From NCBI RefSeq assembly GCF_900177345.1, contig NZ_FWZT01000028.1, positions 1-64,000 of the forward strand: DNA of 64,000 bases, read 5' to 3'. This DNA is from Pseudobacteriovorax antillogorgiicola (GTDB lineage Bacteria > Bdellovibrionota_B > Oligoflexia > Oligoflexales > Oligoflexaceae). Made by a program: the position numbers and the translations under genes. Below, in pieces: positions 1 to 64,000 of this stretch. How positions within the stretch are numbered: the stretch's first letter is position 1; each line of letters starts with the position of its first letter. The notes under the pieces are model-generated. The model had not been told where the DNA came from. It saw only the letters and a program-made list of their open reading frames with translations, and did not search any database.

Positions 1-123
1 AAATAAAACTGAAACCATATTTCGAACCCGAATACTCAGGTCGACTAATACATTAGGAGCGAAAAAAATCTAGAAGTTAAGTTTTAGGGTAGCTTTTCTA
101 ATAAAATTTCGGATTTGGGTTGT
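1..123. other. window edge, no gene seen
   Basis: The first 96 bases hold no supportable gene. From base 97 a tandem duplication begins, described separately. The window starts here, so an upstream gene could end just outside. Confidence 0.5.
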
Positions 124-147
124 CTAATAAAATTTCGGATTTGGGTT
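97..147. repeat. 26-bp tandem duplication
   Basis: Bases 97-122 and 123-147 are two head-to-tail copies of the same 26-bp unit (identical over the 25 bases that can be compared in the second copy). The second copy contains the last codons and stop of the small reverse-strand helix-turn-helix gene. The period is not a multiple of three. It looks like a slippage or repair duplication at the broken end of that gene. Confidence 0.85.
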
Positions 148-297
148 AATCGCTTGGGCGATCTCGTTCAGATCAAAGAGTCTTTGCCCACCTGGTGTTG
201 TGCCAGCAACCTTAATCTTATCAGCGTTTGCCCATCTTCTAAGAGTATCAGGATGAACTCCGAGTTGTTTTGCTGCTTGTGTCAGTCGTACTTTCAT
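124..297 (-). CDS. MerR-type HTH protein, likely remnant
   Basis: A 57-residue protein made of a single MerR-like winged helix-turn-helix. The run AAKQLGVHPDTLRRWA followed by GGQRLF is the pattern of the N-terminal domain of IS607-family TnpA serine recombinases and of stand-alone excisionase/MerR-like proteins. The inner Met (MKVRLTQ) is chosen because family members begin this way; a Met six residues upstream is also possible, and no clear ribosome site precedes either. An IS607 TnpA would continue for about 150 residues into a resolvase domain. Here the frame stops straight after the HTH, inside a 26-bp duplication. I infer a remnant or a stand-alone DNA-binding protein; no partner gene is visible. 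Confidence 0.5.
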   Translation of the reverse strand: MKVRLTQAAKQLGVHPDTLRRWANADKIKVAGTTPGGQRLFDLNEIAQAINPNPKFY

Positions 298-315
298 ATC
301 GAAAAATATATGCAA

Positions 316-744
316 TTAGCATAGTCATGTCAAGACTAATCTAGAATATTTCTAGCTGCTTCTAGCCCCCTGGGATTCTTTATTCAATACACCGTAAAAC
401 GCCTTCCTTCAGGTGGGCGATATGGGGTTCACCGTATCCTTTCCCCCTGGGCAGGCTATTCTGGGAACGTTTTCGATAGTGGTACGATATTTTGATTCCT
501 ACATTTTCACTAGCAACCTAATATTACCCACTCAAATCACCTATCAAACGCAAAATAGCTAGCCCTCCAACCAAAGTTCGTCTCGCAAAATAAATTCTTA
601 CGAAGAAAAATGATTCCCCCAGAATCAATTAACTTCTATTAAACTTGGAACAACCGAAAACTAAGAGTCAGCTTGAAGCCCGGTCTACCCAGACCACTTG
701 TCTCATCGACAGGTTGCCTCGAAGCAGGAAGGAGTGGTCAGCCA
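316..744. other. intergenic leader of BLUF operon
   Basis: No gene is seen in this AT-rich gap between the HTH gene and the BLUF gene. Three short perfect inverted repeats lie in its last 140 bases: 611-616 with 622-627, 682-686 with 691-695, and 699-702 with 708-711. The ribosome site AGGAAGGAG is at 726-734. It could be a structured mRNA leader; no known riboswitch class was recognised. Confidence 0.45.
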
Positions 745-1134
745 TTGATTTATAACCTAGCCTACTATAGCACCCCGAGGGACGGCCTAAACGATGAAGA
801 TATTGCTGCCATTCTAAAGGTGGCTCGCAAATACAATAAAAAGAACGATATCAGTGGCATTCTCATCTATGAAAACAATCTATTCCTCCAAATTCTCGAA
901 GGGGAGAAAGACAGAGTGAAAGACCTTTTCGATCGTATCCGAAAAGATCCTCGGCATCATAATATTCAACCCTACGTTCAATCTCTCGCCAGCGACCGAA
1001 TCTTTCGCGACTGGTCTATGGCATACAAAAACCTAAATACGCTTGGTCTTCACTGGGTGGACGATTTACTTAAACTGGGTGATAAGAAACATCAGTATTT
1101 TGAGAGCCTTAAAAAAATCAGGGAGCAGTTATGA
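745..1134 (+). CDS. BLUF-domain blue-light receptor
   Basis: A stand-alone BLUF (blue-light sensing using FAD) protein of 129 residues. The flavin pocket residues fall at the same spacing as in AppA (Tyr21, Asn45, Gln63, Trp104): here Tyr7, Asn31, Gln49 in FLQILEG, and Trp90 in FRDWSM. All photochemically required residues are therefore present. The start is a TTG at 745, ten bases after a strong AGGAAGGAG, which gives the typical N-terminus MIYNLAYYS. An upstream in-frame TTG at 673 would add 24 residues with no family support. The stop overlaps the start of the next gene (ATGA), so this is the first gene of a translationally coupled operon with a periplasmic binding protein and a hybrid kinase. 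There is no output domain; signalling probably goes through a partner. Confidence 0.9.
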   Translation: MIYNLAYYSTPRDGLNDEDIAAILKVARKYNKKNDISGILIYENNLFLQILEGEKDRVKDLFDRIRKDPRHHNIQPYVQSLASDRIFRDWSMAYKNLNTLGLHWVDDLLKLGDKKHQYFESLKKIREQL

Positions 1135-2348
1135 AAGGTCACTTTACCCTGCTTATCCTATCAGGTCTTATTGGGCTTCCTGATCGCCTCAGATCCGAGG
1201 ACAAGCCAGCTCTTGAAATCTGGCTTGATGCAGATTTCACCAACTATCGTGAATCTTCTGTAGCGATCGAAATGGGTGCGCAACTTGCCATTGAAAACCA
1301 CGGTTCCGCAATTCAGGGACGCCAGATCATTATTAAGCGAGTCGATCACCGTGGCAACAGCAAACGGAGTAAACGGAATATTCAGAGCTTTAAGACCAGT
1401 GAACAGGGTCTAGCAATGATGAGTGGTATTCACTCTCCTCCCCTTCTAGCTCACAGAAAATTGATCAATGAGGAAAAAGTTCCATTTTTAGTCCCTTGGG
1501 CAGCTGCTGGACCAATCACCCGAGCGGAAGGCCCATCAAACTATATCTTCAGACTGTCTATAGACGACTCTAAAGCCGGAATATTCTTAAGCAACTATGC
1601 GGCAAGGACTTTGAAATCGACCAGCCCTTGCCTGCTCCTGGAAGACACTGGCTGGGGCACGTCCAACCTAAAAACTATGGGGCTAGGCTTTCAAGAAAAT
1701 AAGGTTCAGATCGCTAAGGTCGTTCGCTTTCAATGGGGAATTAAAAGCAACCAAGCAAAACATATTGCTGCGAAACTTTACGATGCAAACTGCGACTTAA
1801 TTCTCTTGGTAGCGAACTCAAAGGAGGGCGCGATCCTCATCAACGCCCTAGCCCATCACCCAGAGCCCACTAAAATTCCCGTACTATCCCATTGGGGAAT
1901 CACAGGTGGTGACTTTCATGAAGTTGTGCCTCATAGCATTCGCAGTCTCCTAAATCTGAAATTTATCCAGACTTCCTTTAATTTTAACCAGATAAAAAGC
2001 ACTAGAAAAAAGCAAGTTTTCGACAGGCTTATTCAGACAAATCCAGATATTCGGTCCAGCAGTGACATTAAGGCTGGAACTGGTGTCAGTCATGCCTATG
2101 ACTTGACATCGATTGTGCTACTTGCACTCCAGTCCATGGATCTATCGCAACCTATCACCAAGCTAAGGGAGCAATTAAAGCACTCCTTGGAAACAAAGCC
2201 GTTGAGGTTCGATGGTTTGGTTAAATCCTACAAAAACCCATTTAAACCATATCGAAAAGACAATCCTGATGCCCATGAAGCACTGACCCTAGAAGACTTT
2301 GCCATCGGTTACTACAGCAAAGACAACGTGATCTTAAACGTGGAATGA
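1131..2348 (+). CDS. periplasmic ligand-binding protein (type 1 fold)
   Basis: A 405-residue protein with an N-terminal export signal (hydrophobic TLLILSGLIGL at residues 6-16) and the fold pattern of the Leu/Ile/Val-binding, ABC-type periplasmic binding proteins. Visible family features include the early AIEMGAQLAIE helix, the VPFLVPWAAAGPITR segment near 120 and repeated beta-alpha units. No ABC permease or ATPase is adjacent. It overlaps the BLUF stop by four bases and is followed six bases later by a hybrid histidine kinase with a periplasmic sensor region. I infer that it is a solute receptor that presents its ligand to the kinase and does not drive uptake. The ligand is unknown. Confidence 0.8.
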   Translation: MKGHFTLLILSGLIGLPDRLRSEDKPALEIWLDADFTNYRESSVAIEMGAQLAIENHGSAIQGRQIIIKRVDHRGNSKRSKRNIQSFKTSEQGLAMMSGIHSPPLLAHRKLINEEKVPFLVPWAAAGPITRAEGPSNYIFRLSIDDSKAGIFLSNYAARTLKSTSPCLLLEDTGWGTSNLKTMGLGFQENKVQIAKVVRFQWGIKSNQAKHIAAKLYDANCDLILLVANSKEGAILINALAHHPEPTKIPVLSHWGITGGDFHEVVPHSIRSLLNLKFIQTSFNFNQIKSTRKKQVFDRLIQTNPDIRSSSDIKAGTGVSHAYDLTSIVLLALQSMDLSQPITKLREQLKHSLETKPLRFDGLVKSYKNPFKPYRKDNPDAHEALTLEDFAIGYYSKDNVILNVE

Positions 2349-2354
2349 CTTGCC

Positions 2355-4418
2355 GTGAAGAAGCTGACCTATAAATTTATTATCTATATCTTCGGCTCTA
2401 TCTTTGCCTTAGGTTCTTGCTTTCTTGGCTTGTTCCTATTCAACCTATCCACGTCTCTAGACCTGGTGTTTCAGCAGCAGGGACGCTCAGAAATTCAAAC
2501 CTTTCGCGAATCATTGAAGACATTTCTAAGGTCAGTTGAACGATCTCACCGGGAGAAGGCTGCTCACACTGAAATCATCAACGCGGTGGTTCAGGAGTCC
2601 GTACATAAAGCCTACCTAAAGGATCTCTTGGAACAGTTCACCATCATCGACGATCTGAGCCAAAGTCGTATCTACGATTTCGAAGGCAAGCTTATCTTAG
2701 AGACCATCCACCCTGATCTCAACCTCCAGCCCGACCAGTGGCAGGCCATCGAGACCAAGCTAGAGCCTATAATTAACGGTAAGCTTGACCATGTTCTAAC
2801 CCATATCCAAAGGTCAGACCAGAATCACGTCTTAGCAATTCTCCACCCCATTAAATACCAAAACTCTATAGAAGGAGTGCTCGTAACCATAGGGAAGCCA
2901 AAGTTTGATGACGTCTTCAAAGGTTTTCTGAGGCAGGATCTACGAAAGATCGAGGTTTTAGACAGCCAACACCAACTGGTCCAGAGTTTTAAAAAACCCG
3001 AAGCTAAGGATGAATCCTTCGATATCGAATTTACCGAGGCTATCAAGGAACACGGTCTTATCTTAAAACTATCGTTGAATACTTCATTGGCATCAAGTGC
3101 CTTGGTCAGGCTATTTTCGCAAAATCTCCTTATTCTGATTTTCATTGTGATCATCGCTGCGTTTCTCATCAGTCGCACTGGTTTTAGCCTCATCGTCGCT
3201 CCTCACATCGAACTGAACAGAGAGAAGGAAAGAGCGGAAAATGCTGAGAAGGTAAAAAGCGAGTTCCTTGCAAACATGTCCCATGAAATCAGAACCCCTT
3301 TGAATGGTATTCTAGGCATGGTAGAGTCATTGCAGGACACTCCGCTACAAGCCTCACAACAACGCATGCTTAAATTGATTTCTGTCTCTGGTGAAGCTTT
3401 GCTCACCATTATCAACGACATTCTTGATCTATCTAAAATCGAGAGCGGAAAGTTGCAGCTAGAGGCGCGGCCTTTCCCTTTCAAAGAGCTGATTGAATCG
3501 TGCAAGCACCTACTCGAGCTAAAGGCACAAGAAGGTCAAAATACCATCACTCTATCGATCGCGCCTGAAGTCCCTGATTTTATAGTGGGCGACGAGGTTC
3601 GCATGCGGCAAGTCATTTTCAATCTTCTTTCCAATGCGATCAAATTCACTGAAAACGGCGAAATTTTAGTGACCTGCAAAGTATACGAGAAAGCGGATGC
3701 CTCCAAAAATCTCTCTGTGTCGGTAAAAGATACGGGAATTGGAATTTCTGAGGCCAATCAGGCGAAGCTATTTGAAGCTTTCACCCAGGCAGATACGTCT
3801 ACAACTCGAAAGTTTGGCGGAACCGGCCTCGGTCTCTCCATCTGCTATAAGCTGGTAAAACTCATGGGTGGTCAGATTTTTTTACAGAGTGATCTTGGCA
3901 AAGGCAGTGAATTCACCTTTCTCATACCTTTAAAAGAGGCTCAAGCACCAATACAAGACCAAATCCCTAGCGAGAAATTGGCTAGGAACTCAAACCAGGT
4001 ACTTCCTCCGGACTTAAAAATTCTTGTCGTGGAAGATAATAAAATCAACCAAGAGCTAGCTGTAAGTATATTTGATAGACTTGGCTATAAGATCCATCTT
4101 GCAGAGAACGGCATTGAAGCGGTGGAAAAAGTATCCCAACAAAGCTTCGATGTGGTTTTCATGGATATGCAAATGCCCAAGCTGGATGGAGTTGAGGCCA
4201 CGAAACAGATTGTGGCGGCACTAGGCGAGACCCGTCCCCCGATTATTGCCCTAACTGCTAACGCTTTTGAGCAGGATCGAAGGCGCGCAATCGAAGCAGG
4301 AATGGTTGGCTTCATCACAAAACCTTTCAAGAAGAAGATGATCATTCAGGCGATCCTAGATCACGTCAGACCAGCTGACAATCACGTAGAAGCGACCCCC
4401 TTAAGAAGTAACCAATGA
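2355..4418 (+). CDS. hybrid sensor histidine kinase with receiver
   Basis: A 687-residue membrane kinase. A GTG start gives transmembrane helix 1 at about residues 5-28, a periplasmic sensor region to about 250, helix 2 at about 252-275, then a short coiled linker. The HisKA motif [12 protein letters not shown] carries the phospho-accepting His310. The ATPase domain shows the N box ([10 protein letters not shown]), G1 (DTGIGIS) and G2 (GGTGLGLS). The C-terminal receiver (from about 555) has Asp604 in [13 protein letters not shown] and the conserved Lys in FITKPF. There is no Hpt domain or output domain, so a separate Hpt protein is needed for a phosphorelay; a free Hpt protein is encoded at 12.3 kb. 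It is the third gene of the BLUF / binding-protein operon, so the kinase may integrate ligand and light inputs. Confidence 0.92.
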
Positions 4419-4432
4419 GCGTTCAAAGGTCG

Positions 4433-5746
4433 TCACGCTGAATTTGACAAGATTTGAGGCTCGTCGAGAAGCCTGTGGAAGACCTGTTTGTTGTGGCTCG
4501 CTCCACGAAGAATCAAACCATGATCCTGGAGTGTGAGAACTTGAAACTGATCACGAACTCGGTTCGGTAGGCTATTGTATACAAGCTCCTGGATTATCAG
4601 CAATGAACGATCCTCTTGGAGTGCCTGTGATAGCTGCGAGCGTAGCTCATTGATACGCTCTGCAACGATCAGGGCTTCTCCATAGAGTTGATACTCCACG
4701 GGTAAACCTTGGGTATAATAGCCTTCTAATTGACCTCTTGTGATGGTGATAGTGCATGATATGTGTCTTGGATAAGAGAGCCCAGTAATCAGCTCTAGAA
4801 ACTTGGCATTAAACTTCTCAGCAAGGGTCAGTGCAAGTTCTGATGGCGATTGATCTTCAGAGCAGGCAAATGGAAAACCGATGGTGCAAACGAATTTGTC
4901 GCCGAACTCACTCACTCGATAAGCATCGACAACCGGCCCCTCACCAATACGATGATCCTGCCCCTCAGCGAGGATCATCCTGCTAAAGTTGCTAAATAGT
5001 TCACGAAAAATGCACTGAGCCTGTTCATGTTTTACCGAACTGGAATCGTTGATCTGAAAGATTAGACAGCAACCCGCGCCCTCCTTCACTGGCATCGTTT
5101 CTTCCAGAAGTTGCCCTCCTGAGATCATGCTTACTTGATGCGGATACAAAACTTTACGCACTTCATTTGAGCTATGCGTGACTTCCCGCCGCAGGCTAGA
5201 ATACTCGCGGCTTTTGCGGTGGTGAACAGCGTTGTTGATAGCTGTACTTATCCCTGAAAACGCAAAGAAGAACAGAAATAGCTTTTCATCGACACCAAAG
5301 TCGATCGAAAGAGCATAGATTAAAACGATAGCCAATAACAAATTAGCAAGTGCAAAGGCTAAGGTTTTGCTAAAGCCAAAGTTGGATTTTATATATAAAA
5401 GACCAAATGAGAATAGAAAAAGCAGAACGAAGCCATTGTATTCAGGGTTAGCTTGTAGACCTGCAAATTGCCCCCAGATCCCATGGGCAGCAGTAAGACA
5501 TAACGTTACAAATTTAGGAGATAGGGACAGCTTATCGATGATAAATGGAGTATTTAAAACACAACCTAAGAAAACGAGAGCACCAGGCACCAGAGCAAAG
5601 TGAATAAAATTAATGTTTGCTGGAGAATCAAAGATAAAGCTAAAAACATAAATTGAAACAATAACTAAGCCCCATCCTACAATGCCAAATAACGACATCA
5701 GGATACCAATTTTAGACTGACGGTTTAGCTTAGACCAAGACATCAA
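4433..5746 (-). CDS. membrane protein with degenerate class III cyclase domain
   Basis: A 437-residue protein with about six transmembrane helices in residues 15-165, a short linker, and a C-terminal region homologous to the cyclase domain of the divergent neighbour (shared YPHQ motif at the linker and the same order of blocks). Class III cyclases need two metal-binding Asp residues. Here the first is replaced by Gln231 (IFQINDS), while the second, Asp283 in EFGDKF, is kept. The Lys just before it in the neighbour (VKEMGD) is Ser here. The transition-state Arg in the AERIN segment is kept. I infer a catalytically weak or dead cyclase that may act as a regulatory or heterodimer partner. It is transcribed divergently from the 7TM-DISM cyclase across 126 bp. 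Confidence 0.75.
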   Translation of the reverse strand: MMSWSKLNRQSKIGILMSLFGIVGWGLVIVSIYVFSFIFDSPANINFIHFALVPGALVFLGCVLNTPFIIDKLSLSPKFVTLCLTAAHGIWGQFAGLQANPEYNGFVLLFLFSFGLLYIKSNFGFSKTLAFALANLLLAIVLIYALSIDFGVDEKLFLFFFAFSGISTAINNAVHHRKSREYSSLRREVTHSSNEVRKVLYPHQVSMISGGQLLEETMPVKEGAGCCLIFQINDSSSVKHEQAQCIFRELFSNFSRMILAEGQDHRIGEGPVVDAYRVSEFGDKFVCTIGFPFACSEDQSPSELALTLAEKFNAKFLELITGLSYPRHISCTITITRGQLEGYYTQGLPVEYQLYGEALIVAERINELRSQLSQALQEDRSLLIIQELVYNSLPNRVRDQFQVLTLQDHGLILRGASHNKQVFHRLLDEPQILSNSA

Positions 5747-5872
5747 GATTTCAATCTCCTCGTGCCTAATGATCGGGATTTCTATGGGTTTCCTGAATGG
5801 GAGCGCGACAAGCTTTAGTTAGTCTCATAGCTTACCGAAAAAAAATGGAGATTTTCTATACTTTGAGCATTC

Positions 5873-7867
5873 ATGTACCAGTTAATAAACAGTCTCCTCA
5901 TCGTTTTAGGCCTAGCTCTAGGTAGTAATACACTACTGGGAGCAGAAGTCGAACCCCTGACCGCCCCAGTTTTGTCCCTGGACGAAAACGAACAAGCTTG
6001 GAGTGGAGCCTATATCAATCGCTATGCCGACATCCGTCTCCATAGGGAAAATCTCGATTTCCAAACAGTGGATGATATTTTCGATACTTTGCCGCAAAAT
6101 TCCTTCAGTTTTCAGGATAAGGCCGCGAATCTTGGAAAAATTGACGATTCAGCTTATATTCGGCTGTTTATAGAAAGCACCGATAATGATCTGATCTTCC
6201 TTAGTATCAATCATCGATTTGTTGAGTTCATCGAACTCAGAGTCCTTAATCCGAGTGCTCGTGAGCATTTTCAGCGGAGTGGAGCTAGCGTTGATATGAG
6301 CGAACGCCCCATCCCATCTCGATCGTTCCTGTTTCCAGTTCGTCTTGAGAAAGGACTCAATCAAGTTGACTTCAAGGTGGGTGGAAAATACACCATCAAT
6401 ATTCCCCTCAGGATCTGGTCGGAGGAAGGCTTAGACCTCTATCAGGATAGTCGGAACCTTCTTATTGGTATGGCCGTTGGGGCTATGCTCATCATTGCGA
6501 TATATAATCTGATCATCGCAGTCTTGTTACGAGACTCGACTTTCTCAACTTATAGCTTATTCACTTTCACACAAGTAGCCCATCTTTCATACACCTTTGG
6601 TATTATGCAAGTATTTGCCTATAAGTTTTTTCATATCTCATTAATTCCACCCATATTAGGCTCCACTTTGATCATGATCGGATTGCTGGTATCGTCTTTC
6701 TTTATTCGCAGTTTCTTTCTGATCCCAAGGAAGAGTTGGCTAGGTTTTACCTGGTCAGCCTTTGAGTTACTAACAATCGTCTCTATTCTAGCCTCCTCGA
6801 TAAAACACCAGCACTCCAGCACCGCTGTTTTCATTTGTGGAACCATTGCAACCATTCTCATTATCTATACCTCTCTTATGGGCATCATAAGAACCAGGGA
6901 TGACACTTATATCAAGATTTATGCAGCGGGGTGGCTGCTTTATGTTCTCGGAGGGGTGACAGCTCTTTACACTTCGTTTGGCTATATTGAGAGAAACTGG
7001 TTTACCGTACACGTTCACCTGTTCGTTAGTGTAGGCGAGCTGGTCCTGTTTTCTCTATCCCTCGGAGGGAAGATGAAGCGGACCGTTGATGGGTTTGAGG
7101 TGGAACAACGGATTTCTATGCATTCTTACCGCCAGCTAGAAAAGGTTTTTTATCCGCACCAAATTCGCTTGATCAAAGAAGGAGGTACTGTCGAAAAGAC
7201 AATGCCTACCTCCCCGGGAAAGGCCTGTGTGATCTGCTTTGACATTGTTAATAGCAGCCAGATTCGCCACGAACGAAGCAAGCAGTTTTTTCGCGCTGTG
7301 TTGCTAGGCTGTCACCAAGAATTATTAGAGGGCTACGATGATAGAAAGCTTCGTTCCCGCGGGTTTCGTGTGAAAGAAATGGGAGATGGCTTTCTTTGCT
7401 CTGTTGGCTACCCCTTTCAGGTTCCTGAAGGCGGATCATCAGAGCAAGCTCTAAAGCTATGTCTCGACTTCTACAAAATTTTTGAGGAAGAAGCCAAAAA
7501 GCTCGACTACATCGATGAGATCAATTGTAGTATGGGTGTGGTGCTAGGGCCGGTCCAGGGCCTCTATACGCAACACCCTCCCATTCAATACGATTTAGAG
7601 GGATCGGCTCTAGTCCTTGCCACTCGGTATGAAGCAGCGAGGAAGATCGATCTTGATCCAATTGATCTGTTTAAGGGTAGTACAATCACGGTGCAAGAAA
7701 CTGTCTTTCTCAGCCTTCCTGAGCCCTTACGGCAAGAATTTACCGAGGTAGCTTTAACACGACCTCAGGCGCAAAAGCTGGACGACCCCGATGCTGTGTC
7801 TCTTTACGTATTAGATCTTCGGAATTCTGAAACTGGATCGACTTATCTCAGCCAAAAAGCCTCTTAA
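5873..7867 (+). CDS. 7TM-DISM receptor adenylate/guanylate cyclase
   Basis: A 664-residue receptor. Residues 1-24 form a signal peptide. The next 170 residues are a periplasmic beta-sandwich of the 7TMR-DISMED2 type. Seven transmembrane helices span about 195-395, followed by a short coiled linker and a class III nucleotide cyclase domain (about 420-610). Metal-binding Asp457 (CFDIVNSS) and Asp505 (EMGDGF) are both present, with a Lys (501) at the usual base-selecting position and Arg in LATRYE. The Asn expected four residues before that Arg is replaced by Val, as in the paralogue. Activity is therefore likely, with Lys favouring ATP, but the nucleotide is not certain. The divergent paralogue at 4433-5746 lacks the first Asp. 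Confidence 0.85.
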   Translation: MYQLINSLLIVLGLALGSNTLLGAEVEPLTAPVLSLDENEQAWSGAYINRYADIRLHRENLDFQTVDDIFDTLPQNSFSFQDKAANLGKIDDSAYIRLFIESTDNDLIFLSINHRFVEFIELRVLNPSAREHFQRSGASVDMSERPIPSRSFLFPVRLEKGLNQVDFKVGGKYTINIPLRIWSEEGLDLYQDSRNLLIGMAVGAMLIIAIYNLIIAVLLRDSTFSTYSLFTFTQVAHLSYTFGIMQVFAYKFFHISLIPPILGSTLIMIGLLVSSFFIRSFFLIPRKSWLGFTWSAFELLTIVSILASSIKHQHSSTAVFICGTIATILIIYTSLMGIIRTRDDTYIKIYAAGWLLYVLGGVTALYTSFGYIERNWFTVHVHLFVSVGELVLFSLSLGGKMKRTVDGFEVEQRISMHSYRQLEKVFYPHQIRLIKEGGTVEKTMPTSPGKACVICFDIVNSSQIRHERSKQFFRAVLLGCHQELLEGYDDRKLRSRGFRVKEMGDGFLCSVGYPFQVPEGGSSEQALKLCLDFYKIFEEEAKKLDYIDEINCSMGVVLGPVQGLYTQHPPIQYDLEGSALVLATRYEAARKIDLDPIDLFKGSTITVQETVFLSLPEPLRQEFTEVALTRPQAQKLDDPDAVSLYVLDLRNSETGSTYLSQKAS

Positions 7868-8006
7868 AGAAAACCGACACACCTCGGTCAGTGTGTACTT
7901 GGGCTTTGGTTGATGGGCGATAGCGTGTATGGTATTGGTGCTCGAAGCCATATGCTTCAAGCTCATATTTTCTTTTGAATCCTTTAGTTAGTAGTGAAAC
8001 GCACCA

Positions 8007-9425
8007 ATGACAGAAAAAATAAAGATCCCCCACACCCTGATTTTATTGCTCGCCATGATGCTTGTGGCATACCTAGCCACATGGATCGTTCCCCAAGGTT
8101 TTTTTGAAACCATCACCTTAGACAATGGCCGCCAGTCCGTCGTTCCTGGCACCTTCCAATTGAGTGAGGAAAAAACAAGGCTCACTCCCATGGATTTCTT
8201 CGTCGCAATTCCACGAGCTTTTGCCGGTGCTCAGGATGTTATCTTCTTTGTATTTATTATCGGAGGAGTCTTGGCCATCGCTCGGTCGACGGGGACTATT
8301 GATGCCCTCATCGGAAGTCTACTGGAACGCTTCGGCAAGAAACCTCACATGCTAATCTTCATGGTGATTTTCAGTTTTGCAATGGCTTCTGGCGTGATTG
8401 GCGCAGCAGGCGAATATATTCCGTTTATTCTTATCCTGGTGGGCCTGTGCCGGGCCATGAGATTGGATGCCATGACCGCAGTGGGTATGACTGTAACTGG
8501 CTATGGTATCGGCTATGGTGTGTCTGCCTTCAACCCTTTCACCGTGATGATTGCCCAGAGCATTTCGAATGTACCCATATACTCAGGCATCGAGCTCCGT
8601 TTGGCAATTTTTGTACCCTTTGTAGTGATCGGATTTCATCATGTCTGGTCTTATGCCAAAACAGTACTGGCCAACCCAGATGCATCATTGACAGCACACA
8701 TTCCCTGCCCACTTAAAGGCACGGACAAAGCCAATTACCCTAAAATTACCTTGGCACACAAACTGATTCTACTTGGCTTGGTTGTTACCATCATCACTGC
8801 GGTCTGGGGCATTTCACAGCATGGTTGGTATCTCGATGAGCTTGGTGCTCTGTTTATTCTCTGGGGACTGTTCACTGTCATCGTTGGCAGGCTAAATGCC
8901 GACGAAGCTGCAGAGCAATTCATCGAGGGAGTGAAGGAACTTGCGAACACCGCTATGTTAGTGGGCGTAGCAAGAGGCATTGCCTTGATTCTAGAAGATG
9001 GTCAGATCCTTCATTCTTTAGTCTATGGTATGTCGTTCCCCTTATCATACGTCGGTTCTGAGATCGCCGCTGTGGGTATGCTAGTGATGCAGACTCTATT
9101 GAATTTATTCATTCCCTCAGGCAGCGGCCAAGCCTATGTCACCATCCCCTTACTGGCACCTGTTGGGGACCTAGTCGGTGTTAACAGGCAGGTGGTTGTG
9201 CTTGCTTATCAGTTTGGTGACGGATTTTCTAATATGATCATACCAACAAACGCCGTGCTCATGGGCATCATCGGAATGGCAGGGATTCCCTATCATCTGT
9301 GGTTTCGATTCTGTTTGCCACTTCTGACAAAGCTTATGGTCGCAGCAGCGATTGTGTTGGTTGCAGCAGTGCTACTTGACTATGGAGCAGACGTGCAACC
9401 TGTGCTGTCGATCAACGGGAAGTAA
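8007..9425 (+). CDS. YfcC-family membrane carrier
   Basis: A 472-residue integral membrane protein with 11-12 predicted helices. It matches the YfcC / C4-dicarboxylate anaerobic carrier-like family: an N-terminal helix ending in ATWIVPQGFFE, the internal GVIGAAGEYIPF and GYGIGYGVSAFNPFT segments, and the late LFIPSGSGQAYVT and QFGDGFSNMIIPT motifs. The last two are the duplicated re-entrant loops of this superfamily. Relatives are annotated as basic amino acid antiporters or short-chain carboxylate carriers; the substrate cannot be told from sequence. It is a single gene, convergent with the pyruvate kinase homologue 15 bp downstream. The ribosome site is weak. Confidence 0.85.
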   Translation: MTEKIKIPHTLILLLAMMLVAYLATWIVPQGFFETITLDNGRQSVVPGTFQLSEEKTRLTPMDFFVAIPRAFAGAQDVIFFVFIIGGVLAIARSTGTIDALIGSLLERFGKKPHMLIFMVIFSFAMASGVIGAAGEYIPFILILVGLCRAMRLDAMTAVGMTVTGYGIGYGVSAFNPFTVMIAQSISNVPIYSGIELRLAIFVPFVVIGFHHVWSYAKTVLANPDASLTAHIPCPLKGTDKANYPKITLAHKLILLGLVVTIITAVWGISQHGWYLDELGALFILWGLFTVIVGRLNADEAAEQFIEGVKELANTAMLVGVARGIALILEDGQILHSLVYGMSFPLSYVGSEIAAVGMLVMQTLLNLFIPSGSGQAYVTIPLLAPVGDLVGVNRQVVVLAYQFGDGFSNMIIPTNAVLMGIIGMAGIPYHLWFRFCLPLLTKLMVAAAIVLVAAVLLDYGADVQPVLSINGK

Positions 9426-9440
9426 GTCTCCCGTAAAACC

Positions 9441-11279
9441 TCATGTCCAATTGAGCCTTTCGGACCCATGCTGGTAAGAATCAAGATGCCGATCCTTGAC
9501 GATGGCCAGCTCTCTCATCAAGGTGGTATTCTGCCTCTGGTGCCCCGCCATGCGACAGCAAACATCATGAGTCATTTGAAGAGCATCGAGGATGAAGTCC
9601 CCTTGGTTGAGCATGATACAATCTGCTCGTTCGCCTCGGCTGACATCACTGACATCACCGCGGCTCGGGAGCCCGCTTTTTGCCAGAGACTCCAGAACTT
9701 GCGTCGCCCAAATCACCGGCACATGGGCTGCTCGGGCAAGGGTGAGAATTTCCTCCTGAAGTTCGGAAAGTCTAGAGAAGCCCACTTCAACAGCTAGATC
9801 GCCGCGAGCAATCATAATGCCAAGCTGATCAAGCTTCAATCCCTCGATAATAATGCTAGGCAAGTGATTGATTGCTTGCTTGGTTTCTATTTTAAGAACC
9901 ACACCCTTGCTCTGATCCAGTTGCCTGGAGTTTAGAAATTGTCTCAGCTCACGGACATCCTGAGCGTGCTTTATAAAAGAGAACGCGAAGATATCTGCAA
10001 CTCCGTGAAGTAGATCGATCGTTTCTTGATCGTCTGCGGTGAGAGCCGCAAGCTGAGGCGATTGATCGGGGAAGTTAATACCGCGATCGCCTTTCATAAC
10101 AAAGCCCTTGCTAGGTGCGCGAAGTACTTTCAAAACAACAAAACCAGAGATTTCATCCTTGTCATGAACCACGGTTGCTAGACGTCCATCGTCGAACACC
10201 ACTGGATCTCCCACTGCTAGAGTGTCCCAAAAGGCTTCGAAATTAGCCTCGATGCAGAAATGCTCTCCGTGGTAGTCGTTCATAGATAAACAAAGACTGA
10301 AAAGTTCCCCTTGGTGAATTCGATGTTGGATCTCCCAGGGCTCCAGGTGAGACACTGCTAGAACCAGATCATGACCGCGATGCAGTCTCGTAACATTTCC
10401 AAGGTAAGCATTGCGATAAGACTTTATGAATCGATGATCCTCAAAAACCTCTACCACTGCCCGACGCTTTCGACCACGCAAATCACGGAAATGCAAGACG
10501 TCACCATCGTTGAGGCTCGATAATTGACCACAAACGGGCAAGCACGGCTCACTATGATTTACCAGAGGATAGGACACTAAGTGTACACGAGCCGGCGTCA
10601 GCACATGGCCATAGGCATCCTTAGTGGTTTTTAGCTTAAAAACCCCTGGCCCCTGACCAAGTGATCGTGTTCTAATCTTAGGGCCAGATAGGTCACACAT
10701 CACTTTAATATCGAGGTCTTTTTTACGTGCTAGGTGCTTGACCTCTAGAGCGGTTTTGAACTGATCTTCAATGCTACCATGACCACAATTAATTCTTGCG
10801 AGCTCCATACCACCATCCATAAGCTGAGTTATTAACTCTTGGTCCTGATGGGCATCGCTTGGGATAGTGACCATAATTCTAGGGCGACGGTCGCCTCTTT
10901 TGGGGCCTAACAGTTTTTCGGTATGATCATCTAATAGTGCTTTCCCTTGTTTCAATTCATCATCAACACTTTCAATGGCGTTTAGCGGGTCAAAGTCATT
11001 ATCGGTGAATTTCAGCAACCATGCATGGCTCGCTTTCATGCTCCCATGAATGGCTAGCTCGCTGCGCCCCAAGGATGATAAGCCGACCGCTTGAAGATCG
11101 TCCTGCAATGGCCTTAGGTCGACATCACGAACACAAAGATACTGAAGAAAGTTGGTAAGGGATTGATGCTTGCCTGGCAGGGAGCCGCTAAGATTGGTGC
11201 GAGCACCGTCCATTTGCTCGATCAGTTCGGCTAGCTGCTGCTGCATATTAGCAAGACGGCTGGTCATCGAAGTTTTCAT
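9441..11279 (-). CDS. atypical pyruvate kinase
   Basis: A 612-residue pyruvate kinase homologue with an extra N-terminal domain of about 130 residues and no C-terminal allosteric domain. Recognisable motifs are ARINCGHG, CDLSGPKIRT, the KGDRG of the B-domain boundary, LKIET (catalytic Lys and Mg-binding Glu), ARGDLAVEVG, ATQVLESL and PSRGDVSDV. The two potassium-ligand positions differ from the standard enzyme: the Ser of NFSHG is Gly and the Thr of DTKGPEIRT is Leu. This could mean altered cation dependence. The start is set by AAAGGAGG five bases upstream. It is a single gene. It could be a second, specialised isozyme; phosphoryl transfer from PEP to ADP is inferred. Confidence 0.8.
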   Translation of the reverse strand: MKTSMTSRLANMQQQLAELIEQMDGARTNLSGSLPGKHQSLTNFLQYLCVRDVDLRPLQDDLQAVGLSSLGRSELAIHGSMKASHAWLLKFTDNDFDPLNAIESVDDELKQGKALLDDHTEKLLGPKRGDRRPRIMVTIPSDAHQDQELITQLMDGGMELARINCGHGSIEDQFKTALEVKHLARKKDLDIKVMCDLSGPKIRTRSLGQGPGVFKLKTTKDAYGHVLTPARVHLVSYPLVNHSEPCLPVCGQLSSLNDGDVLHFRDLRGRKRRAVVEVFEDHRFIKSYRNAYLGNVTRLHRGHDLVLAVSHLEPWEIQHRIHQGELFSLCLSMNDYHGEHFCIEANFEAFWDTLAVGDPVVFDDGRLATVVHDKDEISGFVVLKVLRAPSKGFVMKGDRGINFPDQSPQLAALTADDQETIDLLHGVADIFAFSFIKHAQDVRELRQFLNSRQLDQSKGVVLKIETKQAINHLPSIIIEGLKLDQLGIMIARGDLAVEVGFSRLSELQEEILTLARAAHVPVIWATQVLESLAKSGLPSRGDVSDVSRGERADCIMLNQGDFILDALQMTHDVCCRMAGHQRQNTTLMRELAIVKDRHLDSYQHGSERLNWT

Positions 11280-11604
11280 AACGCCTCCTTTGGTATCGAG
11301 TTTGCAGTACCTTGAGAGCGTAGGATCGAAGCTAGGTTTACCATGATCTCAATTGTCAAATAAAGCAAGCAACGAATGAAAGGACTCCAAAGGAGGCAAA
11401 ACACGATTCCAAGAACCGCACTCTTTTTTACACTCCGGATAACTTGCACTATTGACGAGTTCGGTTCGCTATGTCACTTTACCAGTGTGTAAGGTATCTA
11501 TTTAAGGAAACAAAGAGCTTTCAGTTCTCACAGAAGTAATTGCTCTTTCCGTTTTATCCTTTATGCTCACCGTCTCTGGTAACGAACAGAAGCGAAGGAT
11601 TGCC
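11280..11604. other. divergent intergenic region
   Basis: This gap separates the divergently transcribed pyruvate kinase gene and the secreted leucine-rich gene and should contain both promoters. No clear dyad, riboswitch or small gene was recognised. A GAAGG ribosome site lies just before 11605. Confidence 0.4.
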
Positions 11605-12267
11605 ATGATTGATTCAATAAGATTGCGAATACTGTTTTTAATGTCGCTTATTCATTCGGTTAGTAGCTATGGGACAGAAAAGGCTGCCTGCCCGGAAGGT
11701 CAATCTTGGAACGATACTTGGAAAGCCTGCTTACTGACAATTCCTAGTTGTGCCGAACAGGAGTACCTCGACCAGGCCTCCATGACATGTAAGGCGATCA
11801 GAAGCTACGTGGATAAGGAAAGCTGCCAGCGGCAGGGCCTCCGCTTTGATCAGAAATCTCGGAACTGTCAACCATTAAACTTTGTCGATCGCTGTGAATC
11901 GTCGGAGCACTCCTATGATTTTCTTCGAACCATGTCGATCATCGTCAATAGCCTGCAAGCAAAGTCTTGTCGTGAAGCTTTTGAAGAGATTGAGCGCACG
12001 AAAAGCCTGAAGCTCAATGACCCTCATTTCGTGGTTGGTAGCCTTGAGCCTCTACGCTACTTGCCCAATCTTGAGTATCTCGACCTAAGCTATCAGAGGC
12101 TTGATCATATCGACGACCTAAGTGAGCTGAAACGCTTAAAAACCGTAGTCATCACTGGCAATGATATCCAAGACCTATCACCCATCAAGGGAATCAGAGG
12201 GCTACAGCTCATCGATCATAGCGACGAGGATCATTCTGCGCCCGCTGATAACTCATTAGTTTACTGA
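11605..12267 (+). CDS. secreted leucine-rich repeat protein
   Basis: A 220-residue exported protein. The ATG at 11605 follows GAAGG and opens a signal peptide (LRILFLMSLIHSVSS). An earlier ATG at 11563 would put 14 polar residues in front of the signal and is disfavoured. Residues 25-100 are rich in Cys (seven or more, spaced as in small disulfide-bonded domains). The C-terminal third holds two to three leucine-rich repeats of the internalin/SDS22 type (LRYLPNLEYLDLS, LSELKRLKTVVITGN, LSPIKGIRGLQLID). It probably mediates a protein contact in the periplasm or at the surface; the partner is unknown. Confidence 0.7.
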   Translation: MIDSIRLRILFLMSLIHSVSSYGTEKAACPEGQSWNDTWKACLLTIPSCAEQEYLDQASMTCKAIRSYVDKESCQRQGLRFDQKSRNCQPLNFVDRCESSEHSYDFLRTMSIIVNSLQAKSCREAFEEIERTKSLKLNDPHFVVGSLEPLRYLPNLEYLDLSYQRLDHIDDLSELKRLKTVVITGNDIQDLSPIKGIRGLQLIDHSDEDHSAPADNSLVY

Positions 12268-12290
12268 TTATCGATTTTTGGCTTGATTCG

Positions 12291-12641
12291 CTAGCTGGCG
12301 TAACGTTGTAAAAGGGTTCCCACCTCGGCAATCACTTTTGGATAAAGTTCAGAGAACTCCTTAAGTGAATCTGTAATGCCATCGGCGGTTCCTGCCTTAG
12401 CCGTTGTTTCCATTCCCAAAGCCAAGTCGTAGAGCTTGGGGCAGTAAAAGTTTCCCACCATTCCCTTGAGGCTATGGAGTTCTTCGCTGAGTGCATGATA
12501 GTCTGTACCCTGCAAAAGACCTTCTAGTTTGACAACTGATTCTTTTACTCCAACTTCAAATTTGGGCAGCATCATCTCAATAATATCCATGCTATCTTCG
12601 TATTCAGATAGAAACTGTTCTTCATCGATGTATGTTGTCAT
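12291..12641 (-). CDS. stand-alone Hpt phosphotransfer protein
   Basis: A 116-residue protein that is a single histidine phosphotransfer (Hpt) domain: a four-helix pattern with the phosphorylated His in ELHSLKGMVGNF, at residue 56 from the ATG at 12641. A TTG two codons upstream is the alternative start. The GNF following the His helix is the usual Hpt signature. It has no output domain and sits alone, convergent with the leucine-rich protein. Hybrid kinases that end in a receiver, such as the one at 2355-4418, need such a protein; pairing with that kinase is inference. Confidence 0.88.
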   Translation of the reverse strand: MTTYIDEEQFLSEYEDSMDIIEMMLPKFEVGVKESVVKLEGLLQGTDYHALSEELHSLKGMVGNFYCPKLYDLALGMETTAKAGTADGITDSLKEFSELYPKVIAEVGTLLQRYAS

Positions 12642-12773
12642 AGTCAAATTCCGTCGTTCTTGCCGTTGTCTTCTTGCTCATCGACAAACACCACAAAATT
12701 TTCTTTAAAAAACGACTTTCTTTCAGAATGGTAACAAATAGGCAGGAAGCAAGGCTCAGAGCCAAGCAACTAG

Positions 12774-12789
12774 GGCTTCGTAAGAAGCC
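12774..12789 (-). terminator. stem-loop downstream of HicB-like gene
   Basis: A perfect 6-bp stem (GGCTTC/GAAGCC) with a four-base loop lies 38 bases after the stop of the HicB-like gene on its strand. No T-run follows it, so its role as a terminator is tentative. Confidence 0.3.
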
Positions 12790-12826
12790 ACTTTATTAAA
12801 TTATATCAGGACTATAGATGGGTCAG

Positions 12827-13243
12827 CTAATCGGTACGCTTCTTGACACTTACAATCACATCGAGCCCCAAAGCATCCAGCATGGAAAAGAATTGAGCCG
12901 CAGTAGACTGGCGAGAGCCTGATTCAATCTCCTTCCACAGTTCTGAATCAACACCTTTCGCCCGAGAGGCAATGCGACTTAGGGGCTCTTCTACTGTCTC
13001 ACGGTGGCGCTTGATCATCACGTGAAGTATTTGGCCGGGTTTTTTGAAGCGAACACCAAAAACACCTTGAAGCTCGTGGAGCCAGTCGAACGTTGCGATA
13101 ACATCAGGAAATTCCTCTGAAAAAACTTCCTTTAACTCGTTAAAAGCATCCTCCTTGCTATCCCCCTGAACCATCAAATCAAGACCCGGTACATCTGCCA
13201 GCCAGCAGCCAGCGTCCTCGAATACTATACCATTGAGTTGCAT
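12827..13243 (-). CDS. HicB-like antitoxin fold protein with HTH
   Basis: A 138-residue protein. The N-terminal half has the HicB pattern of a partial RNase H fold (GCWLADVPGLDLMVQGDSKE then an amphipathic helix). The C-terminal half (about 85-138) resembles an Xre-type helix-turn-helix (LSRIASRAKGVDSELWKEIE). This is the layout of DNA-binding HicB antitoxins. No HicA toxin of about 60 residues is found on either side: the 185 bases downstream hold no such gene, and upstream is an SH3 anchor gene 10 bp away. It is an orphan antitoxin or a repurposed regulator. Confidence 0.65.
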   Translation of the reverse strand: MQLNGIVFEDAGCWLADVPGLDLMVQGDSKEDAFNELKEVFSEEFPDVIATFDWLHELQGVFGVRFKKPGQILHVMIKRHRETVEEPLSRIASRAKGVDSELWKEIESGSRQSTAAQFFSMLDALGLDVIVSVKKRTD

Positions 13244-13253
13244 TCATGTTTCC

Positions 13254-13895
13254 TTATCGCAGTCGAATCCCAGAGTTACGGCGCTTCTGGCCTCTGGGTT
13301 TCATGTAAGGTAAAACAAAACCTACCAAGGTGCCAAGAGCAATAGCAAAGATTCCTAGCTTGATGCCCTCATTTCGCTGATCTTCTTCCAAAAGGAAGTT
13401 TTTCTCTTTGACGTCAGTTAGCTCTTTCTCCAATTGAACAACCTTAGCTTTCAGGCTTTGATTTTCCTGATCAATTTCCACAGCTGAAGATGACACTTTC
13501 TTAATCCGCTCCAATTGATTCACCAGTCCATCTCGTTCCGACTTAAGACTTTCTGCCTGTGACTTAAATTGGTTTAGCTCCTGGCGAATCTCTGTCATGC
13601 GTTTCATGTCGTCATTCAGTTGCTCTAGCTTCATGGCAGCGATTGGCTCATCAAGAAGGAATCGAGCTTTAACCCAACCTTGCCTCTGCTTTTCTCCGTG
13701 TGACTTGATCTCAGTATATTCATCCGCCGACTTGAGAGCCGTTACCTGAGTCCCGCTTTTTAGATAGCCGATGATCTTGTGCTTATTAGACGGGCCCGTG
13801 CGAACTGGGATGTATAAGACATCAGAAACATACTTGCGTGCTGCGAATGAGTTCATGGAGATAAGGAGCAATGTGATAAGGCCGATGTATTTCAT
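13254..13895 (-). CDS. SH3 and membrane-anchor periplasmic protein
   Basis: A 213-residue protein with the layout of the TIGR04211 (YgiM-like) family: a signal peptide (residues 1-18), a bacterial SH3 domain (about 20-82, with LYIPVRTGPSNKHKIIGYL), a long coiled coil (about 85-175), one transmembrane helix (GIFAIALGTLVGFVLPYM) and a short, very basic cytoplasmic tail. It is anchored in the inner membrane with the SH3 domain and coil in the periplasm. SH3b domains of this kind often bind cell-wall peptides; the ligand is unknown. It lies 10 bp upstream of the HicB-like gene on the same strand, so the two may be cotranscribed. Confidence 0.82.
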   Translation of the reverse strand: MKYIGLITLLLISMNSFAARKYVSDVLYIPVRTGPSNKHKIIGYLKSGTQVTALKSADEYTEIKSHGEKQRQGWVKARFLLDEPIAAMKLEQLNDDMKRMTEIRQELNQFKSQAESLKSERDGLVNQLERIKKVSSSAVEIDQENQSLKAKVVQLEKELTDVKEKNFLLEEDQRNEGIKLGIFAIALGTLVGFVLPYMKPRGQKRRNSGIRLR

Positions 13896-14223
13896 GACTG
13901 TCCCTCTGTGGCAATAAATTCCGTCTATCCTTGCTAGTTAGCATAGGGCCAAAAAATTTCAAACTATCGAACGCCAGGGATTTCCGGCCAGACAAGAGTT
14001 TCCCGCCTCCATGACCAGTTCGACACCTTCAGAAGCCCCAAGACCCAGCCCACAGGACTACCCGCCACAAAAAACCTGTATCCTTTCTGCCACAGCTTAA
14101 TTTTTTCAAAGGATCAGATGACTTGCCTCACATGGCTGTTTCACCAAAAGAGCGCCCCATGGTAAAACGTAAGCGTGAAAGCTCACTCTATGAAATTGAA
14201 TCGTAATTCGGGAAGGACGTTCT
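13896..14223. other. divergent intergenic region, no gene
   Basis: A gap of 328 bases between the SH3 protein gene and the GNAT-nitrilase gene, which point away from each other. It should hold both promoters. I see no open frame with coding character, dyad or known RNA in it. Confidence 0.4.
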
Positions 14224-15774
14224 ATGCTGCAGGTGAGACAGGCGAAACCCCAAGACATCGTCGCTATTCGTGACTTGGCTAAAAAGTGTTATCCTACTGA
14301 GCCTCCATACACCCTGGCGATGCTTCGGGGTCACATCAACCACTTCCCCGAGGGTCAGTTTGTTTGTGAATACGAAGGTAAGATCGTCGGCTACTGCGCC
14401 ACATTCATTGTATCCGGCAATGTTGCCCTGCACCCTCACACTTGGATTGAAGTAAGCGGTGGTGGCTTCGCCAGTACCCACGACCCTAAGGGCAATTACC
14501 TTTATGGCATGGAAGTCTGTGTGGACACCAGTTACAGGCACCTCCGCATCGGTAAGCGCCTTTATAACGCTCGGAAGAAACTCTGCCAGTACCTACGGCT
14601 TGAAGGCATCATTTTCGGTGGTCGAATTCCCGGCTATGGCCGCCGCGAAAAGTCTGTGGAAAGCCCTGAAGAGTATGTCGAGCTTGTCAAGCAACGGAAG
14701 TTTCGAGACACCGTGGTCAATTTTCAGCTCAGACAAGGCTTCGAATTTAGGGGGATTTTGCCAGGCTATCACCCTGATGATCGGGAGTCTCGTGGCTATG
14801 CAACTCTTATGGTATGGCGCAATCCAGAGATCGAGCCTGGTACGCCACGAACCTTGGACGATGAAAGCACCCGCAGTCAACGGCTGCACAAAAGAGTCCG
14901 CGTAGCAACGGTTCAGTACGGCCAACGATCCTTGGATTCCTTTGAAACTTTTAAAAAGTATGTTGAATACTTTGTGGATGTGGTTGCCTCTTACGAAGCA
15001 GATTTTGTGACCTTTCCAGAGTTATTCACAGTTCAACTGCTTTCAATCGATAACAAGGCTGATCTCACCCCGGCTCAAGCCATGGAAACGCTAACTCGCT
15101 ATACCGAGCCGTTTAAAGAGTTCATGCTAGAACTAGCAATTCGCTACAACATCAACATCATTGGCGGCTCCCACCCCACCAAAACCAACGATAGCAACGA
15201 TAGCAACGAAGTTTATAATGTTTGCTACGTGTTCCTCCGCCAAGGTGAGATCTATGAACAGTATAAAATTCACCCTACCCCAGACGAACGCTATTGGTGG
15301 AATATTAGAGGGGGCCATGAGGTAAGCGTTATTCCCACAGACTGCGGGCCTATCGGAGTCTTGATCTGCTATGACTCCGAGTTTCCCGAGTTGGGCCGTC
15401 ACCTGATCAATCAAGGTGCAAAGTTGCTATTTGTGCCATTTTGCACGGACGAACGGCAAAGCTACCTGCGCGTCCGCTACTGTGCTCAAGCCCGTGCTGT
15501 GGAGAACCAATGTTTTGTGGTGCTATCTGGCAACGTAGGAAACTTGCCGGGGGTTCCCAACATGGATATTCAATATGGGCAAAGCTGTATCTTAACCCCC
15601 TGTGACTTTAGTTTTGCTCGTGATGGCATTGCAGCGGATACTACACCTAATGTGGAGACTGTTGCCATGGCTGACCTTCGCTTTGATGACCTTACTTATG
15701 CTAGGAACAGCGGCACGGTGCAGAACCTTAAAAACAGGCGCCACGATCTTTATTCGATCCGTTGGAAAAAGTAA
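14224..15774 (+). CDS. GNAT acetyltransferase / carbon-nitrogen hydrolase fusion
   Basis: A 516-residue bifunctional protein. Residues 1-210 form a GNAT acyltransferase domain with the acetyl-CoA loop region around YRHLRIGKRLYNAR. Residues 225-510 form a nitrilase-superfamily domain with the full catalytic triad: Glu266 (TFPELF), Lys348 (YKIHPTPDE) and Cys382 (LICYDSEFPE). This fusion is a recurrent bacterial architecture whose substrate is not established. An amidase that releases an amine, paired with an acyltransferase that modifies it, is plausible. The start follows GGAAGG. It ends just before a strong terminator. Confidence 0.9.
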   Translation: MLQVRQAKPQDIVAIRDLAKKCYPTEPPYTLAMLRGHINHFPEGQFVCEYEGKIVGYCATFIVSGNVALHPHTWIEVSGGGFASTHDPKGNYLYGMEVCVDTSYRHLRIGKRLYNARKKLCQYLRLEGIIFGGRIPGYGRREKSVESPEEYVELVKQRKFRDTVVNFQLRQGFEFRGILPGYHPDDRESRGYATLMVWRNPEIEPGTPRTLDDESTRSQRLHKRVRVATVQYGQRSLDSFETFKKYVEYFVDVVASYEADFVTFPELFTVQLLSIDNKADLTPAQAMETLTRYTEPFKEFMLELAIRYNINIIGGSHPTKTNDSNDSNEVYNVCYVFLRQGEIYEQYKIHPTPDERYWWNIRGGHEVSVIPTDCGPIGVLICYDSEFPELGRHLINQGAKLLFVPFCTDERQSYLRVRYCAQARAVENQCFVVLSGNVGNLPGVPNMDIQYGQSCILTPCDFSFARDGIAADTTPNVETVAMADLRFDDLTYARNSGTVQNLKNRRHDLYSIRWKK

Positions 15775-15794
15775 AAACCCTTATTACCAAAAAA

Positions 15795-15826
15795 CTCCAC
15801 GGGTCATTCGAACCCGTGGAGTTTTT
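15795..15826. terminator. bidirectional rho-independent terminator
   Basis: A perfect 10-bp GC-rich stem (CTCCACGGGT at 15795-15804, ACCCGTGGAG at 15812-15821) with a 7-base loop, an A-run before it and a T-run after it. It lies between two convergent genes and can stop transcription from both sides. Confidence 0.93.
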
Positions 15827-15856
15827 AATCGATGGATAAACTTAATGGTCGCCTTT

Positions 15857-16750
15857 TCAGCCATTTTTACCAGGCATAGCAGCCTTTAAAGCCTCGCTTG
15901 CAGACTCCGAAAAATCCAAAGTTCTGATTGGAAATGGAATATCGATACCAGCGCCATCAAGAGCTTTTTTAGCAGCAACAATCGCCTTATGTCTCACATC
16001 GAGGAAGCTAGGACCACCGGGATACTTGATCCAGATATAGCCGACCAGGTTTACAGATGAAACACCCAACCCTTCCACGAAAACTGTTGGCTCAGGATCA
16101 TTTAGAACATCATCTAAACCCTTCACAGCTTCCAAAATGAGATCTTTCGCCTGATTCAAATCAGCGTCGTAGCTAACACCAATATTGAGTGTGATCCGTC
16201 TTTGGCCATAGCTGCTGTAATTGGTAAACTTTCGCTCCATGAAATGCTTGTTGGGAATCACAATTTCCTGCCCCGAAAAGTTACGCATCACAGTATCGCG
16301 AATTCTGACATCCACAACAGTGCCAAGTTCACCATCGATCTCGATTACATCGTTAAGTTTAATCGGCGCTCTGATGCCAATCATAATGCCTGAAACAAAA
16401 TTTGCCGCTAGGTCTTGGAATGCAAAACCAAGTGCTAAACCCATGACCCCAACACCAGCTAGGAGTGAAAAAACCGCTTGCTGAAGTTGGAGCACGCTTA
16501 GTGCGAGAATGAACCCTACCGCGATCACAGACACCCGCGCCATTGAGCTTAATAGATTGCAAAGGCTCGGATTCACCACAGTCCGACCTATAACCGAAGA
16601 CACAATACGTGCTGTCCACCGCGCTAGAATCCAGAAAGTAACTAGGAGAACCAACGCCACTGCGATATTCGGCAAGCTCTCAATAAACTTTTCTACCCAG
16701 CCCCATAACTTATCGTTCAATGCTTCGAAGGCAACCTGTATCGACTCCAT
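15857..16750 (-). CDS. small-conductance mechanosensitive channel (MscS)
   Basis: A 297-residue MscS-family channel. It has three transmembrane segments in residues 15-115; the pore helix is marked by LLAGVGVMGLALGFAFQDLAANF. Then come the beta domain (GIRAPIKLNDVIEIDG, VMRNFSGQEIVIPNKHFM) and a mixed alpha-beta C-terminal vestibule. Length and motif order match the E. coli channel. The ATG at 16750 is chosen because it follows AAGGA; a Met 12 codons upstream is also open. It releases solutes on hypo-osmotic shock. It is convergent with the GNAT-nitrilase gene across the terminator at 15.8 kb. Confidence 0.93.
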   Translation of the reverse strand: MESIQVAFEALNDKLWGWVEKFIESLPNIAVALVLLVTFWILARWTARIVSSVIGRTVVNPSLCNLLSSMARVSVIAVGFILALSVLQLQQAVFSLLAGVGVMGLALGFAFQDLAANFVSGIMIGIRAPIKLNDVIEIDGELGTVVDVRIRDTVMRNFSGQEIVIPNKHFMERKFTNYSSYGQRRITLNIGVSYDADLNQAKDLILEAVKGLDDVLNDPEPTVFVEGLGVSSVNLVGYIWIKYPGGPSFLDVRHKAIVAAKKALDGAGIDIPFPIRTLDFSESASEALKAAMPGKNG

Positions 16751-17090
16751 ATTAAAACGATTCCTTTCCGTACCTATCCATGTCAATTATTCTGCTGCGG
16801 ACCGATAGCTCCACCGCTATCGTCAGACCGTGCCCATGTTTGATGCTACGAGCTGCAAGGGGTATACCACGAGCATTTTGCGTTCGCCAACAGAACCTTA
16901 CACTCCTGACCGCTGCAAGCTGTAGCATTGTCCCTTTGCCTTGGCTGGCTAGTGTATGGTTCAGCCTTCATACAATGGGTAGGAGCACACCATTGTAAAG
17001 CTATTCCAAAGGGCACAGGCTTTGCATCGCCGCAGCTGTGAGATAGAGTGAACGTCTCTCTGTAGCAATCAACTAATCAAGATAATCAAT
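16751..17090. other. divergent intergenic region with two dyads
   Basis: No gene is seen between the MscS and phospholipase genes. Two perfect inverted repeats stand out: CGATAGC/GCTATCG at 16803-16809 and 16816-16822, and TACAATGG/CCATTGTA at 16971-16978 and 16990-16997. The second lies about 95 bases before the phospholipase start and is operator-like. No regulator can be assigned. Confidence 0.4.
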
Positions 17091-17927
17091 ATGACACCCA
17101 ATTCATCGCGGCGACTTCTTATATGGATACTGTTTCTCAACCTAAGCCCAAGCAAAGCATGGGCTGTGCAAGGCATGAATACGCAGAAAAACCGGGTCGA
17201 TGATACGGAGGATCTCATCATCAATCAAATGCGCGAAGAACAGGCAGAGAATATCTACCGCCTGCGGGATGTCTACATGCTGGGAGGCAACCCAAATACC
17301 AAGGTTCAGCTAAGCGCTAAATTCAAGCTGCTGAAGTCTCAACCACTATACTTCGGCTACACCCAGAAAATGTTTTGGGACTTGCTTAGGAAAGACTCTA
17401 ACCCCTTTCGCGATATCACATACAATCCAGAAATCTTTTACACTCAGGAAATGACCGCATCCGATAGCTCTCTCAAATTCCTGAGTGTCGGCTTGGATCA
17501 TCGATCCAATGGTAAGGCTGAGGAAGAGTCCCGTGCCTACAATGCCGCTTTCGTTCAAGGCGATGGTCGGTGGAAGATCGCCGACATCCCGGGCACCTGG
17601 AGCTTACGGCTTCAGAACGTCTTCTCCGTAGACAAAACCAATCCAGACATTCGCGAACATATTGGCTTCTGGGAAGCACGGGTCTCTGTCGCTGACTTGT
17701 TCGGTGATCGACTGGCCTATAAAGTTGAGGCTTACCTGAATGTCTTCGCAGGTGGTCCTTACGGAGTGGATTTAAGCCAAGGCGGCCAAGAGCTGGGCTT
17801 TAAGTTCAGAACTAGAATCTTTGGCTTCTTCCCTTACCTCATGTTTCAAGTATACTACGGCCACAAAGAATCACTTTTGGAGTATCAGGACTACACGAAA
17901 GCTTACCGGTTTGGAATTCTGCTTTAG
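17091..17927 (+). CDS. pldA: outer-membrane phospholipase A
   Basis: A 278-residue exported protein with a signal peptide (hydrophobic LLIWILFLNLSPSKAWA). The OMPLA active site is intact: HRSNG with His137 and Ser139, and Asn151 in SRAYN. The 12-residue Ser-Asn spacing is the same as in E. coli (His142, Ser144, Asn156). Ser147 matches the calcium-site serine. Alternating hydrophobic strands and a final strand ending in FGILL fit a 12-strand beta barrel. It hydrolyses phospholipids that reach the outer leaflet. The stop overlaps the stop of the convergent EEP gene by four bases. Confidence 0.92.
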   Translation: MTPNSSRRLLIWILFLNLSPSKAWAVQGMNTQKNRVDDTEDLIINQMREEQAENIYRLRDVYMLGGNPNTKVQLSAKFKLLKSQPLYFGYTQKMFWDLLRKDSNPFRDITYNPEIFYTQEMTASDSSLKFLSVGLDHRSNGKAEEESRAYNAAFVQGDGRWKIADIPGTWSLRLQNVFSVDKTNPDIREHIGFWEARVSVADLFGDRLAYKVEAYLNVFAGGPYGVDLSQGGQELGFKFRTRIFGFFPYLMFQVYYGHKESLLEYQDYTKAYRFGILL

Positions 17928-18658
17928 GCCGATTCATGAAATTGTAGCTGCGCTAGATATGGAAGGTGGTCTGACGACCAACCTTGCCTACCAAAGCCTC
18001 GGACTCGAACGTCGATCGCTGAAAAACCTTTCATATAGATTCGATCCAAAGGTAGCACGGGGGTTGGGCAAGGAAATGTTCGCGGCAAACGATTGGACAA
18101 ACTTTGTCCGGCTTCCACGAAGCCAGCATCTCGAATTTCATTGTGCAGACGCTGATTCCAGTCATTGAAGTCACCTAGAAGAGCTAGTGGATGGTGGCTA
18201 CCTAAGTTGTCTAAATAAGACTTGAGCGTTTGCCATTGACTCAGCGGCTCTTTTTCACTGAGACCCAGGTGAGTATTCAAGATGGCGAGTCTTTGATCAC
18301 CGCAACGAAGAAGGCAAAATAACCCACCTCTTGGTTCCCCTGTATCCGTTTTCAAACTCACTCGGTCTTCTAGAAGAATCGGATAGCGGCTTAATACAGC
18401 ATTCCCTTGGTTGCCATCAGGAAAGGATACATTGTAGCCGAACGAGCTATGAGGCCACAGCTCATTACAAAGCTCTTCAAGGTCTGACCGTCGCCACCGG
18501 TGACTGCGCCAGACTTCTTGAAGGCAAATAACATCGGCTTCGGTAAGCTTCATCAATTTATATATATCATTGCTGGTGGGCCGCCGCCTAAACGGCGACT
18601 TCATCCGGTGAACATTATAGGTGATTATCTTGATATCCTGACTATCAGGCATGAGCAC
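17924..18658 (-). CDS. endonuclease/exonuclease/phosphatase-family hydrolase
   Basis: A 244-residue EEP-fold metal-dependent hydrolase. The motifs are in order: ITYNVHRM (Asn), CLQEVW (metal Glu), LNTHLG (catalytic His), LLGDFND (Asp and Asn) and the final SSDHLPYLA (Asp-His). There is no signal peptide. Family members cleave DNA, phospholipid head groups or inositol phosphates. Its position, 14 bases overlapping the upstream VTT membrane protein gene, suggests an operon with a lipid or membrane role, but the substrate is unknown. Confidence 0.85.
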   Translation of the reverse strand: MLMPDSQDIKIITYNVHRMKSPFRRRPTSNDIYKLMKLTEADVICLQEVWRSHRWRRSDLEELCNELWPHSSFGYNVSFPDGNQGNAVLSRYPILLEDRVSLKTDTGEPRGGLFCLLRCGDQRLAILNTHLGLSEKEPLSQWQTLKSYLDNLGSHHPLALLGDFNDWNQRLHNEIRDAGFVEAGQSLSNRLPRTFPCPTPVLPLDRIYMKGFSAIDVRVRGFGRQGWSSDHLPYLAQLQFHESA

Positions 18659-19304
18659 TCTCCTCTGAAATATTTTGGTCTTTTTGAGAAAACCTTTGAT
18701 TCAAGCCATAAAATATTCCAAGAACCACGATCACTGATCCCACAAATAACGCGATATTCTCGGCACTGGGTTCGCTAATCAGTTCGAAGAGACTATTTTG
18801 AAAAAAGACCAGACTCACTGTTCCTGGTAGAATCCCCAGGGCCGTGCCGAGGATGTAAATCCCAAAGTGAACTTTCACAGATCCAGCTGCGATGTTGACC
18901 AAACTAAAAGGGGCTACAGGAGTCAGCCGAACAAGTACCAGTGGCAAAATATGTCGTCCTTTGATCTTCTCACCAATGGTGAGAAGCTTTTTTGGCAGCA
19001 TACGATGCAATAATTTTTGAGACAATAGCTGACCCAGAACATAGCCTCCTGCTGCGGCTCCTAGTACGCCACATAGAATATAAGTCACCGCTTCATAACC
19101 GTGAAAGATACTAGCGAAAGCTAGAATCAAAAGGTTTACGGGAACAAACAACATGGCACTCAGGGCAAATATGAGGACCGCTAGTAGCGTTCCCTGCCAA
19201 CCAGATGACGAAGCCAAGTTCAACTCACTCCGAAGCCAATCTTGAAACTTCGCAAGATCGAGATCTAAGTAGAAAAGGGTCGCTGCAAGGGCAACTCCCA
19301 TCAC
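18645..19304 (-). CDS. TVP38/TMEM64 (VTT domain) membrane protein, 5' end uncertain
   Basis: A 219-residue VTT/DedA-superfamily membrane protein. Recognisable features are the FVPVNLLILAFASIFHG segment, GAAAGGYVLGQ, and the LVRLTPVAPFSLVNIAAG re-entrant signature. Relatives act as lipid scramblases or in membrane homeostasis. The start given is GTG at 19304, with no ribosome site. It cuts into the first transmembrane helix, whose N-terminal half (RIISLLV) is encoded just upstream in the same frame. That frame stays open for about 48 more codons without ATG, GTG or TTG, and an ATG at 19462 lies in a neighbouring frame. A single-base indel near 19440 would restore a longer protein. It overlaps the EEP gene downstream. 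Confidence 0.8.
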   Translation of the reverse strand: MMGVALAATLFYLDLDLAKFQDWLRSELNLASSSGWQGTLLAVLIFALSAMLFVPVNLLILAFASIFHGYEAVTYILCGVLGAAAGGYVLGQLLSQKLLHRMLPKKLLTIGEKIKGRHILPLVLVRLTPVAPFSLVNIAAGSVKVHFGIYILGTALGILPGTVSLVFFQNSLFELISEPSAENIALFVGSVIVVLGIFYGLNQRFSQKDQNISEESAHA

Positions 19305-19550
19305 TAGTAGTGATATGATCCTGATCGACGTGCCACGAAAGATACTCCCTGATGAGTCGTGATCACTGTAAGCTGTTCTATCAATAATTTGCTCGAATTT
19401 CAGGGGCTGGTCCCAATCAAGTAAACCTTTGTCGACGAGGCCTGTAGGTGACGCTCACCCATTACCCAGAAACCCAGCTGCTCACCCAAAAACTTACTAA
19501 ACCCCCTGCTCTGAATGTGTTTTGAATTTTTTTATAAATATTTTTTAACT

Positions 19551-19567
19551 TTGGCACTCGGGTTGCA
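19551..19567 (+). promoter_or_regulatory. sigma-54 (RpoN) promoter
   Basis: TTGGCAC-5 bases-TTGCA matches the -24/-12 consensus TGGCAC-N5-TTGC, with GG and GC separated by exactly 10 bases. It lies 72 bases before the lipoprotein start. An enhancer-binding activator would be required; no activator gene is in this window. Confidence 0.75.
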
Positions 19568-19585
19568 AAGAGGAGAACATCGGCG

Positions 19586-19603
19586 GACGTGAAACACCAC
19601 GTC
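19586..19603 (+). promoter_or_regulatory. leader hairpin before lipoprotein gene
   Basis: A perfect 6-bp inverted repeat, GACGTG and CACGTC with a 6-base loop, lies between the sigma-54 promoter and the start codon. It is probably transcribed as an mRNA-stabilising hairpin, or it may be a protein-binding site. Confidence 0.4.
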
Positions 19604-19638
19604 TTTAAAAACCAATTTAGACTTGAGGAGATTTTGGA

Positions 19639-20286
19639 ATGCGTATTATGATGAGTGTACTTCTATGTGGTGCCCTAGCAGCTTGTGGTGATGACGACGG
19701 TGATGATAAAAATCCCGTCCAGGAAGCTGTTGATGCTGGTTTCAATCTAGCGAAACAATCAGGCCAACCGGGTAACACTTGGGCAACAACATGTCGTGGC
19801 TTTAACGTTCTCGACGCCAATATCATCTCAAGTTCAAGCCAGGAGGTTTGGGACTTCAACGCTGCGAATACGGACGTCACAAGGTCATTTTCAATTTATA
19901 GTGACGATAGCTGCGAAGACAGCTTCGGTTCCCTAGAGTTCTTAGGAAACTACGAACTGAAAGATGAATCCAGTGATGTCTACCCAATCAACTTACAATT
20001 CGACAAGGCTTACCTTACCCCATCAAACCAATCTTTGGTAGACGCCTTGAACACAGCAGGATGGTGTGGAATTTCTGATTGGAAAGTAGATAAGAAAACG
20101 GATATTTCAGGTCAGTTAGGCGAAGGTGCTTGCCGGGTTCCTCAGAACATGGGCGAGAAAGGCTACGATGTAATCGTGGTCGAGGATGATAAACTGTACT
20201 TCGGAACCCCTTTAAGCCCAGCTGCAGCTTCTGAGTCTGAGCGGCCTCAAGAAGCAAACCGCGACATTGTCTTCAACCGTAAATAG
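19639..20286 (+). CDS. lipoprotein of unknown function
   Basis: A 215-residue lipoprotein. The signal ends in the lipobox LAAC-G at residues 13-17, followed by the acidic run GDDDGDDKN typical of a tether. Four further Cys residues are spread through the mature part. No known domain was recognised. The ATG follows GAGGAG. Expression appears to depend on sigma-54 (promoter at 19551-19567), which suggests induction by a specific activator, for example in nitrogen or envelope stress. It is convergent with the Tat-signal gene, with a stem-loop between them. Confidence 0.7.
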   Translation: MRIMMSVLLCGALAACGDDDGDDKNPVQEAVDAGFNLAKQSGQPGNTWATTCRGFNVLDANIISSSSQEVWDFNAANTDVTRSFSIYSDDSCEDSFGSLEFLGNYELKDESSDVYPINLQFDKAYLTPSNQSLVDALNTAGWCGISDWKVDKKTDISGQLGEGACRVPQNMGEKGYDVIVVEDDKLYFGTPLSPAAASESERPQEANRDIVFNRK

Positions 20287-20314
20287 CACACGGCTAAGAA
20301 TATGCGGAAAAGGA

Positions 20315-20333
20315 GGAAGCCCGAGAGGCTTCC
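20315..20333. terminator. stem-loop between convergent genes
   Basis: A perfect 7-bp stem (GGAAGCC/GGCTTCC) with a 5-base loop, extended on both sides by AAGG/CCTT with one bulge. It lies 29 bases after the lipoprotein stop and 13 bases beyond the stop of the Tat-signal gene. The T-run is poor. It is probably a shared terminator. Confidence 0.55.
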
Positions 20334-20345
20334 CCTTAATCAGGA

Positions 20346-20621
20346 TTACTGAGCATCCCGAGTCATGTATTCAACAACCACAAACTCTTCAAGGCGATCT
20401 CGCTTTGTTGCTTTAGCTTTTTCACGCTTGATAAAAGCCTTAACAAACTGACGAACATTGCTTTCATCGTCAACGCTACCAGGAACGTTTGCAAAGATTG
20501 CTTGGCAAAGATCATCTTCTAAAGAAGCAGATGCGAAAGCCTTTGAACTTCCAGCAGCCACACCCAATGAAGCTCCTGTGATCTTTAACAGGCTACGTCT
20601 AGAAATAGTCTTGTTTATCAT
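20346..20621 (-). CDS. small Tat-signal protein paired with lipoxygenase
   Basis: A 91-residue protein whose first 30 residues are a textbook twin-arginine signal: SRRSLLKI, a hydrophobic GASLGVAAG stretch and an AFASA cleavage region. The mature part (about 60 residues) is helical and charged, and no domain was recognised. It starts 11 bases after the lipoxygenase stop on the same strand, so the two are an operon. Small Tat-signal subunits that carry a signal-less folded metalloenzyme through the Tat pore are known, for example the small subunits of some hydrogenases and sugar dehydrogenases. The lipoxygenase has no signal, so this protein may be its export escort. That is inference. Confidence 0.75.
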   Translation of the reverse strand: MINKTISRRSLLKITGASLGVAAGSSKAFASASLEDDLCQAIFANVPGSVDDESNVRQFVKAFIKREKAKATKRDRLEEFVVVEYMTRDAQ

Positions 20622-20632
20622 GTCACAGTCTC

Positions 20633-22396
20633 CTAGATATTGATACTTTGTGGGATTTTAGATGGTACTAGGTACTCGTAGCTAGTACGTCGCGTCTTGT
20701 TACGATCCTTGATAGTACTCTCAACACCTCTTAAGGCTAGTTGGAACTTCCATAGTTTAGGAACAACTCTTTTATCAGAGAACGTGCCCAAATTGTACTG
20801 ACCCAACTGCGTGTAATACGTCTGACCAAGAAGGTGAAGCGTATGAACTTGCTTGATCGCACGGTCGAGTGGTGGCAAGAACTCAGTCGCGCCTTGCTCG
20901 TCGAGACCTTCAGTCGTAGGAGCCGGCTGGTAGCCAGCAAGTGGCTGGTAAGCAACCGCTGAAGCACGGCCCTGAGGGAAGTTTACAGCAGCGTGTTGCG
21001 CAGAGCATGTGAAGAGAATCATTGTTAAGGTCTCAACCAATACTTGCTTTGTAATGATGCCTTCAGATGGAGCGAAGCCATTCACTCGACCAGCGTCAGG
21101 AGCCATGATTTCAGATGTCCAAGCTGCTAGCTCGTTGTCGTTGGCGACATCGCTATCGCTGTTATAGTACAGATCAACATAGTCAGAAACCCAGTCCTGA
21201 ATAGCGTTCCAAACTAGAAGACCATCGTCTCGGTAAGGGTAATTTTTGATTTTACTGGAGCTATCAACACCACGAGCCTTCAGGTTAGCTGGTAGAAGGT
21301 TGTCACGGAAATGGAAGCTGTTACGCTTGATGCGAAGCACTTCGTAACCTGTTTCGATCTCAGCTGATAGTAGCTGCTCCACAGTACCGCCCTTCGGAAG
21401 AAGAGTCTTAACAGCCAAGGCGTTAATTGGCAAAGTCCCTTCGAAGTGAGGAACGAGTAATGTATGCAAAGGATGTTGAGGAGCCAACTGCCTGAAAGTT
21501 GCGATAACAATAGGGTCGATCAATAAGTGTGTTAGACCAAGGTGTGAAACAACTTCATGGTAGTTAGAATCTGCAACCTTTACCATAGTCTTAGCAATGA
21601 GCCAGTCCCACTTGCCTGAGAAAGGCGTCAAAACAAGAGCATCAGCGCCTTGCTCATTTTGGATAGCAAGGATTTCAAGGTTGTCACCATTCTTAGGAAC
21701 CGCAAGGAAGACGATCGGTCGGTAACCATACTTTGGTTGGTCTGGATGCTGGCCATCTTTGAGCAACGCAAGTTCGAAGTAATCAACGACGAAGAGGCGC
21801 TCATCAGCGATCATACCTTCGATAGAATCATCAGCAAACTTTGGGTGTTGGTTAACATGATCATCATTAAAACCATAGTTATCCTGAAGAGCAGTAAGCT
21901 TTTGGATCATCACTGGATTAAGACCAGCAACGAAATAGTCGGCAAACTCACCGTCGTCAAACAGCTTGTCTCCGCCTTCTGGAATATCAAATTGCTTAAA
22001 CAGCTCGTAGTACTGTGTGAAGCTGGAAGGGCGCTTGTCTTTAAGAGCTACACCTAAATCCGGGTTCGTGTAGCGGATATAGTTCAACAGGTCACCATCG
22101 ATCAACATCTTAGCGATTTCAGAAACCGGCTTTTCAGGAAGCGGAAATTCAAAGACGTAGTCTTTATCTTCCAAAATCTTTTCCCAATTTCGACGGATCT
22201 GATACTGGGTTGCAACGATCTTAAGATTCCATAAAGTTCCGGCCTTAGCTTCGTCTGGTATGCTAGCGGAAATGGGCACCTGATCTACAACCGAGAAATC
22301 GTACTGAAATTTTTGTCGAAACTCCTCAAGTTTCTCAAGCCGCTTCTCGGGCTTTGAGTCAAACTGAGGCAAGCTAGTTTGGCTAAAAAGCGTCAT
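20633..22396 (-). CDS. lipoxygenase
   Basis: A 587-residue lipoxygenase, lacking the N-terminal PLAT domain of eukaryotic enzymes. The non-haem iron ligands are all in place: His285 and His290 in HEVVSHLGLTH, His468 and Asn472 in SAQHAAVNFPQ, and the C-terminal Ile587. The ATFRQLAPQHPLHTLLVPH and LPINALA segments after the first His pair are also typical. It dioxygenates polyunsaturated fatty acids. Bacterial lipoxygenases are uncommon, and several are exported; this one has no signal peptide. It is followed by a small Tat-signal gene that may provide export. The upstream gap is AT-rich and should contain the promoter. Confidence 0.93.
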   Translation of the reverse strand: MTLFSQTSLPQFDSKPEKRLEKLEEFRQKFQYDFSVVDQVPISASIPDEAKAGTLWNLKIVATQYQIRRNWEKILEDKDYVFEFPLPEKPVSEIAKMLIDGDLLNYIRYTNPDLGVALKDKRPSSFTQYYELFKQFDIPEGGDKLFDDGEFADYFVAGLNPVMIQKLTALQDNYGFNDDHVNQHPKFADDSIEGMIADERLFVVDYFELALLKDGQHPDQPKYGYRPIVFLAVPKNGDNLEILAIQNEQGADALVLTPFSGKWDWLIAKTMVKVADSNYHEVVSHLGLTHLLIDPIVIATFRQLAPQHPLHTLLVPHFEGTLPINALAVKTLLPKGGTVEQLLSAEIETGYEVLRIKRNSFHFRDNLLPANLKARGVDSSSKIKNYPYRDDGLLVWNAIQDWVSDYVDLYYNSDSDVANDNELAAWTSEIMAPDAGRVNGFAPSEGIITKQVLVETLTMILFTCSAQHAAVNFPQGRASAVAYQPLAGYQPAPTTEGLDEQGATEFLPPLDRAIKQVHTLHLLGQTYYTQLGQYNLGTFSDKRVVPKLWKFQLALRGVESTIKDRNKTRRTSYEYLVPSKIPQSINI

Positions 22397-22728
22397 TTCA
22401 AATCTCCATATAGATATTGAAGGTAGTTGCCGTATTTAAGAGTTTTCCTTGGGCGAGGATAACTTTTCTTTAATTTTTATAGTGGAAGCTATATATTCAG
22501 ATTTGCTTTATTAAAAATTCATATTAATTTCTATTTAAGCAAAGACTGAGAGCATAAATTTGGATATAGAAATACAAACAACCCAATAGTTTGCTTGTTT
22601 TTGGAATCAAATTTATGAGCACGTTATATGACTTTCTTAGAGGAATTTAAATACATAAGTTTTACAAATAAATTACAATGTAAGACCTGTTAAATCACTA
22701 ATTCCAAAATGGTTTTTGCAATGACAAG

Positions 22729-22804
22729 GTAAGATCTTTCAGTTTCTAAACGATTCTGTTAGACAGAAAAACTGAAGCAAACTCTTTGCTCAAAGTAAGA
22801 TCTT
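22729..22804 (+). repeat. pair of direct GTAAGATCTT repeats
   Basis: Identical 10-base copies at 22729-22738 and 22795-22804, each containing the 8-base palindrome AAGATCTT, are spaced 66 bases start to start. They flank the hairpin. They could be paired operator sites. Confidence 0.5.
22738..22776 (+). promoter_or_regulatory. leader hairpin of receiver-TPR gene
   Basis: The outer stem TTCAGTTT/AAACTGAA (22738-22745, 22769-22776) stacks directly on an inner stem TTCTGT/ACAGAA (22754-22759, 22763-22768) with a three-base loop. Both stems are perfect. It precedes the anti-ribosome-site sequence at 22804-22810. Confidence 0.5.
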
Positions 22805-22851
22805 CCTCCTCCAATCCTGCCGATGGGTATAACGTTTACCGACAAGGAGGA
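22804..22851 (+). promoter_or_regulatory. possible ribosome-site sequestering pair
   Basis: TCCTCCT at 22804-22810 is perfectly complementary to AGGAGGA at 22845-22851, the ribosome site of the next gene. A 7-bp GC-rich pairing across 34 bases would hide the site and shut translation off. This supports regulated translation and also confirms that the ATG at 22859 is the start. Confidence 0.45.
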
Positions 22852-22858
22852 CTGCTGC

Positions 22859-24025
22859 ATGAGTCTCGACAAAAGCGCAAAAATTTGCATGGTGCTTAAA
22901 AACGATAGTGAAGTCGATCTTTTCAAATCGATTATGGTTCAAAATAAAATTAAGAACATCTCAGCATTCACCAGTGCAAACCTAGCCTATGAGACGGCAA
23001 CCCGTTCACAGTTTGAATTGTTCATAACGAATGTCAAATTAAACGATCAGCCAGGGATCGTACTGCTCCAACGATTGCGCAATTGCGGCAACTATGGGAT
23101 GGAACCCTATCTGTTTGTTGGTGAATCTGTAGACAGCGCAACCATGAACTTATTTGCAGAGCACGACATTGAGTATGTGATCACGAAGCCTTATTCTCCC
23201 GAGAAAATCATCAACAAGCTGTTTTACGTCTTCAAGCAGGAGTCCAATCTTTCTCCCCAGGAGTCTGCCTACAGAAACGCCAAGGCTGCATTTCAATCTA
23301 AGATGGAAGATATGGCTTGGGAAATGGCGTCCGACTCCCTCAAGCAATTCGGTACCAGCGAGAAACTTGAAGTCCTGATGGGTGATATCCTTTTGGCCAA
23401 AGGAGAGATCATGAAGGCTCGGGAATTTTATCAAAAAGCTCTCGACAATAATCCTAAATCTCTGGCTGCCCAACACAAGATTGCTGCAACTATGGTTGCG
23501 AACAAAGAATACGATCAAGCCAAATCAATCTTGAACAAACTTGCTGAGGAAAACCCTGATCACATCGACGTTCTAGAAAACGCGGGTCTAAGTAACTACG
23601 AAACTGGGGATGTGAAGAAAGCCAAAAAATACCTTTCCCGAGTGCAGGACTACGTCCCAGAGAGCAAGGTAGCCGCAACTGTGATGACCAAAGTAAAAAT
23701 TGACGAAGGTCAGGTATCTGGTCTCGCTGAGGATCTGAAAAAAAGTTTGAGCGAAAAGGAGTTAGTCAGCCTTCTTAACAGCGCAGGCATCAAACTTTCT
23801 AAGGAAAACAAAGTCGACGAAGCCATCAAGATTTACCTCGATTGCCTTGCTCACATCGAAAACAAAGAATTTGCGGGCAAGGTCCACTACAACCTCGCAC
23901 TAGCGTACCAAAAGTTGGAGAACAAGGAAGAAACGAAAAAACACCTACAAAAAACTTTGGAATACATCCCAACGTTTAGCAAGGCCAGCGCCATGCTCAA
24001 TAAGCTATCTAAAAGTGCTGCGTAA
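22859..24025 (+). CDS. receiver-like domain with TPR repeats
   Basis: A 388-residue cytoplasmic protein. Residues 1-125 have the fold pattern of a response-regulator receiver, with the Lys in VITKPYSP kept but the phospho-accepting Asp replaced by Asn58 (FITNVKLND). It is therefore probably not phosphorylated. The rest is TPR repeats, for example AREFYQKALDNNPKSLAAQHK, DQAKSILNKLAEENPDHI and VHYNLALAYQKLENKEE. The start at 22859 follows AAGGAGG; an upstream ATG at 22823 is disfavoured. A paralogue with the Asp retained is at 28800-30104. It is likely a scaffold in a signalling pathway. The leader may control its translation. Confidence 0.82.
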   Translation: MSLDKSAKICMVLKNDSEVDLFKSIMVQNKIKNISAFTSANLAYETATRSQFELFITNVKLNDQPGIVLLQRLRNCGNYGMEPYLFVGESVDSATMNLFAEHDIEYVITKPYSPEKIINKLFYVFKQESNLSPQESAYRNAKAAFQSKMEDMAWEMASDSLKQFGTSEKLEVLMGDILLAKGEIMKAREFYQKALDNNPKSLAAQHKIAATMVANKEYDQAKSILNKLAEENPDHIDVLENAGLSNYETGDVKKAKKYLSRVQDYVPESKVAATVMTKVKIDEGQVSGLAEDLKKSLSEKELVSLLNSAGIKLSKENKVDEAIKIYLDCLAHIENKEFAGKVHYNLALAYQKLENKEETKKHLQKTLEYIPTFSKASAMLNKLSKSAA

Positions 24026-24084
24026 GCCAAATCAACTGCAACAGCTGGATTTCCCCCAGACTTACATAATTTGCTAGGATTTCG

Positions 24085-24113
24085 CGAGTCTACGTTCATT
24101 TCAGAACGACTCG
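24085..24113 (+). terminator. stem-loop after receiver-TPR gene
   Basis: CGAGTC/GACTCG (24085-24090, 24108-24113) encloses GTTC/GAAC, with a three-base bulge on one side. It lies 60 bases after the stop. No T-run follows, so its terminator role is uncertain. Confidence 0.35.
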
Positions 24114-24254
24114 TGAGTGGGTCTAGTCGTAGCAAAAGCCACGTCTCCACGTCACAATCTACTTTTTTTACTGAAATTTGATCGATTATTTGTTACATGA
24201 TTCGACCTAAGTAGTTCTTGGCGCTCAATTTGTGAAATAGTAAAGGTTAACCTC

Positions 24255-24818
24255 GTGAATGTTCTAGAACGTGTTCTGCCCTTCAAGCAATTTTCTATCG
24301 TCACGCTCGTAGGATTTTTAGTCACTACAGCCCTTGCCCAGAGTTTGCTTGAGCCGCAAGCCAGCAAAGCGATATCAGCGGGCTATGTTTTCTGTTGGGC
24401 CAATATTAGCGCCCTAGCCTACCTCGGGGGTCTGCTCATCGATTCCTTAGCTTCGCGGGGAGAAAAGCAGATTTCCAAGCACCTCAAGGGCTTTGCCATG
24501 GTTTTGGGGGTCGTGAAATTTTTCGTCTTCATGCTAGTCTTATTTTTCTTAGTGGCGGTTCTCAAACTTCCTGCTCTGCATCTCTTTGCCGGTGCTCTAG
24601 CAGCAATGACACTGATGGCGTCTGCAATGAGCTTTTATTACCTTCGCTATGTCAAAGAACAAAGACTTGAAAACGAGCGCAAGCAAGAAGAGATCCGACT
24701 TGCTCGCCTCGCTAAGATGCAAAAAAGCTCTAAAGACAGGGGCAAATCACAAACTAGATATTACAGCCCAACATCTGACCCACAAAGATCGCAGCTTCGG
24801 CCCATACGATCCTCATGA
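24255..24818 (+). CDS. membrane protein with basic C-terminal tail
   Basis: A 187-residue protein with a GTG start. It has four hydrophobic segments in residues 12-130, arranged as two hairpins somewhat like AtpI-type proteins, then a charged helical stretch (residues about 131-165) and a polar, Arg-rich tail. No confident family was recognised. The end overlaps the start of the RlmJ-like gene by four bases (ATGA), so the two are translationally coupled. A link to rRNA methylation is not evident. Confidence 0.6.
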   Translation: MNVLERVLPFKQFSIVTLVGFLVTTALAQSLLEPQASKAISAGYVFCWANISALAYLGGLLIDSLASRGEKQISKHLKGFAMVLGVVKFFVFMLVLFFLVAVLKLPALHLFAGALAAMTLMASAMSFYYLRYVKEQRLENERKQEEIRLARLAKMQKSSKDRGKSQTRYYSPTSDPQRSQLRPIRSS

Positions 24819-25642
24819 CCATTCACTATCGGCATCATCGATACGCCGGCAATAAAGGCGACTTGTGGAAGCACTTTATTCTTCACGAAGTCATCGGCTT
24901 ACTAAACCAGCCCGCGAGAATCTTAGACTGCCACGGGGGAGCTGGCTACTACAGTCTAGCACCTGGTCAAGAGTGGAAGCGAGGACTCGGTGAGATCAGT
25001 GTTAGCCACCTGGCATCCTCCCATTGGCTGCACGACGAATGGTTTTCTGGGGTATGGCAGCGGTTTCAGGAGCGGATATATTGGGGCTCGTGGGTTCAAT
25101 TAGCCCACCTGCAGAGTACACGTCAGCTCACCGTCTGTGATCATAACCCAGACGTAGTCGCTGCAATCGATAGCTCTCATGGAACCCATAACAACGTCAC
25201 CCCAGTTCAAACTGACTCCTTTGCTTGGCTTCACCAGCATTACCGCGAATTTGATTTCATTTTTATGGACCCAGCCTATAGCCTGAAGGATGGTCTGGGA
25301 GATGATTGGCTCAAACTCTCCTCGTGGTTTCAGAGTACCTCTGACTCACCCCCAAGCCTGGCTTGGTACCCACTATACGGCCCAAACAAGCCCAACGACA
25401 TATGTGATCGTTTTCCCGTCTCGGGTATCGAAATTCACTGGCCTACCACAAGAAAATCAGCCTTTGTGCCTAAGGGTTGTGGCCTATTTCTTAGCACAGA
25501 GCTGCTGAGTACGGCCCTGTCACCAGAGGGAAAACGGAGATGGCAGGACTTCGCCAAGCTGCTCGGCGGCGCCCTGGTGATGCGCTCGAAGACAAATTTA
25601 ACGAAACGTCATCATTTCGGTGACTCTGGAACCTTCGCTTAG
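24815..25642 (+). CDS. RlmJ-like 23S rRNA adenine methyltransferase
   Basis: A 275-residue SAM-dependent N6-adenine methyltransferase of the RlmJ family. The N-terminal YRHHRYAGNKGDLWKHFIL matches the RlmJ opening motif (RHxxHAGNxxDVxKH). Motif I is ILDCHGGAGYYS. The catalytic motif IV reads MDPAYS where RlmJ has DPPY. E. coli RlmJ methylates A2030 of 23S rRNA. The sequence is divergent, so the exact nucleotide is not certain. It overlaps the upstream membrane protein gene. Confidence 0.75.
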   Translation: MTIHYRHHRYAGNKGDLWKHFILHEVIGLLNQPARILDCHGGAGYYSLAPGQEWKRGLGEISVSHLASSHWLHDEWFSGVWQRFQERIYWGSWVQLAHLQSTRQLTVCDHNPDVVAAIDSSHGTHNNVTPVQTDSFAWLHQHYREFDFIFMDPAYSLKDGLGDDWLKLSSWFQSTSDSPPSLAWYPLYGPNKPNDICDRFPVSGIEIHWPTTRKSAFVPKGCGLFLSTELLSTALSPEGKRRWQDFAKLLGGALVMRSKTNLTKRHHFGDSGTFA

Positions 25643-25678
25643 TAAATAGATTTAAGTTCGGGAGTCCTTGAATGTCAG

Positions 25679-26332
25679 CTATGGCGCTCGAAATGCATCC
25701 CGTGGAATCCACTCCTCTTGAGTCGAACCTGGCTTCACCCAACCCACCTGAAGAGCCATCAAATACCGGGGTCCTTGGAAGTAGTCTACGCGGACTTGAT
25801 GAAGCCCTTCATTTAATATTAGGATCGCAGACTTTCGCGTGGTCGCATGCTGACCATCATTATCGATCACTAAGACATTATCAATATAGAGTTTCGAGCC
25901 GTCGTCGCTGTTCAAAATAAATTCGTACTCACCACTTTTAGGGATAAGCAACTGCGTTTTCGATTCCAGAGCAAACCATTCGATCAATGTTTCTTCCCCA
26001 GGAAACCCTGCCTCAAATGGCCTCTCAGCAATATTGTAGTCGTACAGGCAAATTTCCGTAGACGGTGTCATTGTCGAGAAGTCGGGAAGATTTTGGGTAT
26101 CAACCTCAAGCTCATAGACGTTGGCTGTAATCACAGAGTTATCATCGCAAACATAGAACGGCTCGTCAGGTTTTTGATCCAAGCTTTTCTCCCGCGGAGG
26201 TTCCTCGACTGGCGGTGCTTTTTCCTCAGCTACAGGTGGTGTTTCCTGAGACGCTACAGCTCCTGATTTAAAGCTTCCCCCCGAGCAAGCCAATGGCAGG
26301 CCGGTAAGCAAAACTATCGTTCTGTGTAAGAT
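25679..26332 (-). CDS. PA14-domain lipoprotein
   Basis: A 217-residue lipoprotein. The ATG at 26332 follows GGGGGAG and gives a signal ending in the lipobox LPLAC-S; an upstream Met at 26380 is disfavoured. A Pro/Glu-rich spacer (about residues 25-60) leads to a PA14 domain: YEFILNSDDGSKLYIDN, then VIDNDGQH and the strand GLHQVRVDYFQG. PA14 domains bind carbohydrates or act in adhesion, and the DDGS turn is the usual calcium and sugar site. It is convergent with the RlmJ-like gene. Confidence 0.85.
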   Translation of the reverse strand: MLHRTIVLLTGLPLACSGGSFKSGAVASQETPPVAEEKAPPVEEPPREKSLDQKPDEPFYVCDDNSVITANVYELEVDTQNLPDFSTMTPSTEICLYDYNIAERPFEAGFPGEETLIEWFALESKTQLLIPKSGEYEFILNSDDGSKLYIDNVLVIDNDGQHATTRKSAILILNEGLHQVRVDYFQGPRYLMALQVGWVKPGSTQEEWIPRDAFRAP

Positions 26333-26636
26333 TTTCATTCTTTGCTCCCCCCATTCGAGCGTGTTACCTACTTCTTGCACTGCAAGATTCAGATCAGATC
26401 GATCGAACAGGAATGTCAGAGAATTACTGGAATAAATAGGGCCTTTGAGTGCTCAAAAGCCAAACCGGTTTGATCGCACGCTAGAGTAATCATGCTGAAA
26501 AGCCAACAATGGCAATAGCTTCACAGTCATCAATGGTGCAACAGGTGAAGTCTGGCTAGCCTGATCAGCAGGATTTAGATAATATACCGTAATTTCATGA
26601 TTTTTTTGCAATAACTAGCAACCACAGGAGTTCCCT
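26333..26636. other. divergent intergenic region, nothing recognised
   Basis: About 300 bases between the PA14 lipoprotein gene and an outer-membrane-like gene, transcribed away from each other. It should hold two promoters. No dyad or RNA element was recognised. Confidence 0.35.
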
Positions 26637-27230
26637 ATGAAACTCGTCTTAGCCATGATGACTCTCCTTTCCTCCTTTCTTTTCTCGACCCATGCCTTAG
26701 CTGAGGACATCAGTTTGATCCAAGGACTTTATCGCAGTCAGGATATTGATGATGGCGTTTCCTCATCAGAGATCACATTAGGCGCCCGCTATGGCTTGTT
26801 AACGGAAGACCGGAAGCAGTGGTTTGTCCAAGCATCTCTAACACAGACCTCATATAGTGGTGACAACGCCCCGGAAGGCACTCAAAGCATCAGCCTTGGT
26901 GGAGGTCGCAAGTACTTTTTTAGCCGACTACATAAACGCTTAATTCCTTACCTTTCTTGGGTTGCCTTAATCAATTCAACAGAGCCTGATGCGGTCACAG
27001 AAGTCTTTGGTATTTTCTACAGCGGGCAGTTCGGTTTAAGGCTAGCTCTGAGCAAAGCATTCCACATAGAACTAGAAAGCCAATTTTTTCAAAGTGAGCT
27101 GACATCAACAACAGAAGTCACGAATGCAGATGGAAGTAAAACCAAGACGAGTCGCACTGAGCTTTTTATCGACTCTGTGGGGAGCTTTGATAGCACCTTG
27201 GTATCGCTAGTCTATCGTTTTGATGAATAG
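26637..27230 (+). CDS. probable outer-membrane beta-barrel protein
   Basis: A 197-residue exported protein with a clean signal peptide ending ALA-E at residue 22. The mature part is made of alternating amphipathic strands separated by short turns (SEITLGARYGLL, SISLGGGRKYFF, GQFGLRLALS) and ends in LVSLVYRFDE, close to the terminal aromatic signature of small eight-strand barrels. No specific family was recognised. It is a single gene. Confidence 0.65.
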   Translation: MKLVLAMMTLLSSFLFSTHALAEDISLIQGLYRSQDIDDGVSSSEITLGARYGLLTEDRKQWFVQASLTQTSYSGDNAPEGTQSISLGGGRKYFFSRLHKRLIPYLSWVALINSTEPDAVTEVFGIFYSGQFGLRLALSKAFHIELESQFFQSELTSTTEVTNADGSKTKTSRTELFIDSVGSFDSTLVSLVYRFDE

Positions 27231-27370
27231 GCCCAGACCTTGGTGTTGCAGTATTTCAATAGGCCTGTAGTCAAACCATCAGGCCACTTAAAGCAGATAT
27301 CAGTTGATGACTCAAGAAACCTAGTCAGAGGCTGCAAATTTATCTCTTCTCTAATATTATGACATGCCAA

Positions 27371-27393
27371 TAGAGATGATAAATACATCTCTA
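27371..27393. promoter_or_regulatory. 8-bp dyad upstream of KOW-like gene
   Basis: The perfect inverted repeat TAGAGATG/CATCTCTA with a 7-base spacer lies 123 bases before the next start codon, in an AT-rich non-coding stretch. Its symmetry and spacing fit a binding site for a dimeric repressor, though it may also fold as RNA. Confidence 0.4.
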
Positions 27394-27515
27394 CCAGGTC
27401 TTATTTACTGCATGTTTTTTTTATTCAATGAAAATAAACTGCTATCTCCTTCTTAAGTTTTTTTAAAGTTTCCTTGTCTACTAATCTGATATCCTTTCTA
27501 CAAAAGGGGTTTGAG

Positions 27516-27800
27516 ATGATACAGAAAAGACAGAAATTAAGATTCGGAGATCGGGTCCTTGTGAAATCGGGATTCTATGAAGGCGAGACTGCAATTTTGA
27601 CTTATCTTTGTCCTGAGTCCGGTTGCTTTTGTGGCTACATCGATGGTGATGGTACCGAGCAGCTTCACTACTTTTACGGTGAAGAGCTAGAGGTGCTTGA
27701 TCGAGGGTACTATTTTGATGTGGAGGACGAGGATGATGAGGGCTATGTGGACGAAAATGAGGCAGCGCCATACAAACCCAGTCTTGTCCCCATGTCGTAG
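27516..27800 (+). CDS. small acidic protein with KOW-like motif
   Basis: A 94-residue cytoplasmic protein. The ATG at 27516 follows AAAAGGGG; a TTG 14 codons upstream is open but lacks support. Residues 7-55 resemble a KOW/SH3-like barrel as in NusG and ribosomal proteins (LRFGDRVLVKSGFYEGETA, then GYIDGDGTEQ). The C-terminal third is a very acidic tail (DVEDEDDEGYVDENE). It could bind RNA or a translation factor. No annotated family was recognised. Confidence 0.6.
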   Translation: MIQKRQKLRFGDRVLVKSGFYEGETAILTYLCPESGCFCGYIDGDGTEQLHYFYGEELEVLDRGYYFDVEDEDDEGYVDENEAAPYKPSLVPMS

Positions 27801-27973
27801 CCCAGGTGTGGGCAAAAAATGATACAAATTGACTATTTTTCGAGGCTTTGTCCCTTGCGAAAACTGTTACTAAAGACTCAATAGCACAATGAGCCCTGGG
27901 CTTTACATGCTCCGTTCGGGTATGCTGACGACATTACCGATCGCTTCATGGGGACGACCGACTTGGAGATGAG

Positions 27974-28693
27974 ATGAATCTAACTTTGCGACATATTCGA
28001 GCTCTTTTTTTAGCCAAAGCAACTTTAGTACTCTTCCTCCTTCTCACTGTCGTCGCGATGATTGCTTACCCTGGTGGCACCAATACCAATCCCCACATTG
28101 AAGGCTATCAGTTCTTCCAAAACTTCTTCAGCGACCTCGGGCGGGTCACAAGCTTTGATGGCGCTCCCCAATACCGTCCGATGCTTATCTTCGTTTCAGC
28201 GTTGACCCTGGCTGCCATCGGCCAAGTACTTTTTTATATGATGTTTCCAAACTTCTTTCGCGCAGGCGGTCGCACTCTAGCATTCTTTGGCAGTTTTTTT
28301 GGTGTCATGACTGGTCTTGGCTACTTAGGAATCGCATTGACACCATGGGACATGTTTGGGGCCTTGCATTTACATTTTGTTCATGTCACCTTTTTATCGT
28401 TCGAGCTTTCGGTAATCCTGTATACCATCGCGATCTTCCGCAATCCAGAGTACCCCAACCGATACGCTTGGGCCTTCATCGCCTTTTGCGGCGTGCTAAC
28501 AATTTATCTTGTCATCCTCTTTTTCGGCCCCAAAGCGGATACGGAATGGGGCCTGACTGTGCAAGTCACAGCCCAAAAGATTCTCATTTACTGCCAGGCA
28601 GCCTGCGTCTCTTTCCAGGTTTACGGAGCGATCCGCATAGCCCTCAAAAATATGAACCCTAGGTCGCAAACCAATTTAATTAGCCATCATTAG
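27974..28693 (+). CDS. six-helix membrane protein (DUF998-like)
   Basis: A 239-residue integral membrane protein with about six transmembrane helices. The first helix is followed by a loop with YPGGTNTNPHIEGYQFFQNFFSD, and the FSDLG element recalls the DUF998 family of unknown function. The GIALTPWDMFGALHLHFVH segment between helices 3 and 4 has two His residues and could bind a cofactor. It is a single gene followed by a weak stem-loop. Confidence 0.6.
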   Translation: MNLTLRHIRALFLAKATLVLFLLLTVVAMIAYPGGTNTNPHIEGYQFFQNFFSDLGRVTSFDGAPQYRPMLIFVSALTLAAIGQVLFYMMFPNFFRAGGRTLAFFGSFFGVMTGLGYLGIALTPWDMFGALHLHFVHVTFLSFELSVILYTIAIFRNPEYPNRYAWAFIAFCGVLTIYLVILFFGPKADTEWGLTVQVTAQKILIYCQAACVSFQVYGAIRIALKNMNPRSQTNLISHH

Positions 28694-28727
28694 TAGCCCT
28701 AAGGGCCTAAGATCTAGAGGTTAAACA

Positions 28728-28746
28728 GACCAGAAAAAAACTGGTC
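28728..28746 (+). terminator. weak stem-loop after DUF998-like gene
   Basis: GACCAG and CTGGTC form a perfect 6-bp stem around a loop of seven A residues, 35 bases after the stop. No T-run follows. It is a possible terminator or mRNA end structure. Confidence 0.35.
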
Positions 28747-28799
28747 AGGTTCCTGCTCATTGTTCCGTAGAAGGCATAAATCCTGAGGACTCTCTATAG

Positions 28800-30104
28800 A
28801 TGAACTCCTCAGCTCCGGCATTCATCATTTTGTGGGTGTATATCATGCCACCAGGAGTCGAAAAGAAACGAGTTGCTATATTTGACCACGATCCCCATGT
28901 GGTCGAGATCATCCAACAATATTGTGCCGCCTTCGGCTACGAAGGGGTCGATGACTGCCAGGATGCCTTCCCATTCTTAAGTAGCCCAGAACAGCTTGAA
29001 AAATATGATTTGTTCGTCATCGATTGGGCCTACAAAGGCTCCTTATCTCCGTCAGCAATCATTTCCCGAATCCGGCAATGCCAAGAAACTGCGCTCACGC
29101 CTATCATGATCCTCACCGGCTTGCCACTTGGTTCTGAAACCAGCCTTGCAAAGGAACACTTTTGTACCGAGTTCCTTGAGAAGCCCATGACATCTTCTGT
29201 TTTCAAAGCTCTCGCTAGAACCCTTCATAAAGAGGAACGCTGGTATCGAGAAAACTATGGGCGGGTGCTTCGCTTGATTCAAGACGAAACACTTGACGTT
29301 CGCGAACAAACCACACTGTTATTAGATCGCCTCAAAACTTCACCAAACCCCGTTCCATTCGGGGTAATGCTATCAGATGCCTTCGCCGCAGCGAACCTTA
29401 GCCGCGAAGCCGAGTCCATGCTCCTCTCCCTCATTGCACATGACAATCACAATATCTGCGCTCTCAACAGATTGGCAAAGCTCTATATTAGCATTGGCCG
29501 TCACCAAGAAGCCTACAAAGTCCTTAAAGCTGCGGATATTCTAAACCCCAAGAACCCCAAACGCTTATGTGCGCTCGGCAAGATCGAGCTAAAAAACAAA
29601 GATTGTGCGGCGGCCCAGAAAAGCTTCTCACGAGCTTTAAGCCTCGACCAACATGATAAAGCTGCAAATTTTGGCCTTCAACTAGCCAAAACTATGGAGG
29701 AGCAATCTCAGCAAAATCCAGAAATATCCCTTTCAGCCAGCTATGCTAGCCTTCTCAACACCATGGGAATCTCGATGGTTCATCAGGGCCGTCTCGATGA
29801 TGCTATTGCTCATTACCAGCAAGCGCTCAATTACCTCAAGTGCTCTGTATTAAAATCCAAGGTAAGCTTCAATATTGGGCTTGGATACTTGCGTCACCAT
29901 GATTTGAAGGATGCCCATCAATGGTTCCAGTTATCTCAAGAGCATGGTAAGAAAAAGTTTAACAAAGCACACCAATATGTGTTTCGACTTGAACGCTACT
30001 TCGATAAAAACCATATTGAAATCGGCAGTCGACAAATCCAACTGGAAGGTCAGAACTTTTTGGATGATGATGAGCCGCTTTACAAAGGTGGTAAGTCTTC
30101 TTAA
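28800..30104 (+). CDS. response-regulator receiver with TPR repeats
   Basis: A 434-residue protein. After a short N-terminal stretch, a receiver domain (about 22-145) carries the phospho-accepting Asp in YDLFVIDWAYKG, the acidic pair in FDHDPH and the Lys in FLEKPM, so it should be phosphorylatable. TPR repeats follow (LNRLAKLYISIGRHQEAYKV, AQKSFSRALSLDQHDKA, DDAIAHYQQALNYL). The paralogue at 22859-24025 has lost the Asp. The ATG at 28800 follows TGAGGA; a second ATG 15 codons on would remove the unusual hydrophobic start FIILWVYI. The kinase partner is unknown. Confidence 0.82.
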   Translation: MNSSAPAFIILWVYIMPPGVEKKRVAIFDHDPHVVEIIQQYCAAFGYEGVDDCQDAFPFLSSPEQLEKYDLFVIDWAYKGSLSPSAIISRIRQCQETALTPIMILTGLPLGSETSLAKEHFCTEFLEKPMTSSVFKALARTLHKEERWYRENYGRVLRLIQDETLDVREQTTLLLDRLKTSPNPVPFGVMLSDAFAAANLSREAESMLLSLIAHDNHNICALNRLAKLYISIGRHQEAYKVLKAADILNPKNPKRLCALGKIELKNKDCAAAQKSFSRALSLDQHDKAANFGLQLAKTMEEQSQQNPEISLSASYASLLNTMGISMVHQGRLDDAIAHYQQALNYLKCSVLKSKVSFNIGLGYLRHHDLKDAHQWFQLSQEHGKKKFNKAHQYVFRLERYFDKNHIEIGSRQIQLEGQNFLDDDEPLYKGGKSS

Positions 30105-30216
30105 TCGAAGGTATTAAAGCCTTGCCAACGACCGTTTGTAAACCTGCCTTGCTGAAAGTTTTCACGGTACATCCCCTGAAAAAACTGATATTGTTCTCAT
30201 TTTTCCGGGAACCGTT

Positions 30217-31569
30217 ATGGCAACAAAAAAAGATATCCCTGGCCCAAAGGGGCTACCCATTCTAGGGGTTTACCCTCAATTCCGACGCAACCCCTTAAGC
30301 TTTCTACAAGAAACTGCATCGCAATACGGCCCTATGAGTCGCTTCAATCTCGCTGGGTTCGAATTTATATTGATTTCAGACGCTGAGGATATCGCCCGGG
30401 TGTATCGCCAAGACAACGACACCTTTGGCAAAAGCAAGGCTGCAAAACGACTGACACCACTGCTCGGAAATGGGCTATTGCTTTCTGAGGGTGAGTATTG
30501 GCAGCGACAACGACGGCTCGCAGCTCCTCACTTTCACAGGCGGGAATTGAGTGGAATTATCCCTATTATTGCGTCTATGACAAGAGATTACCTAAATAGC
30601 CAAGCAGTTGATGGTGAGACTGACGAACTGATGATTCCCGTAAGGCATACCCTCGCTGATCTCACTTTACATATCTTAAGTCGCTTTTTTCTTACAGGTG
30701 ATGAACATGAGGCACCTACAAATATCCACGCAACCGTTAGGGCCGTTGTAGATCAGTTTGGGGAGCGAAGTTTGAAAGGTATAGTGTCGCCGTTGTGGGT
30801 GCCCACAAAAAAGAATCGCTGGATTCGAAAACAGATTACCACCCTTGATCAATTTACGAATCAAATGATCAAATCGGTGCAGCGCAAATCAAATCCTGAC
30901 GCAAACCTCATGACAAAATTTGTCCATAGCCAGGATGAATCAGGGCAAGGGATGACCCTAACACAAATTCGCGATGAAATCATGACCTTCATGTTAGCCG
31001 GTCATGAAACAACTTCCAATGCAATTTCCTGGACACTCTACCTACTGAATCGCCATCCCGACGTCTACCAGAAGTTATGTCAAGAGCTTACAGAGCAATT
31101 GGCTGATAGACCAATCGCCTTTAGTGATCTTCCTAGCTTGAGGTATCTTAGTATGGTGATCGAAGAATCTCTAAGGCTTTATCCCCCAGCCTGGGCAAAC
31201 CGCCGAACCGTTCTAAAAACGGTGGAAATTGGTGGATACCAGCTTGAAAAAGGCACCATGGTCATGGTAAGTCAATGGGCGACTCATCGCTCATCAAAGT
31301 ACTGGCAAGACCCGGATCGATTTTGGCCAGAACGGATGCAGGCTGGGCTCAAAAAAGAGCGCCCCCAGTTTTCCTACTTTCCCTTTGGTGGTGGCAAACG
31401 AACCTGTATAGGCAGTAATTTCGCTATGCTTGAGGCGATGACAATCCTTGCGACGATCTTTCAATCGTTTGACCTGATCCCAAACCCTGGGCTTAAGACG
31501 TCTCCTATGGCAGGAGTCACTGTCTATCCCAAGGACGAAATAAACCTCAAATTGAAGAGACGGAAGTAG
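30217..31569 (+). CDS. cytochrome P450
   Basis: A 450-residue P450 without a membrane anchor. The proline-rich start (IPGPKGLPILG), the I-helix oxygen motif AGHETTS, the K-helix EESLRLYPPAW and the haem loop FPFGGGKRTCIG with Cys397 are all present. It resembles class II-like fatty-acid and terpene hydroxylases of the CYP102/CYP110 type. No reductase domain or ferredoxin is nearby. It is the first gene of the tightly packed cluster: the next start lies one base after its stop. It probably oxidises the cluster's lipid or acyl product. Confidence 0.93.
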   Translation: MATKKDIPGPKGLPILGVYPQFRRNPLSFLQETASQYGPMSRFNLAGFEFILISDAEDIARVYRQDNDTFGKSKAAKRLTPLLGNGLLLSEGEYWQRQRRLAAPHFHRRELSGIIPIIASMTRDYLNSQAVDGETDELMIPVRHTLADLTLHILSRFFLTGDEHEAPTNIHATVRAVVDQFGERSLKGIVSPLWVPTKKNRWIRKQITTLDQFTNQMIKSVQRKSNPDANLMTKFVHSQDESGQGMTLTQIRDEIMTFMLAGHETTSNAISWTLYLLNRHPDVYQKLCQELTEQLADRPIAFSDLPSLRYLSMVIEESLRLYPPAWANRRTVLKTVEIGGYQLEKGTMVMVSQWATHRSSKYWQDPDRFWPERMQAGLKKERPQFSYFPFGGGKRTCIGSNFAMLEAMTILATIFQSFDLIPNPGLKTSPMAGVTVYPKDEINLKLKRRK

Positions 31570-31570
31570 A

Positions 31571-32656
31571 ATGACCAAGAGTTATTTTGCAAGCTTAAAC
31601 TATAGCCTTGCAAATGAAGATGCCAGCGTTGAAACTCAAGTCCTCCCCCTAGAGCAAGGTCATGTGGCAGTGGTTGCTGGCTCTGGCAGTCGTGCAATTC
31701 CTCTCCTTAGCCGCAAGCCTCAGATCCTTAGTTGTTACGACGTAAGTCAGGAGCAGCTCTATCTCTGCGAACTTAGGGTGGAGGCCGTTCGGACCCTTGA
31801 TTACGCGGATTATCTTGAATTTCTGGGATACGAGCCTTGTCCCCCAAACAAACGCATGAGGCTTTTTTCAAGGTTGTCCCTTTCCAGTGATGCAAAAGCT
31901 TACCTTCATCAACTATTTGAGCAGCACGGGTGGCACTCCATTCTCTACGAAGGTCGCTGGGAAAAGTTCATGTTAACGATGAATAAAGTGGTAAGAAAGT
32001 TTGTTGGATCTGCAGCGGATGAACTTTTTGAGCAAAATGATCTCGCTGATCAGCAACGGTTTATAGAAAGTAGTTTCCCGCAAAATCGATTTCGAGCAGC
32101 AGTATTTCTTCTAGGGAATAGCCTTTTTTATAATAGCATTCTATATCGGGGTAGCTTCCCTGAAAAGAATATCCCCGATAGCTATTACCGATTCTATTTG
32201 AAGGTTTTCCAAAGGCTTTTTTCAGAGCATTATGCAAGGCAAAACTTCTACCTCAACCTCTTATTTCTTGGCCGCATTGGCTTTCCCTGCGCCCGCCCTC
32301 CTGAAGCCCAGGAAAGTGTATATTCCTTAGCTCAAAATACTTTGAAAGACTGCGAGGTACGCTACAAGCTCGGTTGCATGATCAGCCAGGCTTCGAAAAT
32401 TGATAAGCCCTTGGACTATGTATCTCTTTCCAATGTTCCGTCCTACCTGAAACCTCCCATGGAGCAATCGTTCCTTCAGGCCTTAAAAGCAGGGCTTAGC
32501 GAGCATGCAACGGTTATCTTTCGTAGTTATATCCGGATTCCATTCCGCCTTGATACCCAAGGTTTCGAATGCCGCACCCAAACTTACCAAAGCTTGCTTC
32601 GAGAGGAGCAGACACAAATGTATTTCATCGACATCTATAAGAGGCTTGGCTCATGA
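31571..32656 (+). CDS. BtaA/DUF3419-like aminocarboxypropyl transferase
   Basis: A 361-residue protein of the DUF3419 family, whose characterised member BtaA moves the 3-amino-3-carboxypropyl group of SAM onto diacylglycerol in betaine-lipid synthesis. Matching features are the SAM-binding VVAGSGSRAIPLL, CYDVSQEQLYLCELRVEA, the DYLEFLGY helix and the late YVSLSNVPSYL. A betaine lipid would also need a BtaB N-methyltransferase; a methyltransferase lies at the far end of the cluster. The substrate here is unknown. It overlaps the next gene by four bases (ATGA). Confidence 0.78.
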   Translation: MTKSYFASLNYSLANEDASVETQVLPLEQGHVAVVAGSGSRAIPLLSRKPQILSCYDVSQEQLYLCELRVEAVRTLDYADYLEFLGYEPCPPNKRMRLFSRLSLSSDAKAYLHQLFEQHGWHSILYEGRWEKFMLTMNKVVRKFVGSAADELFEQNDLADQQRFIESSFPQNRFRAAVFLLGNSLFYNSILYRGSFPEKNIPDSYYRFYLKVFQRLFSEHYARQNFYLNLLFLGRIGFPCARPPEAQESVYSLAQNTLKDCEVRYKLGCMISQASKIDKPLDYVSLSNVPSYLKPPMEQSFLQALKAGLSEHATVIFRSYIRIPFRLDTQGFECRTQTYQSLLREEQTQMYFIDIYKRLGS

Positions 32657-35358
32657 CCACAGAGCAAATATTTTCCCCTCATGACCCCCAGGCTAGCCAA
32701 ATCGATCTTGCTGGTGGCAAAGGCTTCCACCTTTCATGGCTGGTTAGAAACGGTTTTCGCGTCCCTCCATTTATTATACTTGGATCATCGCTTTTCGACG
32801 AACTTCTCCGGAGCAATCATTGCCAAAATCAGTTTGATGAGATGCTGGAGAAAATAAACGAGTCTCAAAGCGATAGTGCCATGCTTAGCGATATTCGTCG
32901 TCTCATCGAAGGCCTTCAATGGTCTGTCGACTCTGAGCACCTACTTCTCGCCAAACTTAGCCTGATTGGCTTTGAAGACGGAGCCCCTTACGCTGTGCGT
33001 TCATCGATTTCTGATGAAGATTCGGCGGAAGCCTCGTTTGCCGGGCAAATGGACTCCTTCCTTTTTCAGAAAAGTCTCAGTGCTATCAAGCAATCCTATT
33101 TGAAAACCATGGCCAGCATGTTCTCTGATCATGCTATTGCCTATAGAAAGCAACATCAGCGGCCGATCCATACAATCAAGGGCGCAGCAATCGTGCAGAC
33201 AATGATCGACAGTGAACGCTCTGGAGTCATGTTCACAGCCCACCCCATTACAGGCTCACGGCGCACATTGTTGATCACGTCTGTTTTTGGACAGGGTGAG
33301 GGTTTGGTTTCAGGGATTTGCAATGCGGATGAGTTCAGTATCGATCAAGACGGAACTGAACGAGAACGTAAGATTGCAAATAAAGACATCATGCTAGTCG
33401 CAGCGCCGGATATGGGCACCCAAGAGCAAGCTGTTCATACGGAGCTACAGGACTTACCGAGCCTTTCTCGTGAGCAGATCCAAGAGCTTAGGGAGCTAGG
33501 GCTGAGCATTTCTGGCTTGAAACGATCGCCACAAGATATTGAGTTCGCCATTGCTGATAGCAAGGTTTTCATTCTGCAAACACGCCCCATCACACACCTG
33601 CCACCGCCGCAAAAGCCTCTTGGTCACGAGATTGTTTGGGATAATTCGAACATTCAAGAGAGTTACTGCGGAGTGACAACCCCACTCACATTCAGCCATG
33701 CAAACCGTGCTTATAAATCAGTCTACACCCAAACCCTGAGAATATTGGGAACTCCTGAATCCGTGATTCAAGAGAAAGACAAAGGCTTATCGAATATGCT
33801 GGGCCTAATTCATGGCCGTGTCTACTACAATATCAACCATTGGTACGAGGGGCTCAGCCTACTGCCTTCTTTCAAAACCAATAAGGCTGACATGGAGAAG
33901 ATGATGGGGCTTCAAGACCCCGTCGACTTTGTTGAGGATGCCGAGTTGAGCTTGTGGGAGAAGATCAAGAAGCTGCCGCAAATGATCTTACTCCTTATGT
34001 CCTTCCTACGAAATTTTGCCCGAATCGACCACCTTGTAGCAGATTTTCTAAGCCATTTTCACGAGCAGTACAAATCAATCGATCGGCCAAACCTTCACCG
34101 TTTGGAAGTTTCCGAGCTATTTAAGCTGGTTCAGCAGCTAACGAAAAACCTCTTAGAGCAATGGCATACGCCCATCATCAACGATTTTTTCGTTATGATG
34201 ACCAATGGCAAGGTTCATCGCCACTTGAAGAAGGCCGGCTTTGATAATCCAGATTTAATCCAAAATAACCTCATGTCTGGCGAACCAGATGTGGAATCCA
34301 CTGAACCTACCAAATTTCTTATCCGCCTTGCGGAAAAAATCAGGCAAGGCTCAGCGCGAGACTTATTTGAGACTTGGGACGACCCAGACCTATGGGAGGT
34401 ATTTCGGAGCCGAGAGCCGGAGCTATTCAAAGAATGTGAGATCTATATCGAGCTATACGGCGATCGTTGCATGGGTGAGCTAAAACTAGAATCAATCAGT
34501 TTGCGCCAAGACCCTAGCTTCATGTTCGCTATTCTCCGTAACTTTATCGCAAAACCAGAGCTTAGCCTGGAGGCGATCGAAGCCAAAGAGTTGAAAATGC
34601 GCCAAGAGGCAGAACAAGAAGCCTTCCACCGGATTCGCCATAAACGAGGATCACGGGCGCTGCGAAAATTCAAGAAGGATCTTCAGAACCTTCGCAAAGC
34701 AGTTAAATATCGTGAAAATATGCGTTTCTCTCGAACGCGCTCTTTCGGTCTGTTCCGCGATCTGTACAACGAAATTGGTCAACAATTGGCATTTTATGGA
34801 CTTCTGGAAGATGGCCGGGATGTTTTTTATCTGACCGTTGATGAGCTTGATGCCTATCACGAGGGTCGGAGCGTGCATACGGAGCTGAAATCTCTCGTGG
34901 CCGCACGAAAACCTGAATGGCAGCAATATGAAGCAAAGGACCTGCCTCACCATTTCAAAACATGGGGTCCAGTCTATCATCACAATGACTATCGTTATGA
35001 ATCAGAGCACAGCGCAGCTCAAGAACAATCCGGGGATTGCTTAAAAGGTATTGGCTGCTATCCAGGCATTGTCCAAAACAAGGTGCGGAAGATTTTTTCA
35101 CCACAAGACGAACTAAATCTCGATGGTCAAATCCTATGCACTGTTCGCACAGATCCTGGCTGGACTCCCCTTTTCCCATCAGCTTCTGGAATTCTTGTAG
35201 AACGAGGCTCGACTTTATCACACAGTGCAGTCATTGCCCGCGAACTCGGAATTCCTGCTATCGTTGGCATCCCTCAACTAACTGAGAAGCTAGCTGACGG
35301 TCAAGAGATTAAGATGGATGGGGCTCAAGGCCTGATTCATATGGAGGTCGAGCCTTGA
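32653..35358 (+). CDS. PEP-synthase-like dikinase
   Basis: A 901-residue enzyme of the PEP synthase / pyruvate phosphate dikinase / rifampicin phosphotransferase superfamily. The N-terminal ATP-grasp region (about 1-320) has GGKGFHLSWLVRNGFRVP, Arg116 in YAVRSSISDEDSAE, MFTAHPITG and ILQTRPI. The C-terminal swivelling domain has the phospho-carrying His857 in GSTLSHSAVIARELGIPA. The roughly 450 residues between them resemble neither the PEP synthase nor the pyruvate-binding barrel and probably form the acceptor pocket, as in rifampicin phosphotransferase. ATP would phosphorylate His857, and the phosphate is then passed to an unknown substrate. It overlaps genes on both sides. Confidence 0.82.
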   Translation: MTTEQIFSPHDPQASQIDLAGGKGFHLSWLVRNGFRVPPFIILGSSLFDELLRSNHCQNQFDEMLEKINESQSDSAMLSDIRRLIEGLQWSVDSEHLLLAKLSLIGFEDGAPYAVRSSISDEDSAEASFAGQMDSFLFQKSLSAIKQSYLKTMASMFSDHAIAYRKQHQRPIHTIKGAAIVQTMIDSERSGVMFTAHPITGSRRTLLITSVFGQGEGLVSGICNADEFSIDQDGTERERKIANKDIMLVAAPDMGTQEQAVHTELQDLPSLSREQIQELRELGLSISGLKRSPQDIEFAIADSKVFILQTRPITHLPPPQKPLGHEIVWDNSNIQESYCGVTTPLTFSHANRAYKSVYTQTLRILGTPESVIQEKDKGLSNMLGLIHGRVYYNINHWYEGLSLLPSFKTNKADMEKMMGLQDPVDFVEDAELSLWEKIKKLPQMILLLMSFLRNFARIDHLVADFLSHFHEQYKSIDRPNLHRLEVSELFKLVQQLTKNLLEQWHTPIINDFFVMMTNGKVHRHLKKAGFDNPDLIQNNLMSGEPDVESTEPTKFLIRLAEKIRQGSARDLFETWDDPDLWEVFRSREPELFKECEIYIELYGDRCMGELKLESISLRQDPSFMFAILRNFIAKPELSLEAIEAKELKMRQEAEQEAFHRIRHKRGSRALRKFKKDLQNLRKAVKYRENMRFSRTRSFGLFRDLYNEIGQQLAFYGLLEDGRDVFYLTVDELDAYHEGRSVHTELKSLVAARKPEWQQYEAKDLPHHFKTWGPVYHHNDYRYESEHSAAQEQSGDCLKGIGCYPGIVQNKVRKIFSPQDELNLDGQILCTVRTDPGWTPLFPSASGILVERGSTLSHSAVIARELGIPAIVGIPQLTEKLADGQEIKMDGAQGLIHMEVEP

Positions 35359-36932
35359 GTCAGAATTTTCGCTTTGTCGACATGATATGGAGTCACGTCC
35401 AAGAGCAACCAGAGAGGCTCGCTCTTTCCATCCCACAGTCTTGGGATGACAAGCAAGTGACAGCCAGCAACAATCTCAGCTACGGCGAGCTAGGCTCAAG
35501 AGTAGCTGAGCTGATTCAGGGGCTAAAGCGCGAGGGTATTGGCCCTGGTGATCGGGTGATTTTACTCTTTCCAGTAACTGTGGATATGATATGCCTGATG
35601 ATCGCCTTATTTGCTAGAGGTGCAGTACCGACCTTCGTCGATCCAGGGATGGGATTGCGCCGAGCCTTTCAAGCTATAAAAGGCAGCAAGGCCAAGGCCA
35701 TTGTCACCTTGCCTGGTATCGTTCGGTGGCGGCGATTCATTCCAGCACTAAGATCCATCAAGGCTTATCCTTGGCGGAAAAACTCTCAGCAAGCACTCGA
35801 AGCTCTCTTGCTGCCTGGTGCCACTGACTGGGAAATCGATCGAACCCGAGAGGATGGGGACGAAGGCATCATCACCTTCACATCAGGTACCAGTGGCAGG
35901 CCCAAAGCTGCAAACCGAACTAGGGCTATCCTTCAAGGCCAGCATGAAGCTCTCAATAGCGTCTGGACACCCGCACCGGATGAAGTCGCCATGACTTGCT
36001 TTCCCATATCAAGTCTCTTTTATATTTGCCACGGGGTCACCTGCATTTTCCCAGCGTTGGATCTTGCCAAGCCAGGTCGAGCGAAGGGCAAGGTCATCGT
36101 CCAACAGATGCTCGATGACCAAGTGACGAGCCTCTTCGGAGCCCCTGCATTTCTAGAATCGGTTTTTGACGAGATGACACCGACCCATGAAATAAAGAAA
36201 CTGCGAACAGTTGTGACAGGGGGAGCACCAACCCCAACAAGACTAGCTCAAAAAATCATCTCGACTTTACCTGAAAGTCAAAATCTGATTCTTTACGGCT
36301 CCACCGAAGCTGAACCGATCGCTTATACATCAATGGAATCTGTGATCCAAGAGAAATTAGCAGGCTACTTGGTTGGAACTATCGTAGACGCTGCAACTGT
36401 AAGACTAATCCCTAAGGCCACCAGCCACCAGCCCTCCGAGGCTGAGCTTCGACAGATCCAAGCTGCTCCCGGTGAAGTGGGCGAGCTTTGGGTTCGTGGC
36501 CCACATGTAGTGGAAGAGTACTTAAATCATCCTGAAGCCAACCGCCTGACCAAAATCAGAAGCCAGGAAGGCTACCTATGGCATCGCACCGGCGACCTCG
36601 CCTACCGAGATCTACGGGGGCGACTATGTCTCGTGGGACGGGCGAAAGATGAGTTGCGAAATAGCGACGGAAACCTGATCTTTCCGTTTCCTATAGAAGA
36701 AGAGATCGACCAAATCCCGGGAGTCCAAAGGTCTGCCTTGCTTGAAGTGCAAGGTGTAATCACCCTAGTTTTCGAACCAAAAGCTACTGACGAGGCCTTG
36801 AAACCCAAGATACTTTCCATTTTAGAGCGACGAAATATTAATGCTAAGATAGTGGTCTTAGACCAAATTCCAGTCGATCGACGCCACAATAGCAAGATCG
36901 ATCGAAACCAAGTGCGTCGTCTGATAAAATAA
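35355..36932 (+). CDS. OleC-like acyl-AMP ligase
   Basis: A 525-residue member of the ANL superfamily. Motifs are FTSGTSGRPKAANRT (P-loop-like A3), LYGSTEAEPIAYTS (A5), WHRTGDLAYRD and LCLVGRAKDEL (A7/A8). The C-terminal PVDRRHNSKIDR carries the A10 Lys. The PVDxRHNxKI form and the early FVDPGMG are shared with OleC, which closes beta-hydroxy acids to beta-lactones by adenylation; a fatty-acyl-AMP or CoA ligase is the alternative. The start is a TTG within TTGA, overlapping the dikinase stop. It follows the dikinase and precedes the HMG-CoA reductase fusion. Confidence 0.83.
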   Translation: MSQNFRFVDMIWSHVQEQPERLALSIPQSWDDKQVTASNNLSYGELGSRVAELIQGLKREGIGPGDRVILLFPVTVDMICLMIALFARGAVPTFVDPGMGLRRAFQAIKGSKAKAIVTLPGIVRWRRFIPALRSIKAYPWRKNSQQALEALLLPGATDWEIDRTREDGDEGIITFTSGTSGRPKAANRTRAILQGQHEALNSVWTPAPDEVAMTCFPISSLFYICHGVTCIFPALDLAKPGRAKGKVIVQQMLDDQVTSLFGAPAFLESVFDEMTPTHEIKKLRTVVTGGAPTPTRLAQKIISTLPESQNLILYGSTEAEPIAYTSMESVIQEKLAGYLVGTIVDAATVRLIPKATSHQPSEAELRQIQAAPGEVGELWVRGPHVVEEYLNHPEANRLTKIRSQEGYLWHRTGDLAYRDLRGRLCLVGRAKDELRNSDGNLIFPFPIEEEIDQIPGVQRSALLEVQGVITLVFEPKATDEALKPKILSILERRNINAKIVVLDQIPVDRRHNSKIDRNQVRRLIK

Positions 36933-36949
36933 TTCATAAAGAGAGTGAC

Positions 36950-39676
36950 ATGAAAAAATCCAGAACTGAATCCCGCTTGTTCTATCACCGTGGTCGTCGG
37001 CCTCGGGTCTTATTTGCTTTAGGAAGCCGGATTCTAACAGGAGAGCTTGCAGATTGGAGTCGCATCGGCTTGGGTGTTTTCGTGCCCTTTGAGGATGAGC
37101 GCAGCTTAGACTACGATCCCATCGTGCCCAAACTTTATGTTCACAAGACAGATGACGACTATTGTATCCATGGTCTCGAAGTTGTTTATATCGAGTATGA
37201 TAATATCACTAGCCGATTAAGACTCGGTTTTCAAGCCAAGCATGAAGAGGCTCTTAAATCCCTCCATGATGTAATGCTACGAATCACGGAGCAAGGAAGT
37301 GCCAAGTCTCAAGAGCACAAGCTCTTCCAACCTGATCGATTGCCTTCATCATCGCGGGCCAACCCATTCAAGCAAGAGGCCATTCAAGAACGCCATGATT
37401 GGCTTGAGGAGAAGTGGAACGATCGTTTCCCTCACCTTCGGGATAATCACCTAAACCCAGAAGACCTCGCTGGCAATATTGAAAACTATATCGGAGCTGT
37501 GCAGATTCCCGTAGGGATCGCCGGTCCAGTTCATGTCAAGGGGCTCTATACCCACGCTCATATTCCCGTTCCCATCGCAACAACGGAAGGCGCATTAGTC
37601 AGTTCCATTACAAGGGGAGCAAGGGCGTGTGCTCTCGCTGGTGGTATTAGAACCCATGTCATCCACCAAACCATGCTAAGGGCTCCTAGTTTTCACTTCA
37701 GACACATGCAGGCGTCTGTGGGCTTCGCCCACTGGCTCGATGGCAACCGTGAGGCAGTCATTGCACAAGCGGAAAGCGTTTCCAGTGTTGCAAAGGTCTC
37801 CGACATTCAGCACTTTATTTTTGGTGATACGGTCCATGTAAAATTTTTCTATACTACTGGGGATGCAGCCGGGCAAAACATGACAACGGCCTGCACTTTT
37901 ATGGCTTGCGAATGGATTGCGCAGCAAATTAGCAAGCTATCCACCATGGGCTTTATTAAATATAATATTGAAGGCAATCTTTCGGGTGATAAGAAAGTTA
38001 ATCACCAAAATTTTATTCAAGGCCGCGGGATTGCTGCAGTAGCTGAATGCCTGATCCCAGAAGATATCCTTAAAAAAGTATTGAAAGTCGAACTGCACGA
38101 TATGATCGAAGGCTGGATGGCTGCCAATGTTGGTGCTCGACAGATTGGAATGGTGGGAGCCAATATCAACTTTGCCAATGTTGTGGGAGGGATATTTGCA
38201 GCTACTGGCCAAGACATCGCCAGCGTCCATGAATCCTCTATTGGTATTTTGAATATGAAAGAGAAGGATCAAGCCCTGTATATCTGCGCTTACCTTCCCT
38301 CCTTAGTTATTGGAACTGTCGGCGGCGGTACCGCTCTGCCCACTCAACAAGAGTGTCTGAAAATGATGGACTGTGCGGGCACAGATCGAGCGTTTCGGAT
38401 GGCAGAAATCATTGCCGCGACCTGCCTCGCCCTCGATTTATCCACAGGAGCAGCGATCGCAGCAGGACAATTTGTATCGGCCCATGAGAAGCTTGGTCGT
38501 AACCGACCCAAGGCATACTTTAAGCTATCGGAAGTCAGTGCCGAATTTTTTAATAGCGTGCTGCCATTGCCCAACGATGTCATTACCCACTGCGAACAGG
38601 TCGAGTTTTCCAACAATAGTGGCGCTACCGCCAGCCTTATGTCGGAAAAACGGCAGGGCTCGAAAGGATTGTTTAAGTTCCGTCTCAATACCCAATCTGG
38701 GGAAGAAGTACCTGTTGTGATCAAGCTCAAAAGCCCTGACAATGAGCTTGTGGAACTTGGGCTCAATCTTATTCGCCTCTCTGGAGAAGATCGCCTACCT
38801 GGATTATTTGAGCTGCACTATCGCATTTTTGGTTTCGAACACAGCCACCTCCGCGAGATAGAAATTTTTCAAGGGCTTCACCAGGACATAAGGCAGTATC
38901 TGCCTAAAACTTTGGGCTGCATCAGCATGCCTGAGCGTGAGCTTTATGCTATTGCCATGGAAGACATGTCGTCTTTTGAGTTATTGAACTCGGTAAACGA
39001 AATGAACTCATGGACTGAAGATCACATCCAGGCTTGCCTGAAGGCTATGGCGCATATTCATAGCAAACATCTAAATCAACCAGACTCACTTCCCCCGGGA
39101 CATATCGAGCACTTTGATGCGAGTCACATCATTGATGGCCGAACCTTCTTAGACGAGCTAACCCGCTACGTAGGTCAACGTTACCCTGATATTATGGGAG
39201 ACCTCAGCCAGCACATGCGAGCATCTCTGGAGCGTATCCATATTTTCGGGCGCATCATGCAGAGCTACCATCAAACACTCACCCACGGTGACTTCAACCC
39301 TCGGAATCTTTGCTTCAGGCGTTCCGAAGGAGAGCTAAACCTTTGCCTATTCGATTGGGAACTAGCACAGTTTCACAACCCCCAGAGAGATCTTATTGAG
39401 TTTCTTGGCTTTGTCATTAGCCCGGATCGCCCTATAGAAGATTGGCAGTCTTATGTTGACGATTATTGTAGGTATCTTGAGTCATATATCCAATTCGATT
39501 TGGATCGTCCTAAGTTTGCCGAGCTTATGTACTACAACGGTCTTGTATTTGCGCTTACGAGACTCAACCTTTACTGCCTGGCTCACAACATCGCTCGTTT
39601 CCCATTTCTAGAGAGACTCTGTCAGTCCGTCAGTCGATTTATCCTAGAGAATCCTCAGCGTAAAGATTGGAGTTGA
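36950..39676 (+). CDS. PilZ - HMG-CoA reductase - APH kinase fusion
   Basis: A 908-residue three-part protein. Residues 1-115 resemble a PilZ c-di-GMP-binding domain, with an Arg-rich start (HRGRRPRV) and DWSRIG matching DxSxxG. Residues about 140-540 form an HMG-CoA reductase with its catalytic set: Glu213 (ATTEGALVSS), Lys348 (SGDKKVN), Asp422 (TGQDIAS), His512 (SAHEKLGRN), plus IPVGIAGP and GTVGGGTALPT. Residues about 590-900 form an aminoglycoside-phosphotransferase-like kinase with His779-Gly-Asp781 in THGDFNPRN and Asp802 in LFDWE. The reductase would turn a 3-hydroxy-3-methylglutaryl-type thioester into an alcohol, and the kinase could phosphorylate it. No other mevalonate gene is nearby. 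It is cotranscribed with the ligase 17 bp upstream. Confidence 0.9.
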   Translation: MKKSRTESRLFYHRGRRPRVLFALGSRILTGELADWSRIGLGVFVPFEDERSLDYDPIVPKLYVHKTDDDYCIHGLEVVYIEYDNITSRLRLGFQAKHEEALKSLHDVMLRITEQGSAKSQEHKLFQPDRLPSSSRANPFKQEAIQERHDWLEEKWNDRFPHLRDNHLNPEDLAGNIENYIGAVQIPVGIAGPVHVKGLYTHAHIPVPIATTEGALVSSITRGARACALAGGIRTHVIHQTMLRAPSFHFRHMQASVGFAHWLDGNREAVIAQAESVSSVAKVSDIQHFIFGDTVHVKFFYTTGDAAGQNMTTACTFMACEWIAQQISKLSTMGFIKYNIEGNLSGDKKVNHQNFIQGRGIAAVAECLIPEDILKKVLKVELHDMIEGWMAANVGARQIGMVGANINFANVVGGIFAATGQDIASVHESSIGILNMKEKDQALYICAYLPSLVIGTVGGGTALPTQQECLKMMDCAGTDRAFRMAEIIAATCLALDLSTGAAIAAGQFVSAHEKLGRNRPKAYFKLSEVSAEFFNSVLPLPNDVITHCEQVEFSNNSGATASLMSEKRQGSKGLFKFRLNTQSGEEVPVVIKLKSPDNELVELGLNLIRLSGEDRLPGLFELHYRIFGFEHSHLREIEIFQGLHQDIRQYLPKTLGCISMPERELYAIAMEDMSSFELLNSVNEMNSWTEDHIQACLKAMAHIHSKHLNQPDSLPPGHIEHFDASHIIDGRTFLDELTRYVGQRYPDIMGDLSQHMRASLERIHIFGRIMQSYHQTLTHGDFNPRNLCFRRSEGELNLCLFDWELAQFHNPQRDLIEFLGFVISPDRPIEDWQSYVDDYCRYLESYIQFDLDRPKFAELMYYNGLVFALTRLNLYCLAHNIARFPFLERLCQSVSRFILENPQRKDWS

Positions 39677-39774
39677 TCAGGCAGACGGTTATGTTGCCTT
39701 TTTATCAGAGCTTTTATAAGGTTTGTATTCTTAATGGGAGATTATTTTGTGACTCATTGCTGGAGATTCGCCTC

Positions 39775-41436
39775 GTGAATAGACTATTAACCCTTTACTG
39801 CTTATTTGTCGCTGCCTCACATGGGTTAAAGATAGATAAATCTTATGCAGCTGTAGTAGATCAAACGCCCGCACAATCTGATGAATCTTTAAACGACTTA
39901 GCTAGTCTAGCAAGCAATACAGAGCTAAGCATCAGTAGCCCTCCATCATTTCGAAGTGCTGTCATCCCTTATGCTAGCACAGCGGACTATGCGCTCCCCA
40001 TCCGTGAAAATCTCGCTTGGGATCTTGAGAATCTTGAAGAATTGATAACCAATAGTGCAAAACAAGGTGCTCAGCTGGCCGTCCTATCAGAAACTGCTAC
40101 ATGGGGGTGGGCAGTGTCTCCTGGAGACCAGTGGGGAGCATGGTCTCGGACAACCCTTTTGGAGCTAGCTGAAGAATGGCCTGCAAAGGGATGGCAAGCT
40201 ACCGAAGAAGACTGTAATGCCTGGCAAGCTAGAAGTGTAATAAAAGCTTCGATTGCCTATAGCTGTGTAGCGCAGGCTGGCAAAATCAACCTGGTTGTGA
40301 ACACAGCTCGCAAGATCAACTGTAGCGATAGCCTAGAATGCCCTGCGGATGGCTTCTACATATTCAATACCAATGTTGCATTCGCCAAAGATGGCAGCAT
40401 CCTTGCCTTCTATCACAAACGCCACCTCTATGGAGAGGCGACTGTAATAGACCAACCTCCTGTCGCATTTCAGAACGATGGTAGATTTACCATCAACATC
40501 CTCGATAACAATGGATTGAGCCATGATATCCCAATAGCAATGGTGATCTGCTACGATCTCTACTTTTCCGAGCCAATCATGGCTTCCGTGCAGGAAGAAG
40601 GAATCAGGCACATCGCATTTTCTGCTGCCTGGACTCCCTCTCCCCCCATGTACAATGTGCCCATGTTGTTGCAAGGCCTATCACGTGAACTTGAAGTTGC
40701 TGTTATTGGGGCCAATAGCTTTGACAATGGCAGTGGCATATTCGTGAACGGCATCGCCATTGACTATGGGTTCGAAGCCTCCAATGACCGCCCTTTACTA
40801 GCAGACATTCCTATTTCATTGGTGGACAAAGAACCCATCGATACGAACGCAGTTCCCAAACTGCTAACAACAGCTACTAGCACAGTCGATCAGAAATGCA
40901 CGACCTGGTACGAGGCATCGGGGTATACTGATACTTTCAGTGGTCTCTGCGCGATCAAAAATATTGATGATCTTGGAATCGGTTCGGTAAGCTTAAACCT
41001 TATCATCCCAGACCGGTGTGCCGTGAAGGTCAGTTTAGGCTTAGAAGCAGGGGAAAACGAAGAGTTAAGCCTCGCTTTAATAGCTTTTCAAAATACCTGG
41101 CAACCTCCGTTTACAACACCATCTTGGTCTGCAAGGGGCTGTGGCTTGATATTTTGCAGGAAAAAAACTTTGGCTGACGGTAGCATCGACTGCTTGCCTG
41201 ACTGGAGTGGGATATCTCGCAACTCCACAATTCATTCACTACAGATGTCTTTCAAAGGCGATCCTGCGGACGTCTATCCCACGATACCCATGGTATCGAC
41301 GTCCCGCGGTCTTTTGCTCAAGGCGAATGAATATGAATTTTTCTACCGCAAAGAAACTGGACATTATGAAATATACGGCGGGAAGGAGAATCAGTTCAGT
41401 CAACTCCACTCCCTTGTCATTTATCAGAGGTTTTAA
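39775..41436 (+). CDS. exported vanin/biotinidase-like amidase
   Basis: A 553-residue carbon-nitrogen hydrolase most like the vanin (pantetheinase) and biotinidase branch. The triad is Glu106 (LSETATWG), Lys215 (FYHKRHLYGE) and Cys259 (VICYDLYFSEP). Like vanins it carries a C-terminal extra domain of about 200 residues. The GTG at 39775, ten bases after GGAG, opens a signal peptide (LLTLYCLFVAASHG); an upstream TTG at 39667 would bury it behind 36 residues. It is thus probably periplasmic. Pantetheine hydrolysis is a guess from the family. It lies in the biosynthetic cluster, about 100 bases after the reductase fusion. Confidence 0.82.
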   Translation: MNRLLTLYCLFVAASHGLKIDKSYAAVVDQTPAQSDESLNDLASLASNTELSISSPPSFRSAVIPYASTADYALPIRENLAWDLENLEELITNSAKQGAQLAVLSETATWGWAVSPGDQWGAWSRTTLLELAEEWPAKGWQATEEDCNAWQARSVIKASIAYSCVAQAGKINLVVNTARKINCSDSLECPADGFYIFNTNVAFAKDGSILAFYHKRHLYGEATVIDQPPVAFQNDGRFTINILDNNGLSHDIPIAMVICYDLYFSEPIMASVQEEGIRHIAFSAAWTPSPPMYNVPMLLQGLSRELEVAVIGANSFDNGSGIFVNGIAIDYGFEASNDRPLLADIPISLVDKEPIDTNAVPKLLTTATSTVDQKCTTWYEASGYTDTFSGLCAIKNIDDLGIGSVSLNLIIPDRCAVKVSLGLEAGENEELSLALIAFQNTWQPPFTTPSWSARGCGLIFCRKKTLADGSIDCLPDWSGISRNSTIHSLQMSFKGDPADVYPTIPMVSTSRGLLLKANEYEFFYRKETGHYEIYGGKENQFSQLHSLVIYQRF

Positions 41437-41493
41437 GGACTCACCCACGACTAAACCTGAGCCCAGTCATAGAACTTATTTTAGGAATAGAAT

Positions 41494-42285
41494 ATGAGAC
41501 TCGATCCAGTAAAATTTAATAAAGAAGCGTGGAATATCCAGGTTCAAGAAGAGAATCAATGGACTAAGCCTGTATCAAGCGATGAGGTACAGAAAGCCGC
41601 AAACGGCGATCTGAAGATCGTCTTAACACCAACTAAGCCAGTTCCTGAAAATTGGTACCCAGATTGGAAGTCGTCTAAAATCCTTGCACTAGCTTCAGCA
41701 GGAGGTCAGCAAGTCCCACTGATGGCAGCAGCTGGGGCGGAAGTCACGGTGTTCGACAATTCTCCTATGCAGTTGGACCAAGATCGCATGGTTGCTGCGA
41801 GAGATCAATTGACCATAGAAACAATAGAAGGGGATATGAGTGATCTTTCGATTTTTCCTGACGAGAGTTTCGACTTTATATTTCATCCCTGCTCAAATTG
41901 TTTTGTACCTGATATTAAACCCGTTTGGCGTGAATCCTTTAGGGTGCTAAAACCAGGTGGAATTATGGTATCTGGATTTTGTAACCCGATCATATTCACA
42001 TTAGATCCCGAATTAGAGAAGCAGGGCATTGCGCAATTAAAATATAAGATCCCGTACAGCGATCTAGATTCGATTTCAGAAGAAGACCGGATAAAATACT
42101 TTGGAGAAAACGAACCATTGAGCTTCGGTCATAGCCTCCAAGACCAGATTGGAGGCCAGCTTGCAGCTGGCTTTGTGATGATCGACTTTTATGAAGACGA
42201 CTGGAATGATTCAGGGTCCCCAGCTGACCAGTTTCTAAGCTGCTATATGGCAACACGTTGTCAGAAGCCTAGTCGAGCGATATAA
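41494..42285 (+). CDS. class I SAM-dependent methyltransferase
   Basis: A 263-residue methyltransferase of the ubiE/COQ5-like class I fold. Motif I is ILALASAGGQQ, the acidic end of strand 2 is VTVFDNSPMQLD, and the post-II region is DESFDFIFHPCSNCFV followed by the LKPGG turn. The last gene of the cluster, 57 bases after the amidase. It is the candidate tailoring or N-methylating enzyme that would complement the DUF3419 protein. Its acceptor is not known. It ends at a stem-loop shared with the convergent protease gene. Confidence 0.85.
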   Translation: MRLDPVKFNKEAWNIQVQEENQWTKPVSSDEVQKAANGDLKIVLTPTKPVPENWYPDWKSSKILALASAGGQQVPLMAAAGAEVTVFDNSPMQLDQDRMVAARDQLTIETIEGDMSDLSIFPDESFDFIFHPCSNCFVPDIKPVWRESFRVLKPGGIMVSGFCNPIIFTLDPELEKQGIAQLKYKIPYSDLDSISEEDRIKYFGENEPLSFGHSLQDQIGGQLAAGFVMIDFYEDDWNDSGSPADQFLSCYMATRCQKPSRAI

Positions 42286-42305
42286 TTTAATATGACGAAA
42301 GCACT

Positions 42306-42329
42306 GACCTAGATATCAATATCTAGGTC
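42306..42329. terminator. shared stem-loop at convergent 3' ends
   Basis: A perfect 11-bp stem (GACCTAGATAT/ATATCTAGGTC) with a two-base centre. On the plus strand it follows the methyltransferase stop by 20 bases and is followed by TAAAAA. On the minus strand it contains the last codons and stop of the M48 protease gene. It probably marks the transcript end for the cluster. Confidence 0.55.
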
Positions 42330-43346
42330 TAAAAACTCCTCATAAAACGGGGCATCAGCATCCCAATATCCATCTAATGCAGACTCGACCTCTTTGAGCT
42401 GGAGATCTCTTTCCTCATTGGAAGGGTGGCTTTTGATTGCAAAAAGCGTTCTATAATAAAGGTCGACCCGCTCTTGTGACTCTAGTTCCAGTTGAAAATC
42501 TTCTGGCTCAGATGATGAAGAGGAATCGCCTGAGGCGATATCATAGGCCTTCTTTAGAAATGTGATGATTGAAGCATGGTAAGTAGCTGCATCCATACCC
42601 ATCTTTCCACAAATAGCAGCACCTATAATATCTGCCTCAAATTCTTGCCTCTGTTTAAACTCAGAAAGATCTTTCGAGAAATTTTCCCAAGTAGCAATGA
42701 CTTTCTTATATCGCTCTGAGTCGTGCGTATAGGTTGTTCCCGATAGTGTTGCCTGCTGATAGCTAGTAAAGTCCGGCATTTGACTAAATCGATTGTAGGG
42801 ATCACCGCCGGATTCTATCACTTTATCCGTATACTTGTCTGAGTGATTTCTCGCTGTGTGCCCTATTTCATGACAGAGTACAGCAAGCCGAGATTTATTA
42901 TCAAAGTTAGAACTTAGCGTAGCACTGCGGATCGTAAGAATATTGATGAGGGTATTAGCTCCTGGGAAATCATTCTCCTGAATCACGACCTTCATTTGCC
43001 GCCCAGGCTGTAAATCGGGGGCTTCTAGAGCACGGTTGATGAGACCTTCAATTCTAAGCTCCACATCCTGGAACTGACCATCATCGCTTTCCTCAAGTGA
43101 TTCACTCAACTGTTCTTCAAATATCGGCCCAAGACTTTTAACTTCATCCATTGAAAATGCAAAATCTGGTAATGTAACTTCGTCTCTGGTCTCTGACGCA
43201 GGTTCTTCAGTTTGCTCGTCTACGGTATCCACTTGATTATCAGGTTTAGTTTGTTTTGAAATATCAACCCTTCGATCACTTTGTTTGGCACTACATGACC
43301 ATACGCATAATATATAGGCCATTAGTGTGGTCCAAAAAATTTTCAT
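42309..43346 (-). CDS. M48-type metalloprotease lipoprotein
   Basis: A 345-residue lipoprotein (lipobox VWSC-S at about residues 15-19) with a zinc protease core. His159-Glu160-x-x-His163 lies in CHEIGHTARNH and the third ligand Glu237 in FEADIIGAAICG; this FEAD-x-x-G form is the M48 (BepA/Oma1-like) signature. A long polar linker precedes it. It probably acts in outer-membrane protein quality control. The start at 43346 is chosen because it begins the signal; a Met seven residues upstream is possible. Confidence 0.85.
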   Translation of the reverse strand: MKIFWTTLMAYILCVWSCSAKQSDRRVDISKQTKPDNQVDTVDEQTEEPASETRDEVTLPDFAFSMDEVKSLGPIFEEQLSESLEESDDGQFQDVELRIEGLINRALEAPDLQPGRQMKVVIQENDFPGANTLINILTIRSATLSSNFDNKSRLAVLCHEIGHTARNHSDKYTDKVIESGGDPYNRFSQMPDFTSYQQATLSGTTYTHDSERYKKVIATWENFSKDLSEFKQRQEFEADIIGAAICGKMGMDAATYHASIITFLKKAYDIASGDSSSSSEPEDFQLELESQERVDLYYRTLFAIKSHPSNEERDLQLKEVESALDGYWDADAPFYEEFLDLDIDI

Positions 43347-43667
43347 GTGAGACTCCTCATTAATCAAATCCTTGTGTGTTCAGCTCTTGGTGACTCTAAG
43401 CAATTTGAATACCCATCCCCCCTTGCTGACCTGCTCTTCCACTAAGATCCCGAAAGGAAATCTCTTTTTAAGGACACTCGACTGGCTCGATTGCCATCGA
43501 TTTTTTAATAGATATAATCATAAGATAGGAAAAATCGAAGTATGCGCACTTATTTACGGCAAATTTGCTAGTGTCTCATCCAAAAAATTTAGACACTGTC
43601 GTAGAAACTACTGAAATTGAGCAGACTTTCGCTAAGTTGCGATTATGTCCCATTAAGCTCTATGGTA
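43347..43667. other. intergenic region with one dyad
   Basis: About 320 bases without a supportable gene. One perfect 7-bp inverted repeat, AGTGTCT/AGACACT with a 14-base spacer, lies at 43570-43597, about 70 bases past the stop of the beta-barrel gene on its strand. No T-run fits a standard terminator. Confidence 0.35.
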
Positions 43668-44936
43668 TTAATAGGCGAGCTGAATTTCCAGGTAGTAGTA
43701 ATCCTGATCTGCGTAAAGCCCGGCAAGACTATCAACCGGCCCTTCTAGATCAACTACCCCACCCTCAAATAGTATATGATCTATGAGTTTGTAGTTCAGT
43801 TTTAGAATTTTTATCCAGTCCCCTTCATCGAGTCCATATTGAGCAATAACATGAATGTCCAAGTCGCTCTTAAGAAAAGACTGCTGGATCGCCATCGATG
43901 CAGTACTCCTGCTATCAAGGGCTTTTGTCAGGGATTCGATCTCCTGATCCCATTCGATCCGGGCTCCTTCAAGTACTAGAGAGAAGTCTTGCCACTGGTA
44001 GTCAAGGCCAATTGCGGATGCCAGCCACTGATCATCAAAACTTTCGATTAAGCCAATGGGATTCAGCTGATACCGCCGGGCTTCACCCCAGGCAAGATCG
44101 CCCTTTAGAACCCAAGAGCCGAGGCTCACATCAAAATCAATGCTATGATAACGGAGAGGACTCGGCTTACTTGCCAAGGCCTGATGGTCGTTGATACGCC
44201 ATTGATCATAACCTGAGTATGAGCCAAGCCTCATGCCTAAAGCTCCGAGTCGAAATCCAATCCGGCCACCGATACCGCGGTATCGCTCATCCTGAGCATA
44301 TGGTTTTGCTTCCGGTAAGAGTCTGATAATTGGTGAAAACTGTCCCCACGGAGACCCTTCATCGGGTAGCAAAGTTGCAGTGGTGAACGGGCGATAGAAG
44401 CCTTCCGCAAACGCCCCTCCCCAAGTACCGCGCACCATCACAGCCGGCGCACCTCGATTCAATGTTGCCAAGCTTGGCGAAACCCCTTGGCTTAAATCTT
44501 GAGCACTCTGTCGATTGCTAGGGCTGGTAAAGTCCATCACTCCCCAAGGAAGCCGCTGCTGGCCGACTTTCAGATCCCAATGCGTCGAGCGCCACGTGAT
44601 TGCAGCCTCGTGAATAAAATCTTGCCAGCTCGGTGTGGACGTCTTTTGATAGCGAAGCTCACCATCCCAATGAGCTGACGCATGCGCACCCAGCTTGGCA
44701 TCGGCACTGGTTTTAAGGGACCCGAGAACATCCTGCTTATCTCGCATTTGCCGAACACCAGTTTTCCAGCCCAGCTTTATCAGAGTGTCAGAGGCTACTG
44801 GTTCCGACGGTTTTGTGGATTCCATGGACAGCAAGGGCATACCTTCCAAGTCAGGATCGGAAGCTCCAAAAGCCACTGATGAAAAAGTCAAACAACTGAA
44901 TAAGGCATAGATGTAAAGTTTGAATTTACAGAGCAC
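43668..44936 (-). CDS. outer-membrane beta-barrel of lipid export operon
   Basis: A 422-residue exported protein with a signal peptide ending VAFGA at residue 25. The rest consists of many short amphipathic strands (WDGELRYQK, WRSTHWDLKVGQQRLPWG, GGRIGFRLGALGMRLGSYSG) and it ends in YYLEIQLAY with a terminal aromatic, as in porin-like and DUF1302-type barrels. GQQRLPWGVMDF recalls conserved barrel turns in that group. It overlaps the LolA-like gene by 11 bases. With that gene and the divergent MMPL transporter it fits a trans-envelope lipid exporter. Confidence 0.75.
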   Translation of the reverse strand: MLCKFKLYIYALFSCLTFSSVAFGASDPDLEGMPLLSMESTKPSEPVASDTLIKLGWKTGVRQMRDKQDVLGSLKTSADAKLGAHASAHWDGELRYQKTSTPSWQDFIHEAAITWRSTHWDLKVGQQRLPWGVMDFTSPSNRQSAQDLSQGVSPSLATLNRGAPAVMVRGTWGGAFAEGFYRPFTTATLLPDEGSPWGQFSPIIRLLPEAKPYAQDERYRGIGGRIGFRLGALGMRLGSYSGYDQWRINDHQALASKPSPLRYHSIDFDVSLGSWVLKGDLAWGEARRYQLNPIGLIESFDDQWLASAIGLDYQWQDFSLVLEGARIEWDQEIESLTKALDSRSTASMAIQQSFLKSDLDIHVIAQYGLDEGDWIKILKLNYKLIDHILFEGGVVDLEGPVDSLAGLYADQDYYYLEIQLAY

Positions 44937-45699
44937 GAGTCATCCTTTCAGGAGTAAATAGCTCTATCTGAAGTTTGGCTTTAGCATCAATTTTAGTGAT
45001 TTTCACGGCGGTCACAGATCCGGTCTTTTTATTCCACATTTGTGATTGACGAGCCAGCCACTGATCTCCCGTTTTTTCACTTTTAATCAGCTTAAATACT
45101 TTATAAAGTTGATTCTTGGTATCGTAGTATTTGATTGCCTCAGCAAGATAGCTATCTTTTCGAATATAGAGCACAATTCTCTTTGCGATCGTGTTCTGCT
45201 TAGGTAGCACTTCAATTTCATAGCAATCATTCTGATCTACTTTGTGGCTGCCTAGAAGTTTTAAGGCAGCACCATTCAGATACGAACTATCAAGATCACC
45301 AAAGGTAAAGTCGCTAGCAACGAAGGGGCTCTTTTTTTGGTTATCGCCTATTCTCCTCGGCTTACCAGCTTGAGGTAAGAATAGATGCATCTGAGACTGG
45401 TCGACCTTTCTCTGCTCGCGAAATAATAACGTGGTTCCCTTTAGCTCGGAAGGCTCCATAACGCGAAGCAGGTTCGCTCGCTCCTCGCTATTTTCAAAGA
45501 CTTGCAGAGTCATCTCGCGATTTTTTTCGCGCCCCTTTCGATCACGAATTAACATGCTGAGGTTTGCCTCACCAATATGTATACCGAGAGCATTTCGTTC
45601 GGTATAGCGATCAACAATCGTCTGAGCGTTTGGTTTAGCGATTAACTGAGCGTTAGCCGAAAAAATTAAACTTACCAAAAGCCAAAGTATCCGCATCAC
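44926..45699 (-). CDS. LolA-like outer-membrane lipid carrier protein
   Basis: A 257-residue periplasmic protein with a signal peptide (MRILWLLVSLIFSANAQ). It belongs to the outer-membrane lipoprotein-sorting-like (LolA-fold) family: a VEF-like strand series with MEPSELKGTTLLF, SFVASDFTFGDLD-type motif (here FVASDFTFGDLDSSY) and the late ITKIDAKAKLQIELFTPERM. Such proteins are often encoded beside MMPL transporters and carry hydrophobic cargo across the periplasm. It lies between the UbiA gene and the barrel gene, overlapping both. Confidence 0.85.
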   Translation of the reverse strand: MMRILWLLVSLIFSANAQLIAKPNAQTIVDRYTERNALGIHIGEANLSMLIRDRKGREKNREMTLQVFENSEERANLLRVMEPSELKGTTLLFREQRKVDQSQMHLFLPQAGKPRRIGDNQKKSPFVASDFTFGDLDSSYLNGAALKLLGSHKVDQNDCYEIEVLPKQNTIAKRIVLYIRKDSYLAEAIKYYDTKNQLYKVFKLIKSEKTGDQWLARQSQMWNKKTGSVTAVKITKIDAKAKLQIELFTPERMTRAL

Positions 45700-46643
45700 A
45701 ATCCCCCAATTGTTCCCACGATAATGAGGATCAAGAAAACCACTAGGATCAAAAGACCCTGGCTATCTTCTACAGCCTTACCCTGACCATCCCCAGTTTC
45801 CTTAACAAAACCTAGTAGCTTGACGATCACCATCAGCGCTGTCAAGCCTGTAAGAGCGGCTCCCCCCCAGACAAGCCACCCAGAAGCTCGCGCCAAACAG
45901 TTGAGCAAGTAAGCCAACCCAGCAAAAAACAAGCCGTCAAGAATGAGAAGCAAAATTGCAGTGCCCGTCACTCCCAAAACCGAGGTATAGGAATCGACGC
46001 CAGAGATCTCGTCTTGAGGCGAACGGGTTTTACGAGCAACTTCGCCAATAGCACCTGTAAGAAAAACCATGAATGACAAGACGATAGCCTGGGGTCTCTG
46101 CCAAGGCAGCGCCTGGCTCGCCAAAAAAATCATCCAATAAGCTAGAGGAATCATAATGATCATGTGGGACAAGGCATAGAGAAGCAGTCGCTTTTGCAAC
46201 CATTCTCCGCAGAAAAATTCCTTAGCCATCAATAAAGACCAGACGAAGGCTATCGCCCAAGCCATAAACGCAGGGCTGTCGTATCCATAGAATGCTATAG
46301 TAATGGCAACTTGAACGAGCCAAGCCCCTGCAAACAGATATTTAAGTTCTGTTAAACTCACAACGCCACGAGCCACGGGGCGATCAGGGTGAAACTCTCG
46401 ATCGATTTCGTAGTCTTTATGCTCATCATAAATGCGAAGGAGCAGGAAGAAGCACCCTACAGCCAGCGCCATTAAGGCATCTGAGCCAAGAACTAGATGA
46501 TCCTGCCACGCTAGAGACCGTACATAGATGGCAATAGCAATATAAACGAGGGTGCTGAATATCCAATTTTTGAAAGGATACCGGGTTTTTGACCAAATCA
46601 GATAGCGGGCTAAGAGGGGTTTTTGGTTTTCGGGATGACTCAC
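45696..46643 (-). CDS. UbiA-family prenyltransferase
   Basis: A 315-residue integral membrane enzyme with about eight to nine helices. The first Asp-rich motif is in RIYDEHKDYEIDREFHPDRP, and the second is in SPQDEISGVDSYTSVLG. Both are the Mg-diphosphate sites of UbiA-type prenyltransferases, which attach polyprenyl chains to aromatic or lipid acceptors. The acceptor here is unknown. It is first in an operon with a LolA-like carrier and a barrel protein, overlapping the carrier gene by four bases. I infer that its product is what the adjacent machinery exports. Confidence 0.82.
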   Translation of the reverse strand: MSHPENQKPLLARYLIWSKTRYPFKNWIFSTLVYIAIAIYVRSLAWQDHLVLGSDALMALAVGCFFLLLRIYDEHKDYEIDREFHPDRPVARGVVSLTELKYLFAGAWLVQVAITIAFYGYDSPAFMAWAIAFVWSLLMAKEFFCGEWLQKRLLLYALSHMIIMIPLAYWMIFLASQALPWQRPQAIVLSFMVFLTGAIGEVARKTRSPQDEISGVDSYTSVLGVTGTAILLLILDGLFFAGLAYLLNCLARASGWLVWGGAALTGLTALMVIVKLLGFVKETGDGQGKAVEDSQGLLILVVFLILIIVGTIGGL

Positions 46644-46775
46644 AAAGTAACCTTTCCGTTAAGAATCTTATCGTGTTTCGCGGGAATTATAGCTCGACAC
46701 AGGATAATACGAAACGTTAGAATGCGAGGATTTCCTACCGATGAGATTCACTTTTGATCCCGAGGACATCATGTC

Positions 46776-49079
46776 ATGTTGAATAAGTCTATCGCTGCTT
46801 TGATTCGATTTCGCTGGCTTCTATTTTTAGTGTTTGCAGCTCTTGCGTTCATTCTAGGGCCATATGCACAAAAAGCATTTGTTCCTGATAACTCGATTAA
46901 AGTTTGGTTTTTAGAAGACGACCCCACGCTACTCGACTATGAACACTTTCAAGATACCTTCGGTAATGACGAGGTCTTGCTCATTCTACTTGAAAATCAA
47001 AACGCTAGCGTTTTTGACGAGGGCTTTTTTCAACGTATCGATGCTCTCAGTCAGGACTTGGAAAGCCTCGAAGGTGTCTTTCAAGTCACATCCATTGCCA
47101 ATGTACAGGATGCCTTTGATACAGAGGAGGGGATTATCTTCCGAAAGGCCTCCGAGCAGCTGAGCCTGGATGATTATCAAACCTATGCGATGGAGTCAGA
47201 CTACTTCAAAGACCGCTTGATCAACAGCAATGGCCAAAAAACACTTGTCTGGGCACAGATGGCTGCCATGGAAAATTTCGATCAAGCTAGGGATCAAGTC
47301 TTGGCTCACTGTTACGATTTGCTAGCCAAACACGGTTTCGCTGATGCTCCCCGTGGGGGCATTGGCGTCATATACAGCGCCCTCAACCTACTCACAGCTC
47401 AGGACTTAGCAACAGTAGGTGGGTTGGGTTATCTTTTAATGTTCGTATTTCTAGGATTTTCATTTCGAACAGTTCGCTATGTTCTTGCCACCCTGGTGAT
47501 TGTCAGCCTCAGCACCAGCATCACCTTAGGCCTCATGGGCTTGGCTGGGGTTCAGGTCAATATGGTAACCGTGGTGCTGCCCACGGTGATCCTAGTACTG
47601 GGGATCGCTGATGCGATTCACTTCCCAAGCACCTTTCGCAGACTGGAAATGGAACACCCCCAAAGCTCTAAGTACGAGATCGTTTTTAAATCACTACAAT
47701 CGATCTTAGTTCCATGCCTTCTAACAAGTGTGACTACAGCGGTTGGCTTTTTTGCATTATCCTCAGCTCCCATGAGTTCTGTAAGGCAGCTCGGAATCTA
47801 TGCAGGGATTGGGGTTTTGCTAGCCTTCTTACTGAGCGGGCTATTGATGTCAATCTTTTATCTGGGCCTTAAGAAGCTTAAGTCAGCCCCCGATCCTAGA
47901 GAACACTCGTTTCTTTCGAACGTCTTGGATAAAATCAAGAGCCTGGTGAAACAACGACCTCAGCTAATCAGCATCATCTGCATTCCCCTATTTCTGCTTT
48001 CCTTGATCTTAAGCGTACAACAAAACATCGACACCTACACCCTGGGCTACCTCCCTTCAGATCATTCAGTAGTTCAGGATCATGAGACGATCGAATCTCG
48101 TTGGGGCTATTACCAGCCATTTGAATTTACTCTCAGATTAAAATCCCAAGATTTCATCGAAACTGCCGATACCTTCAATCGTGTTGCTGGGTTTCAAGCA
48201 GAAGTCATGAAGCAAGATGAGATTTTTAGAAGCTTTTCGATTCTAGACATTTATCAACGACTCGCAAAAGTCATGAATATACCCACGAAATCCCCTTGGA
48301 GTGAAGAAGAGATTGCCCAGCTCAAATTCGTTCTAAATAGTCAGCACCGAGTCTGGGAACCGGATGATGATGAGTATTTAGACAACATTTTGGCCCCTGT
48401 GATCAACTTCGATCGGGACCTTCTTCGCATCACCTTTACAAGTAAGATGCTAAGCGCTCAGCAAGCAGATCAGTTAAAGAATCGGATCTTAAAAATAGGT
48501 CAGAAGTCGTTTGGAGACGACTATCTCCTCAAGCCTGCCGGTTATCCCCCCCTCTACATCAAGATCATCGACTATGCCATGGAATCACAAATTTCCAGTT
48601 TTGGTTTGGCTCTAGTCCTTATTTTTTTACTCATGATTGTTTGGCTTCGCAGTTTGAGGCTCGCTTTGATCAGTTTGATTCCAAACCTTTTTCCGGTGCT
48701 TGGTATGTTTAGCCTAATGCATCTTCTGGGAATCGATTTAGATATTGCCACAGCAACCATTGCCGCGATTGTCATGGGGGTCGCTGTGGATGATACAATC
48801 CATTTTATGTTTCGCTGGCGCGAAGGAGAGCGATTGGGGCTAGATTGGGAACAGTGCCTGGATCACAGCTTCGCTCATGCTGGTAAAGCAGCCTTGGTAA
48901 CCAGCTTGATCCTGATGGGGTCTTACCCTGTGCTACTTCTAGCCCAAGTAAAAACTGTGCAGTACTTCGGCATTCTGACAAGTGCTGCTGCATTCCTAGC
49001 CTTACTTGCCGATCTGTTTATGTTGCCATGTATTCTGAAGTTCTTTCACAAACCCCGCCCTCAGGCCCAAGAAACCTGA
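46776..49079 (+). CDS. MMPL/RND-family lipid transporter
   Basis: A 767-residue transporter with two repeats, each with one helix, a large periplasmic loop and five helices (helices near 12-35, 215-365, 405-425 and 605-755). The MMPL signature appears as VVLPTVILVLGIADAIHF in the first half and IAAIVMGVAVDDTIHFMFRW in the second; the Asp residues are the proton-relay positions. It is divergent from the UbiA operon across 132 bp. Relatives move hopanoids, mycolates or other lipids with LolA-like partners, so it is likely the motor of that export system. Confidence 0.88.
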   Translation: MLNKSIAALIRFRWLLFLVFAALAFILGPYAQKAFVPDNSIKVWFLEDDPTLLDYEHFQDTFGNDEVLLILLENQNASVFDEGFFQRIDALSQDLESLEGVFQVTSIANVQDAFDTEEGIIFRKASEQLSLDDYQTYAMESDYFKDRLINSNGQKTLVWAQMAAMENFDQARDQVLAHCYDLLAKHGFADAPRGGIGVIYSALNLLTAQDLATVGGLGYLLMFVFLGFSFRTVRYVLATLVIVSLSTSITLGLMGLAGVQVNMVTVVLPTVILVLGIADAIHFPSTFRRLEMEHPQSSKYEIVFKSLQSILVPCLLTSVTTAVGFFALSSAPMSSVRQLGIYAGIGVLLAFLLSGLLMSIFYLGLKKLKSAPDPREHSFLSNVLDKIKSLVKQRPQLISIICIPLFLLSLILSVQQNIDTYTLGYLPSDHSVVQDHETIESRWGYYQPFEFTLRLKSQDFIETADTFNRVAGFQAEVMKQDEIFRSFSILDIYQRLAKVMNIPTKSPWSEEEIAQLKFVLNSQHRVWEPDDDEYLDNILAPVINFDRDLLRITFTSKMLSAQQADQLKNRILKIGQKSFGDDYLLKPAGYPPLYIKIIDYAMESQISSFGLALVLIFLLMIVWLRSLRLALISLIPNLFPVLGMFSLMHLLGIDLDIATATIAAIVMGVAVDDTIHFMFRWREGERLGLDWEQCLDHSFAHAGKAALVTSLILMGSYPVLLLAQVKTVQYFGILTSAAAFLALLADLFMLPCILKFFHKPRPQAQET

Positions 49080-49089
49080 GGCTGCTGAG

Positions 49090-50436
49090 TTATGGAAGGT
49101 AGGTGCTCAACATCTCTTGATGAAGAGCATCAAGCTTCGTAGCAGACACAGCTTCATTGTAGTATTTGAAGCTTGCAATCAAGCCAGTGAAGTAAAACCC
49201 ACCGTTGTATTCTACGGACCCATCGGCGAAGACTGTATCGCTATTCACAGCACCGAGACCAATTCCATCGGAGTGTGCATAAAGAATTCCAACACCGGTC
49301 GCCTGTCCTGCTTCAATGCCGTTCAAGTAACCACCCAGAGTGCCCTGGCTTTGATCGTAGAGCAAAGTAGCAACGTAGTCTGTATTGGCTTCGAGTGCCA
49401 CAGATACGCTGATTGGTCCCCAAGGAGCATTACCACCATCGCTAACGATGTTGTAGATGTTATAGTAAAGGTAGCCCCCTGAGATATAAAGGCTCACCCC
49501 GCGGATCGCCCCGCCTTCTTCATAGATCATTTGTGTACTCGTCACATCGCTGCCGGTTCGAAAAGCTACAGCAAACGTCTTTCCATAGAACGGACCACCA
49601 GTATTGAAGGTATTGCTGTTGCTAATAACAAGCAAGTCATCACCATCCATCGTGTAGGCTGGTTGACCGCCCAAAATTCCTTCTTCACCTTCGCTTACCG
49701 TCGCATCCCCTTCACCAAGACTTAATGAACTGTTGGTGCCAGCGATATTTGCTACCGGTAAAGAGTCTGCGGGGTTCACAGCCACCACATTACAGCTACC
49801 ATCGTCCACATTGGCGAGAGCATCATAGTTGCTTGCCATCCCATCCGTGCAACCTTGCACGATTGCTGTTAGGCAAGTGCCATTGTCGGTATTTGCTGCT
49901 GGGCTGAATTCTATATAGTTGGAATCGGTACAACCCATCACCTTCGCCATACAGGATCCATCATCTGTATTCGCGGCGGAATTGTAGTTGAAGGCATCAG
50001 CATCGGTACAACCGGAGGCAATTGCGACGCAGCTACCATCGTCAATGTTGGCATTGGGATTAAAATTGAACATGGCAGCATCCATACAACCTAGCTGCAC
50101 GGCGACGCAGCTATCATCATTTTTTGTTGCAGCAGCATCATAATTAAATGCTAATGGGTCTGTACAACCAAGGATCTCTGTCTGATCAATAGCCTCAACT
50201 ATGCTGTCGGGAATTGTTTCTGGACTTTCTTGATGCTCTTGGTCACTGCTCCCCACGGTGCTTCCCATTGGATCAGTATCAACAGCCTGGGATTTTAGCT
50301 CTCCCGGCGAGTGTGCTTCCGGGGCTTTTCCAGACACCGGAACTTCTTCGGCTTGGCTTGTGTCGTCACCTCCGCCTTTTTTGCCGCAGGACAGAGCCAG
50401 AATAGGCAATAGGCATGTGATGAGTATAAGTCTCAT
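49090..50436 (-). CDS. lipoprotein with five Cys-bounded repeats and LamG-like domain
   Basis: A 448-residue lipoprotein (lipobox ALSC-G). After a low-complexity linker, five tandem repeats of about 26 residues fill residues about 90-215. Each opens with GCTD or GCMD and closes with a form of DDGSC, with the shared core AxNYxxxAN; the paired Cys and the Asp-rich end suggest a small disulfide-bonded, calcium-binding module. Repeats of this type are widespread in secreted proteins of marine bacteria without a settled function. The C-terminal 190 residues have the pattern of a LamG/concanavalin lectin domain (FYFTGLIASFKYYNEAVS). It probably binds surface glycans. It is convergent with the MMPL gene. 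Confidence 0.8.
   Translation of the reverse strand: MRLILITCLLPILALSCGKKGGGDDTSQAEEVPVSGKAPEAHSPGELKSQAVDTDPMGSTVGSSDQEHQESPETIPDSIVEAIDQTEILGCTDPLAFNYDAAATKNDDSCVAVQLGCMDAAMFNFNPNANIDDGSCVAIASGCTDADAFNYNSAANTDDGSCMAKVMGCTDSNYIEFSPAANTDNGTCLTAIVQGCTDGMASNYDALANVDDGSCNVVAVNPADSLPVANIAGTNSSLSLGEGDATVSEGEEGILGGQPAYTMDGDDLLVISNSNTFNTGGPFYGKTFAVAFRTGSDVTSTQMIYEEGGAIRGVSLYISGGYLYYNIYNIVSDGGNAPWGPISVSVALEANTDYVATLLYDQSQGTLGGYLNGIEAGQATGVGILYAHSDGIGLGAVNSDTVFADGSVEYNGGFYFTGLIASFKYYNEAVSATKLDALHQEMLSTYLP
49790..50175 (-). repeat. five-fold coding repeat (about 78 bp)
   Basis: The reverse-strand reading frame contains five degenerate copies of a unit of about 78 bases encoding the Cys-bounded repeats. 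Copies differ at many codon positions, so this is an old duplication and not a recent expansion. Confidence 0.75.
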
Positions 50437-50642
50437 AATGGTTCCCCAAGAAATCAGTAATCATCTAGCGACTATCTGGGGAAGGGTTTTCTGCTTGTCT
50501 TATCCTTCGTTTCGGGAGTCTTTAGAGAGTTCTTAAGGACTTCCATTTAGTCCAGTTAATACGTTAACTTAAATGTTAGTATAGCGACTCCCTTAGACCA
50601 AGCTAGGGAAGGATTTCGGTACCAAAGGCCGCCAATTGAGAG

Positions 50643-50891
50643 CTAGTCGTCGTCATCGAAGCACAAAGAATCAAAAAAGTCTGCAGCCTGTAGCCACTCT
50701 TCCTTGTCACCTAGCTGAGCGCAAAATTCTTCAAGCCCTTCTGGCCCATGCTCATTAGCAATGCTCTTGCAAATTGCCTCTGATTCTTTGACAAGCTTAG
50801 CAAACTCTAGCTCCGACATATCCATCTCTACGAAGGCTGGATTTTCGATTGTCAAAGCAAGGGCCTGGGAAATATATTGACTTAGATCCAT
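50643..50891 (-). CDS. small acidic protein of unknown function
   Basis: An 82-residue, very acidic helical protein (pI clearly low; it ends FDDDD) without signal or membrane segment. No domain was recognised. A moderate coding signal and its position in an otherwise empty gap support a real gene; confidence is limited. Other small acidic proteins in this window share the pattern but not clear homology. Confidence 0.45.
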   Translation of the reverse strand: MDLSQYISQALALTIENPAFVEMDMSELEFAKLVKESEAICKSIANEHGPEGLEEFCAQLGDKEEWLQAADFFDSLCFDDDD

Positions 50892-51043
50892 AATCTGACC
50901 TACACGCGAAATTTACAAATCAAAACATCAATACGCGATTGGAGCACTGTTTGCCAGAGACTTCTTCAGCCACAAGAGAGAACCGGTTGGAAAGCTGGAA
51001 AGTGGACCTCTGATAAGGCATGATCTATTAGGGAGGACTTATA

Positions 51044-51835
51044 TTGAAAGTGATTCGACTCAATTGTGGTAGCCTTTGCCCGCCTGTCACCGAAAGGCTG
51101 TTACTGGGACGTGGGAGTCTAGTAAGCCCAGGCTGTCTTACTTGTCGCTGTTTTCTTATCGAAAGCAAGGATCGATTGATACTCGTGGACACAGGGCTTG
51201 GCCATGATGATCTTAAAGTCTATCGTGGGCGATTTGGTCTCGACAATCACATCACCTTGCGTCCAAAGCTAGATCCCCAACAATCTGCGCTTCGTCAGAT
51301 CGAAAGAATGGGCTATAAGGCTGCTGATGTTCGCGAGATCATTGTCACTCACTTAGATCCAGACCATGCTGGGGGCCTCAGCGACTTCCCTGGTGCTCGC
51401 ATTCACATTCACCAAAAAGAGTGGGATGAGGTCAGCCATCAGCCATGTCATCGACGTTATCGGCCGACACAGTGGGGGCATGTCAAGACTTGGCAAACCT
51501 ATAGCAACTTTGGAGACATCTGGTTCGGGTTCCAGTCCTGTCACCAGCTAGACGGTGTCGACGAAGATATTTTCTTAGTGCCACTCATCGGACACACCGC
51601 AGGCTCGATGGGAGTTGCGGTCCGCGAAGAGGATTCCTGGCACTTCCATGCTGGTGACGCATTTTTCGTAAAGCAAGAGATCGAAGGCCGCACTATCCCA
51701 AAACTTCAAAAAATCATCACCGAGCAGCTGGCCTATGATAATCAGGCGAGGCTTCAGAACGTCAATCGCATCGCTAAACTTCACCAAGACCAGGCCAATG
51801 TCTTTGTTACTTGTTCCCACGACCCTGACTTGTAA
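51044..51835 (+). CDS. metallo-beta-lactamase-fold hydrolase
   Basis: A 263-residue MBL-fold enzyme. The zinc motif is complete: VTHLDPDHAGG (HxDxDH), then GHTAGSM (His), AGDAFF (Asp) and the final TCSHDPDL (His). The layout with VDTGLG near the start resembles N-acyl homoserine lactonases and related lactonases; the substrate is not certain. The TTG start follows AGGGAGGA at good spacing. Confidence 0.87.
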   Translation: MKVIRLNCGSLCPPVTERLLLGRGSLVSPGCLTCRCFLIESKDRLILVDTGLGHDDLKVYRGRFGLDNHITLRPKLDPQQSALRQIERMGYKAADVREIIVTHLDPDHAGGLSDFPGARIHIHQKEWDEVSHQPCHRRYRPTQWGHVKTWQTYSNFGDIWFGFQSCHQLDGVDEDIFLVPLIGHTAGSMGVAVREEDSWHFHAGDAFFVKQEIEGRTIPKLQKIITEQLAYDNQARLQNVNRIAKLHQDQANVFVTCSHDPDL

Positions 51836-51851
51836 CTCAGGGATAAGCGAG

Positions 51852-52070
51852 CTACTTATTCTTGTTGATACGGTCAAGATACTTACAGGCAAAGATAGGA
51901 ATCCAGAAGTGAATCATATCGGTCACAAAAAAGATCATTTTCACGACCGAAAGTTCAGCTGAGGAGGTGCTGATACGAATCAGTAGGAGAAGGCAGAACA
52001 CAGACGAAAGAGCAAACCAGAGCACCAAGGCTGATTTTGATGCAAAATATTCAACGACTTCCTTGCTCAT
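51852..52070 (-). CDS. small two-helix membrane protein
   Basis: A 72-residue protein with two transmembrane helices (ALVLWFALSSVFCLLLLI and an aromatic-rich second segment around MIHFWIPIFA) and a basic C-terminus. The ATG at 52070 follows GGAAGGGAG; a Met 12 residues upstream is disfavoured. No family was recognised. Its strong ribosome site supports a real gene. Confidence 0.55.
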   Translation of the reverse strand: MSKEVVEYFASKSALVLWFALSSVFCLLLLIRISTSSAELSVVKMIFFVTDMIHFWIPIFACKYLDRINKNK

Positions 52071-52206
52071 AAATATGCTCCCTTCCAAATAAGTTAATCG
52101 GAACATATTATGAAAACTTTACAGTATAGAAATATTTTCGTTGAATTTCAGTGAATTATAGATCGACAGCAGCCCTACCTATGAGCGAGCTGCAGGTCGT
52201 TCACTG

Positions 52207-53208
52207 CTAGAGCGACATGCACGAATGCAGAGATTCTTCGAACAGAAAGTCCAGATCGTGGAGAGTCGAAAGGTCTAGTAGGAACTGACTTGCGTAATAG
52301 CAATGCATCTTAGAGTTGGGGTGCAAGTAGTCCCAGTACTTATAGCCGGAAGGGTCATTGCAAAAGTCTTTTTGATTACCATAAAAAGAGCCAGTAGGAT
52401 CACCATCATAACAGGGCTCTTCCGTATTGGAGAATCCGAAGTAACCTGGCTTCTTCTGAGTGGCTTGGTTAAGTGCGAACGCCTCGAATACACCAATTTT
52501 CAATCTAGGATTTTCCTTGGCAAAATCACGAACAACTTGCCGGAGCTGGCCGTTGTGCTTCACAACAAGGCTTTTCATCGTCGCATCTGGCCTTGGTTCC
52601 TTATGGCTTAATCCTGGCCCTTGCTCTAGGCTGGGAATTGTCCCAATCATGACCGTCCGGAATCCAAGCTCCAATATGGTTTGAATTTGCTCCGATATCT
52701 GATCCACCACCTTCTGGGGTCGATCGTTGTTGAAGTTACGATAGTTAAACGAGCCAACCCATAGCACCGCCAGGGATCGATTCACATCCACTTTTTCAAG
52801 CCTGCTTTTAGCCTGACGAATCTGCTGCTCCGTACTTGGTATGATCCAGGATCGGATTCCTGTTTTGACACCAGTCTCTGCAGACCCCACAGCAAAATTA
52901 TGAGATTTGGCGTTCAAAGCACTCTTGACGTAATCGATCCAAATAGGACCGTTGCTGAACCGGTTCTTGTAGTAAACCGAACCCGGCGCCCATATCCCGA
53001 ACGTCCGACGATTGAGGTTTCCTTCGTCGCTCAGGCTATCACCGAAGACAAAAATCGATGTGTATCGACTCGCGATATTAGGATCGGGGAAGGGGGTGAG
53101 CAATAGCTCCTGGCCTTCGAATACCATGCTTTCCACACGCTGACTTGCGCCCGCAATCTGGCACACTAAAACAACAGACAATAGAATTGTGCACATTTGC
53201 CTGATCAT
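52207..53208 (-). CDS. exported GDSL/SGNH lipase
   Basis: A 333-residue exported hydrolase with a signal peptide (TILLSVVLVCQIAGA). Block I is FVFGDSLSDEGN with the nucleophile Ser; the oxyanion-block Gly is in VLWVGSFNY; block V is YWDYLHPNSKMH with the Asp-His pair. It resembles the thermolabile-haemolysin and phospholipase/acyltransferase group of GDSL enzymes. It probably cleaves ester bonds of lipids in the periplasm or outside. Single gene. Confidence 0.9.
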   Translation of the reverse strand: MIRQMCTILLSVVLVCQIAGASQRVESMVFEGQELLLTPFPDPNIASRYTSIFVFGDSLSDEGNLNRRTFGIWAPGSVYYKNRFSNGPIWIDYVKSALNAKSHNFAVGSAETGVKTGIRSWIIPSTEQQIRQAKSRLEKVDVNRSLAVLWVGSFNYRNFNNDRPQKVVDQISEQIQTILELGFRTVMIGTIPSLEQGPGLSHKEPRPDATMKSLVVKHNGQLRQVVRDFAKENPRLKIGVFEAFALNQATQKKPGYFGFSNTEEPCYDGDPTGSFYGNQKDFCNDPSGYKYWDYLHPNSKMHCYYASQFLLDLSTLHDLDFLFEESLHSCMSL

Positions 53209-53524
53209 GTTTTAGCCTCCGTAATTCCATATTGAACTGTGCTTGTAATTATACCGCGAGTCCCTCCATGACAACGAATAAAATTGGTGCATCACGTCAC
53301 CTGTGCTGGGATTCTAAACGAGTCACGATATACCAGGTTTACAGCCTAATTTTGTGCAGTAATATTAGCTGGATATAGTTTGAACACATTTTTTTCTGGA
53401 AGTTAATTTTTTTAAAACTGAAGCATCACAGCGACAGAACACATCTTTCACAGAGCCTTGATTTTTACGAGTGGAGGCTGGTATCCCTGGTATCAATGAA
53501 GAAACACCAGGGGAGGACTCCACT
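53209..53524. other. divergent intergenic region with ribosome-site hairpin
   Basis: No gene in these 316 bases between the GDSL lipase gene and a small secreted-protein gene. The right end contains a hairpin that overlaps the ribosome site of the latter (listed separately). Confidence 0.4.
53485..53517 (+). promoter_or_regulatory. hairpin overlapping a ribosome site
   Basis: CCCTGGT (53485-53491) and ACCAGGG (53506-53512) form a perfect 7-bp stem, and its 3' arm runs into the ribosome site GGGGAGGA at 53510-53517, eight bases before the ATG at 53525. Melting or ligand binding could expose the site, as in an RNA thermometer. Confidence 0.4.
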
Positions 53525-53923
53525 ATGACATGTTATACGATCGGCCTTGTTGCTTGTTTTTTCTGGCTCTTCTCCACACCAATCCTAGCCTTAAATTTGG
53601 AATGTCAGGGAACTCTGAATCCCAATCGACAAGTTACGGTTAGCTCCGACTCTGGAAAGATAATCGGGAAAATCTATGAGGGTAATACTCTCCTTCGCCA
53701 GGGGACAGTATCACCTTTCAAGAGCGTTGATAAGCCAGGTGGGGCTGGGGAGTCTCGCAAAATCTTGAGGTCTGGAAACCCCTTAAGAGGGGGCTTTCAC
53801 ATCCGGCTCGTGGAGAAAAATGCCAAATTTCCAAACAAAGCGGGGCAAGGTCATGTGACATTCAAACACGAGGGACGCACGTTCAACGACATCATTCGCT
53901 GCAAAGAAAAGAAAGCACGATAG
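53525..53923 (+). CDS. small secreted protein of unknown function
   Basis: A 132-residue protein with a signal peptide (IGLVACFFWLFSTPILA). The mature part, about 110 residues, has two Cys residues that could form one disulfide (LECQG and IIRCKE) and a beta-rich, basic pattern. The ATG at 53525 follows GGGGAGGA; an upstream GTG frame is disfavoured. No family was recognised. Confidence 0.6.
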   Translation: MTCYTIGLVACFFWLFSTPILALNLECQGTLNPNRQVTVSSDSGKIIGKIYEGNTLLRQGTVSPFKSVDKPGGAGESRKILRSGNPLRGGFHIRLVEKNAKFPNKAGQGHVTFKHEGRTFNDIIRCKEKKAR

Positions 53924-53968
53924 CCTTCTTTGGCAATGCATATCTTTCGAATAACACGTGAACAGTCG

Positions 53969-54976
53969 CTAATTTAGAGGCCGATCATCAGAACTCGCCA
54001 CTTCATTAAGGAAGGTTACAGCGGCTTGAAACAGAGGGAACGCTAGTGCGACTCCACTGCCATCATCCAAGTCCAGACCAAGACTCATGAGTGATTCTTG
54101 AACAAGTTGATCGAGTGCCAGAGCCTGCCCAGGGTGGGCACTATCCTGACAAACGAAGACAAAGTCTGCTACTTCAGGGGCAACCCTACTGGCAAGTAAT
54201 GCCATCACCGCACCGATATAGCCATCTACCAATATGGTGATGTGATTTGAAGCGCACTGCAACATGGCTCCAAGCATCATTGCAAACTCAAAGCCTCCAA
54301 ACAGCCTCAAGATTTCCCATGGATCTTGGATATCGCCATGAACCAGCTGGATGTCTTTAAAGAAAAGTTGGTAATCTTCTTCGTTTTGTCTTAGTAGGTT
54401 TGCTTCTCCATCACCCAGAAGATAGCCCAGGATACAGTCGGCGGAAAGCCTGCCACCGACCCCACAGGTTCCGAGCCCAAGGACATTGGTGCCAGCCTTA
54501 CAACGAGCCCTCACCAAATCTCCACCAAGCCTCAAAGCTCGTTCAAGCTGTCCATGGCTCATCGCTGCCTCGCGTTTGCAATTTTTTGTGCTGGCACCGA
54601 TCCGCCGCGACAAAACCTGGGGATGGTCGACTGGCTGCTTCAAGCCAGCATCTACAACCCGCAGCATCATTCGATTCAATCTCGCAAAGGCACACACGGA
54701 AGCTCCACCTTGAGCAACATTTAAGGTTTGATGTCGTGACCAAAGCTGTGGTGTAGCGCAAATAGCTTCCTCTGCAACTCCATGATCTCCAGCAAAAAGA
54801 AACAGGGACGGTTGATTCAAGAAAGGTTTTGGCGTGCCTTGGATCAAGGCTAGGCGCAAGGCAACATCCCTGACGACGCCCATCGCCCCCATGGGGGGGA
54901 CTTTATGAGCGATATAAGATTCGATCTGCTCTTGCTTCGAGCGGCTCATCGCTGCAATTTCAAATGGGATGTTCAT
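53969..54976 (-). CDS. cobT: CobT-like nicotinate-nucleotide:DMB phosphoribosyltransferase
   Basis: A 335-residue enzyme of the lower-ligand activation step in cobalamin synthesis. Family features are PMGAMGVVRDVALRLA, FAGDHGVAEE, NVAQGGASVCAFA, GLGTCGVGGRLSAD and GGFEFAMMLGAM. The catalytic Glu of the GEG-T/S-G motif (Glu317 in Salmonella) is Asp305 here (DDGSGVAL). A conservative change, but unusual; activity may be reduced or the base specificity altered. No other cobalamin gene and no B12 riboswitch was seen nearby, which suggests salvage or ligand remodelling. Confidence 0.83.
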   Translation of the reverse strand: MNIPFEIAAMSRSKQEQIESYIAHKVPPMGAMGVVRDVALRLALIQGTPKPFLNQPSLFLFAGDHGVAEEAICATPQLWSRHQTLNVAQGGASVCAFARLNRMMLRVVDAGLKQPVDHPQVLSRRIGASTKNCKREAAMSHGQLERALRLGGDLVRARCKAGTNVLGLGTCGVGGRLSADCILGYLLGDGEANLLRQNEEDYQLFFKDIQLVHGDIQDPWEILRLFGGFEFAMMLGAMLQCASNHITILVDGYIGAVMALLASRVAPEVADFVFVCQDSAHPGQALALDQLVQESLMSLGLDLDDGSGVALAFPLFQAAVTFLNEVASSDDRPLN

Positions 54977-55118
54977 GATCTGCGATTCCTATTTGGTGAC
55001 AATCTCAGACAAGGTTCACACCCACAGCAGCAAAGATAGCTGCACGGAGCCGGTAGCACAGCAGGGTGAGAACGAAGACTTTTGACTCCTAGAAATAAAC
55101 CTTGTCTGACAAGGAAAA

Positions 55119-55778
55119 TCAACTGTCCGTGGAAGGTGACACCTTGCGGCTTACCCGTATAGCTGATGACAGCTTCTCATGAATATCTTCTAAGTCTTGC
55201 AAGCGGGCATTGTGACAGTAGAACGGAATCTTGCGCCAGCGAGGATCTTTGCGCTCTAGCGGTGGGGGATCGGAGCTTTGAAACCAGGCCCCCTTTAAAC
55301 GTGGAGTGCAGCTTAAAAAAACTAGAGAATCTGGCCATTCTGTGATGCATTGTTGAAGATACCGGGATAAGTCCAGAAAAAATTCAGCCGCCTGCCTCAA
55401 TCGAATCCGTGAGCCGAGCCGTGACTTGCCTTTCTGTGCCAGATAGCTGAGCTGAGACTTGCCCTGACTTTTACGAACCATATACTTCTGGATATTCTTC
55501 GATCGGATCAAGCGGTCCCCTTCTGCGATTCCTATTGCAGCACGACCAGCTTGCATGATAATGATGATAAATGGCTGGTTTTCCTCGATTTGCTTAAGCA
55601 ATCGTGACGGATAGGCTAGCTCCCCCGTCCGGAGAACCACAGGCACTTCAAGACAGTGCTCCCCAGCCTGATCTTTAATCATGATTTCATCAATGTGAAT
55701 ATCATAAGTCGCATCTTTCGGCGGAAAGCTCAACAGCCACTGATGAAACTGATGGTACGATAATGATTTTTGACTCAT
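55119..55778 (-). CDS. Vms1-like release factor (VLRF1), peptidyl-tRNA hydrolase
   Basis: A 219-residue protein matching the bacterial VLRF1 domain, an eRF1-like fold known from yeast Vms1/ANKZF1, which releases nascent chains from stalled 60S subunits. Diagnostic features are YMVRKSQGKSQ with Gln109 at the catalytic GxxQ position, the following KSRLGSRIRLRQAAEF helix (compare KSAGxxLRRYNE), the IFL-type strand (LVFLSC) and the late DPRWRKIPF then a helix with IHEKLSS. The start at 55778 follows GGGGGG. The role is most likely peptidyl-tRNA cleavage in ribosome rescue; tRNA-end removal is an alternative. It is divergent from an HD hydrolase gene with 35 bases between starts. Confidence 0.8.
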   Translation of the reverse strand: MSQKSLSYHQFHQWLLSFPPKDATYDIHIDEIMIKDQAGEHCLEVPVVLRTGELAYPSRLLKQIEENQPFIIIIMQAGRAAIGIAEGDRLIRSKNIQKYMVRKSQGKSQLSYLAQKGKSRLGSRIRLRQAAEFFLDLSRYLQQCITEWPDSLVFLSCTPRLKGAWFQSSDPPPLERKDPRWRKIPFYCHNARLQDLEDIHEKLSSAIRVSRKVSPSTDS

Positions 55779-55813
55779 AGCACACAAGCCCCCCTTCAAG
55801 GAGAGATTAATTT

Positions 55814-56428
55814 ATGAAAAAATGGGCTACATGGCAAGAACATGGCTTTTTTGAACAGCCACAGGAATTTTTTGATGCTGTGGAAGCGAACGGATTTCGC
55901 GACTATCCGGAACTTGGAGCCCTGCGCCAGGTACCCCAGGATAGCATATGGCACCCAGAGGGTGACGTCTGGACCCACACCAAGCTCGTGTGTATCGAGG
56001 CCGAAAGGCTGGCAAGAAGCTACGGTCTTTCCAAGGAGGAAACTCAGGCTGTTTTGCTTTCAGCTCTTTGTCACGATCTAGGCAAAGCAACTTGCACTCA
56101 CTTTTGGAAGGGTCGCTGGTGCTCACCAAAACATGGCCCCGTAGGTGAGCGCAGTACACGACTATTACTACAGCGAATTAATTGCCCCCAGGAGACCATT
56201 GACCTCGTAGTACCATTGGTTCGCGAGCACCTTAGCCATGCAAACCTAAAAGACCCTAGTGAGAGGGCTGTAAGACGTTTGCTTTCCCGCTTGCAACCAG
56301 CACCCTTTCACTTGCTCAAAGTACTTGTTGAGGCTGACTTGAGTGGTCGGCCACCTCTCCCCAAAGGACTCCCAAGCTATTGGCCAAAAATAGAAGCTGT
56401 GATTCAATACCTTGAAAATAAAACCTAA
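55814..56428 (+). CDS. HD-domain phosphohydrolase
   Basis: A 204-residue protein with an HD metal-phosphohydrolase domain. The metal ligands are in DVWTHTKLV (His), LCHDLGKA (His-Asp), the KHGPVGERS helix and a later Asp. The set is like the HD domain found in some bacterial CCA-adding enzymes (PLVREHLSHAN), which act as 2',3'-phosphodiesterases and phosphatases at tRNA ends. It starts 35 bases from the divergent VLRF1 start, so a shared role in tRNA or ribosome rescue is plausible but not shown. AAGGAG precedes the ATG. Confidence 0.8.
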   Translation: MKKWATWQEHGFFEQPQEFFDAVEANGFRDYPELGALRQVPQDSIWHPEGDVWTHTKLVCIEAERLARSYGLSKEETQAVLLSALCHDLGKATCTHFWKGRWCSPKHGPVGERSTRLLLQRINCPQETIDLVVPLVREHLSHANLKDPSERAVRRLLSRLQPAPFHLLKVLVEADLSGRPPLPKGLPSYWPKIEAVIQYLENKT

Positions 56429-56578
56429 ATCAAACCCTCTTAAATGGAATCACCCACTACCTAAGGCCTCGACAAGTAAGTATTTTATATTTTATTTCAA
56501 TAAGTTGAATCTCAAATCATAAGTTTTTGCAAAGACTCGCCGAAGTTGACTTCACGGTCATTTGCGTAGGAAAAAAGA

Positions 56579-57808
56579 TTGAGTTCACAGGCTAAAAAAA
56601 CAGATCTACCTCCAGAGGATGAGTTTGAGAAACTCCGGAGAGAACTGAAATCTTACAAAGAACGGGAAGAGAAAGCGATCAACGATCGTACCAATCTCCA
56701 GTACCTGCTCTATACAACACGTGATATGACCGAGATCGAAAGTCTCAACGAGATGATCCAGCTGGTCTTGGAAAGACTTTACAACACCTATCGCCCATGG
56801 GGATTTGCCCTACTTATAGAAAACGCTGACCGCCCCACTGTTATCGAATATATGGGTTTTCTTGGTTTAGGCAATGATTCCAAAAGATTGGTACTCTCTC
56901 ACCATGAGATCATCACCAATGACATCGCTAAAACAGGCGGCATGAACGACGACGACATCGATTTATTCTTCGATGATGATAAAGACGATGACTTCATGTT
57001 TACTGTAGGCCCTGCTGAAACGGAAGACGATAAGAAGCCCAAGGTAGATGTGGACGAGGATACAGATAATCATAACTATGTGTATGGTAGTGATAAGGAA
57101 GCAGTCTCTAAAATCCTTGCCCCTGATGGCGATGCTGAATGGATGGTCATGCCGGGTAACATTGGAGAAGAACACGAACTAAAGGTATTTATCCGCGGCG
57201 TAACAATCGACTCAGAAACACTCGCTACCATTCGTCTATTTCTAAGCCTGGTTTCAGCATTGATTCATAACCATCTCTTGCAGAACAAGCTAGAAAAGCT
57301 AGCCAATACCGATGCGCTCACAGGGCTTGTCAATCGCGGGGGACTCGATGCCTCCATGGAGCAATACAAGCACATGGCTCGGGAGACCGATGAGTTTGTA
57401 TTTGCCATCATTGCCATTGACGTTAACGGTTTGAAGTATGTGAACGACACCTTCGGCCATGAGGCAGGTGACAAGCTGATCAATACCGTAGGTGATATCC
57501 TTAGACGCTCCTGCCGCAAAACAGATGTGATCTCTCGCTCCGGCGGCGATGAGTTCATCATTCTTTGCCCCAATACCAACTTTGAGAAAACCATCGCAAT
57601 CGTGGACCGAATTCGCAAATATGAGCAAGAGACCAAGCTCACGTTCACCCACAAAGAGACAGGGGCTACTGAGTCTGTTTCAGTTCGAATGAGTTTGGGT
57701 GTGGCTGACTCCGACGAGTTCGAGCCCAGTAAAGTTCTTGCTGAGGCAGATCATCGGGAATCACTCGATAAGCAGGAATACTACAAAACTCACAAGAAAT
57801 ACCGCTAA
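56579..57808 (+). CDS. diguanylate cyclase (GGDEF) with acidic insert
   Basis: A 409-residue cytoplasmic protein. Residues about 10-35 are a coiled coil, then a GAF-like region (about 45-240) is interrupted by a strongly acidic, Asp-rich stretch (about 120-175). The C-terminal GGDEF domain has the intact active site in SRSGGDEFIILCP, and the RxxD product-inhibition I-site (RKTD) is placed five residues upstream. It should make c-di-GMP and be feedback-inhibited. The TTG start follows AGGA. A PilZ-like domain at 37 kb suggests one c-di-GMP target in the same region. Confidence 0.88.
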   Translation: MSSQAKKTDLPPEDEFEKLRRELKSYKEREEKAINDRTNLQYLLYTTRDMTEIESLNEMIQLVLERLYNTYRPWGFALLIENADRPTVIEYMGFLGLGNDSKRLVLSHHEIITNDIAKTGGMNDDDIDLFFDDDKDDDFMFTVGPAETEDDKKPKVDVDEDTDNHNYVYGSDKEAVSKILAPDGDAEWMVMPGNIGEEHELKVFIRGVTIDSETLATIRLFLSLVSALIHNHLLQNKLEKLANTDALTGLVNRGGLDASMEQYKHMARETDEFVFAIIAIDVNGLKYVNDTFGHEAGDKLINTVGDILRRSCRKTDVISRSGGDEFIILCPNTNFEKTIAIVDRIRKYEQETKLTFTHKETGATESVSVRMSLGVADSDEFEPSKVLAEADHRESLDKQEYYKTHKKYR

Positions 57809-57822
57809 GCCTTCGAAAAATA

Positions 57823-58200
57823 CTAGGAAAGCATGGCGCGCATCGACTCCAGCACCGTTATAGCAGGAGGCCCTTGGAGCCCAAAGCACTCATGAATCGC
57901 CATGAGAGCTCCATTATTATCGCCTTGTTGGATGAGTATTCGGATTTGCATGGCCCGGCTTTGGATACCATGATCTTTCTGATAGCAGGCATGATAATAC
58001 TCGGCTGCATGATATGCGTTCTTCTCGTCTAGATTCAAGATCTGCTCCAGAATCTGCGCCGCGATTCCAATCTGCCCTCCGACAATGGCAAAGGCAAACA
58101 TCGCAAAGTTTGCTTCTTTGGGCTTTTCTTCCGGGGGCTTATAGTTTGTTGGAAACTTTAATAGCTTGCCTGCATTCTTGGGATCGCTCTTAAACTTCAT
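57823..58200 (-). CDS. small helical (TPR-like) protein of unknown function
   Basis: A 125-residue protein with helix-loop-helix repeats (QIGIAAQILEQILNLDEKNAYH, YQKDHGIQSRAMQIRILIQ) that resemble one or two TPR-like units. No signal or membrane segment. It is convergent with the diguanylate cyclase gene with 14 bases between stops. Function unknown. Confidence 0.55.
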   Translation of the reverse strand: MKFKSDPKNAGKLLKFPTNYKPPEEKPKEANFAMFAFAIVGGQIGIAAQILEQILNLDEKNAYHAAEYYHACYQKDHGIQSRAMQIRILIQQGDNNGALMAIHECFGLQGPPAITVLESMRAMLS

Positions 58201-58392
58201 AGGACAGTGGTTCCTCAGTCAGTTTTAGGAGAGGATACAACTAGGGCCAAGTTAGCTACTAAAAGCCACAATTGATTTGCTGCAGAACGCAGCTTTCCCT
58301 AGGACAAACCCGTATCGGAAGTTTAGACCCGAAAATACAAAGAATTCTAAGGTATCAAATTTTCCTAAAAATTACGATACTATGCCAGACAA

Positions 58393-59232
58393 CTACTCAT
58401 CACCCACTGCAAGATCCACATAGCTGACAGCATAAGTCATGGAAAAATCACTGTGCATACAGTCTCCATTGTCGTTATCACCAGTAGCTACCAATGAAAC
58501 CATTAAGGTCTCGCGACCAGAAAGCTTTGCAGATAGTATCGCGAAATCCTCTGGAAAATATTGCACTGCCAACTGCCCAAAAGTATCCGTCTCTGGAATC
58601 TCGCAGCCAGAGTTGGCTCCCAAGCAATATGGATCAGCATCAAAATCAACAGCCATGCCCCTGACTGACTCAAACTCCCAAAAGTAGAGTCCTTCTTTTT
58701 GGCTCAAACGAGAGAAGAAGCTGCGATTGCTACTCATGATCACAAAACTCTCCAAGGTCATTACTAGCAGATCGTCGTATTGGAGCTGCGAGCTTTGTGA
58801 AGTCATCGAAAGCCCGCAAACAAGTGCTTCCGTTCCTGGCAGTTCAATTTGAGAGAATTGCTGGGACACCGCTTGAATCCTGCCATTCACACGCCCTAAA
58901 TTTTCACCTTCGCCAAACGCGCACTCACTAATTGCAGGGAAGGAAAGAGTCTGCACCACAGTTTTTTGTGTGAGTTGAGAGCATAGATCGACAACATCCT
59001 GACTTTCAACTAAACCTTCCGACTCAAGAGCTTCGGCAGCTTCCTCAGAGGGATTCACCACAATAGCATCGGAGGATGACGGAGCAACGACGACCTCTTC
59101 GGTCTTCGTATCACCTTTGAAGGTGCCGCCACCAACATCAACCCCTGAGAACCCTATACCATCGCCTGAGCAGCCATTCAGCAAGATGGCTTTTGCGAGT
59201 ATGGAGTAAGTTTTAAATCGCAAGTCTGCCAT
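58393..59232 (-). CDS. lipoprotein of unknown function
   Basis: A 279-residue lipoprotein. The ATG at 59232, after GGAGG at seven bases, gives a signal ending in the lipobox LLNGC-S; a longer frame start at 59304 is disfavoured. After an Asp/Glu-rich linker the mature protein has seven Cys residues, some spaced as disulfide pairs, and beta-strand patterns. No family was recognised. Confidence 0.6.
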   Translation of the reverse strand: MADLRFKTYSILAKAILLNGCSGDGIGFSGVDVGGGTFKGDTKTEEVVVAPSSSDAIVVNPSEEAAEALESEGLVESQDVVDLCSQLTQKTVVQTLSFPAISECAFGEGENLGRVNGRIQAVSQQFSQIELPGTEALVCGLSMTSQSSQLQYDDLLVMTLESFVIMSSNRSFFSRLSQKEGLYFWEFESVRGMAVDFDADPYCLGANSGCEIPETDTFGQLAVQYFPEDFAILSAKLSGRETLMVSLVATGDNDNGDCMHSDFSMTYAVSYVDLAVGDE

Positions 59233-59509
59233 GATAGGACCTCCAAGTTCATGACCAAGAAGTCTTTCGGTAAGATAAGAGGCAAAAATAAGAAACCTTG
59301 TCACCGATGGCAGTTTTTCAATTTTGTAAGGAAATTTAGCAGTCTATCGGAACAGCGCAATTCTGATTGAAGAGAAAAAATCAGCAAGCCTCACACAGCT
59401 TGCTTCTGGGAAACTTATTTACCCGAAGTTCTTATAAAGAAATCAAAAGATTATGATTTTTATTCATCCACGTGATCGGAGCTGAAGAACCGGTGGCACC
59501 GACCCTCCG

Positions 59510-60709
59510 TTATATACCAAGCTCTAACATCATGTCAGATGCTGGGCCGACCCCTGCACCAGCCCCAACTTTCTGACCTTCGCCTTTCAAGCAGTACTCA
59601 AGGGCCCCTAACAAAGTGAGAACCTGATTCTTCCCGCAGGCATCCCCCATCAAACCAATTCTCCAGACCTTGCCTTTAAACGCACCTAGTCCCCCTCCGA
59701 TTTCAATGTTGAAATCTTGTAGCAGACGCCTTCGCACTTTCGCATCATCTACACCATCAGGAATAGCCACCGCGTTCAATTGTGGAAGCCGATGAGCTTT
59801 GTCAGCCATGAACTGTAAGCCTAAGCCCTCCAAGCCTGCAGCGAGGCAACGGTGAAGATTGTCGTGCCGTTGCCAACGAGTCTCCAATCCTTCCTCACAG
59901 ATCTGCTGCAAGGCTGCATGCAAACCGTAGTTCATCGACACGGGAGCTGTATGATGATAGGCCCGTTCTCCTCCCCAATAGCCCATGACCATACTTAAGT
60001 CGAGATACCAGCTTTGTACCTTACTCTTCCGTGAACTCAAGACATCAGCCGCTCGCTGACTAAAGGAAACTGGTGCTAACCCAGGAGGACAGCTAAGGCA
60101 CTTCTGCGATCCGCTGTACACCGCATCGATTCCCCACTCATCAACCATCACAGGCACCCCTGCCAGCGAGGTCACTGCGTCGACAATCAAAAATCCATCG
60201 TCTCCATGAACGAGTTCACCAATGCCATCTAAAGGCTGCAATGCACCAGTTGAAGTTTCCCCATGTACAAGTCCTAAAAACTTAGGCTTGTGAGTTTGCC
60301 AAGCATTCTTTACCTCTGCCAATGAGAAGACTTCGCCCCAGGGCTTTTCAATGGTGACAACTTCTGCCCCTGCCCGTTCCGCCACATCGGCCATTCTCTT
60401 GCCAAAAACGCCGTTGACTCCAATTAGGATTTTGTCGCCTTCTTGGATTAGATTCACAATGCAAGCTTCCATTCCGGCGGAGCCAGTGGCACTAATCGGG
60501 ATCGTCAGCTCATTGTTTGTTTGAAAAACATAGCGAAGCATTGACTGATTATCATCCATTATGCTTAAAAACTCGGGGTCAAGGTGCCCTACAAGTGGCT
60601 TTGCCATAGCTTCCCGAACCCGATCGGAAACATCGCTAGGCCCAGGTCCCATAAGAACTCGGCGAGGTGGGTTGAGCGACTTTACCTGTGGAGCTTGTTG
60701 GATTGACAT
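59510..60709 (-). CDS. class V aminotransferase (alanine-glyoxylate type)
   Basis: A 399-residue PLP-dependent aminotransferase of the alanine-glyoxylate / serine-pyruvate group. The N-terminal [16 protein letters not shown], the PLP-phosphate turn [10 protein letters not shown], the [11 protein letters not shown] segment and the Schiff-base Lys in [12 protein letters not shown] are in family order. It interconverts glyoxylate and glycine (or serine and hydroxypyruvate). The start follows GGGGGA. Single gene. Confidence 0.93.
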
Positions 60710-60833
60710 ATGATCCCCCGTTGTCTTGATAAATCTGCAATTGATGACGGCACGAAGGATACTACGTTTTCTTTAGGACGCCGACATCTTTTTTAGCCAT
60801 TCCTCTCAACAGCTCCCAGACATCACTTCAAGA

Positions 60834-61628
60834 CTAGAGGACATAGAAACCAATTGCTACGTATAGGTAAGATGGATCGATATTACGATCCCATAGTGTT
60901 TCAGCTGACTGGCGCCAGTCACCGTCACTTGTAATCTGACTCCATTCGAAGGTATCTGACTCCTTGACAAGCACAGAAGGCTTCATACCCACAATCAGAT
61001 AAAACCTCGATCCCTGGCTTTGCCAGGCAAAGTCTAAACAGGCTGATTGGCTGGAGCTGATAAACGTAAAAGCCGCATTGGGGTCAGCTCTTGGATTTAG
61101 ATACTCGAATGATAACCATGAGACCTCGTATCCTAGGCCAATACTCAGCCCACTCGTGAAGACATACCGACCACCTGTAGCAGCTGAATAGCGATTATGA
61201 GCGATAACAACCTCTCCCAGGCCATTCAATTGCTGAAGTTGGTGAGCAGACCCATTCACAAACCATTGCCAGCGTCGCCAGTTCAAGTGCCCTGCCACCA
61301 TTGGCCCCGATGCATGACTCCCGGCTCCTCCCACAGCAAACCCTAAGCGATAGGGAAGATGCATACTTTTCATTCTCAATTTTGATTTCTTTTCTCTGAC
61401 CACTGGATTTGACTTGAGTCGACTTTTTCTGCTTCTGGGAGTCTTGGGCGCAGCGGTAGCCTTGGTTTCCTTGAAATTCACATTCTGATTTTTCGTAGGA
61501 GTTGCTGGTATTTCCGGTTTTAAAGGCTTTGCCAAAGCGCTTGGGGGGAAGATACTCAAGTAGTACCACATCGTAGTACAGTATAGAATGAAGCATCCGC
61601 GATAGGTTTTCCTAGCTTTGACAGCCAA
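60834..61628 (-). CDS. exported protein, probable beta-barrel
   Basis: A 264-residue protein. A signal peptide (about residues 10-33, with FILYCTTMWYYLSIFPPSALA) is followed by a Lys/Pro/Thr-rich linker (about 34-80) and then a mainly beta region (about 85-264) with many aromatic residues, ending YVAIGFYVL, which resembles the terminal strand of outer-membrane barrels. No family was recognised. It could be an outer-membrane protein with a cell-wall-spanning linker. Confidence 0.55.
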   Translation of the reverse strand: MAVKARKTYRGCFILYCTTMWYYLSIFPPSALAKPLKPEIPATPTKNQNVNFKETKATAAPKTPRSRKSRLKSNPVVREKKSKLRMKSMHLPYRLGFAVGGAGSHASGPMVAGHLNWRRWQWFVNGSAHQLQQLNGLGEVVIAHNRYSAATGGRYVFTSGLSIGLGYEVSWLSFEYLNPRADPNAAFTFISSSQSACLDFAWQSQGSRFYLIVGMKPSVLVKESDTFEWSQITSDGDWRQSAETLWDRNIDPSYLYVAIGFYVL

Positions 61629-62034
61629 GCTTGTCTCCTTTAACGTCCTTGACTGCCTGTCATCGGCGGAACTTCATGGGGAGATAAAAGTCTTGTGAAG
61701 AAACGCCCTGCACGCTGCGTCGTCGTTGACATAACTGGACGCTAAATTGAGACGCCAGTGGCAGAGTTCCAAAACCTTTACCAAAACAAAAGAAATAGAA
61801 GCTTGAATTGTGCCCCTTTAAGGGTACAGCAAGATCCCCTTCACTTGCGTAGCTTACTAATTTTGCATCATTATTCATAAGTGATTTTTTATCCCTTAAG
61901 CCAGACGGTCATCATAAGGGGAAAATTTTTGAGTATTTTTAAACTACTGGAGCATCTTCAGTTAGAAATTCTTAGGTCTCTAGGAGTTGGGCCGATATCT
62001 TGGACGTCAGAAGAATGCTGAAAGGATATCGACC
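61629..62034. other. divergent intergenic region
   Basis: About 400 bases between an exported-protein gene and the chemoreceptor gene. It contains a minus-strand frame of 72 codons (61660-61878) that I do not support as a gene. The right end has AAGGA eight bases before the chemoreceptor ATG. No other element was recognised. Confidence 0.4.
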
Positions 62035-64000
62035 ATGAATTTTGGTATCAACACAACGTTGAAAAGACTTTCTCTTAAAGGACGGGTTTGGCTCATACTC
62101 GGCACCATCACAACCATCGTTCTTCTGGGTGCTATAAGTGTTTTTTCCCTCATGAACTACATTACTAACGGTTACCAACGAACCTTAGACCACTACAAGC
62201 GTATGGAAAGCGATTTCCGAACTATTAGAATTCAAATGCTTGAAATGACGCGAACGGAGAAAGACTTTATATCGAGTAAAGATGAGATTTTTGTGGACCT
62301 CATGGCCGAAAGTTTCGACAACTTTGATAAGGCATTCACAGCAATGTTGGAAAACGACCAGGAAGTCGTGTCTGCTGAAATGCTACAAAATATTAAAACC
62401 AGTATTAGTGCGTACCGAAACGCTTTTCAAGACGTCGTGAAACTCACTATGGAGGAAACAGAAAAGATATCCGAAACTCGACGCCAGGGAAGTCGCTTAG
62501 AGGAGTACGCACTTAAACGCAGTGGTGGCAATAATGTATCGGCTGCAACCTATCAGGAAACGGTAAAGCTTCTCGAACTAGAGGCTCAGGGTAGCAACTT
62601 CCTCGGCAGCTTTAATCCTGAATATCTCGAACGAGCAGAAAAAACTGCTGAAGCCGTCAGATCCGGCGAAGGTTACGAGTTGGCATCGGCTTACCTATCA
62701 CTTCTCAAAGAAGTCGCACAGCTCCACGATGCCGCGACCTCCAATGTAGAAAGTATCCAGCTCCATCTTATGAAGGCCGAAGAAAGTATTCTGAAGGGTA
62801 TTGAACTGCTCAAGGCAAAAGCGACGGAGCAGGCTCAAAAGATGAATGATGCGGCTGACCTTATCGAAATTGGGATGATCATAGGTAGTTTCGTTGTAAT
62901 TCTAATTACTGCTGGAGCCTTTGTCCTATTCAACAATTTATCCCGTAGTATGACTGATATTTCAAATAAAATTCGCTTATCTAGCCATGATACCTTTGTC
63001 AGTAGCGAAACCTTAAAAAGTGCATCCGACAAGGTTTCTAAAGCAGCAAGCGAACAAGCTTCGGCCATCCAAGAAACCGTTGCAACACTGAACGAAATCA
63101 CGGCCATGGTAAACAAAAGTGTTGACAATGCGAACACGTCCACCGAAAAAGCAAACCTATCCCATGAGATCGCTACGGAAGGGCGAGAGGCAGTGAACAA
63201 TATGCGCCAGTCTATGAAGGATATCGAAGTTTCTATTACCAACATGATGAGCCAAGTGGAAGAAAGCAACGAACAAATCGAAAATATTGTCAGGATTATC
63301 AGCGAAATATCGAGCAAAACAGCTGTGATTAATGACATCGTCTTTCAAACTAAGCTTCTGTCATTCAACGCTTCGGTCGAGGCCGCACGTGCTGGTGACC
63401 ACGGCAAAGGATTCGCTGTCGTTGCAGAAGAGGTTGGTAACCTAGCTCAAATGAGTGGCAATGCAGCCAAGGAAATCTCTGAATTATTAGGTAATAGCAG
63501 CGAACGAGTGCAGCAGATCGTGAAGCGCTCCAAAGAAGAGATGGGTCGTTTGGTTCACGAAGGTAGCGATAAAGTGAGCGTTGGTGTTGATATCGCCAAC
63601 CGCTGTGACGAGATTCTCGGTGAAGTTGTTGAGCATGTGAGCAACGTTAAAGAGCTTATGATCGAAATTTCCCACGCTTCAAAAGAACAGGCGGAAGGTG
63701 TGAACAATATTTCAATCGCAATGAACGAACTGGATGAAGCCACTCACTCTAATTCCGACATGGCTCATGAAACGTCAAGCTGCTCCAGCGAGCTAGCCAC
63801 TCAGTCTCGTTCACTCGCTAGTGCTGTTGAGCTTCTCGATACTGAAGTTTTTGGCATGGGCAAGACAAACAGCAGCCGCCCTGCAGCGCATGATAGCAAG
63901 CGCAGTGCTGAAGACGATCTTCAAGACAGCCTTGATGAGATCGATGTCAATGACAACGTTCATGAACTTCGTCGTGATCAAGGAACTGGCAAAGCCGCAT
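62035..64000 (+). CDS. methyl-accepting chemotaxis protein, cut by window end
   Basis: The first 655 codons of a chemoreceptor; the gene runs off the window end. Helix 1 is at about residues 15-38, then a periplasmic helical sensor of about 240 residues, helix 2 at about 280-302, then the coiled-coil signalling domain. The hairpin tip reads [19 protein letters not shown], where the E. coli Tsr tip has FQTNILALNAAVEAARAGE: the Asn381, Glu385 and Arg388 equivalents are kept, but Asn376 is Lys and Glu391 is Asp. This variant tip is known from some delta-type and predatory bacteria. The start follows AAGGA. Confidence 0.9.

Follow-up and report, generated by a model that had tools for sequence, protein, structure and literature searches.

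The window analysed here is a stretch of 64,000 nucleotides from Pseudobacteriovorax antillogorgiicola (contig NZ_FWZT01000028.1). At positions 36950–39676 of its forward strand lies an open reading frame of 908 amino acids with an ATG start and zero internal stops, in which the reading frame itself, Pfam and 81 aligned relatives delimit a PilZ domain, an FcrA/HMGR-type reductase and an APH/EcKL-type kinase. A sequence-only reading had described a three-domain protein in a single frame. We could confirm this description, as the frame is uninterrupted and all three domains were recovered; in profile searches of each part, the HMG-CoA reductase (HMGR) and kinase parts scored above the Pfam cut-offs, and the PilZ part of the window copy scored below. 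Structure prediction of the whole protein with AlphaFold gave a mean pLDDT of 82.6, with archaeal and human HMGRs as the best structure matches. The fusion stands in a tight five-gene run, which begins with a cytochrome P450 (30217–31569, +; assigned by Pfam and rarely conserved elsewhere) and a DUF3419 protein of the BtaA family, a possible head-group enzyme (31571–32656, +; PF11899, E 1e-31). These are followed by two conserved neighbours, a PEP-synthase/Rph-type dikinase identified by profiles, with the swivel residue His857 (32653–35358, +), and, overlapping it, an AMP-dependent ligase resembling fatty-acid-CoA ligases (35355–36932, +; Pfam, and NCBIfam PRK09274-like below cut-off), which ends 17 bases upstream of the fusion. 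Further on, and outside the fusion operon, lies another conserved neighbour, a UbiA-family transferase (45696–46643, −; PRK05951-like by profile) with the Asp-rich motif DEHKDYEID. It is flanked by a LolA-like lipid carrier (44926–45699, −), which recurs in Gram-negative clusters according to similarity searches, and an RND-type exporter (46776–49079, +), which shares 38% identity with its counterpart in the G021 cluster; the names of these two flanking genes are our own reading.

The middle domain (residues 144–517; 37379–38500, +) is related to class I HMGRs and of FcrA type according to Pfam PF00368 (HMG-CoA reductase, E 4e-107), signature residues, PDB folds and a tree. Its HMGR catalytic set is complete, as had been claimed from the sequence: E213, K348, D422 and H512 correspond to human E559, K691, D767 and H866. 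Every relative that covers the stretch retains these residues, the single exception being a second copy in the genome of the window (L006), which has lost the reductase Lys, Asp and His as well as the kinase Asp. At the site of human Ser684, an HMG-carboxylate contact, the alignment places E341 (37970–37972, +), and Glu or Asp in 60 and 21 of the 81 aligned members, respectively; at the Leu862 site it places F508 (38471–38473, +), and Phe in 81 of 81. Both substitutions match the FcrA signature (PMC11948995). The carboxylate-binding Lys is lost, which completes this signature, being replaced by Ala in the window copy and lying in a variable column with mostly small or aromatic residues in relatives. 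Judging from the spacing to the catalytic Asp, we take Lys795 of the FcrA paper to be Lys735. That paper numbers the conserved HMG-binding Lys as 795 (PMC11948995). A tree with the Methanothermococcus and plant HMGRs as references grouped the fusions with a free-standing copy from the same genome in one clade (98/99), apart from these two canonical class I HMGRs.

FcrA is derived from class I HMGRs and makes fatty alcohol by reducing long-chain acyl-CoA (Grossi et al. 2025, PMC11948995); HMG-CoA is not used, simvastatin does not inhibit the enzyme, and in some prokaryotes FcrA is tied to wax esters (PMC11948995). The fusion shares with FcrA the class I HMGR fold, the four catalytic residues, the exchange of Ser684 for an acidic residue (PMC11948995), the loss of the carboxylate-binding Lys, a bulky residue at the Leu862 site, and an occurrence in genomes lacking the mevalonate pathway. 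Unlike FcrA, for which Lad and ACP extensions are described in a paper whose main text contains neither the word kinase nor the word PilZ (PMC11948995), the fusion carries a C-terminal kinase and, in many members, an N-terminal PilZ domain, and resides in another gene cluster. With the class I HMGRs of human and Methanothermococcus it has the fold and the catalytic residues in common (the structure match to 6hr7/6hr8 shows about 34–36% identity), but differs from them in the replaced HMG-binding residues, the fused domains and the lack of mevalonate genes nearby. The match to FcrA points to a putative reductase for long-chain fatty acyl-CoA. For the earlier suggestion of a reductase for another branched acyl-thioester, the match indicates a long-chain fatty acyl-CoA as the substrate.

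It had also been suggested that the protein could form mevalonate 5-phosphate, i.e., that HMG-CoA is converted to mevalonate and on to mevalonate 5-phosphate in one protein. The HMGR fold with its four catalytic residues and the domain order, reductase then kinase, agree with such a reaction; however, the pocket residues, the missing pathway genes and a separate mevalonate operon led us to reject it as highly improbable. The contacts to the HMG carboxylate are replaced throughout the family (in the window copy, Ser684 by Glu and Lys by a small residue), and the score remained under the cut-off of the NCBIfam HMGR equivalog TIGR00533 (306 vs. 441.8 bits). In 12 other carrier genomes, we detected neither HMG-CoA synthase (PF01154) nor, over cut-off, diphosphomevalonate decarboxylase (TIGR01240), an absence that refers to these two marker families and that a divergent mevalonate route could escape. 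An HMGR-type gene was present in 11 of these 12 genomes and was the sole such gene in 10 of the 11, the remaining one having a further free copy. The genome of the window itself possesses, on another contig, a mevalonate operon with a type 2 isomerase, a class II HMGR, and decarboxylase and mevalonate-kinase-type genes. As the 12 carriers lack the markers and the window genome has its separate operon, a role in mevalonate synthesis is not supported. Since the fusion proteins match HMG-CoA reductase models, they are prone to annotation as enzymes of the mevalonate pathway, which is at odds with the evidence presented here.

The C-terminal kinase domain of APH/EcKL type spans about residues 545–900 (38582–39649, +), as judged by Pfam, conserved residues and the secondary structure of the model. 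Residues 637–852 matched PF02958 (EcKL, E 4.5e-10) and PF01636 (APH, E 8e-9), both over cut-off (39.8 and 36 bits vs. 22 and 23.2). An APH-fold kinase with intact HGD and DWE motifs had been predicted; HGD and FDWE are indeed present in the window kinase, and so is the ATP lysine. The ATP lysine, the catalytic Asp, the Asn and the Asp of DWE (K592, D781, N786 and D802) are kept in 80–81 of the 81 aligned members. The window kinase alone had no match in a PDB sequence search. By profile, the closest solved relative was ACAD11 (E 1e-6, confined to the catalytic loop), and the ACAD11 kinase domain is reported to phosphorylate 4-hydroxyacyl-CoAs (PMC11342911, PMC12440821). Because this nearest solved relative acts on 4-hydroxyacyl-CoA, a lipid hydroxyl is a plausible target by analogy. 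The kinase domains of ACAD10 and ACAD11 and the EcKL proteins have the APH-type fold and motifs in common with the fusion, and ACAD11 is likewise a kinase–oxidoreductase fusion that phosphorylates a lipid hydroxyl, as proposed here; yet the similarity is weak, is confined to the catalytic loop, and the partner enzyme is a different one. Given the fusion, the kinase likely phosphorylates the alcohol made by the fused reductase. The proposal that one protein first reduces a thioester to a primary alcohol and then phosphorylates the product survives, with a substrate that we infer. At a Pedobacter locus (L100), the kinase part is found in the cluster with no detectable HMGR domain, and the genome, one of the 12 carriers, gave no HMGR match at all; the kinase can therefore, at least sometimes, obtain its substrate otherwise.

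The N-terminal domain (residues 1–114; 36950–37291, +) was assigned to the PilZ family by predicted fold and PDB matches, with a weak sequence match. Taken alone, the window domain fell below the cut-off of Pfam PF07238 (E 0.13; 13 vs. 22.5 bits), and the profile matched four of 14 homologous N-termini, at best with an E of 4.8e-4. As the Pfam score was not significant, we examined the fold by modelling and structure search. The predicted model of residues 1–139 reached a pLDDT of 84.1, and its first 41 PDB matches were all PilZ structures, with the PilZ domain of YcgR in complex with c-di-GMP as the best match (E 2e-5). Alignment and motif scan further revealed both motifs of c-di-GMP-binding PilZ domains, RxxxR (R5–R9; 36962–36976, +) and DxSxxG (D35–G40; 37052–37069, +). 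Fold and motifs together corroborate the PilZ-like domain of the sequence-only reading and point to a probable c-di-GMP sensor. Of the 57 distinct relatives whose N-terminal domain measures at least 95 amino acids, eight retained both motifs; the motifs are missing from most fusion relatives, and the domain itself from some. On these sequence grounds, c-di-GMP control is not a family trait, and the suggested c-di-GMP input is plausible for the window copy with its two intact motifs but does not extend to the relatives in general. Such control of the window copy gains plausibility from a GGDEF-type protein, named by eye, that is encoded at 56579–57808 of the window.

We surveyed genomes for the same domain order and found comparable fusions both in near and far relatives (G054, G036, G012, G001 and G021) and in many other genomes. 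One of the relatives, G001, has two fusion loci, one of them with an in-frame TGA. When 84,980 species genomes were scanned with a kinase alignment, 245 related stretches emerged. The best 80 of these 245 were fetched and revealed about 80 loci with reductase–kinase fusions from many phyla, including Gammaproteobacteria, Desulfobacterales and other deltaproteobacterial groups, Myxococcales, Nitrospiraceae, Spirochaetia, Paenibacillus, Streptomyces and others. The recurrence of comparable fusions across many phyla rules out chance, a frameshift or an assembly error as the source of the architecture. The alignment comprises 81 fusion sequences on 79 distinct contigs (L027 and L050 share one contig, as do L028 and L094), and the catalytic residues of reductase and kinase are retained in at least 78 of the 81 members.

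Gene linkage was analysed for 54 distinct loci flanked on either side by at least 6 kb, the duplicate L027/L050 being counted once and the partner families being assigned by Pfam and NCBIfam. A PEP-synthase-like gene was present in 49 of the 54 loci, a UbiA-type gene in 46, an AMP-ligase in 41, a CDP-alcohol phosphatidyltransferase in 41 and a CarS-like gene in 38; these loci were retrieved through the similarity of their kinases and are not phylogenetically independent, and the counts derive from ORFs called by length, by which genes in GC-rich DNA can be missed. Within 10 kb of three loci (L103, L106 and L113), such crude ORF calling in GC-rich DNA detected no PEP-synthase-like or UbiA genes. 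The swivel His and the ATP-site residues are conserved in the PEP-synthase-like proteins, as is the Asp-rich motif in the UbiA proteins. A PDB sequence search with the UbiA protein returned no match. DUF3419 was found in six distinct loci. As none of these carries CDP-alcohol or CarS genes, DUF3419 and the archaeal-type CDP-lipid enzymes look like alternative head-group modules, judged by gene content. A phosphatidylserine (PS) decarboxylase recurs in a few loci, and a fatty acid hydroxylase occurs in one. Compared to curated archaeal cut-offs, UbiA, CarS and the archaetidylserine-type synthase scored lower (31.6, 81.1 and 71.6 bits vs. 296, 148 and 240 bits, respectively). GGGP synthase (PF01884) was not found in the window genome and is mostly absent from carriers, with strong matches in two Paenibacillus only and weaker matches over cut-off in two others. 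Because its partners lie below the archaeal cut-offs and the window genome has no GGGP synthase, the cluster, as judged from sequence, differs from the archaeal pathway itself.

The domains, the catalytic residues, the FcrA signature and the conserved linkage support a bifunctional lipid enzyme, and we consider it reasonably probable that the fusion reduces acyl-CoA in the manner of FcrA, carries out a kinase step, and feeds its product into a membrane-lipid cluster. The neighbouring ligase would probably supply acyl-CoA from fatty acids, the FcrA-type domain would reduce long-chain fatty acyl-CoA with NADPH to fatty alcohol, and the C-terminal kinase would convert the alcohol to alkyl phosphate. 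The PEP-synthase-like dikinase may then activate the alkyl phosphate, and the UbiA-type transferase may move the alkyl chain to a polar acceptor, so that both would assemble the core of a membrane lipid that is unusual and probably of ether type. Its head groups would come from archaeal-type CDP-lipid enzymes in the majority of species and from BtaA-like DUF3419 in loci of the window type. In Gram-negatives, the RND and LolA-like proteins probably carry the lipid outward, and the PilZ domain with its intact motifs may couple the window copy to c-di-GMP. Substrate identity, step order, the dikinase step, the ether bond and regulation are what we infer here. Ether bond formation is the weakest step of the mechanism because the donors known for UbiA enzymes are allylic: these enzymes normally need allylic diphosphates, and we know of no precedent in this family for a saturated alkyl donor. 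We therefore offer only tentatively, as possible but rather doubtful in its entirety, a bacterial ether-lipid route that would combine archaeal logic with fatty-acid chains, i.e., fused reduction and phosphorylation, a PEP-synthase-like step to alkyl diphosphate or an equivalent, and an ether bond made by UbiA, with c-di-GMP gating the first step via PilZ in some species including this one.

Other products of the same genes are conceivable. If a hydroxylated or condensed acyl-CoA were reduced to a diol, the kinase could phosphorylate it to a glycerol-phosphate-like backbone, UbiA could alkylate or prenylate the other hydroxyl, and CarS and the CDP-alcohol transferase could add the head group. 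The kinase would then directly make the phosphate needed by the CarS-like enzyme, UbiA could use ordinary prenyl diphosphates, and the nearest solved kinase does act on a hydroxyacyl-CoA; however, no ketosynthase or enzyme for a hydroxylated precursor recurs as a neighbour in the examined loci, and the BtaA-type loci lack CarS, which leaves this backbone unlikely. The CarS-like enzyme could also activate the alkyl phosphate itself, giving a head group of the alkyl-phosphoserine or alkyl-phosphoethanolamine type, with UbiA and the PEP-synthase-like protein acting elsewhere. We regard such a direct use as quite improbable: Deltaproteobacteria and related loci do show linked genes for a CarS-like enzyme, a serine-type CDP-alcohol transferase and a PS decarboxylase, yet the most constant partners are the PEP-synthase-like and UbiA genes, above CarS. 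A supply of free-standing fatty alcohol for wax esters, with a regulatory or vestigial kinase, would agree with the wax-ester link of FcrA in some prokaryotes (PMC11948995), but is hardly credible given the retention of the kinase residues in 80 of 81 members. We discarded it, as neither the window genome nor nine of the 12 other carriers had a wax synthase over cut-off.

FcrA, APH kinases and PilZ domains are each already known. In the open-licence literature, we found no paper on the fusion, on its conserved association with a PEP-synthase-like/UbiA lipid cluster or on the head-group alternation, an absence that is not proof; papers on the lipocone, on secondary lipids and on UbiA proved to deal with other subjects. 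If the bifunctional lipid enzyme is confirmed, FcrA-type enzymes would gain a role in membrane lipids, the presence of 'HMGR' genes in bacteria lacking the mevalonate pathway would be explained in part, and an uncharacterised lipid pathway would exist in bacteria as diverse as Paenibacillus, Marinobacter and Photorhabdus. It also bears on whether bacteria make ether lipids outside known routes. Families of archaeal ether-lipid assembly, namely UbiA (DGGGP synthase), CarS and archaetidylserine synthase, co-occur in most fusion clusters; unlike in archaea, these members lie below the curated cut-offs, the chains would be fatty-acid-derived, and the window genome lacks GGGP synthase. Known bacterial ether-lipid routes (ElbD/FarA and AGPS) draw their chains from fatty alcohol made from acyl-CoA, as is proposed here, but neither ElbD/FarA nor AGPS is among the families identified in the clusters, which instead comprise an HMGR-type reductase with a fused kinase, a dikinase and a UbiA-type transferase.

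A second copy of the fusion, together with a PEP-synthase-like gene (L006:4525-9806), is located on contig C22 of the P. antillogorgiicola genome. In this copy, the reductase sites equivalent to K691, D767, and H866 of human HMGR and the kinase Asp are all gone, and the PEP-synthase-like gene downstream of it is divergent to an equal degree. The frames of both genes are open; the pair looks as if it had been retained for a non-catalytic role. Another copy, found in the genome of a relative (G001; L031:9739-12141), contains an in-frame TGA that breaks it at the catalytic motif TTEGAL, and its neighbours form a cluster of another kind, comprising nucleotidyltransferase, HAD phosphatase, DAG-kinase-like, and aminotransferase genes. 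G001 further encodes a highly divergent HMGR-like protein of 853 aa, adjoining an RND-LolA-like protein that is a single fused chain of 1126 aa (L033:4363-10413).

Judging from Pedobacter, kinase and reductase are separable: the kinase part apparently occurs there as a free protein (L100:10073-11245) within the type of cluster known from the fusion, i.e., with ligase, DUF3419, PEP-synthase-like, UbiA, and RND genes, and zero HMGR matches were obtained across this genome.

Free-standing HMGR-like proteins were identified as well. One of 401 aa, with the FcrA-type acidic residue, is encoded on contig C5 of the P. antillogorgiicola genome (L003:1387-2592); a TonB-receptor-like gene lies nearby. 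Vibrio penaeicida possesses both the fusion and a free HMGR-like protein of 424 aa (L126), whose Ser684 and Leu862 sites hold Asp and Phe, respectively. Contig C5 additionally carries a mevalonate operon (L007). No PF01154 match to HMG-CoA synthase was found in the P. antillogorgiicola genome, while Lactococcus and archaeal controls were positive; the enzyme is divergent, missing, or within an assembly gap.

In the window, a carbon–nitrogen hydrolase frame (39667-41436; PF00795) overlaps the end of the fusion. As no such hydrolase was observed in other clusters, this one probably lies outside the lipid pathway. A GNAT acetyltransferase and a carbon–nitrogen hydrolase, read by eye, apparently share one frame at 14224-15774. 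Among the cluster enzymes, AMP-ligase and UbiA form a single 754-aa protein at two loci (L028:5829-8093 and L029:5181-7442), and in several Gammaproteobacteria the CDP-alcohol transferase is joined to a CarS-like protein, too.
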